From positions 51,336,001 through 51,400,000 of the forward strand of contig CM075101.1 of the NCBI GenBank assembly GCA_037576195.1: a stretch of DNA of 64,000 bases, read 5' to 3'. This document shows positions 1-64,000 of this stretch, piece by piece. This DNA comes from Phytoseiulus persimilis (Eukaryota > Arthropoda > Arachnida > Mesostigmata > Phytoseiidae). The position numbers and the translations under genes were made by a program. Position 1 is the first letter of the stretch; every line of letters starts with the position of its first letter. The notes under the pieces were generated by a model, which was not told the DNA's origin, did no database searches, and worked only from the letters and a program-made list of their open reading frames with translations.

Positions 1-1
1 C

Positions 2-708
2 AAGGCACCGAAAAGCGCAAAAGGAAAGAGGAAACGCAAGTCGCCGGCCAAAGCCGGCGGTGCGTCATCCAAGAAGAGGAAATCAGTCACACAGGTAGCC
101 CCCGACGAAATCGAACCTTGTGCTGCGCAAGACTGCGCCGAAACTAAGGAGGGCATAGAAGCAGAGAACGAACCAGCCGAAGACCAGAAAACTCAGAAGT
201 CTGCTACTGACGACTCGGAAGACATGGATGTGTCTTCATCGAAGGAGGGGGAGCCGCATGATATGAAAAAAATCGACAGCAAGAAAAAAGATAAAGACAT
301 TGAAACTCACAGCAAAGGGGAGAAGAAGGAATCAAATCCGGATTCATCGAGCAAAAAACATTGTGTCAAATGCCAGAACAGCGACACGAACCAGATTGTC
401 ACGTGAGTGCCGTCCATCGTTATTGGCGATGTCTAAATTATAAACGGTTGCTGGCAGATACCGCTTGGTCAGACGTCGGAGCGACCGAATTTTAATTTTC
501 CTTTCTGATCACTTCCAGCTGTGACGAGTGCAACCGCGGCATCCACTGGAGCTGCCTCGAGCCACCAGTCAAGAAAAATCCCAAACCAAGGGGTTACACT
601 TGGACCTGTGAAGAGTGCGAAAACAAGGATTCGAAGACTGAAACACCCCCGCCCAAGATGGAATCTCCCGCCAAAAAAGACGACTCGAAAGACGAGCTCA
701 CAAGCTGA
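2..708 (+). CDS. PHD-finger protein, C-terminal part (PHF14-like), 5' truncated
   Basis: Two exons are visible: 2-402 (open from the window edge) and 519-708 (TGA stop), joined across a GTGAGT...TTCCAG intron in phase 2. The first exon encodes a basic, Lys/Ser/Glu-rich low-complexity tail. The junction lies inside a Cys4-His-Cys3 zinc finger: CVKC, about ten residues, CDEC, four residues, H, two residues, C, then CEEC. The spacing, with a CLEPP-like motif after the His-Cys pair and a YTWTCEEC end, resembles the third PHD finger of PHF14, a chromatin reader. A charged tail ending DDSKDELTS follows. PHD fingers bind histone tails, so a nuclear chromatin role is likely. The fold is clear; the PHF14 assignment is tentative because only one finger is in the window. 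Other multi-PHD proteins are possible. Confidence 0.72.
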
Positions 709-3700
709 ACTGAGTTTTCTTCCTCGAACAGTGTCCCATTCGTCGCGGCGGGACTCCCTCTCAACCAATCGTGGTTCTGTCAGAGCTTCGTTCCCCGATC
801 CCTGTGTACAATTTTTGTAAACAATATCACTTTTAGGTTCCAATCCGTTGTATACTGAGAGACGATATCCTGGATCTCGGATACCGTATACGGAAGAGGA
901 AGGAAACTCCGCCCACCTTGACGTATCGTTGCGCAGCTCAGCTCGCAAATTTCAAAGTCCGAATGGCCTGGATGAGGAGTCGAAACTACCCCGCGATGTA
1001 ACGTATCGTGACGGCGAGTAGAGCTTCAAAAACTCACGGCAAAATAGCCTTCGAGAACGTAGAAATCGGGGAATTTCGAGCTCAATCATTGCGGGGCGCA
1101 GAGTAACTGACAAACGCGACATCGCGCGAACCTATGCGTCGCTAGAACCCCGAAGCATCTCCGACTCATTAGGCTCCCGACCCGAACGAAATAACGTTCC
1201 GTGACTACCACGTAGCAAATGCCTCTATCTTCCCCGCTCACTAGTTATCTGACAGGGTACCGTAATTAATGTCTGAACAACCTCAGAGCTCTCGATGGCA
1301 TTTGAGGCTACAAAAATACGAGCATCGAAATAAAAGGAAGAGAATCCTTCTCACACTTAGGAACTCCAAGGAGGTCTTATTCTCTGTCAACTCGAACGGA
1401 AATAAATCGCAGGTGGATTGAGTCACGCCCTCATGGGGACCCACGAGCACACTTTTTGATTGATTTCTGCAGGCGGAACTTCATCGGGACTTTCGATCGC
1501 GCTGCCCGACAGAGGAATGTTTCTTTTCGTTCAGATTTGAGATTCTCGAGTATCGAGATGAGCCTATAGTGGCTAAGCGTCTCATTCATTATACGGTCCG
1601 GACTGCCCGTTTTTGGCTCTGCAGGCCGATGGCGATTCCGTTCCTTGTTTGCAGTGACATCGTCGCGGATGTGAGAGGGTGGGGGAGCTCGACCTTTCGA
1701 GTCCCACTTGTAGAAGAACTTTATGTTTGTGGGTCAGGACTTCCGGCCCCTGTTCCAGGAGCAGATCATCGGATATTCTGTATTTGTTGTTGATTTTCAG
1801 AAGTCACGGATATCTCTCGCTAAACGAAATCGAAATCGAGATCAAATAATGCCTTCCTTGAAGCGGGAGAATTAACTCCACACATCGATCGGGCACGAAT
1901 TGTGGGATTCCGCCGTCAGCCCAAGCGCGGGACGTTCTTCACACCTTCTGATGGGAATTGCTGACAAAGCGTGCGCATCGCCTGTGGGAGAAAACTGCTT
2001 TGGGGACGATTTTCCGCGTTGATAATGAACAACTCGGAAGACCCGCTCGGTTCGTATCTGCCTACATCAGCACTGACTTGACGCAGAGCATTTGGAAAGC
2101 GTATCGATTTATATCGCATCTGCGAAAGCCAAGCTCGATGATGGGGGACCCGTATCACAGTCGGGCAGAACAATCGTTCCGTAGGCTTCGATGTTCAGGG
2201 TTGCGAACTATGGGATATCAGAACATTGAGAGTTTTCTCCTCGTGAATGGATATTCTCCATGCGGTTCCGCTGGATCTCCTGTGAAAGGAAAGGTGTCTC
2301 CCGTTGCTCATCTCTCCTGGTGAAGCGATTCGGTGCAATGCTGTTCGATCGCGTGGATTTCATTCATACATGATTCGATTTTTCGGCACGCTGGATGAAA
2401 GCCTTGAAGGGAAACATCGACAGGGCATCCCATGGAGCAGATCAGCCCCGAAATCCCAAGGCGCTTCATTCGAAGCTATACGAGGCTCCTCCAGTCTAGT
2501 CGTATCGGGGCTTACTTCCTGCATGAGGATTGTGGAGGACCTGTAGATCAATGAAAGCCCTCGCTAACCACTTGAAGATCTCCCATCGCTCGCAAAAGGA
2601 AGAGTCTGTACTCTGGAAGCCCTTGGAGCGGCAACCGGAGCGTACATGAACCAATTGAAAAGGTCTATTCGGAATGGAAGCGGCTGGTCGCCGTACCGAG
2701 TGTTTGATTAGCAGAATAAACCGTCAACCGCAACGTCTCAATGAGAGTTCCGATGCCACTGCGATCTCAGCGTCCGTCTCAGGGCGTTGCGCCTTGACGC
2801 CAGTCGAATTGGTTTCATCCGAGAAACAATCGCGGATCAAAGGCGGGGCTGCGTCGTTCAAATCATCGGCTCGGGGCTGAAGTTGATCATAACGGAAGTG
2901 AGCGGAGAGAGAGATCTGATCGAAATCTTCCAGCCCCTTCAAACCCGTCTTCCACAGTGTGGAACCTCTCCAAGTATGTCATAGAGCAGGATGTCAAGCA
3001 ACGTGGTACCCTCTGGTGGTATATCAGGAAGCTCAAGCCCTCGGGCGAGCTCAAGTGATCCGATGAGGGGGCCGCTCTACTCGAGCGCGAGATAACCACA
3101 TCTTCGATCGCATCCATTGGTATCCATGAACGAGCGAGTCTCCCTGATGTTTGGTCCACCTCCGTCGGGTACGACGCCCGTGCTTTCTTTGCTCGATTAT
3201 CCTACCGAAAACGGATCTCGTTGCCTGAGCTGCAGAAGGCGTTCTGAGAGCCGTGGAGTTGATCGGCGTCAGGCAACGAGAGTGCCCCGCTCGCGGCGGA
3301 GATCTCGTCATTTTCTAGAATCGGTCCTGCGAGCTTGACGCTACAACTTTCGATAGCTCGAGTTCCGAACGCAACGGTTTTCACGACGATGAAACCTCCT
3401 TCCGCGAAAAGAAATCCTCACCAAGGGCCTCTTCACAGACAACTGTTCAAGACATCCTATTCGTGGGTGGCCCCTCCGGATTACAGCCGAAGCACATTCA
3501 CTTTCCAACATATCTTTGTAAGAGACCTTCAGAAAAAATCGTCGGAGTCGCATGACGACCAGACAATCTTCACAGCCACTGAATAGAAAACGGTAGCTGA
3601 CGTCTGTCGTTTGGTTGTGATTGGGAGGCTCAACCTTTGGCAGACAACAAATCTCGCATCAGTTTCTTCGGGAGCGGAAATTTTTGATTTAAAAACCCCT

Positions 3701-6600
3701 GGATTCCAGCTTGCTTCCCCAATAGGAAGGTGCATCTCAAGAAGTATTGATAGCCGGTGCAAAAAGGAAAATCAGTATGCTCGAGATATTAGGGATGAAA
3801 CAGCATCAGGAACACAACCCAAGGAGTGGAATCCTGCTCAATTTCGATCTTCCATCGGCTTCGCTCTGAAGCGGGAGGCTGAGCCGATCGCTTCCTGAAT
3901 CGGAAGGAGAACTTTATTTCCTTGCTCAGGGAGCGGCTCAGCGAAAGTTCACCACGCCTCCGTTTCGTCGTCAGAACTGAGCAGTCGCCCCTGTCAACAG
4001 AATGGAGATTCCTTCCATCGTTCTCCGACTCCGCATCTCGTTGTTTTCTGGTTTTGAACCCTTCGGCCGGCGCTCGGCAATGAGGATCAACTCCGATGCC
4101 ACCTGGTTCGAATTTCCTCTCCGCGCGTTTTCACGTCTCGAGTTCAACCACGCCGGAGCTCTCGGAAACCCCTCGGCCCAACTTTGACCATGTAGACACG
4201 GTCTCCTGAATTTATGAGAGTCGACGATTTTCCAGATCAGGGTAACAGCAACCAACGCGCAAAACGTCTCCAGGAACCCGCCCGGGAACAAACATTATTC
4301 TCCATGCTGGGTCTTTGCTACAAAGATGAAGTTGCGAGACCAATGACGAAACAAATCCTGTCTCATGGGATCAGATTGAATTCTGAAGTCATGCCCGCTC
4401 TCCCAGGGCAGCCTCAGACGATTCCTCTCGATTCGCCCCCATCGTCTGATGTGGATTCTCTAAGAATTCCCGGATACGATCCAGCCTTCTATCACGCTCG
4501 GATCTTTGTGAAAAACACATGCTGGCCTGGAGAGGACCCCGACCTATCACTTTAGCACTGGAAGAATGCCGTAACGAATTGTCCAGAAAATATTTGAGCC
4601 TCGGCCTCCGCTCCAAGATCAATTCAGGCTGCGGCAGTAAGGCCCGATAGCAGAACGAAGTCCATGTTTCAGCAGTTTTGACTGACGAAACGGAAGGGAG
4701 AGTCTAAGAGACTGATGTAACTGTGACTAGATCAAGATAATTCCCCGAGCTCGAAGTGCACGATTCTCGCAAATACTTGTGGAGGATTCGGCTTTTGGCA
4801 AGACGGCAGTATTTGTTGCTGGGAAAAAATGAAATATGATAACGACTCTACTTCCGTTGAGGTTCCAGCTGACACCTCCAGCCGAAATCATAAATGATCA
4901 GCTTTCGAGTTACGTGAGGAATGACAAACCACAGCAATGTCCCTCGGTAGAAAATCGTGAAAAATATTTCAAGGTCTCCCGTGTCGAATGGCTCCAGTCC
5001 AACAATACATCCATGAGGTGATCTCACCACCTGAGAATGTTCCCGTCGGCAAAAAATCACCTTTTGTGGGTGCAGATTGCTTTACTACACTCCGGTCGTT
5101 CGATTCTGTTGCACATCATCCGCGGTAATCGATACAAAGTCATGTACGCTATCAAGCTTTCTGTGGGAAACCAACGGTCATTGAGCAGGATCCGGTGGTG
5201 GGTTGAGCAGGAAAACGGCTTTGACCATGTTTTCTGTGCAGCTTCGATTGTATCGACCCTAGCTAGAGCCGGCGCTCCATTCCATTGTTTCTTTACTAGT
5301 AGAAGCGGCATGACGAGAAGATGAACGATGTGATCAAACGTCAGCTGATTCAAACTTCGAGCGCCTCTCGAATGATGCTGGAGTTTTTCTCAAGTCAAAC
5401 TGCGAGTTCTGGCACATTTTCTTGACCGGCTTCATCTACTCAGACCTAGGAATTTCAAAAATTCTCTTAGAGAGAACATCTTTCGGAATACGTTCAATGA
5501 GACATGGGTTCGAGGACCGGACGCCAATATCATCGCAATTTCTAATGGCATGAGGATTGTGATGAAAAGAATAAACAGAAAATCAATCTGGACAAAGCTG
5601 TTGTTTCCCATGGCCTGGCCACATACTGATCTTCACGCGAACCGGATTCCACGAACTGGAAACCCTGACCTCGAGGGCAATCTTCAGAAATGATTCTAAT
5701 TTTCTGAGACATGAACACACATTTTCCACAGCGGTCTTAACCGCGAACGTCCGTCTATAAATAAGTCGTGGTCGACGGAAGACATATATTAATCTCTCTT
5801 GATGCAAAACTCGGAGAGCCCCCAGGCAAATTGCTTATGGTTGAGGGTAGTGAGAGCACATCGTTCAGCCGTTAAAAGCAACGACGCTTCTTCAAACGCC
5901 GACGATGATTCGACGTGAGAGGAATCGACCAATACGAGCGCGCGTAGCTCTCCCATGACAGGGAGCCGAATCTCCGAACTTCTCAAAATGAACAAAACAT
6001 GAATCATAAATCACTTCCAAGAACTACGCAGAAACTCTCCAAATCCTGAAGAAGCGTCGACCGGCATCACAGAATAAAACGCGGACAAACAGGGACGAGT
6101 TTGACCGGGGAGCGCTGTTACAGTGTTCGGGAACTTCAACAGAATCTTCGGTGCGATCATCGGATCTACCATTCGATTCGCACTCACATAAAGCTGAATG
6201 CTTGCGGTGATAAATGAGAGCCCACATATCCGAGGGGAAGATTCCCCATACCTAGAACGAATGAGATCGCGGGCTCAATTGATTCTCTGAATATCACCTG
6301 AGTCGCCCTGCATTCGAAATCGTGTGGGCGCTCTCTCGAAGGATGACCCTCGTCAATGACCCGAAGAAACGTTGCCCTGCCCGAGGGCTCTCCGAATTCT
6401 ACATGAGTTCCATCACTGTGGAAATGAGAGACTCTGGAATAGATTCCGTCGGATAGACTTTCAAGCAGCGGAAATATCTGATTCTGCTTGTCAGCGGCGC
6501 GATCCAGTACGGTCGTTATTGCATCCCCCTTTACGTATGGTTGTTCGAGAAGAGCATCTTCAGTGCGCTTCTCTCTTTCCTTCGCTCGGTCTTCTGCACT
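709..6600. other. 5.9 kb without a recognised gene
   Basis: The start is 3' UTR of the PHD gene; AATAAA-like strings near 1325 and 1400 could be its poly(A) signals. The rest holds only short open frames (up to about 120 codons) with no recognisable domain, no consistent splice phases and no repeat I can see. I find no tRNA or transposon signature. Confidence 0.5.
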
Positions 6601-6607
6601 TGTTCGC

Positions 6608-6640
6608 TATAAAACGGCAAGGACAAGTTGAAAGTTCATT
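6608..6640 (+). promoter_or_regulatory. TATA box and initiator of the proline-rich gene
   Basis: TATAAAA at 6608-6614 is followed by TCATT at 6636-6640, an arthropod-like initiator. The A is about 30 bp downstream of the TATA box, the canonical spacing. The ATG of the signal-peptide exon follows at 6664 in a good context (GTGACAATGA). A focused promoter of this type is common for strongly expressed secreted structural proteins. Inferred from sequence only. Confidence 0.55.
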
Positions 6641-6663
6641 TGTTTCGGTGTGCCTTAGTGACA

Positions 6664-9600
6664 ATGAGAGTGCTGCGGTTGCTCCCTGCGGCAATCGCTG
6701 TCTTTGGGTTAATCCATGTTGGTTCTGCACAATATGCGCGGCCCACGTTCGACGATGACGATGACTTTGGATACATCCCGCCTGCTACAGCAGTGTCACA
6801 GAAGCCCGTCCTCCAGCCCGCTCGGCCTCAGGTATTGTTTAGACGTTTTGTTGCAGGTGTGATTTCAATCGAGTTCTCGCGAGTTTCCATTCCAATCTCG
6901 AAAACATGATCCTCAAGCTGGGCGAGCGCTTGGGATGATTGAAGGGACTGAAACCGGTACATCGGAAGATATGACATCGATAGATAGACGTACTGGACGA
7001 CAAAAGCTCCGCACAGATCGAGTACCCCGGGTTCCGCGTAGGAGGAGCTGGCTCGATAACGACTCTCGTTTTTTGAAACTGTCACTCGTAGTATCGCGTT
7101 TGCTGCCGCTTCTTCCTCACTGAAGATGAAGCGGAGCAGCTCTCGTGCTCGAATCCCCTTCCAGAGAGTATCGCATGCCGACTGTAGGGGCTGAGAAGAA
7201 AGGTCCTTTATGGCCGAAGTTGATCGTCAAGTTTCCCAATGTTGAGCTCACGGCTGCTGCGAAAGAGAACAGCATTATTCTATGGCCCCACCATCATCGA
7301 TGAAGCTGGGAAACACTGCTATTTTATAACAGGCGTGGACGTTGGAGCAGTCAAATCACTTATGCGAGGAACTCGTGCTCAAGAGTACCAACGCTTACGA
7401 TTCTCTCCATCCAGAATGAAGCTAACTCAGGCTGTGTACAAAACGAGGAGTACGGCTCGAATCTAGGGACCCCGAATTGTTTGAGACCGGTGACGCCTCC
7501 GCTCTCAACGATACCCGGACAGCTTTCCCCCGCACCGGCTCCGAGACCGTTTGCTCCCGCACCGGCTTCGAGACCGTTTGCACCCGCACCGGCTCCGAGA
7601 CCGATTGCTCCCGCACCGGTACCAAGACCTATCTATCCTACGCCAAGACCCATCTCCGCCGCGCCAACACCTATCTTCCCCGCACCGCCTCCGAGACCAA
7701 TTGCTCCCGCACCGGCCCCGAGACCAATTGCTCCCGCACCGGCCCCGAGACCGATTGCTCCCGCGCCGGCACCAAGACCTATCTATCCTTCGCAAAGACC
7801 CATCTCCGCTGCGCCAACACCTATCTTCCCCGCGCCGGCACCCAGGCCAATTGCTCCCGCGCCGGCAGCCAGGCCAATTGCTCCCGCGCCGGCACCCAGG
7901 CCAATTGCTCCCGCACCGGTACCCAGGCCAATTGCTCCCGCACCGGTACCCAGGCCAATTGCTCCCGCGTCGGCACCCAGGCCAATTGCTCCCGCACCGG
8001 TATCCAGGCCAATCGCTCCCGCACCGGCACCCAGGCCGATTGCTCCCGCACCGGCTCCGAGACCGATTGCTCCCACACCGGCTCCGAGACTAATTGCTCC
8101 CGCACCGGCTCCGAGACCAATTGCTCCCGCACCGGCTCCGAGACCGATTGCTCCCGCGCCGGCACCAAGACCTATCTATCCTTCGCCAAGACCCATCTCC
8201 GCCGCGCCAACACCTATCTTCCCCGCACCGGCACCCAGGCCAATTGTCCCCGCACCGGCACCCAGACCAATTGCTCCCGCACCGGCTCCGAGACCAATCG
8301 CTCCCGCACAGGCTCCGAGACCAATCGCTCCCGCACCGGCTCCGAGACCAATCGCTCCCGCACCGGCTCCGAGACCAATTGCTCCCGCACCGGCTCCGAG
8401 ACCAATTGCTCCCGCACCGGCTCCGAGACCAATTGCTCCCGCACCGGCTCCGAGACCAATTGCTCCCGCACCGGCCCCGAGACCGATTGCTCCCGCGCCG
8501 GCACCAAGACCTTTCTATCCTACGCCAAGACCCATCCCCGCCGCGCCAACACCTATCTTCACCGCGCCGGCACCCAGGCCAATTGCTCCCGCACCGGCTC
8601 CAAGACCGATTGCACCCGCACCGGCTCCGAGACCAATTGCTCCCGCACCGGCCCCGAGACCGATCGCGCCCGCGCCGGCACCAAGACCTATCTATCCCAC
8701 ACCAAGACCTATCTCCGCCGCGCCAACACCTATCTTCCCCGCGCCGGCACCGAGGCCAAAGGCGCCCGCGCTAGCAACGAGACCGATCGCGCCCGCACCA
8801 GTACCGAGACCGGCGTCGACACCTCTCGGCAGTGGTAGCTATGGGAACAGCTTGGACGATTTCGAGGATTTCCCTGTCCAACGGCCGATCTCCGACAATC
8901 AACAAAGAAGTCAATTTGTTGTTGGAAGACCAACCATTCAGACAGCTCCAATCCCTCGGCTCGATGTTCGTGTGCCGCAAACGATCGCGCCCGTGCCTGC
9001 ACCAAGACCGATCGCTCCCGCCCTCGCACCGAGACCGATCGCTCCCGCCCCTGCACCGAGACCGATCGCTCCCGCCCCTGCACCGAGACCGATCGCTCCC
9101 GCCCCTGCACCGAGACCGATCGCTCCCGCCCCTGCACCGAGACCGATCGCTCCCGCCCCTGCACCGAGACCGATCGCTCCCGCCCCTGCACCGAGGCCGA
9201 TCGCTCCCGCCCCTGCACCGAGACCAATTGCTCCCGCACCGGCTCCGAGACCAATTGCTCCCGCACCGGCTCCGAGACCAATTGCTCCCGCATCGGCTCC
9301 GAGACCAATTGCTCCCGCACCGGCTCCGAGACCAATTGCTCCCGCACCGGCCCCGAGACCACTTGCGCCCGTGCCCGCACGGAGACCGATCGCTCCCGCC
9401 CTCGCACCGAGACCGATCGCTCCCGCCCTCGCACCGAGACCGATCGCTCCCGCCCTCGCACCAATACCGATCGCTCCCGCCCTCGCACCAAGACCGATCG
9501 CTCCCGCCCTCGCACCAAGACCGATCGCTCCCGCCCCGGCACGAAGACCGATCGCTCCCGTCCCTGCACCAAGACCGATCGCTCCCGCCCCGGCACGAAG

Positions 9601-10144
9601 ACCGATCGCCCCCGCACCTGCACCAAGACCACTTGCGCCCGTGCCAGCGCCAAGACCGATACCTAGCGCCCCAACACCGAGGCCACTTGCGCCCGTGCCA
9701 GCGACAAGACCACTTGCGCCCGTGCCAGCGTCAAGACCACTTGCGCCCGTGCCAGCGCCAAGACCACTTGCGCCCGTGCCAGCGCCAAGACCACTTGCGC
9801 CCGTGCCAGCGCCAAGACCACTTGCGCCCGTGCCAGCGCCGAGACCACTTGCGCCCGTGCCAGCGCCGAGACCACTTGAGCCCGAGCCAGCGCCGAGACC
9901 ACTTGCGCCCGTGCCATTGCCGAGACCTCTTGCGCCCGTGCCAGTGCCAAGACCGATACCTAGCGCCCCAGCACCGAGGCCACTTACGCCCGTGCCAGCG
10001 CCAAGACCACTCGCTCCCTCGCCACGACCGAGACCGATCACTCCAGTTCCACGTCCAATTATTCCCGCTCTCCGACCGATCGCGCCAAGTCGTAGTGCCG
10101 GCGGCGGGAGTTATGGCAACGATTTCGATGACTTCGAAGCTTGA
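6664..10144 (+). CDS. Secreted APAPRPI-repeat proline-rich protein (exon A form)
   Basis: Exon 1 (6664-6831) encodes 56 residues: a signal peptide (LLPAAIAVFGLIHVGSA, cleavage probably before Gln) and a short acidic segment beginning QYARPTF followed by five Asp. Its donor CAG|GTATTG is phase 0. The large exon runs to TGA at 10144. Its acceptor is either after TCTAG at 7465 (phase 0, fits exon 1 directly) or after CTCAG at 7430 (better acceptor, but needs a small unseen exon to correct phase). The product is about 890 residues of nine-residue repeats of the type RPIAPAPAP. Two islands break it: SYGNSLDDFEDF near residue 450 and SYGNDFDDFEA at the C terminus. No cysteines are obvious in the repeats. 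It is probably an extended, Pro-II-like extracellular structural protein (cuticle, eggshell, secretion or silk). I recognise no family and assign no function. Confidence 0.68.
7530..8816 (+). repeat. Coding 27-bp minisatellite, block 1
   Basis: Tandem 27-bp units (type CCGAGACCAATTGCTCCCGC plus seven bases) encode RPIAPAPAP. Embedded in the array are about five copies of a longer variant containing RPIYPTPRPISAAPTPIFP (near 7620, 7775, 8165, 8505 and 8680), giving a higher-order repeat. Units differ mainly by CAATTG/CGATTG/CGATCG and CCGGCT/CCGGCA/CCGGTA variants, which points to unequal exchange or slippage. Because the unit contains no stop in most frames, several frames stay open through the array; these are shadows. 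Confidence 0.9.
8980..10080 (+). repeat. Coding 27-bp minisatellite, block 2
   Basis: This is the same nine-residue unit as block 1, separated from it by the unique island at about 8825-8980. Sub-blocks differ in sequence: CGATCGCTCCCGCCCCTGCA units (about 8990-9220), CAATTGCTCCCGCACCGGCT units (about 9220-9355), CGATCGCTCCCGCCCTCGCA units (about 9380-9530) and CACTTGCGCCCGTGCCAGCG units encoding RPLAPVPAP (about 9620-10010). Such local homogeneity indicates successive local expansions. Confidence 0.88.
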
Positions 10145-10238
10145 GTATCTCCACGACATCCGTGGCTTACCACCTCCCTAAACTAAGTCGAATAGAGTGA
10201 AACTACCGCGAAAACACCGAACATAGCAACCTCCGCAA

Positions 10239-10244
10239 AATAAA
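10239..10244 (+). terminator. Poly(A) signal after exon A
   Basis: AATAAA lies about 95 bp after the TGA at 10144. It supports exon A as a terminal exon, even though a second coding exon (11037) lies downstream on the same strand. Confidence 0.55.
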
Positions 10245-11036
10245 ATACCGTTTACACGTTCAGACAGTCCATTTATGCGAGATATTTCCTTGTGAGAGAA
10301 CGTTCGCTTACCGATTCACCAGTCATTAACCGCCCAGAGCTCGATCTACGCGCTGTAAATACACATGGTCCTGATATAGCTGTGCATATCTGAAGTACCC
10401 TACAGGGAAAGCTCAGCGAACTCCCGTACAAGCCCGGGGGACCTTCGGAGCGCATTCAGAGCTGGAGCCTCCCTAGTCCAAACCAACATTGCTCTAGGCC
10501 TTCGCTTTGAAATTCATACCGTTCGCTCAGAGATCCTAGATTCACGCACAGAGAATTGTTTGGAAAGAAGCGTCATCCTGCAAGAAAGCCAGATTTAGGT
10601 CAACACGCAGTGAACCGCCAATGATAGGTCACAAAAGGTAACCATGAATTTAGGAAGTTTCTAAATAATGACCTCAATCGGTCGTTATTTAAAATTGCTT
10701 CGAATGAACGCTTCTATCAAGGCTTTGGGGCAGGAACGATGTATTCTGTCACCCACTCCCACTCTTCCGCAAAACATACACTGCTCACACGCATCCACTT
10801 CTACCACACAACTATGCGGGCTGTGTATCTCCTCCAAGCCGTATGGGATGAGATCACGACCGAGTTGCTTTGCCGTGAAGTGAGCCTTCTCGGCAATATT
10901 CCTAACCCAAAACCATTTTCTGACGGTTCTCGAAATCCAATTCGAAACCAGAGTTTCCGCCTGAGCGAAAGATTCAGTAAATCTCTAATTGCCATGATGT
11001 ATCAATAACAAGTCAGACTAATAAGTTTCCCCACAG
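10245..11036 (+). other. Spacer or intron between exon A and exon B
   Basis: It ends in a good acceptor, TTTCCCCACAG, at 11036. I looked for a separate promoter and signal-peptide exon for exon B and saw none. The best ATG (near 10814, MRAVYLLQA) is too short and polar to be convincing. The stretch may therefore be intronic for a transcript starting at 6638. Confidence 0.45.
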
Positions 11037-14000
11037 GTGCAGCCCGAGATCGTGGACATCAAAGAGAGAACTGAGCAAGCGCCTCCACGAAGGATCACAA
11101 TTCGACGGCGTAAGAAACCGACACTTCCGCCTCAAACTCGAGATGACTCTACGGCGCCGCGACAGGAGAGGCAAGAGGTCGTACTCCCGCCTCCGCCGCA
11201 ATCCCCTCTGAAACCCGCAGTCGTCTCAGGGCTAGTTCCAGGTGCAAACCCGCTGAATCAGGTACCGATCTCTTCTGCGCCCGTGACTCAACCTCCAGGG
11301 AACTTCATGTTCATGAGGATCGGCGGATATGGCTTTGACAATGGTGAAGTGCCAAACGGAATCGAACCACCGAAACAGATGCTCCCCGAGCTCGTTCCCG
11401 CTGGGGTACGCGTGAGAACGCCTTCCGGCGTTGTCGTTTCTGTTCGAGGTCAGCCGGGGCTCTACGGAATACATCCGACACCTCCACCCGATGCCAATCA
11501 CGGACCTCGGAAACCAGCACCCAAGCCGGAAATTGTTTACTTGACACAGACATCGCCCGCGCCATCGGGGCCAATTCAAAACGTTCCCGCCGCTCCGAAA
11601 ACTGGACCCAGCGCGCCATCGGTTCCGTACAATCAGAATATCCGTACCGAGAGACCACCAGCGCGAGTCAGAATATCTCCACCTCAACCGGTACGGTCGG
11701 GTGATTCCCTCGTCACCAACCCAGTGCGATATGCTCCAGCGCCTCAACCCCCACGAGGGCAGCAGGAACAGACTCCTGTCGGACCTCTCCAGCCCATCAC
11801 GAGGCAGACTGTTCGAGCGCCTCCTCGAGTCAACGCAGAGGAGATTTATCTCAAAAGACAGCCCGGCGACGGTGCAGTGCAAGAAACACCGATCTTCCAA
11901 ATTCCCAACGCGGGTCAATTCGGCCAAAGACTAAGGCCACTTAATCAGGAGAGCCTCCTGCCAGCCCAACTCAACGAGCCTGCTCCCCCAGGCGTTCGGT
12001 CCTTTGCTCCACCTCGGAACACTCCAGACACAGCTCGATCCACTGGCGGAAGGCCACGTTCGCCGCAGGGGAACACTTATGTCGTACGAGAACAACCAAG
12101 TTTGATTGCGGCGAATGGACCAGCTGCTGATAACGGACTCACACGCATCGTGGAACCCGAGTCGGTCATCCAGGAGTATACTCCGCTCCAGCTGACGCCC
12201 GTATCTCAGAGAATACGCCCCGATGTGCCGAGAGAATTTGTGCGAGTCTCTCCCGGGACTGTTCCCATTGACATAAAGGAGCCCACCTCGATTCGCGTGC
12301 CGAGCTACAATCCTACGAGACCGATAACCGGCTTCGAACAAGGTCTCGTCGGGCCCGGCTCAAACTTAGGAACCCTACCGTTGGCACCAATCACGAGGCT
12401 ACAGCCTCTCATAGGATCTTCGCCGCGCTCCCAAGTGCCACAAGAAATTCTGGTACGTCGTCCACCCCAGGATGCTCCTCCTGGTGTACAGCCGCAGATT
12501 CTCGAGATATCCCCGCAACTTGGAACTCCAGCTCCGCAGCCGCCTAAGATCGTATCTCGAGAGCCCGCTGAGATCCCGAACGTAGAAATTCAGCGAGTCG
12601 CCCCCGGCACACCGGTCTTCCCACAGGAAAATGTTGGTCCCGTGAGACTTCCCGTGCGACCCCCATCGTCTATACCTCCGAATGTGAACCAGCGAGTCCC
12701 CGTCGGGCCCGGAATAGATCAGCGGATTCCACTGAACAATGTCCGCATCCCCTTGGGTGTTGTCGGAAACGGGGATCAGGAACCGCAACCTGTCGCTCCG
12801 GTCGTTCTCCAAAAGGTGGAAGTCCAACCCCGGCCCGGAGGAAATGTAACAGAGCCCCAGAACCCGAACGGTTTCAGTTTCATGCGCATTGGAGGTTTTG
12901 GATTCGACAACGGCCCAGTCCCCGCTAGATTCAATGTTGCTCCAGCCAAGGAAATGTTGCCCGAGCTTGTCCCTGCGGGGGTCCGAGTGAGGACTCCATC
13001 GGGAGTGGTAGTTTCGGTGAGAGGCCGCCCCGGTCTCTATGGTATACATCCCACACCAGCTCCGGATGCATCTTTCGGTCCAACCAAAAAACCACCACGA
13101 CCAGAAATCGTGTATTTGAATCAGGCCACTCCAAGGCCTCAGCCGGTAGCCACTGTCAGAACGGCACCACCTGTTCAAGTCGCTCCGATTCAGTATGGAA
13201 CTCCCGCTGTCGTCAGGCGGCCGGCTCGATTGCCAGCGCCGCCCATCAATGTTGGCGATCAGCCCGTTCAGGTTGCGGTTGCGCCCCCTCAGGAAGTTAC
13301 CCGGGTACGTCAAGAAGCGCCGCGACCGGTGGCGCCGCTGATTGAGGTTGCCCGAGTACCCCAAGGAGTGCCACGGCCAGCAGGGCCCTTGCGTGTGCTC
13401 ACTCAAGTACCTGAAGAATTGTCACGACCGGTGATACCCTTACAAGTGTTCACTCAGGTACCTCAAAGAGCGCCAGAATCGCTGGTGCCTTTGCGTGTGG
13501 TCTCTCAAGTGCCTCAAGAAGCGTCAAGACCGGTAGCGCCCCTGCGCGTGGTTACTCAGGTACCTCAAGAAGTGCCACGACCGGTAGCTCCCTTACGTGT
13601 GCTTACTCAAATACCCCAAGAACTGTCACGGCCGGTAGCACCCCTACACGTGTTCACTCAGATACCTCAAGAAGTGTCAAGGCCAGTAGCGCCCTTGCGT
13701 GAGATTGCTCGTGTACCTCAAGGACTGCCGGAATCGGTGACGCCCCTACGTGTTATTACTCAGCTACCCCAAGAAGTGTCACGACCAGTAGCTCCCCTAC
13801 GAGTGCTCACTCGAGTACCTCAAGAAGTGGCAAGGCCGGTAGTGCGGGTTGTCACTCAGGTACCCCAAGAAGTGCCACGACTGGTGGTTCCCTTGCGTGT
13901 GGTTACTCAAGTACCTCAAGAACTCTTGCGACCGGTAGCACCCCAACAAGTGTTCACTCAAGTACCTCAAGGAGTTTCAAGTCCAGTAGCACCCCCGGGT

Positions 14001-16314
14001 GCAGTTACTCAGGTACCTCAAGAAGCGTCACGTCCGGTAGGACCCCCACGTGTGGTCACTGAAGTACCTCAAGAACTGTCACGACCGGTGGAACCCGTGC
14101 GAGGGTTTACTCAGGTACCCCAACAGGTGCTACGACAGGAAACTCCACTGCGTAGAGTCACCCAAGTACCTCAAGAAGTGTCGCAACCGGTAGCACCCTT
14201 ACGAGTGTTCAATCAGGTATCTCAAAAAGTGCCGGAATCGATAGTGCCACCGCGAGTGATCACTCGAGTGCCTCAAGATGTGCGACGACTGGTGGAGCCC
14301 GTGCGTGCGATACCTCAGACGGTACCACAGCAGATCCAGATAATAGAGACCCCAATCCGCCCGTATGCACAACCGCCTCAAGTCGTGTCGCAAGTCCCCC
14401 CTCGGCCGTCCCTGCCTCTACAGACCCCGGCTCCGCCCGCCCGCTCCCCAGCGACGCAGCAATCTCTGCCTGTTCGCCCGAGGTTAGAGATCCAGCGGTT
14501 GAGAACGACCTCGCCTCCGCTCCCCGCAACAAAAGCTCCAGTTGTTTCTGCGGGTTCCGGGGGATACGGCAACGACTTGAGCGACTTCGAAGACTTCGAG
14601 CCCCCAAGAGAGCAGAGGGTAAGAACCATTTAACTTCAAGAAGCAAGGATATTTTAATCGAGTCTCGCTAGTCTCTCCCGAGTCCTATGGAGTGGAGATC
14701 TATCGTCTCTCCCACTCGGAAGACCTCGTAGCTTGATTTGGACTTATTTCCAAAGCATCGAACAGAAATCAGTGGAATTTATTGTTCGATCTCGGGAGAG
14801 CCCAAAGGAAAGAAGAGAATCGAGGAGTTTATCGGAACCACCAAGGCGGCCTCCTTAGCGCCTTGCGAAGGGTTCGGGTCCAAAGTCTTGACTCACGTCT
14901 ACTGCGGAATCACGTCGAGTGCTTTTTGTTCTGGATAGCGCCCAGCTCTTGTTGATCGTCTTCAAATCAATGACGGAGATCCGCTGTGCATGCGGGTCGG
15001 GTGAAGAATCAATGAGCCAGTCCCGGTGAAGTCAACCACGCTGGATCATCGTGCTTTCCACCGTTCCTCGATTCCTTGGGAAGTGCGCGTGATTGAGTCA
15101 TAGCATTGATTGGTATCCTCCATCCTGACGTGGAGATGTGCGTGCACTGAAGAATAAAAATCTTCAGGATTTCTAATTTGGAGTCGTTTTGCGACCCATA
15201 CGAGTCCTCCGCGCGGTAGTTGACGATGTGAGTCGAGGTCCGACTGTGAGTGGAAACGACGGGAAGTGGTGCGTTCCGACGGTACGAGAAGCAAGAAGAA
15301 ACTGTCTGGTTCGAAAATCGTGGAAAATCATCAATCTCTTCCTCATTGCAGCTTCCGCTCGCTACTGCTAGCAGAGAAACGAGAGTTTCAAGCGGAGTCA
15401 GCTCTGGAGAACCAAAGGTACGTCTTCGCTGGCAAGGAGCAGTACTCGACGGTTCAGCCCGGTTTGTCGCGTTGTCTACAGCTCGGTTCTTGTGATATGA
15501 TCACAAGAAGTACGAAACGTCGATCTGAGCTCTGACGGGTCGAAAATTCTGCGAAATCTCAGCGGTTTTCAGAACAAAGATCTTGTATACCAGTAGCATT
15601 CTTCACGACTGAAGCCTGTGAGAAATCCACGAGAGAGAACACCGATTCCCCGAAAAAGCCGTTCACCGTAAAGGTCAAGGCTACCACTTTTCGAACGTTT
15701 ACCGTATCCATATCAGTGACGGCTTTCGAAATCCTGATCACAGGGAACAAAATTGGTAGTGTGCAATGATTCAGCAAATCTGGCGAGAACTCTCGACTAA
15801 CCCCAGAAGTATTTTTTACGTATGTTTCGGGGACACCTTTGGAACATAAGTCGGCCAAGGAATCTGCTGGACAGAGCCGTCCTCCATTCTTCTATTCGGA
15901 TTGCAGGCAAGCGCGGGAGCTGCAACTCGACCAGAGAACTCGGACGTGGTTGAGTTTTCGTCTGACGGTGCACAACGACCAGTGAATGTGGTCATTGGTA
16001 ACATCGATGAGGGTGAGGAGGAGTCGATCGATAAAGCCATATCGACATGATCAGCTCCACTCTGCAGGCGTATTTAGCCGTCGCCCTTCGGCCTCTCAGC
16101 GTATTATGGCCGGGGTCGGAGATCATTCCAGCTAAATGGGACCTTTGCAGGACCGTACAACTTCCACCATCGTCACACACACGAGAATGGGTTTGCTTTT
16201 GTGAAACTTGGGGTACCTCTCTATCAAAAGATGGAAGCTGATGTGATCGCGGCTGCGCAGCCTCCAGTCTACGCAAGACCAGCCTTCCAAGGTGAATTCT
16301 CTCGAGATTCTTAG
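11037..16314 (+). CDS. Proline/valine-rich repetitive protein (exon B form), probably secreted
   Basis: Exons: 11037-14618 (1194 codons, phase 0 at both ends, donor AGG|GTAAGA), 15352-15417 (22 codons, phase 0/0), 15907 to 15997 or 16012 (both donors phase 1), and 16151-16314 (phase 1 start, TAG stop). All junctions are phase-compatible. The big exon starts VQPEIVDIKER, which follows in phase from the signal-peptide exon at 6664-6831; no other first exon is seen. Layout: basic/Pro-rich head; an ~80-residue domain (FMFMRIGGYGFDNG...); Pro-rich linker; a second copy of the domain; about twenty 17-residue repeats; an acidic island GGYGNDLSDFEDF. The last exons give an acidic stretch, then a HHRHTHENG segment and VYARPAF, echoing QYARPTF of exon 1. 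Function and family are not recognised; an extracellular structural role is inferred. Confidence 0.66.
11301..11543 (+). repeat. Duplicated ~80-residue domain, copy 1
   Basis: It encodes FMFMRIGGYGFDNG, a short variable stretch, MLPELVPAGVRVRTPSGVVV, SVRGQPGLYGIHPTP and ends PKPEIVYL. It is the most conserved non-repetitive part of exon B and a plausible folded unit. Compare copy 2 at 12867-13118. Confidence 0.85.
12867..13118 (+). repeat. Duplicated ~80-residue domain, copy 2
   Basis: It encodes FSFMRIGGFGFDNG, a divergent stretch, then MLPELVPAGVRVRTPSGVVV unchanged from copy 1, SVRGRPGLYGIHPTP and PRPEIVYL. Near-identity in the core with divergent flanks indicates an internal duplication under constraint. 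Confidence 0.85.
13294..14310 (+). repeat. 51-bp coding tandem repeat (17-residue unit)
   Basis: About twenty units have the consensus VVTQVPQEVSRPVAPLRV minus one residue (period 17 aa, 51 bp). TQVPQE and RPVAPL are the constant parts. One unit (near 13850) is shortened by two residues. The units are more diverged than the 27-bp array, so the array is older. Confidence 0.85.
14619..15351 (+). other. Intron of the proline-rich locus
   Basis: It is bounded by GTAAGA at 14619 and CATTGCAG at 15351. I see no internal exon or repeat. Confidence 0.45.
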
Positions 16315-16513
16315 ATTTTCCTCAGTCGGAGAAGGTTAGCAGACCTACTTCTGATTGGAGCGTCCCTCAACTGATTGGGAACGATCACTTTCTAGGGGAT
16401 GATGGTGGAGTCGATCTGAAGAAATCAAGAAAGAAGAGTTCCTAAGACTTTCTAACAAATCGTAAGCCCGACGAGACGACGAGATTTCATGTTTTCGTTA
16501 TGCAGGATGAGAA

Positions 16514-16536
16514 AATAAATGGTCACGATGAATAAA
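16514..16536 (+). terminator. Poly(A) signals of the exon B transcript
   Basis: Two AATAAA motifs (16514-16519 and 16531-16536) lie 200-220 bp after the TAG at 16312-16314. They fit the end of the exon B transcript. Confidence 0.5.
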
Positions 16537-18360
16537 GCACAATGATAACGGAATTCCGCTCTCAACTCATTTTTCTTTGAGAAAAAGTTATTAAGGATGC
16601 GAAAATATTCACTCGGCCGAGCATCCGCGACTCTCAGCATGCTAGTTTGACTTTTTAAGAGTCTCTGAGGACCAAGCGTTCCATTGGCAAGGTCGATCCG
16701 ACTTGTATGAGATTCCCAATCGAGGAGTGTTTCGCGTTTTACGGAGAAATTGGCCGGATCTGATTCGTTCGCAAGAAGCCCTGACAGAAGAAGTGCCGCG
16801 CTGCTGATTCGCGCGTGACATCCATGCGAAACACCACGATTTTAAGAGCAGGGATTTCCTGCGCTTCTAGAGAGAAACATTCCGCCTCATGGACACGCAG
16901 ATAAGCAGCCGTCGATGCAAGTGTACAAATACGTTCGACTTGCAGTCAAGGTCTCGACGACAGTAACGAGCGACTCGATGAGAAAGGACGGCGCCGTTCT
17001 TGTTAGCAGTTTTATGATTCGGCAGCTGAAGATCTGCCAGTCGCTTCAAATTCACGGGTATTTGCTGACTCGTCTGGAATCACTTCATGTTCCGTTCCTG
17101 GAGAGCAACCGTTTCGACCCGAAAGACTCACGATATTAGAAGTTCGTGTTGACATCCACAGCCGTCGAGGCCGCAGATGCCGTGAAATCAGGAAAGTGTG
17201 GACACCCGGAATCCTTAAAGCTTCCTGGAGCGGCTTGCAGCAATGGGGCGATGGAAATTCTGGGAGCGATTCTGCGCGGTTACCCGATCGCGGAGTTCCT
17301 GGCATACCCTGTTGCTGGTGGAATAATTCCACCAGAATTATTCTGTTTGTTTCAGGAGGGAATTCCCAGCTCGGATCCAATGCGGCGTGGAAAAGCCTCG
17401 GTTTTGTGCTTCAAAGCATTCCCATGGATGAATTTGTCCCGTTTATTTCCGGAACAGTACAATCGAGTCCCCAGAGGAGGCGGTCGCGTATTCCCGGTCG
17501 TCGAAAATTCATGAGCGCCAGCGTTCCTGGCCCGCTACTCGGTGGTTCACGATCATTTCTCAGTCGAGATGAGTTCGGAATTCCGCTGTGGAGCTTTCTG
17601 ACTGTTCGTCGGTGTGCAAATGGATGGCAGCGATTCGGGATCACGGCTTCCGTAGTGAGCGATGGGCTGTGTCGTCCACGGGTGGTGTCATCGAATTCAA
17701 CAATCCGAATAGATATACTCATACTGAAGGAAGCTGATTCTCAGCCCTCATTCTCGCTCTCGAGAAGTTACGGCGTTACCAGACCTAAATCTGCTTCTGA
17801 CCAAACCTGGAGCGGATGAAATTCCGTCCCAACATTCGTTCGATTCGGGATCAAGCTGGAATGATGGCGTCAAATGACGATGTCATTGAATATGGTAGCA
17901 GAAAAACGGCATTTTATGTGATTCCAGCGAACCAATTCGATTGGAGATAGGATTGAGCCCGTCGAGTAATGATAATGATCGTAAGACTCCCGCGGAAATA
18001 GCACTCCACGTTCCGTTGTGGACGATATGTTAATAGCGTCTGAGACGTTTCTTGAGCTTCCGGTGAAACGTTGGTGACGGAGTGCTATGCAAATTCGGAT
18101 CAGCGAGAAAAAAAGGATGGAATAGGAGTGGAGAGAAGGAACCTTGAATGTCTTCCGCGAAATAGCCAGCATAAAAGACAGTTTGGAGTGAGCAGGACGG
18201 TCCGTAACTTATTCGAAATTCAGTTCCGCTGCGCGAATCGGTAAGTCCAGTCTCGTCTCCGACGGCTGAAGTTTCCGGAGCATCCATTCTCACTCGAGGC
18301 GCTTCCTCGACGAGCATCGGCTGAAATTATGAGCTGTAAACCATTTCTCAGGTGATCGAG
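16537..18360. other. 1.8 kb without a recognised gene
   Basis: Open frames of up to 207 codons occur around 17196-17819 but show no family features. TTTGTTTCAG at about 17357 is a good-looking acceptor without a matching exon chain. A CATAAAAG at 18170-18177 and a TCAGT at 18220-18224 could be core-promoter elements of the next gene, but the spacing (about 50 bp) is not canonical. Confidence 0.4.
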
Positions 18361-18907
18361 ATGAACAAACACGTGCTCACGGTTGCATTACTCTGCTGTT
18401 GCTTTGCTCGGTGAGTATCCCTCGCGGAATCCTCGAGTTCGAGCCACCACTTAGATATTGATAGATGACCTCTGAGGATTTTGGAGCTAAAAGATTCGTG
18501 CTGAAGTGAATCTACAAACCAGGGCAGCATCAACATCTCCGACGAGGTGCGATGATCTAGATTGTTCCGATGCGAAATGCGGAGCAATCGATTGTTCCTG
18601 TGGTTCGTACAGACCAGCCTGCTCATGCTGTGATGTGTGCTACCAGGTACGTAAGGGTAGACTCTCGAATAATTACGATTTAATGGCTCATCCTTTGGCA
18701 TTAAATGAAGATGGGAGACCGAAGCTACGCGAACTCTCGGCGTCGTTGAATAAATGTTGGCCTCTGACCGTTTATCCGCAGTGTTCCGGTCAACCGTGCA
18801 GTCTGATTCCTCCTACGACTTGCAGCAAAGGCGCCTGCAAGCTTAGAGAAGGCTTGTCAACTGCCGCAGCTCTCTCATCGCCTGGACCCCACGGACAGTG
18901 TCCTTAG
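18361..18907 (+). CDS. Small secreted cysteine-rich protein, IGFBP N-domain-like
   Basis: Three exons: 18361-18410, 18523-18646, 18782-18907. The phases (2, then 0) and all splice sites agree, giving 99 residues. A signal peptide (MNKHVLTVALLCCCFA) is followed by 14 cysteines. The core CSCCDVCYQCSGQPC fits the insulin-like growth factor binding protein N-domain signature C-x-C-C-x2-C-x4-G-x2-C exactly, with the expected upstream cysteines. The C-terminal ~20 residues are Ser/Ala/Pro-rich with one last Cys. Single-domain IGFBP-type proteins are known from spiders and other chelicerates, where hemolymph or immune roles have been proposed. Binding of an insulin-like peptide is possible but unproven. 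Other small Cys-rich families (VWC-like) are alternatives. Confidence 0.68.
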
Positions 18908-19191
18908 TCATGGTAGAACCCTGGCAATAGGTAGAGCGACGGTTGTGTACGAGATCAAATCGTGTGCTTTCCGTCAGAGCTGAGTTCGAGTGGTTGTTTC
19001 CGTCGACAAATTCTTCTCAGGAATGAAAGTTGAATCACAGTGCTGAGGAAAGGTGTACATTACCGGAATCGAAGGCTCAGCCGTCGCATGAGTGATCGAG
19101 TGGGGGCCTGACACGGCGGCATTGTCCCCAAACAGCTCGATTCATGGAAATTGAATGTACTCTCAGCTCGAGTCGCTGGTTGACGAATAAG

Positions 19192-19197
19192 AATAAA
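19192..19197 (+). terminator. Poly(A) signal of the IGFBP-like gene
   Basis: AATAAA lies about 285 bp after the TAG at 18905-18907. No closer signal is evident. Confidence 0.4.
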
Positions 19198-19752
19198 ACG
19201 CTATCGAATTCGATGGATCGGACAATAAGTAAAGGGCTTCCACTGGATCTTTTCCCCTCGTGGGTCCTCGCGACCCGATTAGGATATCTCTGAGCAGTAG
19301 AGCACGGTTCTAGGACATCAAAAGGTCACAAGACATCGCATTACATTTCCCAGCCGACCATTGCAGGTGGGCTGAAGGGGATAGAGCCGTCGTATTCTTG
19401 TACATAACTACAGCCGTGATCCGACCCAGCACAGATTATCCGCCATGCGGATTCTTCGATACCTTGAAGATTGGGTGCCACGAATGCGGCTCGAGACTTT
19501 CAAAATGCAGGCAGCATCGAAGACCGACGTTTCCGATTAGCTGGCAGCCTGCACGCGAAACGTTTCAACATGAGCGACGATAAGCTTAACTTCTACACTA
19601 TTGAATTCCACAGTACGACTGTGCTTCACTCTCCTTGTGAATAATCAGCCCAGATGAAAATAAGCAGCGGCGGCAGTCGAACCAGATGTTGACACGAATA
19701 ACGACCAGTCAGTGTTAAGAGCAGAATGGTGTCCCCAATCTAGGTTGGGCGC

Positions 19753-20142
19753 GTGGCTCGAGCTGAAGTAGACATCGTCAACCCAGAAAAGCCTCGAGTA
19801 GGCCACGACGAGATCGAGGCTGAGTTACGAGACCGCCGGCAGGTCGGAACCATGGCTCGAAGAAAAGTCCGGCTCCGGCACGGAGCATCGGACAATGGCA
19901 ATGACGATCCTGTTAGCAATCGAGGGGATGGGAACGCTGTGATGCAATGGTCCTCAGATCGGCATCGGAAGACGCGAGATATAGGGACCTCAACCCCCGA
20001 AGAAAGTCGATATCACTCAGCGTTACGCTTACCAAGCGAGTGTGCAGATTCAGTCGGACTGCGAGCATATCACTTGGATCCCCCGCCTGATCTGCATTCC
20101 TCATCATACCGTTCGGACGATTTTGAGAAACTGCTGGCTTGA
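19753..20142 (+). CDS. Possible hypothetical ORF, 129 codons (doubtful)
   Basis: A hydrophilic, Arg/Asp/Ser-rich frame opens with MARAEVDIVNPEK and ends SSSYRSDDFEKLLA. The start is GTG rather than ATG (the first ATG in frame is about 35 codons in). There is no signal peptide, membrane segment or domain. An uninterrupted frame of this length is expected by chance in a window of this size and composition, so only the compositional bias argues for it. Confidence 0.15.
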   Translation: MARAEVDIVNPEKPRVGHDEIEAELRDRRQVGTMARRKVRLRHGASDNGNDDPVSNRGDGNAVMQWSSDRHRKTRDIGTSTPEESRYHSALRLPSECADSVGLRAYHLDPPPDLHSSSYRSDDFEKLLA

Positions 20143-21428
20143 TCCTGTCGCAGCCGACCGCTCGCGATCCTCATGCTAACAATCAGGAATAGGCGCTGTT
20201 GTGATATCCGTCATCAGAGGCAATGACACGTCACGTGAGGACGACAGAGAACCCCGTTCCGATTATCGTGGTCAGAAAAGCCACTCACGATGGAATGCCA
20301 TGCAGAATCACGATATGTTGGAAGCATTTCGAGTGCGACCACGAGGGTCACTCCTGAGCACGAGGGAATACGGACAGCACATGAATTCGATCCGCCGTTG
20401 ATAATAACGCAGAACTGATATATCTGGTCTAATCGTTCCTCAGCCCTAAAACTCGACTACAGAACTCGAAAAGTGTAAGAAGCGCAACGGAAATATCGGC
20501 TCGTGGAGTATGGGATCCGGTAACAGATAGTGCTCCCTGCGCATGACGACAAGCCGATAGATCGTATATTTTCGAGGATTCCATCCACTAGAGCTTGCTT
20601 GCGGAAGAACGATGGATGACCATGCGCCGACAATCCAGAATATCGAGTGGAGAACAAAACTGGATTTGGCGACTTCCCCGCTAAACTTGTAATATTCCGT
20701 TCTTTTCTGTTCTCGGGATCTTAAACTGCCCCGGTTCCCGCGCACCTGGAAAATCATTCAATGCCGCCGTGGCCTCGACGCTATCAATAATCTCAGGAAT
20801 ATGTGTACTCCCTCCATGGACGGCATTTCACAGTTCACGTTCGTATTCGTTATTAGAACTCTACGGTGTCTCGAATGGTCTCGCAGAATCTCAGGCACGG
20901 AACGAGGGTTCTGATCAAATCGCAGGTGCTTCCTACAGTGGAAGATCCACTTCTATAATTTTCTTGTCTCATATGGTCGCCCCGAAATCTGCCATGTGTC
21001 CGCCTGACTCTTTCCTACACGTAGTTAAGCCCGATGCTCTGATAGAGTCAGTCTGTCGCCTCTGGAGCGGGTACATCGCGGTCGACGATGACTACTCATC
21101 GAATGAAGCATTACGGTCAAAGGTAGTGTTTTTCTGAGTGGTTCAAAATTATGTGCGGACAGAAGGGAGCCGGAAAGCGGGGGTTGCGGTGAGCAAATCG
21201 GACCGCGTTCACGGAAAATAGGAGGCGAATCTTGCAAGTCGAGAATTCCCACTGTAATCTTCACCGAGCCCCAGTTAACGGTGGGATGACAATAGCCAGT
21301 ACCTGGAAGAATCCCTGAATGGGAATTATTCATCGTTTCAAGCCCGAAGGATAAGAACGCGAGATCCAATCAAACGGAGGAGCCTGACATCGGGGTGTCC
21401 TCCTCATTTTTTCATATTCAGAGAAGCA

Positions 21429-21599
21429 ATGGCTTCGTCCCATCAACTATACGAAGCGTTTAATCTCGCGGTGCGACCTATTCACAAAGCCAGGACAGCC
21501 CTAGAGCGACTTCTCGCGTCCTCAATCGCCCCTATTCAACGCTTTTTCCATGAACCGTCAGAGTCTGAACCATGCGGACCCTCCTCCTCTCCGCTGTGA
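21429..21599 (+). CDS. Possible small ORF, 56 codons (doubtful)
   Basis: The ATG follows a polypyrimidine stretch and CAG (TTTTTTCATATTCAG), so it could sit at the start of a spliced exon. The frame begins MASSHQLYEAFNLAVRPIH, has an amphipathic helical middle (KARTALERLLASS) and a Ser/Pro-rich end. It matches nothing I recognise. It could also be a chance frame next to the RNF141 3' UTR. Confidence 0.2.
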   Translation: MASSHQLYEAFNLAVRPIHKARTALERLLASSIAPIQRFFHEPSESEPCGPSSSPL

Positions 21600-21993
21600 T
21601 TCTTTCTTAAACTATGCGGATTTTGCTGCGGGGCAAAGCTCCGATGTCATCCCCGAGCGAGAGATCCCGGTGTTCTGCTGTCAGGGGTTTCTTGGATTCC
21701 GACCAATGACGGAGAATTGACCCTTCTAGCGTACCTGCTACTTAACCCCCAAAATGTAATGATTCGGACAAGGAGGCTAAATGCAGAAACGAGCAGTGTT
21801 CAGATCTATGGAAGCGCTCCGATTTCAAAGTCGTCTTCTCTAAGTTTTTTCTCAGACAAAAGAGTTCAACAACTCCTGAACGAAAGCTTTTGGTCCGTTC
21901 GCGAAGACGTCGGCTCGATCAGACGAGTATCGTAGAAAATAATCAGTCAATACGTTGTTGGCGGATGGACAGTTTCAAGGTCGAATGAATGTT

Positions 21994-23027
21994 TCAGGAG
22001 CGTAACAGGTTGGCCAGCGTGATACGAAGTTCTCTCTCCATTTCTGTCAGATCGGGGGCGTCCTCCAAAAGCCACTGTTCGTCAACGGTGGATTCTTCTC
22101 TGCATAGCGGACACGAATTACTTCTGAGTTGCCATTCCTGTATACAATTCGGGCAGAACGAGTGCGCACATGGCAGAGAGACTTGAGGCAGTCTATCTAA
22201 GCAAACACAGCAGAGATCGTCATCAGCTGGGAGATCTGCAACGTGAATTAAGCATTTAGGCATCTAATGATGGCGATATGTGTAACTCCAGCTTTATGAG
22301 TCTAGCTGTTAGCGGGGACGCGGTTTGCCCCCGCGCTCCAGACCTACCTGAGGGTCTCCTAGTGACTGTTGCAGGAGCTGACGGTGCGTTCAGAAGCTGT
22401 TTACTCATCATAACGTTGTGGTATACTGTGATGAACTGGCGGAGATTTATTTCCTGTGGGGAGTTGCGACAGGGAGAGAACGTGAGTCCAGGCTTCATCG
22501 CTTAGAATAGCGGTTCCCGATATCGGCGCCGCGACATCCGAAGCGTGTGATACCTCCTCTGTTCCAGGAGAAGGCAGTATCGAAGGCTGCCGCAGCCGAG
22601 AACGTTTGAGAAACACAGATGAGGAACGTTTGAATTGCGACATCCCATATCTCTCCATGGCCGGGACGTACCTTAACGAGTTCTTCGCTCGACTGCAAGT
22701 CTTTCACTCGACACGTGAAACGGATACCTTGCCTCCAGAAAACTTGGTCATCTGTGAAGCCCACGACATCGACGCGTACCTACAGAGGGTGGAGAATGGG
22801 ATTCCATCAAGTCGCGGCGCGAATCTCACACCATGCGGCATTTCCCTCAACATTCTGGAACAGGCAACTTGAAGATCATGAAGCGCACCCACCTCACGGC
22901 CCTTGAGATCAAGACCAGCTTCATTCAAATCTATCATCATCTTCGTCACAGCATCCCTATTCAGTAGGGCTATATCTCTGAGTTGTTTGAGCTCTCTCGT
23001 CACCGCCACACTTTGCTGGGCTCCCAT
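21994..23027 (-). CDS. RNF141: RING finger protein 141 (E3 ubiquitin ligase)
   Basis: Four exons on the minus strand: 23027-22893 (starts MGAQQS, like the MGQQ N-terminus of vertebrate RNF141), 22779-22672, 22453-22348, 22235-21994. Phases 0, 0 and 1 join them into 196 residues (human about 230). Exon 2 has the VFWRQGIRFTCRVK region and exon 3 the NLRQFITVYHNV helix typical of the family. The last exon holds a C3HC4 RING: CCVC, then CAHSFC, C-x2-W-type helix and CPLC, followed by the family tail EQWLLEDAPDLTEM. The N-terminal Met-Gly could be myristoylated, as proposed for the vertebrate protein. The product should transfer ubiquitin from an E2, and membrane association is likely. Identification is firm; the upstream 5' UTR is not resolved. 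Confidence 0.88.
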
Positions 23028-24484
23028 CTCGCTATGATCTGTTTGATGAAACAACTTACGCATCCGATAGAACTTTCGCACGACCGAATTTTTTTTTGGC
23101 ACCCATCAACCTCCGTATCAAGTGTAGAGTAGGCATTGGTCTGGGAAGAGAATCACACGAACAATTTTTCATGTCATTCTCTTAATGATTCGGAGTACGG
23201 ACACCACCCGTGATCGTTTACGTTAAAGCGCCCGGAGAGAACAGCGTAAGGTAATTTTGGACGGAAGCCTCGTATCTCGAGGATGAGTGGGAAAAGCTTC
23301 AAGAATGAATGAGTTGGGAATTCGAACGAGGGGGTGTGATGATCATGAGCTATCAGAGCACCACGAACGAAGTAGCGCTCGCTAGTAGAATGAGAGTGAA
23401 CGTCCCACTCTAGTAATCACGGCGTCCCGCAGACTCATCAAAAGCCGCAGTGGTCGACGAATCGATTCCCCTCAGAGCAGTTCAGAGGCAAGACTCACCT
23501 GTTTGGGAGTCGGGGAGACCCGGACAACTCCAGAGAAAATCGCTCCGAACCCCAGAGTAACTTAGAACAGCTGATCATAAGAAGGTGAGATGACGATTGC
23601 GCTGATGGCCTTCCGCGGAGAACATCACGTCCTTCACCCGCGCTTCACATGATACTCTACCTTCGAAGTCACGTTCTCTGCATTTGGACCGTCGCTGTCA
23701 GAGAAAAACGCTGAGAATTCGTTCGAAGCGCAGGAATTGGACGCATAAGTCACCTGTCGGCGTCGAGGCGAGTGTCAATATCGAGCGAGAAGCCCAGGCC
23801 CACACACCTGCTATATAGACTGGGGTACCAAGTTGTATGCGACAAGCTTTCGTCGAGTCCGCCGCACGAGCAGTGCTAGTAGAAGCCTGAATTCACCTTG
23901 AATACCCATCCAAGTGGATCGTAAGTGAGATACGGCGTGAGCAGGACGAGCGCCAGCATTTCTGCCTGAGGGCGTCTGCTATGAATACAACTTCGACACA
24001 GCCTGTTTTGAAAGGGCCGCTGTCAATGCGCCCCTGCTTCCGTTGCCACTCTTCCATTCGGAGCAACTGAATGTTTTCTGACAGTACCCTGTTGAGCAGT
24101 TGATCAACATCTGAGAAGTAAATCCGGGAGAGCTACAGTGAGTAATATTCTAGGTTGGTGTGATTCCGCAATGATCGAACACCAGGAGCTTCCTCGGTCA
24201 CCGAGCAGGTTAAGGAGTTGAACTCAAGGCAGTGAGACAGTTCACGGCCTTGTTTCTTCCGTGCGAACATCTGTGACTTCGATACCTTGCGTATGAATTC
24301 AGAGGCCCAGGCGGGGCGAGATGTGCTTTTTTCGGACTCTAAGAGCGGGTATGCAGGTCAAGTTCGAACTGCGAAGCTTCGGATATACGTTTCCGGACAC
24401 AGAATGTGACACGGTGGCTCCAACTATCCCAGAGAGGCGAATGTCTGTTCATATGTTCCCTCAATGAATCGGAATCTGAAAAAA
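23028..24484. other. Divergent intergenic region between RNF141 and SCOC
   Basis: This 1.4 kb must contain both promoters or 5' UTRs, since RNF141 leaves to the left and SCOC to the right. The T-run near 23089-23097 lies just upstream of the RNF141 ATG. No convincing TATA box, repeat or coding exon is seen. Confidence 0.4.
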
Positions 24485-24502
24485 ATGGAAATACTTCCAG
24501 GA

Positions 24503-25524
24503 ATGGCAGAACGAGCGCCGGTGGTGAGCGGGCTGAATTTGGATGATGACATCCCACTCGCCGATGTGGACGGTGAGGAAGTGAAAGAATCCAGCCCAGA
24601 TGGCCCACCTGTTAGCGGCATTCAGAGGTGAGATCTAGTGGTGACCCTCTATCTAGATGTATGATGGGACCCGTTAGAACACCTTCAAACGGACCCAAGA
24701 TGAACTGGGACATTTTCGGAAGCACGTCGTGATAGATTCGTGGGATCGGCAGTTTTCGGCGAGCTGTGCACATGTCCCGACGTTCAGGAACGTCTTCCAA
24801 TAGTTTTCCGAACGATTCGGGGCCCTGGGTCCCATTCTTCGAAATCGTTGCTAAGCAGTTGAGCTTCCCATGGAGGGGGACGGCGAGGATAAATCAGCCC
24901 ATTACGCCTTCCTCGACTCAGGAGAGACTCGTTGATAACTTCGTCCCTCGTTCATTTTGGGTTGTTTTCCAGGAGTGGTAGCGTTCCTGTCGTAGACGAT
25001 CACCTTTACTTCGAAGAAGAGAACCACGATGGCTCAACTTTTTCATGTGAGATAGGGTTTCGTTGTGCCGGGGGATTCGGTCGCAGAATGCTCCGGGTCT
25101 ACGTATTCTCTGACGTGAAATTTCGAATGTTCGCAGCCCTGGACCATGATTTGAACGCCGATGAGTCTGAGGAGAAGTCCCGCCTCATATCTCAAGTCCT
25201 TGAGCTCCAGAACACCCTGGATGGTATGGTACACGAGAATCTAGCCCTCGAACAGAGCACACTTCGTAACGTCCGTAATTGGTTGAAACTCATTCACATC
25301 GGAACCTCTCTATCTCTCCCTAAGGCCTCGCTATTGGTTCTAATGCTACGATCAATTTGAAACTTGCAGACTTATCACAACGTGTAGATTGCGTCAAAGA
25401 AGAGAACCTCAAACTCAAGTCTGAGAATCAAGTCTTAGGTCAATATATAGAAAACCTTATGTCTGCGTCATCGGTCTTCCAATCCACGCATCAACAGCAG
25501 CAGTCTGGTGGACGGAAAAAATGA
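24503..25524 (+). CDS. SCOC: Short coiled-coil protein (SCOC homolog)
   Basis: Exons 24503-24627, 24973-25046, 25137-25223 and 25370-25524 join with phases 2, 1 and 1 into about 146 residues. The N-terminal half is acidic and disordered. The C-terminal half is the SCOC coiled coil: [20 protein letters not shown], then [19 protein letters not shown] and [11 protein letters not shown], nearly identical to the vertebrate protein. The end is a Gln-rich tail ([13 protein letters not shown]). SCOC acts at the Golgi, binding Arl1-type small GTPases and FEZ1/UVRAG in autophagy. The start is uncertain: in-frame ATGs at 24485 and 24464 precede 24503, and a CTTCCAG at 24500 might instead be an acceptor that would make 24503 the true start. 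Confidence 0.9.
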
Positions 25525-26150
25525 AGAACCATTGTCGGATGCTTCCTGTGCTGGGATCACCACGCCTGTGCTTCATGCGTCACAAAGACTCAAGCTTCTG
25601 ATGACTGCTGCCTCCTCGGCGCTTCAACCATCCTTCGTCGACGAGAAAAATGTTATTTCTGGTAGAACGTTCAACTTCCGCACTCCTCTGTGAGAAATTT
25701 CTTCTCTTCGCTAGCTTCGACTATCGCATCGGATGAGGGCAAACGAACACGAGTCTAAACTTCGTTCAATGATCGAAGAGGATTTGCTCCCAAGCGATCT
25801 TCACCGAGCAAGCATCGGCCGGAGAACCTCGAGGCGCACCGCGGCGCGTGCGGATGATCTTCTTCAGATGGGAGACAGGGACTCCCACGTTCTTCCGAAC
25901 GATGATGAGTTCGGAGGTCAAACACAATGAGGACAGCGTTTTAATATTTCCAGCAAAATTGTGGTTTCCCTCCAAACAACAACTGCACGCATTTATTGTT
26001 TCTTCAATAAAGTCCCATGGCTGCCCCATAAGCCTCTGATTCTTTTTACATTGTGATACGCGAGAACCGTGAGTAATCGGAGCGTGGGAGCCCTCATTTA
26101 TCATCTATAGCTCTCGAGACAACGATAATGATGCTTCCAGCAACTTGCCA
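25525..26150. other. Convergent 3' ends of SCOC and MCRS1
   Basis: Non-coding on both strands as far as I can see. It holds the opposed poly(A) signals at 25992-26011. A 65-codon plus-strand frame at 25733-25930 looks like chance. Confidence 0.45.
25992..26011. terminator. Opposed poly(A) signals of MCRS1 (-) and SCOC (+)
   Basis: TTTATT at 25992-25997 (AATAAA on the minus strand) and AATAAA at 26006-26011 on the plus strand are 8 bp apart. Cleavage 10-30 bp past each signal would make the two 3' UTRs overlap by a few tens of bases. Confidence 0.5.
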
Positions 26151-28929
26151 TCACTGGATGTGGTTTGCCAATCCGCTGTTAATCAGTTTTTGATTGACCA
26201 AGAACACGAATCGTAGTCCAGCTAGCTCGACAACCGAATTGTGGTTCAATCTGGAATGGAAAATTCCGTTCCAAATAACGCTCGGCCATTTTTCGATGAA
26301 CTCCTTTGACCTATCTTCGAGTCGCAGGAATTCAAATCGTAAGCTTCAGCGCGTTGTTGACAGGCGATAATTCTAGCGCAGCCGGAGTCAACTCGGTGCC
26401 ATACCTCAATTTGTTCCCCGTGAGAACAGGGTTGCCATCCACGTATACGGGCCGCTTTCCTTCGTTTGCGAACACAAATTCCCCGTTATTCCGGAGCTTG
26501 ATGATCGCTTGCCGTCGGGAGACCTAGAAGTGGGGAGCAGTTTCAGGTTTGAGATCCTTTCAGACCCCGTTTTTCTATCGGAATCGAGTACTCTAAAGGC
26601 ACATTGTGGATATCAGAGAGAATACTGAGAGAGCTCACCTTGTACGCGTAACCTTCAAGACTGAAGTCTATATCGACTTTTATCTCTCTTGACGACCTCC
26701 CGAGAGATATCTCCTTCGAGCGCATCAAGTACCTGACCGATCTTCCCCTAGAAAGCAACGGCATTGGTCTTGTGATATCAGGCAGTTGATTCTTCCTGAC
26801 CTCAAGCATGATTGGGACGGGATATTCCAGATTCCGTGTTACCTCAGAACTGCCAGTGTCTGGTTGTCAACGTCGGGAACAACTTTTTTCTTGCAATCAT
26901 CCTTTGCGTCAGCGGACATAGCGTGCCAGAGCGGCAATTCGGCTTCAAGACGTTTCATTTCCTTCCGTGCAGACCGTTGGAGCTGACGGAGTTCGTTGTC
27001 CAAGGCGAAGTCTCGCCGGCGGTTGCATCGCTGAAAAACGCAAGCGACGTCGGAGACGGCAGAGCGGCGACACACGCTCAAGGAATATATACCGCGGTCG
27101 AGGAGCATCTATTCGCCAAGTCTACTGATTCCTTAGCTTGGCCCTTCAAGTTTGCAGCTAATGCGTAGTCGTCTTGGTCGCCTCCGTTCGCTGCGGCCAG
27201 CTCCGGCACGCAACCGACAGAAGGAGATCGCACCGATACCGCGATTCGTTCCGGACCCACTCCGTCTTTCCATTCGTCGACAGTCCCTCATAAGGTAGGC
27301 TATCCGTAATAGACAAAGAAAAGCTTACCGACTCCATTTCAGCGTCATCGTACTCATCCTCAACATCGGAGAAATTAAGGAAAATGTGTTTTTCCACCGA
27401 TGCTGGGATGTGTTGATCTGCTAATAAATAGTACTGTTTCATCAACTGCCAGTGCTTCAACAGAGATTTCGCAGACCGACGTGGATGGAACACCTGCGAG
27501 ATAGTAGGTCAGTGATCAAGGCTGTCATGGCCGTACTCTATTTCCACTCAAGGAGTCCAGGACAGGTATATACTCACGTCCTTGTTGGCGTCCAGAATCG
27601 ACTGGAACATCTTTTGATCGTCATAACTGCTGATATTGGATAGAATGGCCTCTTCTTCTTCGCTGAACGGGCATTTTCTCTCGAGGTATTCAATCGTGGA
27701 TGGATGGAGCTCGGCAATTCCCTGACGGATTGCTTCCGAGGATCCCTCTGACGAGTAAAGCAATGTTTTCCAACGAGAATGTATCTGCGGAGAACGAGTA
27801 AGAACGTGGCCCATCAAATTTAGCTGAGTCAAATTGTTAGCCTCAAGGTCGACACGGGTAAGCCGATGGCTTGGGACATGGCTATATCCAGCAGTTGGGC
27901 TGTCATAGAAAACAAGTTGAAATGCGGACCTGTTGCAGGCTGAAAGGGTATGAGAACTTCGTTCCTTTGTGAACCAGCTCCAGATCCTTGATCTGGATGA
28001 CTGCTTGCATCAGAAGGTGGTCGTCTGATGGTTTCCAATATTCGATCTCGTCTTCAGACTCGTCAACCTGAGCGCTCAAAGATGAGTATGGAGGGACTCC
28101 TGACATGAGTGGGGATGCGGGTATCGAAGCAGTACCGCCGGTCTGAAGCTCATCGAACTGAAATTAGGCACGATCTTAGACACTGGAAGGGGAATCCTCT
28201 TCGTACATTGATCGTGGAATGTCTTGACCAACCTGGACTTCGACCTTTCGTTTCTTGGAAGATCTGGGTATCGACTTCGGGGGCCGGACAGTCTGGTTCG
28301 GCGTGTCTCTGACTTTCGCATCTCTCGCCTTGGATTCTTTGACCGGGTTCCCAACCGAGATCTCCTGTGGCGAACGAGGAGGCGAGGCTTTTCTGATCTC
28401 TTTCGCGGGTCTCGGCATCTGTCAATAGATCCAGTATAAGCATCAGAGACAGTACATACGTTTTCGAATTGGTGGATCGGTGTCCGACGGTTCTAGAACA
28501 GCTTCAGTAACATTCGAGGGTACCTTGACCACGGCTGCTACGGGTGCTGGTGCTGTCACAGGGTTCTGCAAGGCTCCATGAGCTGTGATCTTCGGTGCCC
28601 CGCCTAAACTGCTCTCAACGATTTCATCGTCGAATCGTCGCCTCTTGATGTGACGTCCACTCCTTAAAATAATCCCTCAGCCGTTGAGTCACCTCGAGTA
28701 TTGATGATTAGAGAAGCTAGGGTCGATACTTTCAATATGAATATATTTTTCGCCATGAACATGGGTGAGAGAATTCATAAGCAAAAATCAATACTTCTGG
28801 ACGATCAGATTCCATCGTCATTATGTGAGGCCCCAATGATTAGTCTGTAGCATAAGACAGGAAGAAACGTGTCTCTCACCTGGTTGCTTCCACAGAATCA
28901 GCTTCAACGTCTTCTTCTCTCTCGGACAT
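26151..28929 (-). CDS. MCRS1: Microspherule protein 1 homolog (FHA-domain nuclear factor)
   Basis: Ten minus-strand exons: 28929-28880, 28662-28524, 28418-28233, 28157-27930, 27784-27578, 27493-27329, 27030-26843, 26747-26639, 26523-26405, 26250-26151. All phases agree, giving about 496 residues (human 462). Family landmarks in order: GRHIKRRRFDDEIVESSL; a Lys/Pro-rich basic segment (KSIPRSSKKRKVEVQ); YWKPSDDHLLMQAVIQIKDL; RWKTLLY; LLKHWQLMKQYYLLADQ; FSDVEDEYDD; a coiled coil (ELRQLQRSARKEMKRLEAEL); DNQTLAVLRGR; and a C-terminal FHA domain (GRSVRYLMRSKEISLGR, RRQAIIKLRNNGEF, NHNSVVELAGLRFVFL). MCRS1 is a nuclear subunit of INO80 and NSL chromatin complexes and also acts at spindle microtubule minus ends. 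The donor at 28524 (AAG|GTACCC) was preferred to the stronger-looking C|GTATGT at 28460 because only it keeps the frame into the basic exon; exons 2 and 3 are the least certain. Confidence 0.92.
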
Positions 28930-31900
28930 CTAGTGGAGGATCTCGTTTGTTTGGGTTTAGATATCCGCTACTTCGGTGCTATCCGAATCAGAAGCCTGCG
29001 CTGTTGGACTTCTTTACGGATAACTAGGGATGGAAGTTCGCCGCAGAGCCGATTCTTCGGACGCACGTTGATAAGCACCACGGAACAAATAAGTTAACGA
29101 GATCCGTTCCAAAGGAACACCGACTTCTATGGCAGGAGCGTGATAGACTGTTGATGATGATGCTGATCACTGCTTGGAACACTTCCGGCTTCAAGGCGGC
29201 TGAATAGAACATCTTTCAGGGCCCGGCAGAGCAACGAGGGTTCGAAATACCATTGGAGTCGCTCTCATCGATGATCTCGGGCCTGATTGATGGGATTCCT
29301 CATCTGAGGCACAAGACCGGAAGATTCAATTGCTCTGCGCGCCATCCGATTCCGGAAAGCGGATGCCGAGCGAACTGCTTGAATCTCCGAAACAGTGAAG
29401 TCGGGCAGCAGCCCCATTATCACCCTTATCTACTCCTTGGATCACTTGATCTCGAGCACATGGGAAAAAACCGGTATCGACGGTTGAACGCGGTGCATCG
29501 GTCGGAGTAACCCCGGGCAGATCCCAAGCAATCCTTCTCCGAAGTGCCAAGGACTGGGCTGCAAGAATTGGATTCGCCAAAGTTGCTCTTTCAGACACGT
29601 CTGAGGCTCTCTGCTCAAATTGCCTAGGACCGTTGACTGAACGGGCGAGAAGGTGAGCGGGCCAGGAGGACGTGGGAGAAGTCCTCTCCCGGCCGACCCT
29701 TAGGGGCTCGATTCCATCATCTACACCAGTGTAAGCCCGAATGCTTAAGGCAGACCTGGCCTGCGCCCTCGGAGAGTTCCTTGAATGGAGCTGGGGTGGT
29801 TCTATTTTTTCCACCCAGGTCGGAACATTCGTGGCTTCGATCCTGAGGTCCGATCCCGATATAAGAGGACAATGAAAACATTTGTTCGTGCACTTCAATA
29901 TGATCGTCCCATATTCGCGGACAGCTATCGTCTTCCCGACCTACCGAGCTGCGGAGACGACCTGGGGAAATGAGAAAATGACAAACTTCAGAGTCGATTT
30001 TCTCCTCTTTGATGGCATACTCACTCAAAACTGCTATACGCGTCGACGCCTTTTCTACCTCCACTTGCTATCCATATGATTGACACTTTCAAAGGAGTTT
30101 TGGATGATCGAAAGAAACCTCGGGGCTCTGAGGATGACCTCATTTCATTCATCAACGTTGAGAGTCTTGGTGGATCACGTCGCGACCGTTGATAAGACCT
30201 TTTTCCTTGACGCATGCGAAAAACTGCTAAGCTGCGCACAGAGCACATCTTCAGGCTGGTCATCGTAGCTGGAAAGATGCCGATCTTTTTCTTCTTTATT
30301 TGCCAGAATCAGTCGGGAATCGCGTTTCCTAGAGCGGCTCAACGATTGCCTTTTCCTGTTGGCATTCCTCGAAGAGCTGACCGAGAAACTTCAGAGGTCA
30401 ACCGATCAAATTCGAAGCAGTCAGGCTTTCCTCGAGACAGGATGCTCGGCTCAGGATCCGTTAGACTTGTCTCCGAAACGCAGCGAGAGAGGTGGAAACT
30501 CTGCGGCTTTCTAGCTGAACGGATCGGACCGGAGAATCACTAACCACCTTGGGAGGGAATTCTTCTCATTTTTCAGTCATTGTCATTCGGTACTCACAGT
30601 GATCGGTTCTGGAAACGTGGAAGCGGGACAAGCATTATGGTGGAGAATGGATTTCGGAGATTTTGAGATTCAATATCGCCATGCTGAGGAGCCGTAATCG
30701 GCCATTATGCGCTGCTTTTCGGGCTAAGCAGGCTCGCTGAGGAACCCGTTGTCGAGGAACGCATCAGCTTTGACCCTTTCGAAGCAAAGTTGGGGAATGT
30801 GGAGCTAGGTGAAGGTCTCACGACGGGGACAACGTTGAGCGTGGTCAGCTTTTCAAGGGCTAACACGTGAAAATCCTTGCCTCGCGTGTCAACTCAGGTG
30901 AGAAAAAGGTTCCAGGTGGGGTTTCTTCATAGACATTTTCTGTGAACACACTGGAATGCCGGAAAGGCGATGTTGCGTCGGGAAAAGCCAAACGAATGGT
31001 TGATCGTGAGCCTTGGTGAGCCCATTGGGTGAGCGACTCTATGGTGGTGATAGCTCTCGATCGGGCGAACATTGTTGTCGGAGTGATTGCCTCCGATCCG
31101 GGAAGAAAGCTCCTATGCCGATGCGCTGTGACGGTATTTTCAGTGATTCCTATGCTACGCGATTCTCTCACAGCCAGTTTACTCCGAAACTAACGACAGG
31201 TCTCGTTCTTCCAGAGAAGGGCTTGGCGGCATCAGCGAGGCAGCAACATATTGCCTCCAGCTATCAAGTTCGCCTCGTAAGACGTTCTTCCGCGTCCTCC
31301 TCCCCTTCTTTCCGTGCACCTTCGGAGCTCGACCTCATGGCCACCAATTCGAAAAAAATGGAGAAGCGTCGCGGAGCTGAGGATGGCGGCTACGAAAATC
31401 CTGTGGCCTGCTTCATTTCCAGAGGATCGGCCCCGAGCGGTGTCCTACGCGTGGCTCGAGTCAGAACTCATCTCTCCTCCCCCGTTGGAATTTTTCCGCC
31501 TTACTAGTCCAGTCTTCCAACGACTCACTCAGAACCCTCCCGTCGGATGCAAATAATGATCATGATTGGAGTTGCTTGTTTCGAGCCTGTACCCCAAACG
31601 ATACTTTCGTTCCGGGTTTCAAGTATGGAATCTGATTTTCGAGACGGAAAACGGCATCATCCAGCAGACATCCCCACTCATGTTCTGACCCCGTCACAAG
31701 TTCTAGAGGGGGAAGAAACCTCGAGTGCTTGGAATCAAACGTTTTGGCACGCGACAACCAAGTACACTTCACCTTGGGGCTCAGCTCTGGAGAGGAGAAA
31801 GACTCGATCATCCCGCGGTCGCGGAGTCATCTTCCATATCCGACCTCGTGAGGACCGGATTCATCCACACGATCTAACATACTGCTGCCTGGTTCTGTTC

Positions 31901-33303
31901 GAATGTAATACTCGCCACTAACCCAGAGCCGAGAGCTGAGGTCAAACCCTTCTTCAGGCTGTGTCTCTCTCAGTAGGGCGTGCCGTTTGCCGGCCAGTTG
32001 GTCCTTCTCTTAGTGAACACCACTCGGCCTACAACACCAGCCTGAGGAGGACCCTAAAGGACCCTGCTTTCAAATTTTGTCTCGCTTAACTCCGTGTATT
32101 CGAAAATAATTGGTTTCAGAAGAGCCCACTGGAAGATGTGCACAGAAGTGAGGTGGTGAAGGAGTCATAAGGTGAGAATCGAGTTCGAGTTCCAGGGATG
32201 ACCCATTGATAATGAGAACATCCCCCAAAGAACAAGCTTTAACAGGTTTGATAAAACCGCGGGGAGCGTCCACGTTCTCCCCGGGAGGTAGCGAGCAGAT
32301 GGCCGAGGCCGGGTTCCACGATTGTTCTGATGTGTGAGTGACTACATCAAATGAAGATGTTCTCCCAATACTGGAAGGGCCTCATAGAGTCGCACCAACC
32401 ACATAGCGTGCAGAAGCTCGGGAAATGGCTATGCTGAATCTTGGGTTCCTACACTGACGATTCTCGAACTGCTACCAGACTAGATGTTGGGCTGATCTTG
32501 GAATTCTCGAAGAATATGTCAGCAACGAGGGTGGACACGAGGCGTCGTAACACCCACGTCCACTCCAGACTCTTTCACTCTCGATCCAATGGAGAGAAGA
32601 CTCAGGAAGAAGCTGTGCTGACTCTGCACTCCCTTCATCAATAATTGTCTTTCTCGCTTGGCCAAGACTCGTGTGCCTTCCCAGAGAAGCAAAGAGGGCG
32701 ACATGAGAGCGTGCTGCCCGACTCTGAGTCTCAGCTTGTTTCCTTCAGTTTGATATGGTGCGACGGCCGATGCGAACGAGGGTCATTCTACTGATACAAC
32801 TATCATCTGACCCTAGTTTTTAAATTCTCATGCGAAGCTCACATGTAGATACTGATTTCTACACGAAGTCTGTCGGGTCGGGCTGATTCCGGGTGGGAAC
32901 TCTGTGAGCGGTCCAAGGGGACTCCAAATTCCATTCACTCCCTCTGGAGCGATCTAGTTCCTAACTCTGGTACAGCGTTGGGTTCCTCTAGGGAGATGGG
33001 GGAGGGGGGGGGGGGGGGGCGAGTTGTCCGCTAAATAGCTCTACGCTCTAGAGCTTATTCACAACGAGTTTTCGAAGCTTGAACTGGATAGAACGATGAA
33101 ATTATTCACATTGACTTAGTTTTCGAATATTTCGTGGCATGGTAGAGTTCACAGTTTTGATCACAAAGCTTACATTTACACGTCAACGACGGCTCGTCGT
33201 AGGTTTCTATTGAACCAGTGTCGGGGGCTTGCTGAATCTTGCAACCATGTTTCTGTTTGCGTATTTTCCGTTATTCTAATTATCGCTACGATTTCTCTAG
33301 GCG
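28930..33303. other. 4.4 kb without a recognised gene
   Basis: It lies between the 5' end of MCRS1 (leftward) and the first Ig exon of sls (rightward), so it should hold both promoters and probably non-coding 5' exons of sls. Open frames of up to 190 codons (29326-29898 minus) and 164 codons (31013-31507 plus) have no recognisable motif. A G-tract lies at 33004-33019. The last 40 bp end in a polypyrimidine tract and CTCTAG at 33300, an acceptor for the exon with ATG 33304. Confidence 0.45.
33004..33019 (+). repeat. Poly(G) tract, 16 G
   Basis: An uninterrupted run of 16 G follows GGGGGA. It lies about 300 bp upstream of the first coding Ig exon. It may be a polymorphic homopolymer or a G-quadruplex former; its length is prone to assembly error. 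Confidence 0.8.
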
Positions 33304-36300
33304 ATGGACCCACCTCGGATCGAGAACCCGCTTCCGAACGTTTGCGTCCGCGCTGGAGAGCCCCTAAAATTGGAATGTCAGGTCGCAGGAACACGACCAA
33401 CGCTCGTTTGGCTTCACAATTCGAGAAACCTCGCGGACGCGAGAGACGTTCAGGTGAGATCATTGCAGAGTGTTATTTTCTCTCGCATATCTTGAATCGC
33501 AGATTCCCGGAACACAACTCTAATGATGCGAATTCCGAGAATCACATCCTTGTGAATGCTCATCATCTCTGGAACTCCATAGATACGTTTCTCTGAAAGC
33601 ACCGGTCTGTGCTCGGTCGAGATACGAGAAGTGTTCCCCCGCCATGCCGGAATATACACCCTTCTAGCTCGCAACGCTTCCGGTGAAACTTATACTTCGT
33701 GCAACGTCACTCTCGCCAGCAGACCCCCGCCAGAAACGAGGTACGATGCCGGATGGAGAGTTCGCTGCTTTCCAAGCTTTCTCTCGTCTCAATCTCCGAA
33801 ATTTCCCCCTCCGGCTCGCGATCTTCCGATTGTTGATGAAAATATCTCTCTGCGGGCATATTTCACTCGCTCTAATTCACACAAAATCCTTGCCCTGAGA
33901 TCCTGAATCGATTACAGCGATTCCGATCTAACTTCTGACATAGAGCTGTCGAAACCGGTGGTGCGACAAGCATTGAGGGATCAGAACGTTGTGGAAGGGG
34001 ACAGTGCGTGCCTTCAATGTACCATAACCGGCGTACCTGAACCCGAAGTCATCTGGTATGCTGAGCGACTAGAATAAATCGATTTCGTTGACGGTTGAAA
34101 TATCGCATTGTCGAGAGCAGAGAGGGAGCCGGAAGAGAGTAAATCCCTCACGCCCCACGTGTACGCAGGTATCACAACAGCAAACCAATCAAGGAATCGA
34201 GAGACTACAAGTTTCTGTTCGAGGGGGATCGTTGCTCCCTCGTGATTCCAAGCGTCACGAAGAATCATCAAGGGAGCTATCGCTGCAAGGCGCTGAATCC
34301 AGCTGGAGAGACTTCTTCGAGCTGCAGAGTTAAAGTTACTCGTGAGTACTGTGATGAGGTCGTCAGCTCAGTAGCCGTGTGTCAACTCATCAACATTTTT
34401 TGATGCCTTCAGCCTCGCCACCCACGATGGAGATCGCTGCCGCGGGCTCCGCGTCATCACTGCGGATCAGCCGCTTGCTGAGCGACGTTAACTGCCGCCA
34501 TGGAGACCGTTTCAAGCTGATTATCGAGATCGAAGGCTGCAACGAGCCTGAAGTAATCTGGAGTTTCCAGGTGACAAAAGTTACTCCTTATGGCTTAACT
34601 ATATATTCCGCTGAATCAGCCTCTCTTGGCCCGGCCACTACACAGACTTATGACCGTTGAACCCAGGGCCGTCCCATCTTACTGGACCAGGACTTCGTCT
34701 TCGACCAGATCGGAAAATCATACATACTCGAAATTCCGAAGGCGACGTTGGACCATGCAGGCACATACAGGTAGCCGTCTTCCAGACTCTGGGGATTTCT
34801 AGGGTTCTGATTGGATGATCTCACGTGAAGTAGTTGTTCCGAGGGCATTCCGTCTGGATGATCGATGTTTCAGCGTTGAAGCCCGTGATCCCACCGGCAG
34901 CCGCCACTCCTCGTGCCGCGTCATCGTGGACCCGCCACCGCAGAGTTCTTTAGCTTTGATTCAAGCAGCTGGCGGAGGGAGCGATGTGGTCTCTACGTGA
35001 GTGTTTAAACGAATCGTTAGTATGATGACAATGTCCTCGAGCAGCGGTCACGCACCTCCATAACATACCGTCTCTAACATTATGATTGTAGACACGTCAC
35101 AAAATCGTTCGTGAGCTCCAAGAAGACCATGTTGATGCAGAAAGTGTCTGCCTCGAAATCTGAAGCAACCACAGGCGGTCAAACTGTCCATTCTGAGGAG
35201 CATCAAGCAGCAACCACTGAGAAGCACGGATATGAAAAAGTAAAACTTTCGTCGAAGATTAGCGATACAGAACTCCGTGTATGATCTCGCCTGACTCCAT
35301 GATGTCGTGATCGGAAAGTCCGCATGGGCTCGTGGGCCTCAGCAGAGGGGAGCGGGATGTCGAGTGAAGACATTCATCTCCAAGACCTGTTCGTGACGAG
35401 ATTCGTTCGCTTTCAGATGGGAGATAATGCTCCTCAAGAATACCATTCGAAAGAATCGTTCGGTTTCGACAGGCTCGGTTCAAATCCTCCACAGCATTAT
35501 CACACAAAAGAAGTTCGAGATAATAGAATCGAGGGACAACAAACTCAACTGGCCGTCAGTATACATATTTGAGATTCTCTAGCGGTGACGAAGATGTTCC
35601 GGCGTGTTTAGTTTAACACAATCTAATCATTCGTTCTCGAACTGTTTTCGCGCTCTTCTCCGGTGACATAAGTTCATGTCAGAGAAACAAGGGCGCTGTG
35701 GTGAATGTTCGAGCAATATACTTTGTTTTGAGACCAAGCTGATCTTCCCATGAGCTCTCCCGATGGGGAGTTTTTGTGTCTGCCCGATGTGAGAGATGGC
35801 CAAGCTGTGATGCTACGTTTCAGCCTCGAGAACAGATTTTTTTTTTTAGCTCCCAGCATGCTAAGACCCTAGTGAGCGCATCACAACAGAGCAAACTCAA
35901 TAAGTATCTTTCCTCTCCATAGATTGAAGGGAAAGCTGCGGAAGGCACACAGGCATCAGTCCTGCCTGTCACAGAACTAGCGGCGCAAGCTGTGAACATC
36001 ACAACGAGAGTGTCCGAGCCTCGCCAGGTAAGCTCGTCGGATCGGGCTCGAACTCCGGCAGATTTCATTATTGGAATAACGGAGATTATCTCGCTTCCCG
36101 TTCCCAGGTGTCCATTCTGCAGAGATCGGGCTCCGCTCACATCGCGCCAAAGTTCACGAAGCCCGTCGCGAGTGTCGCTGTCTTCGAAGGAGAGCCGTTG
36201 AAGCTTGAGGGATGGTTCACGGGTGCGTTACGAGGCGTGGATGTTGATCCAGTTCCCCATCTATTCGTATCCACAAATCCACTCTGAAAGTTATTCTTCC

Positions 36301-39300
36301 CGAGTATTGGTCGGAGGTGTCCGTCAATTGTCCCATCATGATCATTTTCAGGACACCCCGAGCCGATCGTGAAGTGGTCCAGAGGGAGCACAACTCTATC
36401 GAACAAAGCTGAGCTGCAACTCACTATCAAAGAAGGTTATACTAGTTTGGCGATCCCCAGAGCCATGCTGAAGGATTATGCGAGATACACTTGCGTCATC
36501 TCAAACGACGTGGGTAGTTCGTCAAGCGCAGCAGACGTCGTTGTTCAGAGTGAGTTCAAAAAACGTGGTGGAGAACTGAAACCAATCCTCAGTACGGGAT
36601 GACTTACTCAGAAGAATTCGAAATGCAGCGAAGCGCGAGGCCCCACAATTCACCAGACGGTTGGCGGCAAGAGTTTATAGAACCGGGTCAGATATCACGC
36701 TGGAAGTTGAAGTCAGCGGACAGCCTCAGCCAGAAGTGAAGTGGCTTCGCGACGAGCAGGATTTGAAAGCGATCAACCGGTACAAGATCCAGAGTTCTGG
36801 CAATATACATACACTGAAAATGCGTGTAAGTTTTGGCGTTCTCGCATCGACGAATTCTCGCGCGCGTTTATCGAAACAGCTAGATAACTACCATTCGCAT
36901 TCCTCACAGAACGTGACAGGTGCAGACTCCGGAAGGATCACTGTTCTCGCCACGAATGTCGCGGGCGAAGCCCAATCCATTGCAGATATCTTCGTCGAAG
37001 ACGATGCTTCGACCGACGAAGAGCGCGAAGTGAGTAATTTTCCCAATACAACTGTTGGACAGGATGCCATTTAAGCGGAGCGAACGAATCACCTAGCCAT
37101 ATATTCCCATCACAGGTTTCAATACGGGACTACCATATCGAGGATGAGAAAAAGATGGAGGTAAACATCCGGGAGAAATCAGATAACGTTGTTAAAGGAT
37201 TCTTCAATAGCGTTTGAATCACGTCAACGGTTTGCCCCGTAGAATCGAGTGTACGGAGTGCGGATTAAGAATTCCCAGTCAGTGAGATGCTCGTGCTGAG
37301 CGCAAAGTTCCAATTGCCGCGGCACACTCCACTCCGTCCCCTTTTTAGTACTAAAATCAGGCTTCGAAATCCGTATCGGATATCTCTAGGAATTGTTTGG
37401 ATAGAATTTTCATGTGTGTCGTAGTTGTATGTATGCAGTGAATCTTGGCATGTTTCAGCGCACGCTGTTCAGTGCATCGTTCAGCAAAACCTACGGGTCG
37501 TCGGAGGAATCTTGCCCAATAACCAGCCCATTTCCAACCTCTTCAAGATCGACAAGCATGCCGACCTCGTTCACAACACCCAATAACACTACAGAAGCTT
37601 CGGTGACATCGGTTTCGTGCTACACCATTCCGGGTCTCACGAACACGGTGAAAACCAACTCAAAGACCAGCCTCAACTTCCTGAGTCCCATCGATTCACT
37701 CAGCACCTCCTCTGAAATGCGCGAAACGAAGTTCGTTGTCCGCCCGCGAGACGCGCCGCGCGATGAATGTACCGGCGTGGACTCATCGTGTTCGAGGGAA
37801 GATGGACACTCGATGTCATCTGAAAAGATTAGCCTCAACAGTTTGGAGTGCTGTAAGCGCGGATGCGGCGAATCGACCAGTCATGTCGATGAAATTGAAA
37901 TCGAGACGAGAGGCGGGAGCGCGAACAATTTCTCCGACGAGCAAATCAGTACCGAGACGAAAGAGACTATCAAAACTACTACTGAGAAACGTGTCGTGGT
38001 CAGACGAAGCCCATCATCTGGGCAAGGTACCGTTATCCGAATCAAGATGTCACCTTGTCGCTGCGCGAGCGAATGCACGAGGTGTTCGTCGACAGCCACG
38101 GAACAAACATTGAAGACCGCCACCCAAGATCGGAAATTAGGATCACGTCACCTGAGAGACACACGCCTTGACATCACTGCAACGATTCCGACGCTACGAA
38201 AACCGGTGGAGTTGCTCAGATCGGAAAGATGTTCCAATTTCTGGCCCCAGACTCAGGGAAAGCAAAATCAAAATGCAGCCCATCCGGAGCCCCCTCCAGT
38301 TCCGACTTACGAGCGGATGGCGCGAACGGAGGAGGAAACTGTTTCCAAGATTGAAATCCCCCTCAGACAGTCCTCGGGAGTAGATCGCGAGAGTAAGGTA
38401 CAGAGCTCGAAAATTTCTGTCGGATCAGAACGCTCCGTTTCGATGAGCCCCATACATCCTCTGCCACCAGTTGCGAGCAAGATCAAATCGATGCCGTACC
38501 ACCCGGCCATAGTAAACTTGCGCGAGCCAGAGCTGAACGAACCTGAGCTGGCATCCACCGAGAACTTGGAGCAGCCTGTGTACGCGAAAATACGCACACA
38601 ACCGAAGCGAACACAAATAACACGCACGAAACCGATGTCAGAAATTAACACACGCATAGAAACAGATATCCAGAATGACTCCGAGGGACAAAAGGTTGGT
38701 TTTGACGAAACAAATGACCAATTGATGAATATGAGCTCTAGTTGTCGTGATAGAGGCTTAACATGAGTGACCTCGTACCGGCCGATCAGTTCGGTCGACC
38801 CTTCATTCCCCCTACTAGAAACAAATCGCGTTTTCCTGCAAGACCCATCCGTAATTTGGTCGGGGGATAACGTTTGAATTGCGAATACCGATGTCGAGGT
38901 TCCGAGACTTAACGTGAGAATGTCCCAGGTAACCGTTGTGCAAGCTGAGCATCTGCATCGCGAGAACACGGTGCTGATTGAGAGGAATGTGACGCCGAAA
39001 CCGAAGGTAACTCACGAATTCCAACGATTCTTTCCCCATTCCCGGGGTGAATCTACTAGCGAGATGTGCCCTCCAATTCAGGTTCTTGCCCTGCCTGCAC
39101 CGACACCGCAACCGCAAGAGCCGCCAAAGCAACTCCCGATGCCCGTTGGAACTCCGACGCAAACGGACGAGGATTCTCGGATGAGAACATCTGTCGATGA
39201 GCGCATCGAGAAACACGTTCACACATCGCAAAACATACTGAAACGGCAGCAACAATTCATCAAGCAGAACACAACTGAAACTAGCCGTTTCACGCTGACA

Positions 39301-42300
39301 CCGCCCCCGGAGTCGCCCAAGCCGCGCATCGAGGCTCCCATAACACCCGCTGGATCGCCTCTCCCACCTGCGGAACAACCAAAACCTACAAAACAGAGTC
39401 CGCCTGCTGCAGCCCCATCACCTCCACCGCCACCGGTTCGGGCACCAACGCCTCCTCGGAAGGAGCCGAAAAGCGTTCCAAGACCTGTTGTGCCTCAGCA
39501 TGTCGAGAAGCTGCCACTGATACCGAAGGCTGTACCCGACCCTCCAGCGCAGAGCCATATCGTGCAGCGAGATTCAGTGCAAACTATTCAGCAGCAAACT
39601 CAAATGACTAGGAAAGAGGAACTCAGAACTGTCATCAGCCACCAGTACCAACAAGAACATTTCGGGCTGAGGACAACGGAGCCGAATCCCAGAGATTCAC
39701 CGCGTCCGGTCAGGACTTCTTCGCCACCGCCTCCAACCCCAGAGCTGCCTCCCGTCAACTCACAGGTGGGTTTCCGTTCGTAGGCCGACGCTCCTTCAAA
39801 TTTCAGTTCGTTCCATGCACTAAGATTCTGGCAGAATCCCCACGAAAGTATTCTTGAGGAACTCATTCGTACTCCACAGATTATGGCGGAGCGGAAGGTG
39901 GAACAGAGGTCGCGAACCATTGAATTCGTCGCTCCGCCTTCTCCTTTGTTACCGAAGGAGTTGCCGGGCCCACCGCCCGGGATCCCCGGCGCGAAGCCTA
40001 AGAGACTGCCGACCGTCGAAGCGCTCGCACCCCTGCCTCCAGTGCAACCGAAGGTTAAAGCACTGCCCGAAAAGCAAGCCGCTTTCATTCGCTCCCCAAC
40101 GCCGGTACTAGTTCGTCCTATCGTAGCCCCGCCAACTCCTCCACCACCTCCGATCGTGAAGCCGATCGTTGCTCCGCCGCCGCAGCGAAGGCCTCCGCCT
40201 CCTCCTCAGTTCAAAGATGAGCTCTTGACCTATGAGCAGATCAGGCGTCAGGAAGAAGAGCGCATACAGAAACACTGTCGAAAGATCACTCTGATTGAGC
40301 AAAGGGAACGTCAAACTCAGAGACGAGAAAATCAGACCCATATCGGGACAGTTTCTTTAACGAAGACACCCGTCCCTTTGGATCCCCCTGACGTCAGACT
40401 GAAGCCGATCGAGTGCAAGATGGTCACAGAAATCATAGAGCCTCCGAAGCCGCAAAATTTGGAGGAAGCTGTTTCTGAGTTTTATAAAGTCCACGATGAA
40501 ACAACCCGGCGAGTGCGAACGATTGTTCGTCAAGAAGTGAGAACACAGTCATTACCGCCCCAGAACATACCAGTGGTTTCGGTTCAGAGCTTGACCTTCC
40601 CTCCACCGCCGCCGCCCCCGAAACGATCGCCAGAACCGATGTGCCATGTCGAGAAAAAGGAATCTCATCGCTTCCAGCAGACGCGGGACTTCCGGTCGAT
40701 CTCTCCAGTACTGCTACAGAAATCCCTACATAAGGTGAGGGAGACGGTTGCCCGAGTTCTCCGGGCATTATAAAACTGACCCACCAAGCTCATCAGTTGG
40801 TTTTTCTCACAATATGAGAACCTTTCTAACGGCCGACTCGCTCTCAAATCAGGAACCGAGAGCACCGTCGCCCACTCCCATGTGTGCTATTCAGGAGATC
40901 GATCTTTTGAAGCAGAAAAGCACTCAGCAGAAGGATCCTGTCGACATTCTGAACTTCACATCCACCGTTACGAGGCAGAAATACTCGCCTGAACCGGTAC
41001 GAATGGTCAGAAGATTGCATGGCGCACGCTGCCCCTGCATGAACTCCTGCTCTGAATTAGTACATGATTTATTCGTGCGGGTCGCAGGTGCAGTACGTTG
41101 ATTTGCGTGAGAGAAGGAGCGTTCCACCGCCGTCAACCACGCCCTTGTGTCATCTACAGGAGATAGATCACAGGCTCACTGGAGTCGATCGAGTTGATAC
41201 AACGCTCCTCGTTGAAATGACCGAGAAACAGTAAGTGACGAGTTCCGATCCTTCGGTTGTCGTTATTTTCGTCGCAAACGATATTCCACAAATAAACCGG
41301 GAAACAACCAAGCAATCGGAGTCTCACAGGAAGCACACGAAAGCGGCCCAATCGATGGAGCTGGGGAACAAGTATCTTTCCATCGACGAGACGAATCAGA
41401 CCACCCGGGTTCCATCGGAACCAGTGAGGTTCTGTGTGCGAGAGCAAACTTCGCGCTCGATCAATACTAAGCAAAAACAACAGAACTCGCTCGTGTCGTC
41501 AACTCTGTCGTCCACGAACAACACTCCGGTGAGTGAAAGTACCAACAGCATCTGCCCAACGGAGCAGGCCCTCATCGTACTCTTGGAACTTTTCTAATGT
41601 ACGACCATGGTATCCAGGTTCATTGGAGCCGAAGATGTCGCAGCGTTGATAGGAATGTTCTGCTGACGGAAACAACTCGGGAGAGGAAAGACGCAGTCGA
41701 TCTGGTTGGTACATAAAAATCAAGCCATGCGGCGGAAAATCCACGTCGCAGCCACATTAACCCACTCGCTAACATCGAAAATTCAAGGTCAATAAGTCGT
41801 GGTTGAGTGAGCGACGTTCAGTTCCAAGGAACCCTCCTCCATCTTCAGCCACGGTCTACATCGACCAGCATACGAAAGTGATAACTGCGCCTCCAGTTCT
41901 CCCGGTCCAGGTGATGATGTCGTCCAAGGATTACCTCGTGTTGGATTCTGCTCCGGAATTGCCCCGGAATCGGATGAATACTTTTGGTTCTGGCTCCGAG
42001 GAATCGCTGTAGCGTGCCACTCTCACGAATGAACTCTTGCAGAATCTACCGGTGTTGCCGATCGTGCGTCGCTCCGATCAAATTTCCACCGTTTCCGTTG
42101 GCGTCTCTGACGAGCGCCCTTCATGGCAACCGATCGCCCCATCCTTGGTGGAGGGGCGCTATTCCTTTCGTGGCGTCACAGATAGCAAGGTACTCGAGGG
42201 ACCTAAGAGCGTGGTTCGTGAAACAACCGGAGAAGTGGGAAAAACTTGTTTGTTCTCTGAAGGTTTCAGCGGATACATCACTCGTCAGGATCGAAACGAG

Positions 42301-42711
42301 TACGGTGCCTGCTCCGCCCTCCACCGCAAGACGAGATGAGTTGCGACAAGTTCATCCTCAAGAGCCCCTCTACCGAACTTTTCCGGCGAAGAATTCTGCG
42401 ACGAAGCCAGCAGTACCACTGGTCGATTATCTGACTCTACACCAGGTCTGTACGTGAGGAAACGGAGACACTCTGAATAAATCAGGCCTGCTGTAATGAC
42501 TCTACGTAGCAGAACTCGGACAATTTTTTATTGCGAACTCTTGTGCTTGCGAGACACGATTGATTCATTTCTCGCTTTTTCGCTCCAGCTCGAGGGACGG
42601 AGTTCGAACATGGCGCGCAACTGGAGCGAACAGAACGCGTACCTCGAACAGCGCTCCTACCGATCTACGGATATCGAAAAATCAATGGTAATGGCCCTCA
42701 ACGGACCGTGA
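33304..42711 (+). CDS. sls: Sallimus locus, zormin-like part: Ig domains plus long disordered region
   Basis: About 26 phase-consistent exons, roughly 2050 residues. Ig exons: 33304-33453 (MDPPRIENPL start), 33583-33740, 33918-34055, 34169-34341, 34413-34570, 34667-34770, 34874-34996. Linker exons: 35092-35239, 35417-35554, 35923-36027. Ig exons: 36108-36222, 36352-36549, 36629-36825, 36910-37029. Then 37116-37160, 37459-38694, 38929-39765, 39880-40734, 40853-40996, 41088-41230, 41330-41528, 41618-41704, 41788-41910, 42043 to about 42216, 42270-42445 and 42589-42711 (stop TGA). Five I-set Ig domains are followed by ~1300 residues of Ser/Thr- and Pro-rich disorder. In flies zormin, from the 5' half of sls, sits in Z-discs and M-lines; a muscle role is inferred. 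ATG 33304 follows an acceptor, so an upstream 5' UTR exon is likely. The exon 42043/42270 boundary is uncertain (best phase-compatible donor is weak). Confidence 0.8.
38929..40734 (+). other. sls: Proline-rich, SH3-ligand-like region of the zormin-like part
   Basis: Two large exons (38929-39765 and 39880-40734) encode many short poly-proline runs (PPPPPV, PPTPPPPP, RRPPPPPQF, PPPPPPPKR) spaced by Lys/Arg/Glu-rich helices such as EQIRRQEEERIQKH. Runs next to basic residues resemble SH3- or EVH1-type ligand sites. The role as a scaffold for adaptor proteins at the Z-disc is inference. Confidence 0.55.
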
Positions 42712-42971
42712 AGGATTGAGTGCGAATTCGCGGACTCGGTTGATGTTGAGAACTTCCTGGTCGCTTCCAACGGTTAACACAGCATGTAGAGAGATGTACC
42801 CTGACCGAAATGCTACCACAATGTTTTATGTTGACCCTCAGTCTGATGCGTCGTCTTCGTCCATGTGCTGTCAGTTCACGCGCCGAACGCTGCAATCTTG
42901 TCGAGCGTGAAATGTTTTCCTTCCAGCGGTCTGCCTCTGATTGTAAAAACGAACGCTAACGGAGGATAAAT

Positions 42972-42977
42972 AATAAA
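42972..42977 (+). terminator. Poly(A) signal of the short (zormin-like) transcript
   Basis: AATAAA lies about 260 bp after the TGA that ends the frame read through the 42687 donor. It supports a transcript that ends here without kettin sequence. Confidence 0.5.
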
Positions 42978-43761
42978 GAGCAGTGTGGCATGAATTCGGT
43001 TGTGAATCTGGATTGCAAAAGGTGGATCCTGTGATAGCGGCTCAAAAGCTGATTTTTTGGATGATGCGAGAAATATGCGAGGAATGTACATGTATACATC
43101 GTGATTCATTCCGGTACAGTGCCGGCGTCTGAAGATCATCAGGAAGAATTTTCCTGGTCATTTCCCCGTTTCCGAGACGGAACCGTACTTGTTCGAGACT
43201 TTCTTTGCTCTTGTCGACGAGCTTATCAGCCAGGAAAGCGCAAATGCTCGTTTCGAGCATCAGAAAGCTTTTAAAGGCAATGCATACCAAGTGGATGTGG
43301 AGAGACACTCGAAAAAGGTCTTAAAATACGAACTCCAGGGGGAAACAGTGCCGAGAATCGCGATCACTGACGGAACTCCATCTTGTGCATGCATGTGAAC
43401 CTCTTTGAGGATGTGCCAGGTTTGCTTATCGGGGGAAACTCCGCCAAATATCAGAGCCGAAAGCTCCGTCGGGTCAGGGGCGAGTGGTCCGCGAGTGGAC
43501 CCGCCAGCCTGATTATGCGGCCCGCAGGCCGCAGTATAGGTTCCCCGCAGCTGCTTCAGATGAATTTTCTGAGCTGGAAGTCCCATGAGAACAAACTCCA
43601 TCAATTCGCTCGAAATCAACACCAATTGCGAGGGGTTTTCGGAGTGGCATATAACCGCAACACGATTTGTCTTATCTCAAAACGCGTGCCAGCAGGAGGT
43701 AGTCCGCGAATCCGGGATATTCCATTTGTCCAATCTAACGGAACACATTGAACGTTTCCAG

Positions 43762-43816
43762 ACGGGTACCGTGCCGAAGTTCACACACACCGCTGGAAGA
43801 CGTTTGCCGATATCAG
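43762..43816 (+). CDS. sls: Candidate alternative exon linking zormin-like to kettin
   Basis: This 55-bp segment lies between AACGTTTCCAG and GTAGGT and encodes TGTVPKFTHTAGRRLPIS. It starts in phase 0, matching the donor ATG|GTAATG at 42687. It ends in phase 1, matching the microexon at 46993-47023, which begins with two leftover bases. The peptide contains VPKFT, similar to the first strand of I-set Ig domains. Support is by phase and splice sites only. Confidence 0.4.
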
Positions 43817-44639
43817 GTAGGTTAGCGGAATTCCAACGGGAGGTGGTTGGGGGAGAAGAATCAACGCCTCAAATGATGAGACAGAAGGAGATGCTCTCAT
43901 CTCCGTTCTGTTCTCATCTCAGTTTTGGAATGAGATAGCGCGAAGATTTGTGTGGTGAATCATATGCATGACGCAAGATTCTCGGGAAAGAATGTCAACC
44001 TCCCTCATCCGACCCGGCAGCGAATCAGAGACAAATTATGAAGCTGAACTCGCATCCGAACGACACATCCGTAACAGACCGCCGTCATCTCCCCACTTTC
44101 TGTGAATGTCGTGAAGTTTCAAACTGGTCTGACATGATCACATTAGTCCGGAAATTTTCGTGCTGATCACGTTCAATCTTAGTATCTGGCTGGCTCACAC
44201 ACATAGTCGCCCTGACTTCCTCGAGGGCGTCGGAATGAAAGAGAATCCGTTTTTTGTGACGAATCCGCAGACCGTGTAGATTTGGACTGTCTCTACTGCC
44301 CACACATTGCTTCCTGGTGCGTGGACCTTCACGGGGATCGGGCGGAAGAGCGAGTAAAAGAGAGAGAGGGAGTTGGAATCAGTTGGTTCCTGAAGGCACA
44401 CGACACGTTCCATCCGGAGAGCGGGTCAGTGACAGGTGAAGCGGGATATGAGCTGAAGGAGATACGAACGTGCTTTTGTAAGAGAGAACCACCAATGGAG
44501 AGCAACGACAGTGTTAACATGTCGGCCATGTTCTCTTCTTTCAATTCCTTACGTCGGCGAGTCTGTGAATGCCTTGGAAGAGCAGTTCTTGCCAAGAATA
44601 GGGCTGGAAGCGTGGTTCGTCGCGGCGGCTATCTGGTCA

Positions 44640-44770
44640 GCTAGCCGTCGCGCCCGCTGTTGACTAAGACAGTCGCGGGATCGAGTACAGGAGAGCCTCG
44701 CTCGCCGGCCGGCCGGCCGGTCTGACTGCCTTCCGAGCTACGAGCTCGCTGACTGCTATCTTACTCATCC
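44640..44770 (+). promoter_or_regulatory. Possible kettin promoter / 5' exon region with GGCC repeat
   Basis: This is a locally GC-rich stretch (CGTCGCGCCC, CAGTCGCGG) ending in a palindromic GCC(GGCC)n run at 44704-44720. It stands out from the surrounding AT-richer sequence and lies 2.3 kb before the ATG at 47001. CpG-rich islands of this kind often mark dispersed promoters. There is no TATA box. Confidence 0.2.
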
Positions 44771-47000
44771 TGCTCTATGGATACCCACCTAGCGTCATCG
44801 GGTTAGGCCTAAATAGTGACAGCTAGGCTTAGAGAGAACCCGAGCCACTGGTATTTCTCGACTCAGAACTGAATAACTTGTATTCCGCAAGATCATTGAT
44901 CAGAGCCCACTTTTGTAGAAAACGTGAAGGAGTCTCTTCCATCTGGCTCTCTACTACTATAGAATGGACATCGACAAAGACCGTGAACCCACTACGTTAG
45001 CATCGAATTGACATATCGGTCGAATTTCGCCATCCAAAGACGAGCTGATTAGGCGGTGATTCGAGGGGCCTCATTTGAGATTTCAAGTTAGTTGCTAATC
45101 TGGACCCGTGCGAGACCTTAGCATTAGGAAAACCGAACAACTCATTTGCGGGTGCTCATCTGACGGCGTCTACACTCCATCGAGACAGATGGAGACAACC
45201 GGGGAGTCTCACCAAAGCCGCTGAGAATGTTACCGTTCATAGATCAGCGGGTGCCAATATTTCCCGAGCTATCGGGTCCTATGATGCGACGCGGTGGGAA
45301 TGTGCGCCTCTCAATGAGACTAGCCTCTTCCTTGGAATGCACGCCCCAGACCGGTTGATTCCCCTGCTCCATGTCTTAGTTAAAATATTCGGCATCGGGA
45401 GAGATGACGAACTTCAGGTCATGTCGTAGATTCCAAACCGCTTAGGAACGGACTCAGATTCCACGACTCATTCACAGTAGAACGTTCTCCCTGATCTGAG
45501 AAGGGATTGCCAGCCAGGAGGATTTGCTCGATGCCGCTCGACTGACTCGGACCGAGCTCACTCTTCTGGGTAGGCTTAGGTCACGCAATGAGAGAACCCA
45601 TGCATTCTCGGGCAGAACCGCGATGTGGAGCCCGCAGAATGCCCTCGTTTGGAGAAATGTAACTCGATCCTCCATGGCTTTCATCCCATCTGATTGTGGT
45701 TCTCCAATGTACCATGAAGACCCGTGATCGAGCTCAAACAATGAGCATTTCGGAGAGTAAAGAGATGAAGAGGCGCGAGAGCAGATGCCCCCGAGGATGA
45801 CCCTCTGCTCCAATCGTAGGTTCGGATCTGAAGTTCGACCCGACGTATGCGCACGTCATGAATCGATTCATCATCTGCTCGCCACGCGAAGTTCTTCGCT
45901 TCATTCAGCGAGCATGAAATGCTAGAGACGAGTCATCCGCTACAAATTGCCGCGAATGTGGCCTTCGTTAGGCCTAACTGGGCTCGGGCGGCCGGTGAAA
46001 ATCTGAGAGACACCCGTAGTATGACTTGAGATGTTTCCATTCGGGACGAAGCTGATCACCCTGACTTCGGTTGAGAGCGAAGGCGAAACCTCCGCGAAAA
46101 CCGCTGGCTTAAATCGAACTTCAACCGGTGGAATACAATTGAAATTCTCTCTTGTATGAGCCCCGAGTTCATCGGGGCCTTAAAAATATGCATCTCCAGA
46201 AATAAACGTGTCTCAGTCTCATATCTGCTAAAAAAGAGTGAAGGACTATGATTGCGGCTGATTTTTTCTCGGCTCAAAGATATTGTGGTCGATCATGTGT
46301 TGCTATTGGTCTTTGTCTGCTGGTGACATAATCTGCCGCTTCCATGAGCTGACAGACCCTTTGCTTTTACTGGTGCCCAATCTTCCCTGGTGCCTACTGC
46401 AAGCCACCCGAAATACTCTCTTCCAGTGGGAGGACTGGGAGAGGGAATTCAGAATTCTGAGCTACTTAAGGTTGGACTCGGACTCTGCCTTTCTAGAAAC
46501 GAATCTCCAGCCCTACGAACGGTGCGTGTTCGAGTGTCGCTTTTTGTCGCTCGAGAGATTCTTCCTTGGATTATTTTTGTCGGTGTTATGGAAGTTCTGA
46601 GTGACGATCCCGAGCGGGCCCAAACAGGATAGCAAGCGAATTCCTCGGCTTCCATCATGCTTTCTCCGAAAGCTTTCTCACGCAAGATCTTTCAAGGAGA
46701 ATGCTTAGGAAAAATCTCGAACCACAATTGGGTGCAAGAATTTTCTTAAACATTTTTCTCGAAGGGTTTGAATTCTGGATCACCTACAACCATATCAGTT
46801 TATAATTGTACAGCGAAAATCGCAACCGTAGTCAGTGCGTGAGAATCGGAAACCGGCATCGTGAAGTGATTCCTCTCTGAGCGGTTCCTAAACTCGAGCT
46901 TGTGAAGTGTGAATATGGGTGCTCCAACATGGATTATCGCTCGCTTCGGAAGTTCATGAACCTAAAACATCCCTGATTTCTTGTTGTTGCAGATCCCGGG

Positions 47001-50000
47001 ATGGTTGTTTCACCTCCCGTCAGGTAAGTTTGGACACGTTACTTCTCTGAGTAGTTCTCATTCTGGATTCATTCAGTCGTGAGATTCGTGCACTGGCAGA
47101 CCAAAAACGATGTTCATATTCCCGCTGAACGGACAAACGTTGGCGGCTCTAGATTCGCCAGATCACAGATTAGCCAATCGTTTGAGACTGTGAAGGTCGC
47201 GAGGGAAAGCTCTCGAGGGCGCGAATAGAGCTCGATTCGATTCCATCCCTTGTCGGAAGCAAACATTCGATGTTCGAATCTTCGATTCTTCCCACTGTAT
47301 GCAATAGATATTCGAAACAGAAATCGTTTTTTAGGAGCTCACGCAGTTTTGTCTCTGAATCAGAAGCAGCGCGAGAGCAGGGAAGCGAACATTACCGAAT
47401 CACATGAGACCCGTGTTATTCTCAGAGCTTTGCCTATAAGGCAATGCCTTCCCGGTAACCGGAACAGGCAGGTCTCCCTTTGAGCCAGAGCATCTCTGTG
47501 TGCCTCTGTGAGAGGGACAGGTTTCTCGCGTTCGATTTGGTCTGCTGAAGTGCCCAGGGCGATGCTGGACTACGATTTACCAACGAGATTTTCGCGTTCC
47601 AAGAACATATGGTCATCGAGTCCTCGATGTATGGTCCAAGCCCTCCATAATCACAAGGAGAAAGCGCTTCTTCTCCTTGTTCATATGTCTCCAACTTGCA
47701 AATGTGAGAGAAGGGTCTCGAAGGAATGTACCGGTTACGGGTCGTATATTGGTCGAAGTGTTGCAGCAGCAGCAACTGCTGCTGGTCGGGGCGCTTCCCC
47801 AGAGAGCGCCCTGGCTCGCTGACTCATGTTGGGTCCTTTGATGTTTACAATACTCTGAGAGCCAGTCTAGGCCGGAAACAGAACCTTTGCCAGGAAGCTT
47901 CGCTCGGCCATAAAGAGGGTTCCGAGCAGCGTTCCTCGTCAGAGCTGAGATTCGACCATGTCGGATTCTGCGGTCATTCGTTGGGTGCTGTGGGATCGCA
48001 GTTCATTTTCCATCGTGTTCAATGAGGGTACGGAATCGGCTCGGAGGATGAGCAACACTCACTGTTCTCAATTATCCTCAGCGCGGGAAGGCGACAGCCC
48101 CCAAGCTACATGATGACTCCTCCCGTATTCACCCGCCAACCGACAGGCGGACGATTCATAGAAGGAAGAGACGCAAGGTTCGACGCCGTTGTCAGCGGAG
48201 AGCCCATGCCTCAACTCGTATGGTCCAGAAGAGGTCTCCCGATTAGAAACGACCACAAGTGAGTGGAACAGTGCGGCAAATCATTCAATAAAAATAATAC
48301 TCTGTTCACCCAATCACGAACACACCATTCGATTTCAGGCGCGAAACTGATTATAATGCTGTGACTGGCGAAACTTATTTGCTTATTCGCTCAATAACTT
48401 CCGACGATGATGGAGAATACACATGCACCGCGGTGAACGCGGCAGGAGAAGCCGTTTTGGTCGTAGCTGTTGTGAGAGATATCACTGGTGAGTTACAATC
48501 TTCTTTCGTCGTGAAAAGTTCTGATCGCCGTGTCTGAGCAGAGAACGACGACCAGCGAACACTGACCTCTTTCTGCATTGATAGCTGGTCAGCAGATGAT
48601 CCAGCAGCGTGCTCAAGCGAGCACGATTCAGTCGACGCAAGTGCATCAGCCGACCCCAGCTCAAGTAGTCAGGTCTTCGTCGACTTTGTTCAGTGACTCC
48701 CAATTCTATCACAATGGATCGGAGCAAGCTTTCCATGTGGACACATTCGAGTACAGACTTCTACGAGAGGACGAATTTCGGGAGAGTCTCCTGAGATCTG
48801 TCTCTTCTTCCGACACAACGGAATATATCGAAGTAGGTTTCGTCTGATGGAGCCCTATTTCCCTGTACAAAGCTGTTGTGTCAAACCCGGATAATGCAGC
48901 AGTCGGCGAGCCCGTTGAAGAGCTGTTCCTGCCGCACGCACTTATGCTCACGTTCCTCTGCAGGTTGTGCATAAATCGAGACCTTTGGCTTCGCCTCAAA
49001 TCCAGGGGAGACCCAGGAATTCGAAGCTGATATGCGGTTCCGACGCAACGTTCCAAGTACGCGTTCCGGGAAACCCGGAGCCGCGCGTCACGTGGTTCAA
49101 GAACGGTCGCAGGATCCAAACGTCGTCACGGCACATCATCTCCTACGTCGACGGCTTGGCGACTCTAACGATCCGCAACTGTCAGTCGGACGATGCTGGT
49201 TACTACACCATGCTCGCCGAGAACTCCAAAGGCCGCGTGGCGACCTCGGTCCATCTTGTCATCGAGGATTTGACGAGGTACCAACAGCACCACGAACAAC
49301 AGCAGTGGTCACAACACACAACTACCACACATGTGCAAGCCACATTCAGTCAGGACAACGCAAACCTTTACCAAGCGCAGTGAGTAGGAGCGAACAGGCC
49401 CAAACAAGAAAGCATTGCGCACAAAAAAAGCCGATAGCAGCGGATTGAGAGAACCAGGTTATTTAATCATATGTAATAAGCAACCTGTGGTGAGTTCCGA
49501 GACGCAGTGAATCAAAGCACAGCTTGAACACGTAGCTGGAGGGAGTTTTCCGGAGCATTCTCTAGGATTTTGAGCTCCGGCATTCTCAAACTTGCCTCGT
49601 TTCACAGCACGCCGGCGGAGTACCGCTTGGCCGAGAGTCAACAGTGGATCCACGAAGGATCAGAGGACTCAGCGGCTCTAAAACCCACATTTGTAAAGTT
49701 GCCTTGCGACAAGGTCATAACGGAAGGTCATCAGATACGCTTCGATTGTCGAGTGACGGGGCGACCTGCACCTGAAGTCCTCTGGTTCCGCGAGGGAAGA
49801 CAAATATGCGACGACAACGCTCACAAAATCTTGATCAACGAGGGTGGTCTGCACGCTCTGCAAATCAATGATTCAAAATCGTCGGATGCTGGAATTTGGA
49901 CTTGCATCGCGCGTAACAAGAGCGGCGAATGCAAAGCTGACGTCCGGTTGACTGTAATTGGTGAGCAGAAAGTTGTGGGAAGATTACCATGAAAGTGACG

Positions 50001-53000
50001 CGGGATGAATGTTCTGCATGCTTTGGGTGGGGCTAGGAAGAGTCAAATCGACGGATCGGAATCCGTGTTTAAGACCTGACCCATTTTCAGAGCGTGAGTT
50101 GGTTGTACCTCCGAAATTCGTCGAGCGTTTCCAGCACACCACAATCCAGGAGGGAGATCCCGTGAGCCTGTACTGCCGGGCAGTCGGGACTCCGATGCCT
50201 CAACTGCTCTGGCTCAAGGATGGAGAACAGATCCATTCCACACCACCTCATGTGATCATCGAGTCCAGCGAAGGAGTTTCGGCTCTTCACATTCAGAATG
50301 CAGCTCTGGGCGATGGGGCCTGGTACCAATGCACGGCCACCAACCAAGCCGGCTCCACAGCGACGAGGGCGAGGCTCCACGTTGAAATGCTCCCGCGCAA
50401 GCTCACCGAGCCTTGGTCTCTGAATTTGCCGCCCGCCACGACCGTCATCGAGCCTGAGAAGCCGATCCCGTCGGAAACCGTCGTTTTGAAACACTGGGAG
50501 AAGCCGAAAGCTGCAGCAGCAGCAGCAGCAGCTCCGTTCAGGGAAGAGCTCGCTCCCCAAAAACCGGCGTTCACGTCTCATCTGCAAGACATCGTAATAA
50601 CAGAAGGCGATAAAGCCCACTTTGAGACCCGTCTTATCCCGATCGGGGATCCGACACTGACAGTGGAATGGTTCGTCAACGGTCGTTCCGTCGAAGCGAG
50701 TAAGTCTCAGACCCTGCGGATCGGTCGCGACAGTTCTTGCCTAAATCTCCGAAATCTGAAACTCCCAACAGAAAAAAAAAACTCGTCTCCTCCTTCACCA
50801 GGTTCCCGAGTCATGACCGTTAACCGATTCGGCTATGTCGCTCTGACCATGTTGAACGCTTATCCGGAAGACAATGGCGTCTACCTCTGTAAAGCGAGGA
50901 ATCAGGCCGGAGAGGCCACCATTTCTGCTTCTCTCAACGTTCTTCGTAAGTATTCCTCTCCACCCTTCTCGGGTTTACATGCTTCACTTCCGGTCGATGA
51001 ACTCATGGAAATTTCGTTTCTCTCTTGTCGCAGCCCGCCCCGCCGTAGAAACAACTGCCATCAATACAGGTTCTCTGCTAGCGATCAAGGAGCTCGAAGA
51101 GTATGAGAAATTCCATCAGCAGATGGTCGAGGAATCTGGACCGCAACAGAAACCAACTTTCATCAAGCCGCTGGAGAACGTCGAGCAGCGTGAGGGTGGT
51201 TTTTCGAGATTCGAGGCTCAATTGCAGCCAGTCAACGATCCGACGATGAGGGTCGAATGGTTTTTCAATGGTAGACCACTGACGTCATCGTCGAGAATCA
51301 ACACAACATTTACTTTTGGGTAAGCTGTGGCCGAACTTGGATTTGACAAAACTTTCGAAGAGAAACGATTGTTGATGGCAAAGTGCTGCGGCTGCCCGAT
51401 TATGTATCCAATGGCGAGGACTCATTACAGCTATGTCGTCTTGACCATATCGTCCCTCCGTTATGAGGATTCCGGAGTGTATATGATCAAGGCCACCAAC
51501 GCCAAAGGTGACGCCCTCTCGACCGCTACTCTCAAAGTTGTCGTCGAGGCCCAAACGACGCAGTTTTCTGGCGTGGATGAGCAGCAGAGGTTCATCCAGC
51601 AAACCCAACAGCTGGAAATCTACAGAGAAACTCAACAAAAGAAACAAGATGTCAGTGGATCGGAAGGATTTTGTCGAGGTTATCGGAAACGGAGCACGAG
51701 CCACGAGCGTAACACGACCCCTTTGCGTTCCAGTGGGAAGAACCTGAAGAACTTTCGCAGCCGCCCGTTTTCATCACTCAGCCGAGAGATCAACAGAACG
51801 TACAGGAGGGCAAGACCGTACTTTTCGAGGCACGACTGGAACCTGCGGGAGATTCATCAATGCGGATCGAATGGTTCAAAGACGGGAGACCTCTGGAAGC
51901 GAGTAAGGATCGAAAACCGATCGTCGAGGAGGGAATACAAGAGAAGTCGTTCAGAACCCATCTCGCTGATCGAGAACGATTCTGTGCCGTTTTTCAGGCT
52001 CCCGAACTCAAACGATGTACAGCTTTGGCTACGTGTCCCTCAGAATTTCTCAAGTGGAAGAGAGGGACTCCGGTGTGTACGTCGTTACTGCCACCAACAA
52101 ATTAGGCTCGACAAGCGCCACTGCGAGCTTGTCATGCTTCAGCACCAAGGTATTCGAGCTCTTTCCTTCTTCCTCCGGTTTTGCTACAATTTTTCCGTCC
52201 GGCTCGGCACGATGCATGACGCACCGACAGCAAATGCGATAGTGAAATCAAAGAATATTCTCGGTTGCAGGCCCAAATATATGACACTGTACAGCAGCAG
52301 CAACCGAAAGGCCTGGAGCGAATTCAACACATCGAAGACTACACACGATACGATCGAAAACAAGAGGAGGATATTTATGCAATAACTCAGCGACCGCGAT
52401 TCGTCGACAGCCTGCAAGGCGGCGAGGCCTTCATCGAGGGTCAAAGTGCCCACTTCGAAACGAGGTATGTCGTTGCTTCCGTGCTGGCAAACACAGCTCG
52501 CGAAGTTCAGCTCTTGAGACACGAACTGAGCTGTAGGACTAAGGCCGAAGCTGTCTGATCTAACCTGGTCATCAATCCGCAGACTCGAACCTATGGGCGA
52601 TCCGTCGATGACCGTTGAATGGTATCATAACGGGAAGCCGCTCACCACGGGACACCGATTCAAGACCTACTCAGACTTTGGGTAAAGCCGAGCTATTCTC
52701 ATTCAGATAGTCCTCCTCTGTAGTCGAGTTCAGCAATGTCCTCTTTCTCTTCATCTGTCAAATGGTGTCATCCGATTTCTGCTTCAGGTACGTCGCGCTA
52801 GACATCCTCCACCTGAATTCGGAGGACAGTGGGACCTTCACGGTGGTCGCGCGGAACAGACTCGGCGAAGCCCGTCTCGTGAAGACGGTCACCGTTCAGC
52901 AGCAAACTTCGATCGACACCACCTCGATCACTGACGTTTCGTCAATCGAACGAACGCGAACGACAACTCTCCGCGAAGAAGTCGAAGATGTGTCGCGCTC

Positions 53001-56000
53001 GAAGCCCTACTTCACGGTCCCACTGAAAGATATCCAAAAACCTCTGAGTGAAGGCGACAATGTTTTCCTCGAGTGCAAGGTGGAGCCTGCCAACGACCCC
53101 ACGCTCAGGATCGAGTGGCTCCACAACGGAAGACCGCTACCGAGCGCTTCACGGATCGTCACGAAGAGTGATTTCGGTCACGTCATTCTCCAGATCACCG
53201 GACTCACCGAGCAGGAGTCCGGTCAATACACTGTCCGGGCGACGAACCATCTCGGCACGACGATAACCTCTTCATCGATCAAGGTAATAGGAAAGTCCGG
53301 CGTCGTTTCGGAGAGCCAGTACCCCGAGGGCCTGGAGAAGATCCAGCGACTCGAGCAGCGGCAACGTCGGAAGGAGGAGGATTTCACGCCGACTTTTGGT
53401 CGCCCGGAATTCAAGAAAGTCCTTCACAACATCGAAACAGCCGAAGGCATCAACGTGCATCTCGAGTGCCGGCTCGAACCCGCTCAGGATCCTTCGCTGA
53501 GGGTGGAATGGTACAAAAACGATGCTCCCATAACCGTGGGACACCGGTTCAGACCGGCGCACGAGTTCGACTACGTCGCGTTGGACATACTGTCGGCCTA
53601 CTCGGAGGACAGCGGCGTCTACACGTGTCGGGCCGTGAACCGCCAGGGCGAGGCCACAACCAGTAGCGCGGTGAAAGTTATCGCCACTCAGGAGCTGATC
53701 CTTGACAGCCAGAATCCAGAAACCCTGAGTCAGATCGAATCTCTCGAGCGCAAAGGAGTTCGCGAGTCCTATTATGAAGAGCTCCTGAAAACGAAGCCGA
53801 AGTTCCTGAGCCAGCCCAAACCCCTGTCGCTCAGCGAGGGTCAGACGGCTCACTACGAGTGTCGACTCGAGCCCGTGAACGATCCGGATCTGAAGGTCGA
53901 ATGGTTCAAGGACGGACGACAGCTCCCGATAGGCCATCGCTTCCGACCGTTCCACGACTTCGGATACGTCGCGTTGAACGTTCTCTCCGTGTCGTCCGTG
54001 GACAGCGGTCGCTACACGTGCAGAGCGACGAACACGCTCGGCACCGCGGAGGTGAGCACGACGTTGACAGCCACCGATGGCTCGAACATAATCACCACCA
54101 GCGAGAACCCGGAGAGCATTTCGAAGATCGCGCAGCTGGAAGGACACCGTTTCGTTCGCGAGGAGTTCACGGATCAAGCGATCACCACAGCCCCCGTCTT
54201 CACGTCTGCTCCGCAGAACGCCACCGTGACGGAGGGGCAACGCTCGCACTTCGAGTGCCGCTTGATTCCCGTCGGCGACCCGAAACTGAAAGTCGAGTGG
54301 TTCCATAACGGCCAGCCCGTAAAGCACGGCAGCCGCTTCGTCGAGCTGTTCAACTTCGGGTTCGTGGCGCTCGACATCATGACGACGTACGCCGAGGATT
54401 CGGGCGTATACACGTGCAAGGCCACGAACGCGCTCGGGGAGGCGGTGGTGTCGTGTTCTCTGAACTGCGCCGCCAAGCAGAGCCTCATCCTGGAGTCCCA
54501 GCAACCGGAGTCGCTCGCGCAGATCCGTCAACTCGAGGACCACTCGCGCCACCAGCGGCGGTCCTACCACGAGGAAGTTCAACAGCAGGCGCCGGTTTTC
54601 TCCAACCCGATGCGCAACGTGAGCGTGAAAGAAAGCCACAACGCCCACTTCGAGTGCCGACTCACGCCCTTGGGGGATCCCAGGATGAAAATCGAGTGGT
54701 TCAAGAACGGAATGCCGCTGGACCAGTCGTCGCGCATCACCACCATCAGTGACTTCGGATTCATCGCTCTCGACGTCAAAGGAACGAAAGTCGAGGACAC
54801 CGGAACGTACACGTGCCGCGCCGTCAACGAGATCGGGGAGGCCGTCTGCTCGGCCCAGCTCGTCGTCGAGGGCGGGAGCTCCCTCATCCTCGAGTCGCAA
54901 CAGCCCGGCAGCCTGCCGGCGATCCAACAGCTCGAGCTGGGTAGGCCCCGCGCGGCCAAGCAGGAGGACGTTGCCTGCAAGTCGGCCCCGCGCTTCGTCA
55001 CCCAGCTGACGGGGCCGAGCCAGGTGACCGAGGGTCAATCCGCCCACTACGAATGCCGTCTCGAGCCGTTCCCCGACGCCACGATGAAGTACGAGTGGCT
55101 CCACAACGGCAAACCTCTCGAGCAAGGTCATCGATTCCGGACGATCACCGATTTCGGCTTCATCGCCCTCGACATCCTGTCCGCACGACCGGCGGACAGC
55201 GGCGAAATCTCCATTCGGGCGACGAACAAACTAGGCCAGGCGGTCTCGCAGGCCCGTCTTAAGGTCGCGGCCACCGGCAGTCTCGTGCTCGAATCCCAGC
55301 AGCCCGAATCGCTGGACGCGATCCGCCGTCTCGAGGGAGCCGTCGGCTACCAGCGACAGGAGTTCATCGAGCGACAGGTGACCGAGCGGCCGCAGTTCGT
55401 TCGCGGACTCTACAACCTCGAAAACCTCGTCGAGGGGCAGAGCGCCCACATGGAGGCGACCCTGACGCCCACCAGCGACCCGAGCATGAAGGTCGAATGG
55501 TTGCACAACGGCGTGCCGATCTCCGTCGGCTCCCGCCACCGCCTCGTCAATGACTTCGGCTACGTGGCGCTGGACATCAACAGCGTGCAGCCCCGGGACA
55601 GCGGCGTGTACATGTGCAAAGCCACCAACAAACTCGGCGAGGCCGTGACCTCGTCCTCGGTGAGAGTGACCGGACACGCGAACATCGTCACCGAATCGAA
55701 CATCAGCGAAGTCGGACTCCAACGACTCAGGACGCTCGACCAGCCGGTCAGCGCTCAGCCGCGCGAGGAGAAACCCCTCCCGCGAGTGAAACCGGTGTTC
55801 ATCCAGCCGTTGAGCTCAGTCGACAACCTCGTCGACGGCCAGCCCATCCACCTCGAGTGCCGCGTCGAACCCATCAACGACCCCAAGCTCAGGGTCGAGT
55901 GGTTCGTCAACGGAGTCGAGATCAAGCAAGGCTCGCGCTTCCGCACGACCAACGACTTCGGCTACGTGGCGCTCGACATCTTGCACTGTTACGGGGAGGA

Positions 56001-59000
56001 CTCGGGAACGTACATGTGCAAGGCGAGCAACGAGCTCGGAGAGGCTGTCACGACGTGCAATGTCAACGCGGTGAACCGCCGCAGCCTCATCCTGGACAGC
56101 CAACACCCGGAGAGCGTGCAGAAGATCCAGGAGCTCGAGTCGGTGGAAAAGTGGAGACGAACCACCGAAATCGAAGAGAAACCCGTCTCCGCTCCGGTGT
56201 TCATCACGGAGCTGCGCGGCCACACCGAGCTCGTCGAGGGTCAGACAGCTCACATGGAATGCCGCGTTGAGCCCGCGCACGATTCCGCGCTCAAAATCGA
56301 AACCCTACACAACGGCAAGCCGATCCGGGCTGCGAACAAAACGAGAATCACGACCGACTTCGGCTACGTCGCTCTCGACATCGCTCACGTCTACCCTGAG
56401 AACAGTGGCCGTTACACGGTTCGAGCCACGAACAAACTCGGCTCCGCCGAGACATCGCTCCAGGTGCGGGTCAGCGGAAAGTCCGGCGTGCAGCTCGAGT
56501 CCCTGAACCCGCAGTCGATGCAGAGTATCCGGGAAATCGAGGGGAAAACGTACAAAACCGAGCACGAGATCGCGACACCCGTCTTCCAGCGGCCTGAATT
56601 CACGCAGCCGCTAAACAACGCCAGCCTGGTCGAAGGTCAGGCGTGCACTCTTCAGGCCCGCCTCATTCCGGTGGGAGACCCCACGACCAAGATCGAATGG
56701 CTCCTCAACGACCAGCCGATCAGCGAGGGTTCCCGCATTCACACCGTGCAGGACTTCGGCTGCATGCAACTCACCATCGACTACGTGAGAGCGGAGGATC
56801 AGGGCGTGTACACGTGCCGCGCCACGACCTCGCAGGGTCAGGCTGTCACGTCGAGCAACGTGCGGGTTCAGGCCAAAGAAGGCCTCCAGCTACAGTCGCA
56901 GCAGCCGCAAAGCCTCGAGGCGATCCGCAGCCTCGAGGGGGGCAAAATCGCCCCCCAGCCCCGGGAAATACCGGACGCGGTTTTCGAGAAACCCGTTTTC
57001 ACCCAGCTGCTCAGCGGGCCCTCAGAGGTGAACGAGAGCGCCCCGGTACGCATGGAGTGCCGTTGCACGCCGATTGGGGATCCCGACCTAAAAATTCAGT
57101 GGTTCTGCAACGGAAACCTCATCGAAAACGCTTCTCGGATGACGTTCGGCAAGGACTTCGGCTTCATCACCCTCGACGTGCTCTCGGCCCGGGGCGAGGA
57201 CTCCGGGGTCTACATGTGCAAAGCCAGCAACAAGGCCGGAGAAGCGATCACGACGATGTCGCTCCGGGTGAAAACCAGGGCTTCGGTTCAGGAAGAGGCC
57301 CTGCACCCGGAAGCCTATCGCATCATGCAGCAGTACGAGTACGAGCTGAGTCGGAGAGCACCCGAGGAGCGGCCCGACGTGCCCATGCCGAGCCCCATGT
57401 TCGTCAAGCAGCTGTCGTCGGTCTCGAACGCCACCGAGGGCCAGTACATCCGTTTGGAAGGCCGCATCGAGCCTTCGAAGGACTCAAAGATCAAAGTCGA
57501 GTGGTTCAAGAACCAGCAGCCGCTCACGCTCGGTTCGCGCATCAAAGCGACGCACGACTTCGGCATGGTGTCCTTGGACATCAGCAACACGCGTCCTGAC
57601 GATTCCGGACTCTATGTCTGCCGCGTGTCCAACGAGTCGGGAGAAGCGCTGTCGACGTGCACGATCAAGGTCGAGAGCAGCGCCGGCCTCCTGCTCGGCT
57701 CCCTGCAGCCCGAGAGCCTGGAGCGGATCAGGGAGATGGAGTCGTTCCAGGCTCCGGCCCCTCGTCAGATCGCCGAACCCGTGTTCGAGATGCCCGTGTT
57801 CGTTTCGCACGTCAACGATCTGGAATTGGTCGAGGGCCAGCACGCCCGCTTCGAGTGCCGCGTGGAGCCCGCCAAGGATCCGACACTCAGGATCGAAGTG
57901 TTCCAGAATCAGAAGACGCTGCGCACGGGCTCACGCATCACCACGAAGGTCGACTTCGGACTCGTCACCATCGACATCCAGGGTGTCGGCACGCACGACG
58001 CCGGAATCTACGCTGTGCGCGCGAAGAACAGCAAAGGCGAGGCCACGACCACCGCGTCGCTGAAGGTGGTCGACAGGGCGTCCGTCCAACTGGACACACT
58101 GCATCCAACCGGGGCGCAAGGCCTGTCGAGCATCCAGAAAGTCGAAGATCAGTGGAGCACGAAGTATCAAGCGCCGAAAGCGGCGCCCGAGAAGGTTTTC
58201 CCGAAGCCCGTTTTCACCGAGGCGCTCAAGCCTCACCTGAGCGTCAGTGAAGGTCAAGGAGTTGTGCTCGAGTGTCGGGTCGAGCCCTCGACCGACCCCG
58301 ACCTCAGCGTCGAGGTGTTCTTCAACGGCACCGCGCTCTCGGACGCGAACCGCTTCCGGTGGACGAATGAGTTCGGTTACATCAATCTCACCGTCAGAGA
58401 TTTCTGGTCGCGGGACTCCGGCGTTTACACGATACGCGCCAAGAACAAGGCAGGTGAAGCTTTCACCACGACTACGATCGAGTGCGTATCGACGGGAAGC
58501 ATCGTCGAAACGACTCAGCATCCCGAAGGCACCAAAGGCCTCGAGTCCATCCAGATGCTCGAGGAGTCCATGATGAGAACGGCGAGCGAGGAAACGTCCG
58601 AGGAGAAGGGCCACGCCCCCGTGTTCACCTCCCAGTTCGCCAATCTGACCGACCTGACCGAGGGCGAGGTCGCCCACTTCGAGGCCATGCTCTCGCCGGT
58701 CGGAGATCAGAGCATGCAAGTCGAATGGCTGTTCAACGGTCGCTCGATCGAGATGGGTCACAGGATTCGGACGGTTCACGCGTTCGGCGTCGTTCTCCTG
58801 GAGATCCTGGGAGTCGTCATCGAGGATTCCGGGAAATACACCTGCAGAGCGAGGAACAAATGGGGTCAGGCCGAGGTGAGCGTCGACCTGAAGTGCGTCG
58901 ACAAGCAGAAAGGAGAGCGGCCAGTTTTCAAGAAACAACTGAACAACGTCAGCAACCTCCGGGAGGGCGAGAGCGTTCACATGGAATGCAACGTCACTCC

Positions 59001-62000
59001 GATCGGGGACCCGGACCTGCGCGTCGAGTGGTTCAAAAATGGGAAACCGCTGCCGGACAGCTCGCGCATCAAAACGCTCTCCGACTTCGGCTTCGTCGTC
59101 ATGGACATATCCTACGTGCACCACGAGGATTCGGGCGAGTACGTCTGCGTGGCGACCAACAAATACGGTTCGGACACGACCAAATGCACCATCGAGTGCG
59201 CGAGCTCGGGGAAACTCTTCCTCGAGTCCCTTCAGCCGCGGAGCATGGAGCAAATCACTCGAATGGAAGGAATGAAGTCTCGCACGGTTACCAGAGTCGA
59301 ATCCACGATACAGTCCGCGCCGAAGTTTACCTCCCACATCCAGAACGTCGCCAACCTGACGGAAGGTCAGAGCGCCCACTTTGAGTGCCAGCTGACTCCG
59401 ATCAATGACCCGGATCTCAAGATCGAGTGGTTCGTCAACGGTCAGCTGATGCGCTCCGGGCATCGGTTCAGAACGTTCCACGACTTCGGAGTCGTCGTCC
59501 TCGACATCCTGTACTGCTACGGAGAGGACTCCGGAGAATGGGTGTGCAAGGCGACCAACAAGTTCGGCACAGACGTCACGCGCGCCACCCTCTCCTGCAA
59601 ATGTAAGTCTCGACCGGAACAGCTTCATTTCCGAGTTTCTCTCTTGAGTTCTCGCAGGAGATTTCTCTCCGCAGAGTTTTTGAAAGTTCTCGAATGTTCC
59701 AGCCAAATCAACACTCGTGCTGGAATCTCAACTGCCCGTCGAAATGGCCGGTGGTCAGAGGAAACTCACACAGCTGGAGAAGTCCTTGATGAGGAGCGTG
59801 TCGACGGCGTCCGTTGGCGAGGTTCAGGAAGCCCCGGTTTTCGCGCGGCCTCTCGAAGACCTTACCAAGCTCCGCGAAGGAGAGAACGCTCATTTCGAGG
59901 CCCGAGTCACGCCCACCCACGATTCGGACATGACGGTCGAATGGTTCAAGGACGGCAAGACGCTGATGTCCGGGACCAGGATCCGTACCATAAACGATTT
60001 CGGGTTTGTCATCCTGGAGATCTCGCCCGTCTACCCCGAAGACTCCGGGACGTACATGTGCAAGGTGCGCAACCGGCTCGGCGAAGCTGTCAGTGAGTGC
60101 ACGATGCGTTGCGAGGGCAAGCAAGGGATCATTTCCGAGAGCCAGTTGCCGACGGGCATGAGAACCGGGATCCAGAAGATCGCGCAAATCGAAGCCTCCC
60201 GTCTGATCATGCAGCAGACCCGAACCGTCGAAACTCACGAGGTGGCCATGCGGCCCCCTCAGTTCCTGAGTTCCCCCTCCGATTTGTCCCTGACCGAAAA
60301 CGGTTTGGCGCACTTCGAATGTCGCGTTGGGCCAGCCAACGATCCGACGCTTCGAGTCGACTGGTTCCACAACGGAAAGCCCCTGGTGACCGGATCCCGG
60401 GTGAAGAGCATTTCAGATTTCGGATACGTGATCCTGGAGATCGCCGGAGTTTTCGATCGCGACGCCGGCGTGTACACGTGCCGGGCGGTGAACAAGCAGG
60501 GCGAAGCGTCGGTCAATTGCCAGCTCAACATCAAGAGCAAGCAGTCGATCGTTGTCGAGTCTCAGCTGCCGAAGGGCTTCTCCGGAGAGGGCATCAAAAT
60601 CCTTGAAGACTCTCGTCTCCACCAAGCGTCGAAGGTGGTGGACGAGGAGCGTAAAGAGGCTCCGAAGTTCGTCACGCAACTGTCGAAGACCTACGAACGA
60701 ACGGAGGGCGACAACGCTCACTTCGAATGCAAGCTGCTGCCGGTCGGAGATGCAACGATGAAAGTCGAATGGTTTGTCGACGGCAAGCCTCTCATAACCG
60801 GCTCCCGCGTTCACACGGTCGACGATTTCGGCTTCGTTGTCCTCGAGATCGATTGGCTGTTCCCCAGAGACAGCGGCGAGTACATGTGTCGAGCCACCAA
60901 CAAGTGGGGATCCGATGTCACCAAATGCAACTTGATGGTCAAAGGTAAGTTTCGCGGTTCCGTCAGGCTCCCTCAAGCGTTGGTTTCCACATGGGGAATC
61001 GTTCGGTCAACGAATCATCTCTCTGTTTCCCGCAGGCAAAGCCAACATCATTCTTGAGTCGCAGCTCCCTCAAGGAATAGACATCGCGCGTTTGAGGGAG
61101 CTGGAGAACCCTCCGATGCACGAAAGCCCGGCCCAAGATCGAGCGATCACGTCGCCTCGATTCGTGACGCAGATCCAGCCGCAGCATTCTCTAAAGGAGG
61201 GCGACAGCGCTCACTTCGAGTGCCGTCTCGAGCCGACGAACGACCCGAAACTACGCGTCGAATGGTTCCACAACGGAAAGCCGCTCATTTCCGGCCATCG
61301 ATACAAAACGACGCACGATTTCGGTTTCGTCGCCCTGGATATCCTTTACTGCTACTCGGAGGATTCTGGCGAGTACGTCGCTCGGGCGTACAGCGAGCTC
61401 GGTGAGGATTTCACGAAAGCCTTCCTGGAGTGCAGCGGGAAGCCAACGCTCGACTACAGGACCCAGCTGCCGATGAGCATGAAAGACGGCGTGAAGAAGA
61501 TCGCTGAGATGGAGATCGTCAAGCAAAAGTGAGTAGCCCCGCCCGCAATCCCTCGATTCGGATGAGCTACGCCCTCGCACCAGGAGAGATATCAAGGAGG
61601 AAACGATGAATTGCAGGACGGAAACCATCATTGAACAGGAACCCGAGCGGCTCGCGCCGATGTTCGTCATGAAGCCCGAACCCCAGATCGTCAACGAGGG
61701 CGACTGGGCCAAATTCCAGTGCCGAGTGATCGGACACCCGAAGCCTCGCTTGATCTGGGTGCTCAATGGGAACACCGTCGTAGACGTGAGTCGGGGAGAC
61801 AAATATGCTCGAAACGAGGGAGGAATCGAGCACTAACGATGTCGGGAGACCCTCTCCGATCGGAGTCTTTCGCGCGACTCGCCGACAGTGAATCAGCTTA
61901 TTTACACATTCTCTCGAATCGAGCACAGTACCGACGTCCTCTTGAAATAGTGTGTCGACTACTAGCAGCAGCGACAGACCGCTTCTGATTTTCAAAAGGG

Positions 62001-64000
62001 CCTTTCGCTCGGTCGTGAAAAGCTGGTGGAAAGGGGAGAGAACCACTGTCTCAGCGTTCTGACTCTCGTTCGAATTCACAACGGTCCATCCTGGCGCGGA
62101 CCGATCGGTGTCGCCCGAGTCGGACAATACGAGTTTCCTCTTGACAACGCTCGCTCGTTGCTCAGTCGCTCTCGGTGCTCCCGCTCAGTTGCTGCCACGT
62201 CGGAGGAGTGGGTATTCTGGAAAGTTTTACCTCACAGGTTTCATTTTTTTTTCTCCCGCAGGGTTCTCGATGCAAATTGACCTACGACGGAATTTACCAC
62301 TTCGACATACCCAAAAGCCGGCAGTACGACGCTGGGAAGGTCAGTGAGGAATGAGAGTGTTCATCGTGATAAACTGAACGAGACACTTCCGCTGGAACAG
62401 AGACGACGACGACCACCTCCAATGACTCGCTTCGATTCGCTTCAGGTCGAAGTTTTCGCGCGGAACGCTGAGGGCGAAGCCTATTGCTCGACAACACTAG
62501 AGGTGCGTCAGCATCAGAGCGATTACCGCGCAGTGCTCAAGCAATCCCCGAACCCGTGGTACGATCGTGACATGCACACCTATCAAGTGGACCGTCAGAA
62601 GAAGGAAGAGAAGCGAGTTTTCGAGGAAGTGTTCCCGGGAGGTCAACAAGTCGATGTTTGGAAAACAGAAAGAACATCTCAAGGTAAGCCCTCGAATATC
62701 CGGATCGTTTGCCGCTGTTCCGCGCTCTCATCGGTCGCGCTAAACGCTTGTTCGTCTGCCTTGGCAGGTGAAAAGCAACAAGTCAAACAGCATCTGACCG
62801 CCGAGGAGCTCGAGAAGATGCACGCTTCAACAGTGACAACCAGTTCCAGCGAGTCACTTGTCGAGCAGAAGAGTTCCACGATCCAGCACCTCAGCAACCA
62901 GCAACGAATCATCCAACAGCAACAACAACTGCGTCAAAAGTGAGCGGCTGGTTTCACTCTCCGATTCCGAACAATTCCCAATCAACGACTAGAGCCCAGT
63001 TCGATTTTCTTACGATTCTTTACAGCTTCCTACTGCAAAAGCAGCAAACTCAGCAACAGCAGCCTAGGCCGCAGGCTCAGAGGGCGCCTGTTGCACCCAC
63101 CCAATCGGGCCAGGCCACGGCTTCGACCGTTCAGGGTAGAGAAGTGACGCAAACGGTCCAACAGCAGACCCAGAAGCAATACCAGGGAGAAGTGGAAGTC
63201 CACAAGCGGAAGCAAGTCACCGAAAGGGTCGAACAGGGCCACAAAGGCGTCACGGAGGAGCGGATGGTGTCAGGCCCCGTACAGCCGAGCGTGTCCCCCA
63301 AGTTCGTGAAGAAAATCCAGCCGTGTCGCGCAGTTGAGGGCGAAAGCGCACAGTTCGTGTGCGAGTTCACCGGTGAGCCCGCGCCGGAGATCACCTGGTA
63401 CAGAGAGAACTTCACGATCAAGAACTCGAAGGACTTCCAAATCGTGACCACTTCGACCAAATCGACTTTGACCATTCGAGAAGTGTACGTCGAAGACAGC
63501 GGGGTCTTTTCGGTGAAGGCCGAAAACGCGGGCGGGAGCGCCAAGACATCCGCCAACCTCGTGGTCGAGGAGCGACAGGAGGCGGGAGTCGGAGTGGTTC
63601 CCCCGAACTTCACCAAAACAATCCAATCCCAACGGAGCAAGCAGGGCATGAACATCAAACTCGCCGGGTGCATATCGGGCGGCAGACCCATGGATATCTA
63701 TTGGCTTCGCAGTGGACAGAAGATCGTCGAGGACGCCACCCACAAGATCCACGAAGAGGCCGATATGTGCACTCTCGTCATCCTGAACGCCACTCCCGAA
63801 GATTCCGGGAACTACGAATGCGTTGCCCTGAACAAGGCCGGTGAGGCTCGCTGCATCGCGCAGGTCGTCGTGGAACCGAGTGCCAGCGGAGCGCGGTCTG
63901 TTTCACAAGCTCAACTACTGCAGCAGCAGCAAACGACCGATACTTCGTCTGGCGGACCTCAGGTCAGTGAGGGAATCAAGGACGTGACTGTCAAGCAGGG
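47001..64000 (+). CDS. sls: Sallimus locus, kettin part (giant Ig-linker muscle protein), 3' truncated
   Basis: First coding exon 46993-47023 (ATG 47001, good context). Then 48082-48258, 48339-48487, 48585-48832, 48964-49379, 49608-49960, 50091-50699, 50802-50945, 51034-51319, 51431-51650, 51734-51902, 51998-52149, 52271-52464, 52583-52681, 52788-59602, 59703-60944, 61036-61528, 61584-61785, 62262-62339, 62446-62683, 62768-62939, and 63026 to the window edge. Every junction is in phase; about 4480 residues. It has four ordinary I-set Igs, about 25 kettin-type Ig-linker modules (EGQSAHFECRLEP, VEWF, DFGFVALDI, YTCRATN; linker LESQQPES...IxxLE), another Ig, YRAVLKQSPNPWYD, and a Gln-rich segment before two more Igs. 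Kettin binds actin with its modules at the Z-disc edge and stiffens the I-band of insect muscle. The end of sls (PEVK, Fn3) lies beyond the window. Confidence 0.92.
47024..48081 (+). other. sls: First kettin intron
   Basis: Donor CAG|GTAAGT at 47024 and acceptor TATCCTCAG at 48081, phase 2. Open frames inside (up to 113 codons) look like chance. A CAG/CTG-rich stretch (GCAGCAGCAACTGCTGCTG) near 47763-47783 is a small imperfect palindrome. Confidence 0.6.
50511..50530 (+). repeat. sls: GCA triplet run encoding poly-Ala
   Basis: A short GCA/CAG triplet repeat encodes eight Ala between a Pro/Glu linker and the first kettin-type Ig. Its length may vary between individuals. Confidence 0.75.
52788..59602 (+). 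repeat. sls: Giant 6.8-kb exon with 17 complete kettin Ig-linker modules
   Basis: One exon of 6815 bp (2271 full codons) holds the end of one Ig and 17 full Ig-linker modules of about 390 bp each. Flanking modules are still split by introns (50802-52788) or grouped by three or one (59703-60944, 61036-61528), so introns were probably lost across this block. Codons are strongly C/G-ending, which also keeps long antisense frames open (for example 53272-55131 and 57931-59706 minus); those are not genes. Confidence 0.9.
62768..63180 (+). other. sls: Gln-rich spacer of kettin
   Basis: Parts of two exons (62768-62939 and the start of the 63026 exon) encode runs such as IIQQQQQLRQ and QQTQQQQPRPQ, low in hydrophobics. 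It separates the Ig-linker array from the following Igs and is probably a flexible hinge. Confidence 0.7.

Follow-up and report, generated by a model that had tools for sequence, protein, structure and literature searches.

A candidate splice path linking zormin-like and kettin exons at a probable sallimus locus

Does a single locus in this genome encode a zormin-like protein, a kettin and also a fusion of the two? In the fly, zormin has four spectrin repeats and several immunoglobulin (Ig) domains and lies just upstream of sls, and excerpts of PMC12198301 report both separate transcripts of the two and transcripts that span them; Labeit 2006 and Burkart 2007 are cited there for transcripts spanning the zormin-sls and CCDC141-titin pairs. 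The naming of the fly products varies, with Zormin given as the smallest Sls isoform in an excerpt of PMC5521747 and zormin listed apart from sls in an excerpt of PMC8534295. We analysed a stretch of 64,000 nucleotides (C1:51336001-51400000, within a 181-Mb genome), here called the window. A preliminary description of this DNA had noted that Drosophila sls makes separate and fused products, which agrees with the reports above, and had proposed a phase-perfect path that fuses the zormin-like and kettin parts here. An event of this kind is already known from the fly, and any novelty in this genome would be confined to the exact junctions.

The locus, from an animal that is probably an arthropod, is most likely of the sls (sallimus) type. 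On one strand, a zormin-like part rich in Ig domains and proline (about 33.3-42.7 kb) precedes kettin (from 47-48 kb; Table 1). Pfam searches identified at least five I-set Ig domains on the + strand of the upstream part, at 33.3-37.1 kb. For the domain at 36580-37029, the PF07679 E value was obtained from the open frame 36580-37074, and exon 36910-37029 comes from the gene model. When four of the open frames in the unique region that follows were scanned, no Pfam family scored above the cut-off. This Ig-rich part lies directly upstream of the kettin part on the same strand, an arrangement shared with Drosophila zormin-sls, as is the possibility of separate products. The vertebrate CCDC141-titin pair is alike in that an Ig-bearing neighbour sits immediately upstream of a titin-type gene, with spanning transcripts cited and the name 'connectitin' in use; the same excerpts of PMC12198301 state that vertebrate titin also covers the A-band, which sls does not. 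In contrast to fly zormin with its four spectrin repeats, the upstream part here gave no spectrin-repeat match (PF00435) near the locus at E values up to 0.1, in an exon-by-exon search that can miss split or diverged repeats; the closest PF00435 match on C1 was about 5 Mb away. The locus also differs from the CCDC141-titin pair in that no SEC14 (CRAL_TRIO, PF00650) match was found within 2.4 Mb at E values up to 0.001. Because neither family was found, we name the upstream part zormin-like, by its position and Ig content, and not zormin. The label had been used in the preliminary description, and it holds for position and Ig domains but not for spectrin repeats.

Kettin is recognized by Ig domains that are separated by linkers of about 35 residues. 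The main downstream exon contains at least 13 I-set matches and, among the matches listed, 9 of 12 steps measure 393-402 bases (131-134 codons) and two more are double steps of 801 bases, a spacing that fits this hallmark. Exon 48082 and the exons that follow it encode two Ig domains, and Ig matches run beyond the window, at least to C1:51509601. In the PDB, the main exon matches titin and further Ig proteins. The kettin part may also resemble the N-terminus of fly sls.

Table 1 Features of the window along the possible path from the zormin-like part to kettin (positions are those of the window)
Feature	Position	Strand	Score or basis
Zormin-like Ig block, 7 exons, 3 I-set Ig domains	33301..34996	+	Spliced by eye; PF07679 E 3.9e-55, 3 stretches
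Zormin-like Ig domain, 2 exons (36108-36222, 36352-36549)	36108..36549	+	PF07679 E 6.7e-18
Another zormin-like Ig domain (exon from about 36580; 36910-37029)	36580..37029	+	PF07679 E 2.6e-17; gene model
Unique, partly proline-rich zormin-like region, several exons	37459..41528	+	Gene model
Predicted composite terminal exon, read to TGA 42709-42711	42589..42711	+	Acceptor score 6.6 (curated tables), 7.95 (other table)
Weak internal donor ATG GTAATG, which would make the terminal exon internal	42687..42688	+	Score 1.6
AATAAA poly(A) signal, 261 bases past the stop	42972..42977	+	Sequence match
55-bp exon, candidate linker (phase 0 to 1)	43762..43816	+	Ranks second among distinct gap exons
Competing 25-bp linker exon (phase 0 to 1 as well)	46497..46521	+	Score 10.5 versus 11.8 for the 55-bp exon
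Microexon of 31 bp (phase 1 to 2) with ATG 47001 in the kettin frame	46993..47023	+	Ranks first among gap exons
Initial part of kettin Ig1 (entry in phase 2)	48082..48258	+	I-set domain that extends into 48339-48487
Kettin part, Ig domains with linkers of about 35 residues	48339..64000	+	I-set spacing; gene model

The zormin-like part appears to end in an exon with the make-up of a composite terminal exon, combining an acceptor, an internal donor, a stop codon and a poly(A) signal. Its acceptor runs up to 42588, and the last base of the TGA lies 24 bases past the internal donor at 42687, which is weak by local standards (of the 26 curated donors, 1 scores no higher). The downstream AATAAA is expected by chance in about 8-10% of 262-base stretches of local non-coding DNA, and the copy at 42972 is not unique, as further + strand copies occur at 42476 and 46201. 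The exon had been described as either read to a stop with a poly(A) signal or spliced from 42687 in phase 0; the stop at 42709, the AATAAA at 42972 and the GT donor are all present. A strong acceptor, a weak donor inside the exon and an AATAAA further on are what one would expect if splicing competed with polyadenylation. In the immunoglobulin heavy chain gene, polyadenylation of a composite terminal exon competes with a weak internal donor. Exon 42589-42711 is similar in its sequence features: the strong acceptor, the weak internal donor, the stop just after that donor and the AATAAA downstream.

Between 42687 and 48082 the frame breaks when neither linker exon is used. We scanned this 5.3-kb gap (42688-48081) for all open exons of 9-400 bp bounded by AG and GT, using splice and codon tables trained on the locus; tables trained on the whole 264 kb were dropped, having been contaminated by proline-repeat frames. 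Without a site cut-off, the scan returned 4,879 exon-phase rows, in which the three phases of the 31-bp microexon ranked 1-3 and the 55-bp exon ranked 4 and 5. A loose site cut-off left 1,020 distinct gap exons, again with the microexon first and the 55-bp exon second. We also assembled curated splice tables from sites that Ig homology or the kettin frame pins down (26 donors and 24 acceptors), which include none of the sites of the tested exons except the donor of 48082-48258; they were still combined with the codon table from the gene finder's training. Null expectations came from 1,000 simulated sequences with the dinucleotide make-up of the gap and from 337 kb of control DNA, comprising the gap antisense, 15-33 kb of the window on both strands, 33-52 kb antisense, the upstream flank on both strands and the downstream flank antisense. 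Real DNA is the harsher null of the two.

The microexon is beyond chance on the strength of its splice sites. It is preceded by TTGTTGCAG and ends in CAG GTAAGT, a site pair that is equalled or bettered only 2 times in the 337 kb of other local DNA and matched in 10 of 1,000 random sequences. Its best score falls in phase 1 to 2, exactly the phase required. With the curated tables its full score in that phase was reached in 10 of 1,000 simulated sequences, and in any phase in 34; the earlier tables gave 3 and 23 of 1,000, respectively. By total score, a measure on which other genes' long coding exons qualify too, the phase 1 to 2 value was reached 25 times in 337 kb (17 of these on one strand of the upstream flank). 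An equal phase 1 to 2 exon was present in none of 43 overlapping 4.3-kb stretches elsewhere in the window and in 22 of 266 in the flanks, which are 90-98 kb long and gene-bearing; at a slightly lower cut of 15.9, one such exon appeared in 19 kb of antisense sequence. The ATG at 47001 is in the kettin frame and has G at both -3 and +4.

These counts bear on the possibility that the microexon is a chance pair of splice sites and that ATG 48110 is the start of kettin, within an exon 48082 extended at its 5' end. The 34 of 1,000 random sequences with an equal exon in any phase and the 22 of 266 flank stretches with an equal total score are what one would point to in its favour; set against it are the 10 of 1,000 in the needed phase, the rarity of the site pair in both null sets, the in-frame ATG with its flanking Gs and the complete absence of an equal phase 1 to 2 exon from the 43 stretches of the window. 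We regard a chance pair as very improbable and the microexon, in the phase given in the preliminary description, as very probably a real exon. ATG 47001 would suit a kettin-only start, and ATG 48110 in exon 48082 could also serve. Having a strong acceptor, the microexon must follow some other exon.

The 55-bp exon, by comparison with both nulls, is not beyond chance and does not stand on its own. It is preceded by TTTCCAG and ends in CAG GTAGGT, and a site pair as good or better was found 144 times in 337 kb, or about 2.3 times per gap length. With the curated tables, an equal exon in phase 0 to 1 upstream of the microexon was seen in 216 of 1,000 simulated sequences, and one in any phase in 831 (81 and 468 of 1,000 with the earlier tables). 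Its total score in phase 0 to 1 was reached 92 times in the 337 kb, and an equal exon occurred in 4 of 43 overlapping 4.3-kb stretches within the window and in 114 of 266 in the flanks. Its acceptor ranks low, with 4 of 24 curated acceptors at or below it, and its coding signal is almost nil (0.4). Two further features were set aside. A potential branch point, CTAAC, lies about 24 bases upstream of the acceptor at 43762, and CTAAY was found there in none of the 19 kettin or 12 zormin-like acceptors, compared with 35 of 1,548 random AGs. The peptide TAGRRLPIS, read from the 55-bp exon in phase 0, resembles SAGRRQPPS in exon 48082 (shuffled-peptide P 0.029); the likeness was spotted post hoc, is matched by 28 of 4,744 open non-coding stretches and was left uncounted.

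The 55-bp exon is nevertheless the best single candidate for the linker. Upstream of the microexon, 20 open phase 0 to 1 exons have both sites at least as strong as the weakest sites of kettin model exons; when the cut-off is raised to the second-weakest kettin sites, 3 remain and the 55-bp exon has the top score among them. A fusion could also be made by another route: through the 25-bp exon 46497-46521, from donor 41538 directly to the microexon, or through an exon that is invisible to splice and codon scores. The 25-bp exon likewise closes the frame and scores 10.5 in phase 0 to 1, but falls below the 55-bp exon with both tables. Exon 41330-41538 (model support 0.49) leaves in phase 1, which the microexon accepts, but its donor is weak (2.07), and the model mostly joins this exon to 41849. 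The 20 permissive candidates speak for such routes and the 3 left at the stricter cut-off against them; we hold a fusion by one of these routes to be improbable.

When the four exons are joined (42589-42687, 43762-43816, 46993-47023 and 48082-48258), the chain translates without a stop, and all of the exons, the stop, the donor, the AATAAA and the ATG were found where they had been placed. A phase 0 to 1 to 2 chain as good arose in 8 of 1,000 simulated sequences and any two-exon chain that closes the frame in 18 of 1,000 (curated tables); with the earlier tables the corresponding counts were 0 and 2 of 300. This rarity rests on the microexon, because site pairs as good as its own occur 2 times in 337 kb compared with 144 times for the 55-bp exon. 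As neither exon has a stop in any of its three phases, 'phase-perfect' means only that together they add a length of 2 mod 3, a one-in-three coincidence. The proposed path was therefore right in its coordinates and in its open chain, and it overstated the 55-bp exon, which is at chance level, and the phase match.

We then considered a home-made hidden-Markov gene finder, run without and with the kettin Ig exons anchored. Unanchored, it read 42589-42711 as terminal at 0.68 versus 0.23 and gave low values to the 55-bp exon (0.07) and to the microexon (0.06 in phase 1 to 2 and 0.08 in phase 2 to 0), probably because of the weak coding score of 48082-48258, which was itself not called above 0.05. 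With the kettin Ig exons anchored, the best path ran through all four named exons, the first three at 0.64, 0.67 and 0.82. The resulting fusion probability of 0.82 is not diagnostic, because random gaps gave 0.63 on average, 49 of 150 equalling or exceeding the real value, and seven segments taken from reversed or other real DNA gave 0.41-1.00. The real total score was exceeded by 1 of 150 random gaps and by 4 of the 7 real-DNA pieces, some of which perhaps contain true exons. At a mean intron length of 300, fusion fell to about 0 in 9 of 9 settings, and in the other 18 settings it was 0.59-0.99; with the random-gap mean and these short-intron results, we rejected the gene-finder probability as proof of fusion. 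The kettin introns, with a mean of about 190 bases, are closer to the fusion-rejecting setting, at which any path across the 5.3-kb gap is penalized.

What else might the gap contain? Its three introns on the four-exon path (1,074, 3,176 and 1,058 bases) are longer than all 17 kettin model introns (55-476 bases), as expected if the gap also holds a transcription start or end. Between 42712 and 46992, only 43816 and 46521 are donors scoring at least 6 (2 versus 1.4 expected), and as the only strong donors there either might end a non-coding kettin leader. We found no exact TATA-type or MEF2-type consensus at 42.7-48 kb, no second copy of the gap in the genome (it matches only itself) and no Rfam family in the window at the gathering threshold. 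Pfam matches above the cut-off were absent from 9 of the 12 listed open reading frames of at least 100 amino acids in the gap and from one just upstream.

It is quite possible that the locus consists of two neighbouring transcription units and yields no in-frame fusion. The zormin-like transcript would then end at 42711, and kettin would start in the gap, with a non-coding first exon spliced from donor 43816 or 46521 to the microexon and translation beginning at ATG 47001 or 48110. Such a 5' exon ending at donor 43816 could be what the 55-bp exon represents, and is the main rival reading of it: 43762-43816 has a strong donor but a weaker acceptor. The scarcity of strong donors in the gap, the need of the microexon's acceptor for an exon upstream, the weakness of donor 42687 and the preference for the terminal reading before anchoring point the same way, as do the long gap introns and the loss of fusion at the short intron setting. 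On the other side are the lack of an exact TATA or MEF2-type site in the gap, the closing of the frame by the two best exons of the gap, and the zormin/sls spanning transcripts reported for the fly in the excerpts of PMC12198301. Given that the 55-bp exon is not beyond chance, that rival routes exist (the 25-bp exon, donor 41538 and the leader reading of donor 43816) and that no exact promoter consensus was found, the earlier wording that a 'probable switch' can be seen here was too strong, and we speak of a possible switch only.

The explanation that we prefer, at slightly under even confidence, is that separate zormin-like and kettin transcripts are made by default and that a fusion can form via the weak donor 42687, a linker and the microexon. 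The sequence itself shows which domains are encoded, where the features lie, that the frame is open, that the microexon is strong and that the donor is weak; the course of transcription, splicing and regulation given next is inferred. The zormin-like transcript would end by default in exon 42589-42711, with the stop at 42709 and polyadenylation near 42972. Kettin would be made from a start inside the gap via the microexon, with translation from ATG 47001. When donor 42687 is used before the poly(A) site, the RNA would continue toward the microexon, and a short linker exon would restore the frame to give a zormin-kettin fusion. That a fusion of some form exists seems slightly better than an even bet; that the exact path through 43762-43816 is used is rather doubtful. 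The microexon might have two roles, providing the start codon of kettin alone and a phase-correcting bridge in the fusion, and competition between the weak donor and the poly(A) site might set the ratio of three proteins, a scheme that we hold only as a tentative and somewhat unlikely one.

The fusion path is a well-defined hypothesis about a known locus type: spanning transcripts are reported in the fly, whereas the linker exons here are predictions. Concrete junctions make zormin-sls read-through testable in this animal. They also bear on a proposal, made in the excerpts of PMC12198301, that zormin-sls and CCDC141-titin derive from one ancestral gene. Should this arrangement also turn up outside insects, fusion of zormin with kettin would be an ancestral trait rather than an oddity of the fly. 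To judge from the fly proteins, the choice among Z-disc proteins and the tethering of zormin-like Ig domains to kettin would affect thin-filament anchoring and muscle stiffness.

The 55-bp candidate linker exon, read in phase 0, encodes the peptide TAGRRLPIS, which is similar to the SAGRRQPPS that begins the exon for the first part of kettin Ig1. Resemblance to SAGRRQPPS as good as this was found in 28 of the 4,744 open non-coding stretches.

Positions of features in the window
Feature	Position	Strand	Residues
Predicted exons with cysteine-rich, zinc-finger-like stretch	1-708 and end of L009	+	
APAPRPI-repeat frame	7304-10144	+	946
Repeat-module frame	11025-14633	+	1,202
Possibly SCOC-like frame	24893-25360	+	
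Exon read through donor 41910	41849-42012	+	
Stop of this exon	42010-42012	+	
AATAAA	42476	+	
TAGRRLPIS	43789-43815	+	
SAGRRQPPS	48082-48107	+	

Two long open frames contain repeats. APAPRPI-type repeats fill the first, where other frames are likewise open over long stretches and alternative frames were called as exons by the gene finder trained on the whole region. The second carries a repeated module (MRIGG.GFDNG ... GLYGIHPTP), had no match in a Pfam scan, and has a tail (GYGND..DFEDFE) that resembles the tail ending the first. At the left edge, a cysteine-rich, zinc-finger-like stretch (CDECNRGIHWSCL...) lies in predicted exons that come from a gene-finder training run otherwise set aside.

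Upstream of the zormin-like part, one open frame weakly matched PF10224, the short coiled-coil protein family (E = 0.0014; 19.1 bits, under the cut-off of 26.7 bits), and is possibly a SCOC-like gene. Within the zormin-like part, reading by eye showed that the exon frame ends at a stop if donor 41910 is unused, with an AATAAA downstream. With this stop and signal, the zormin-like transcript may have a second site at which it can end earlier.
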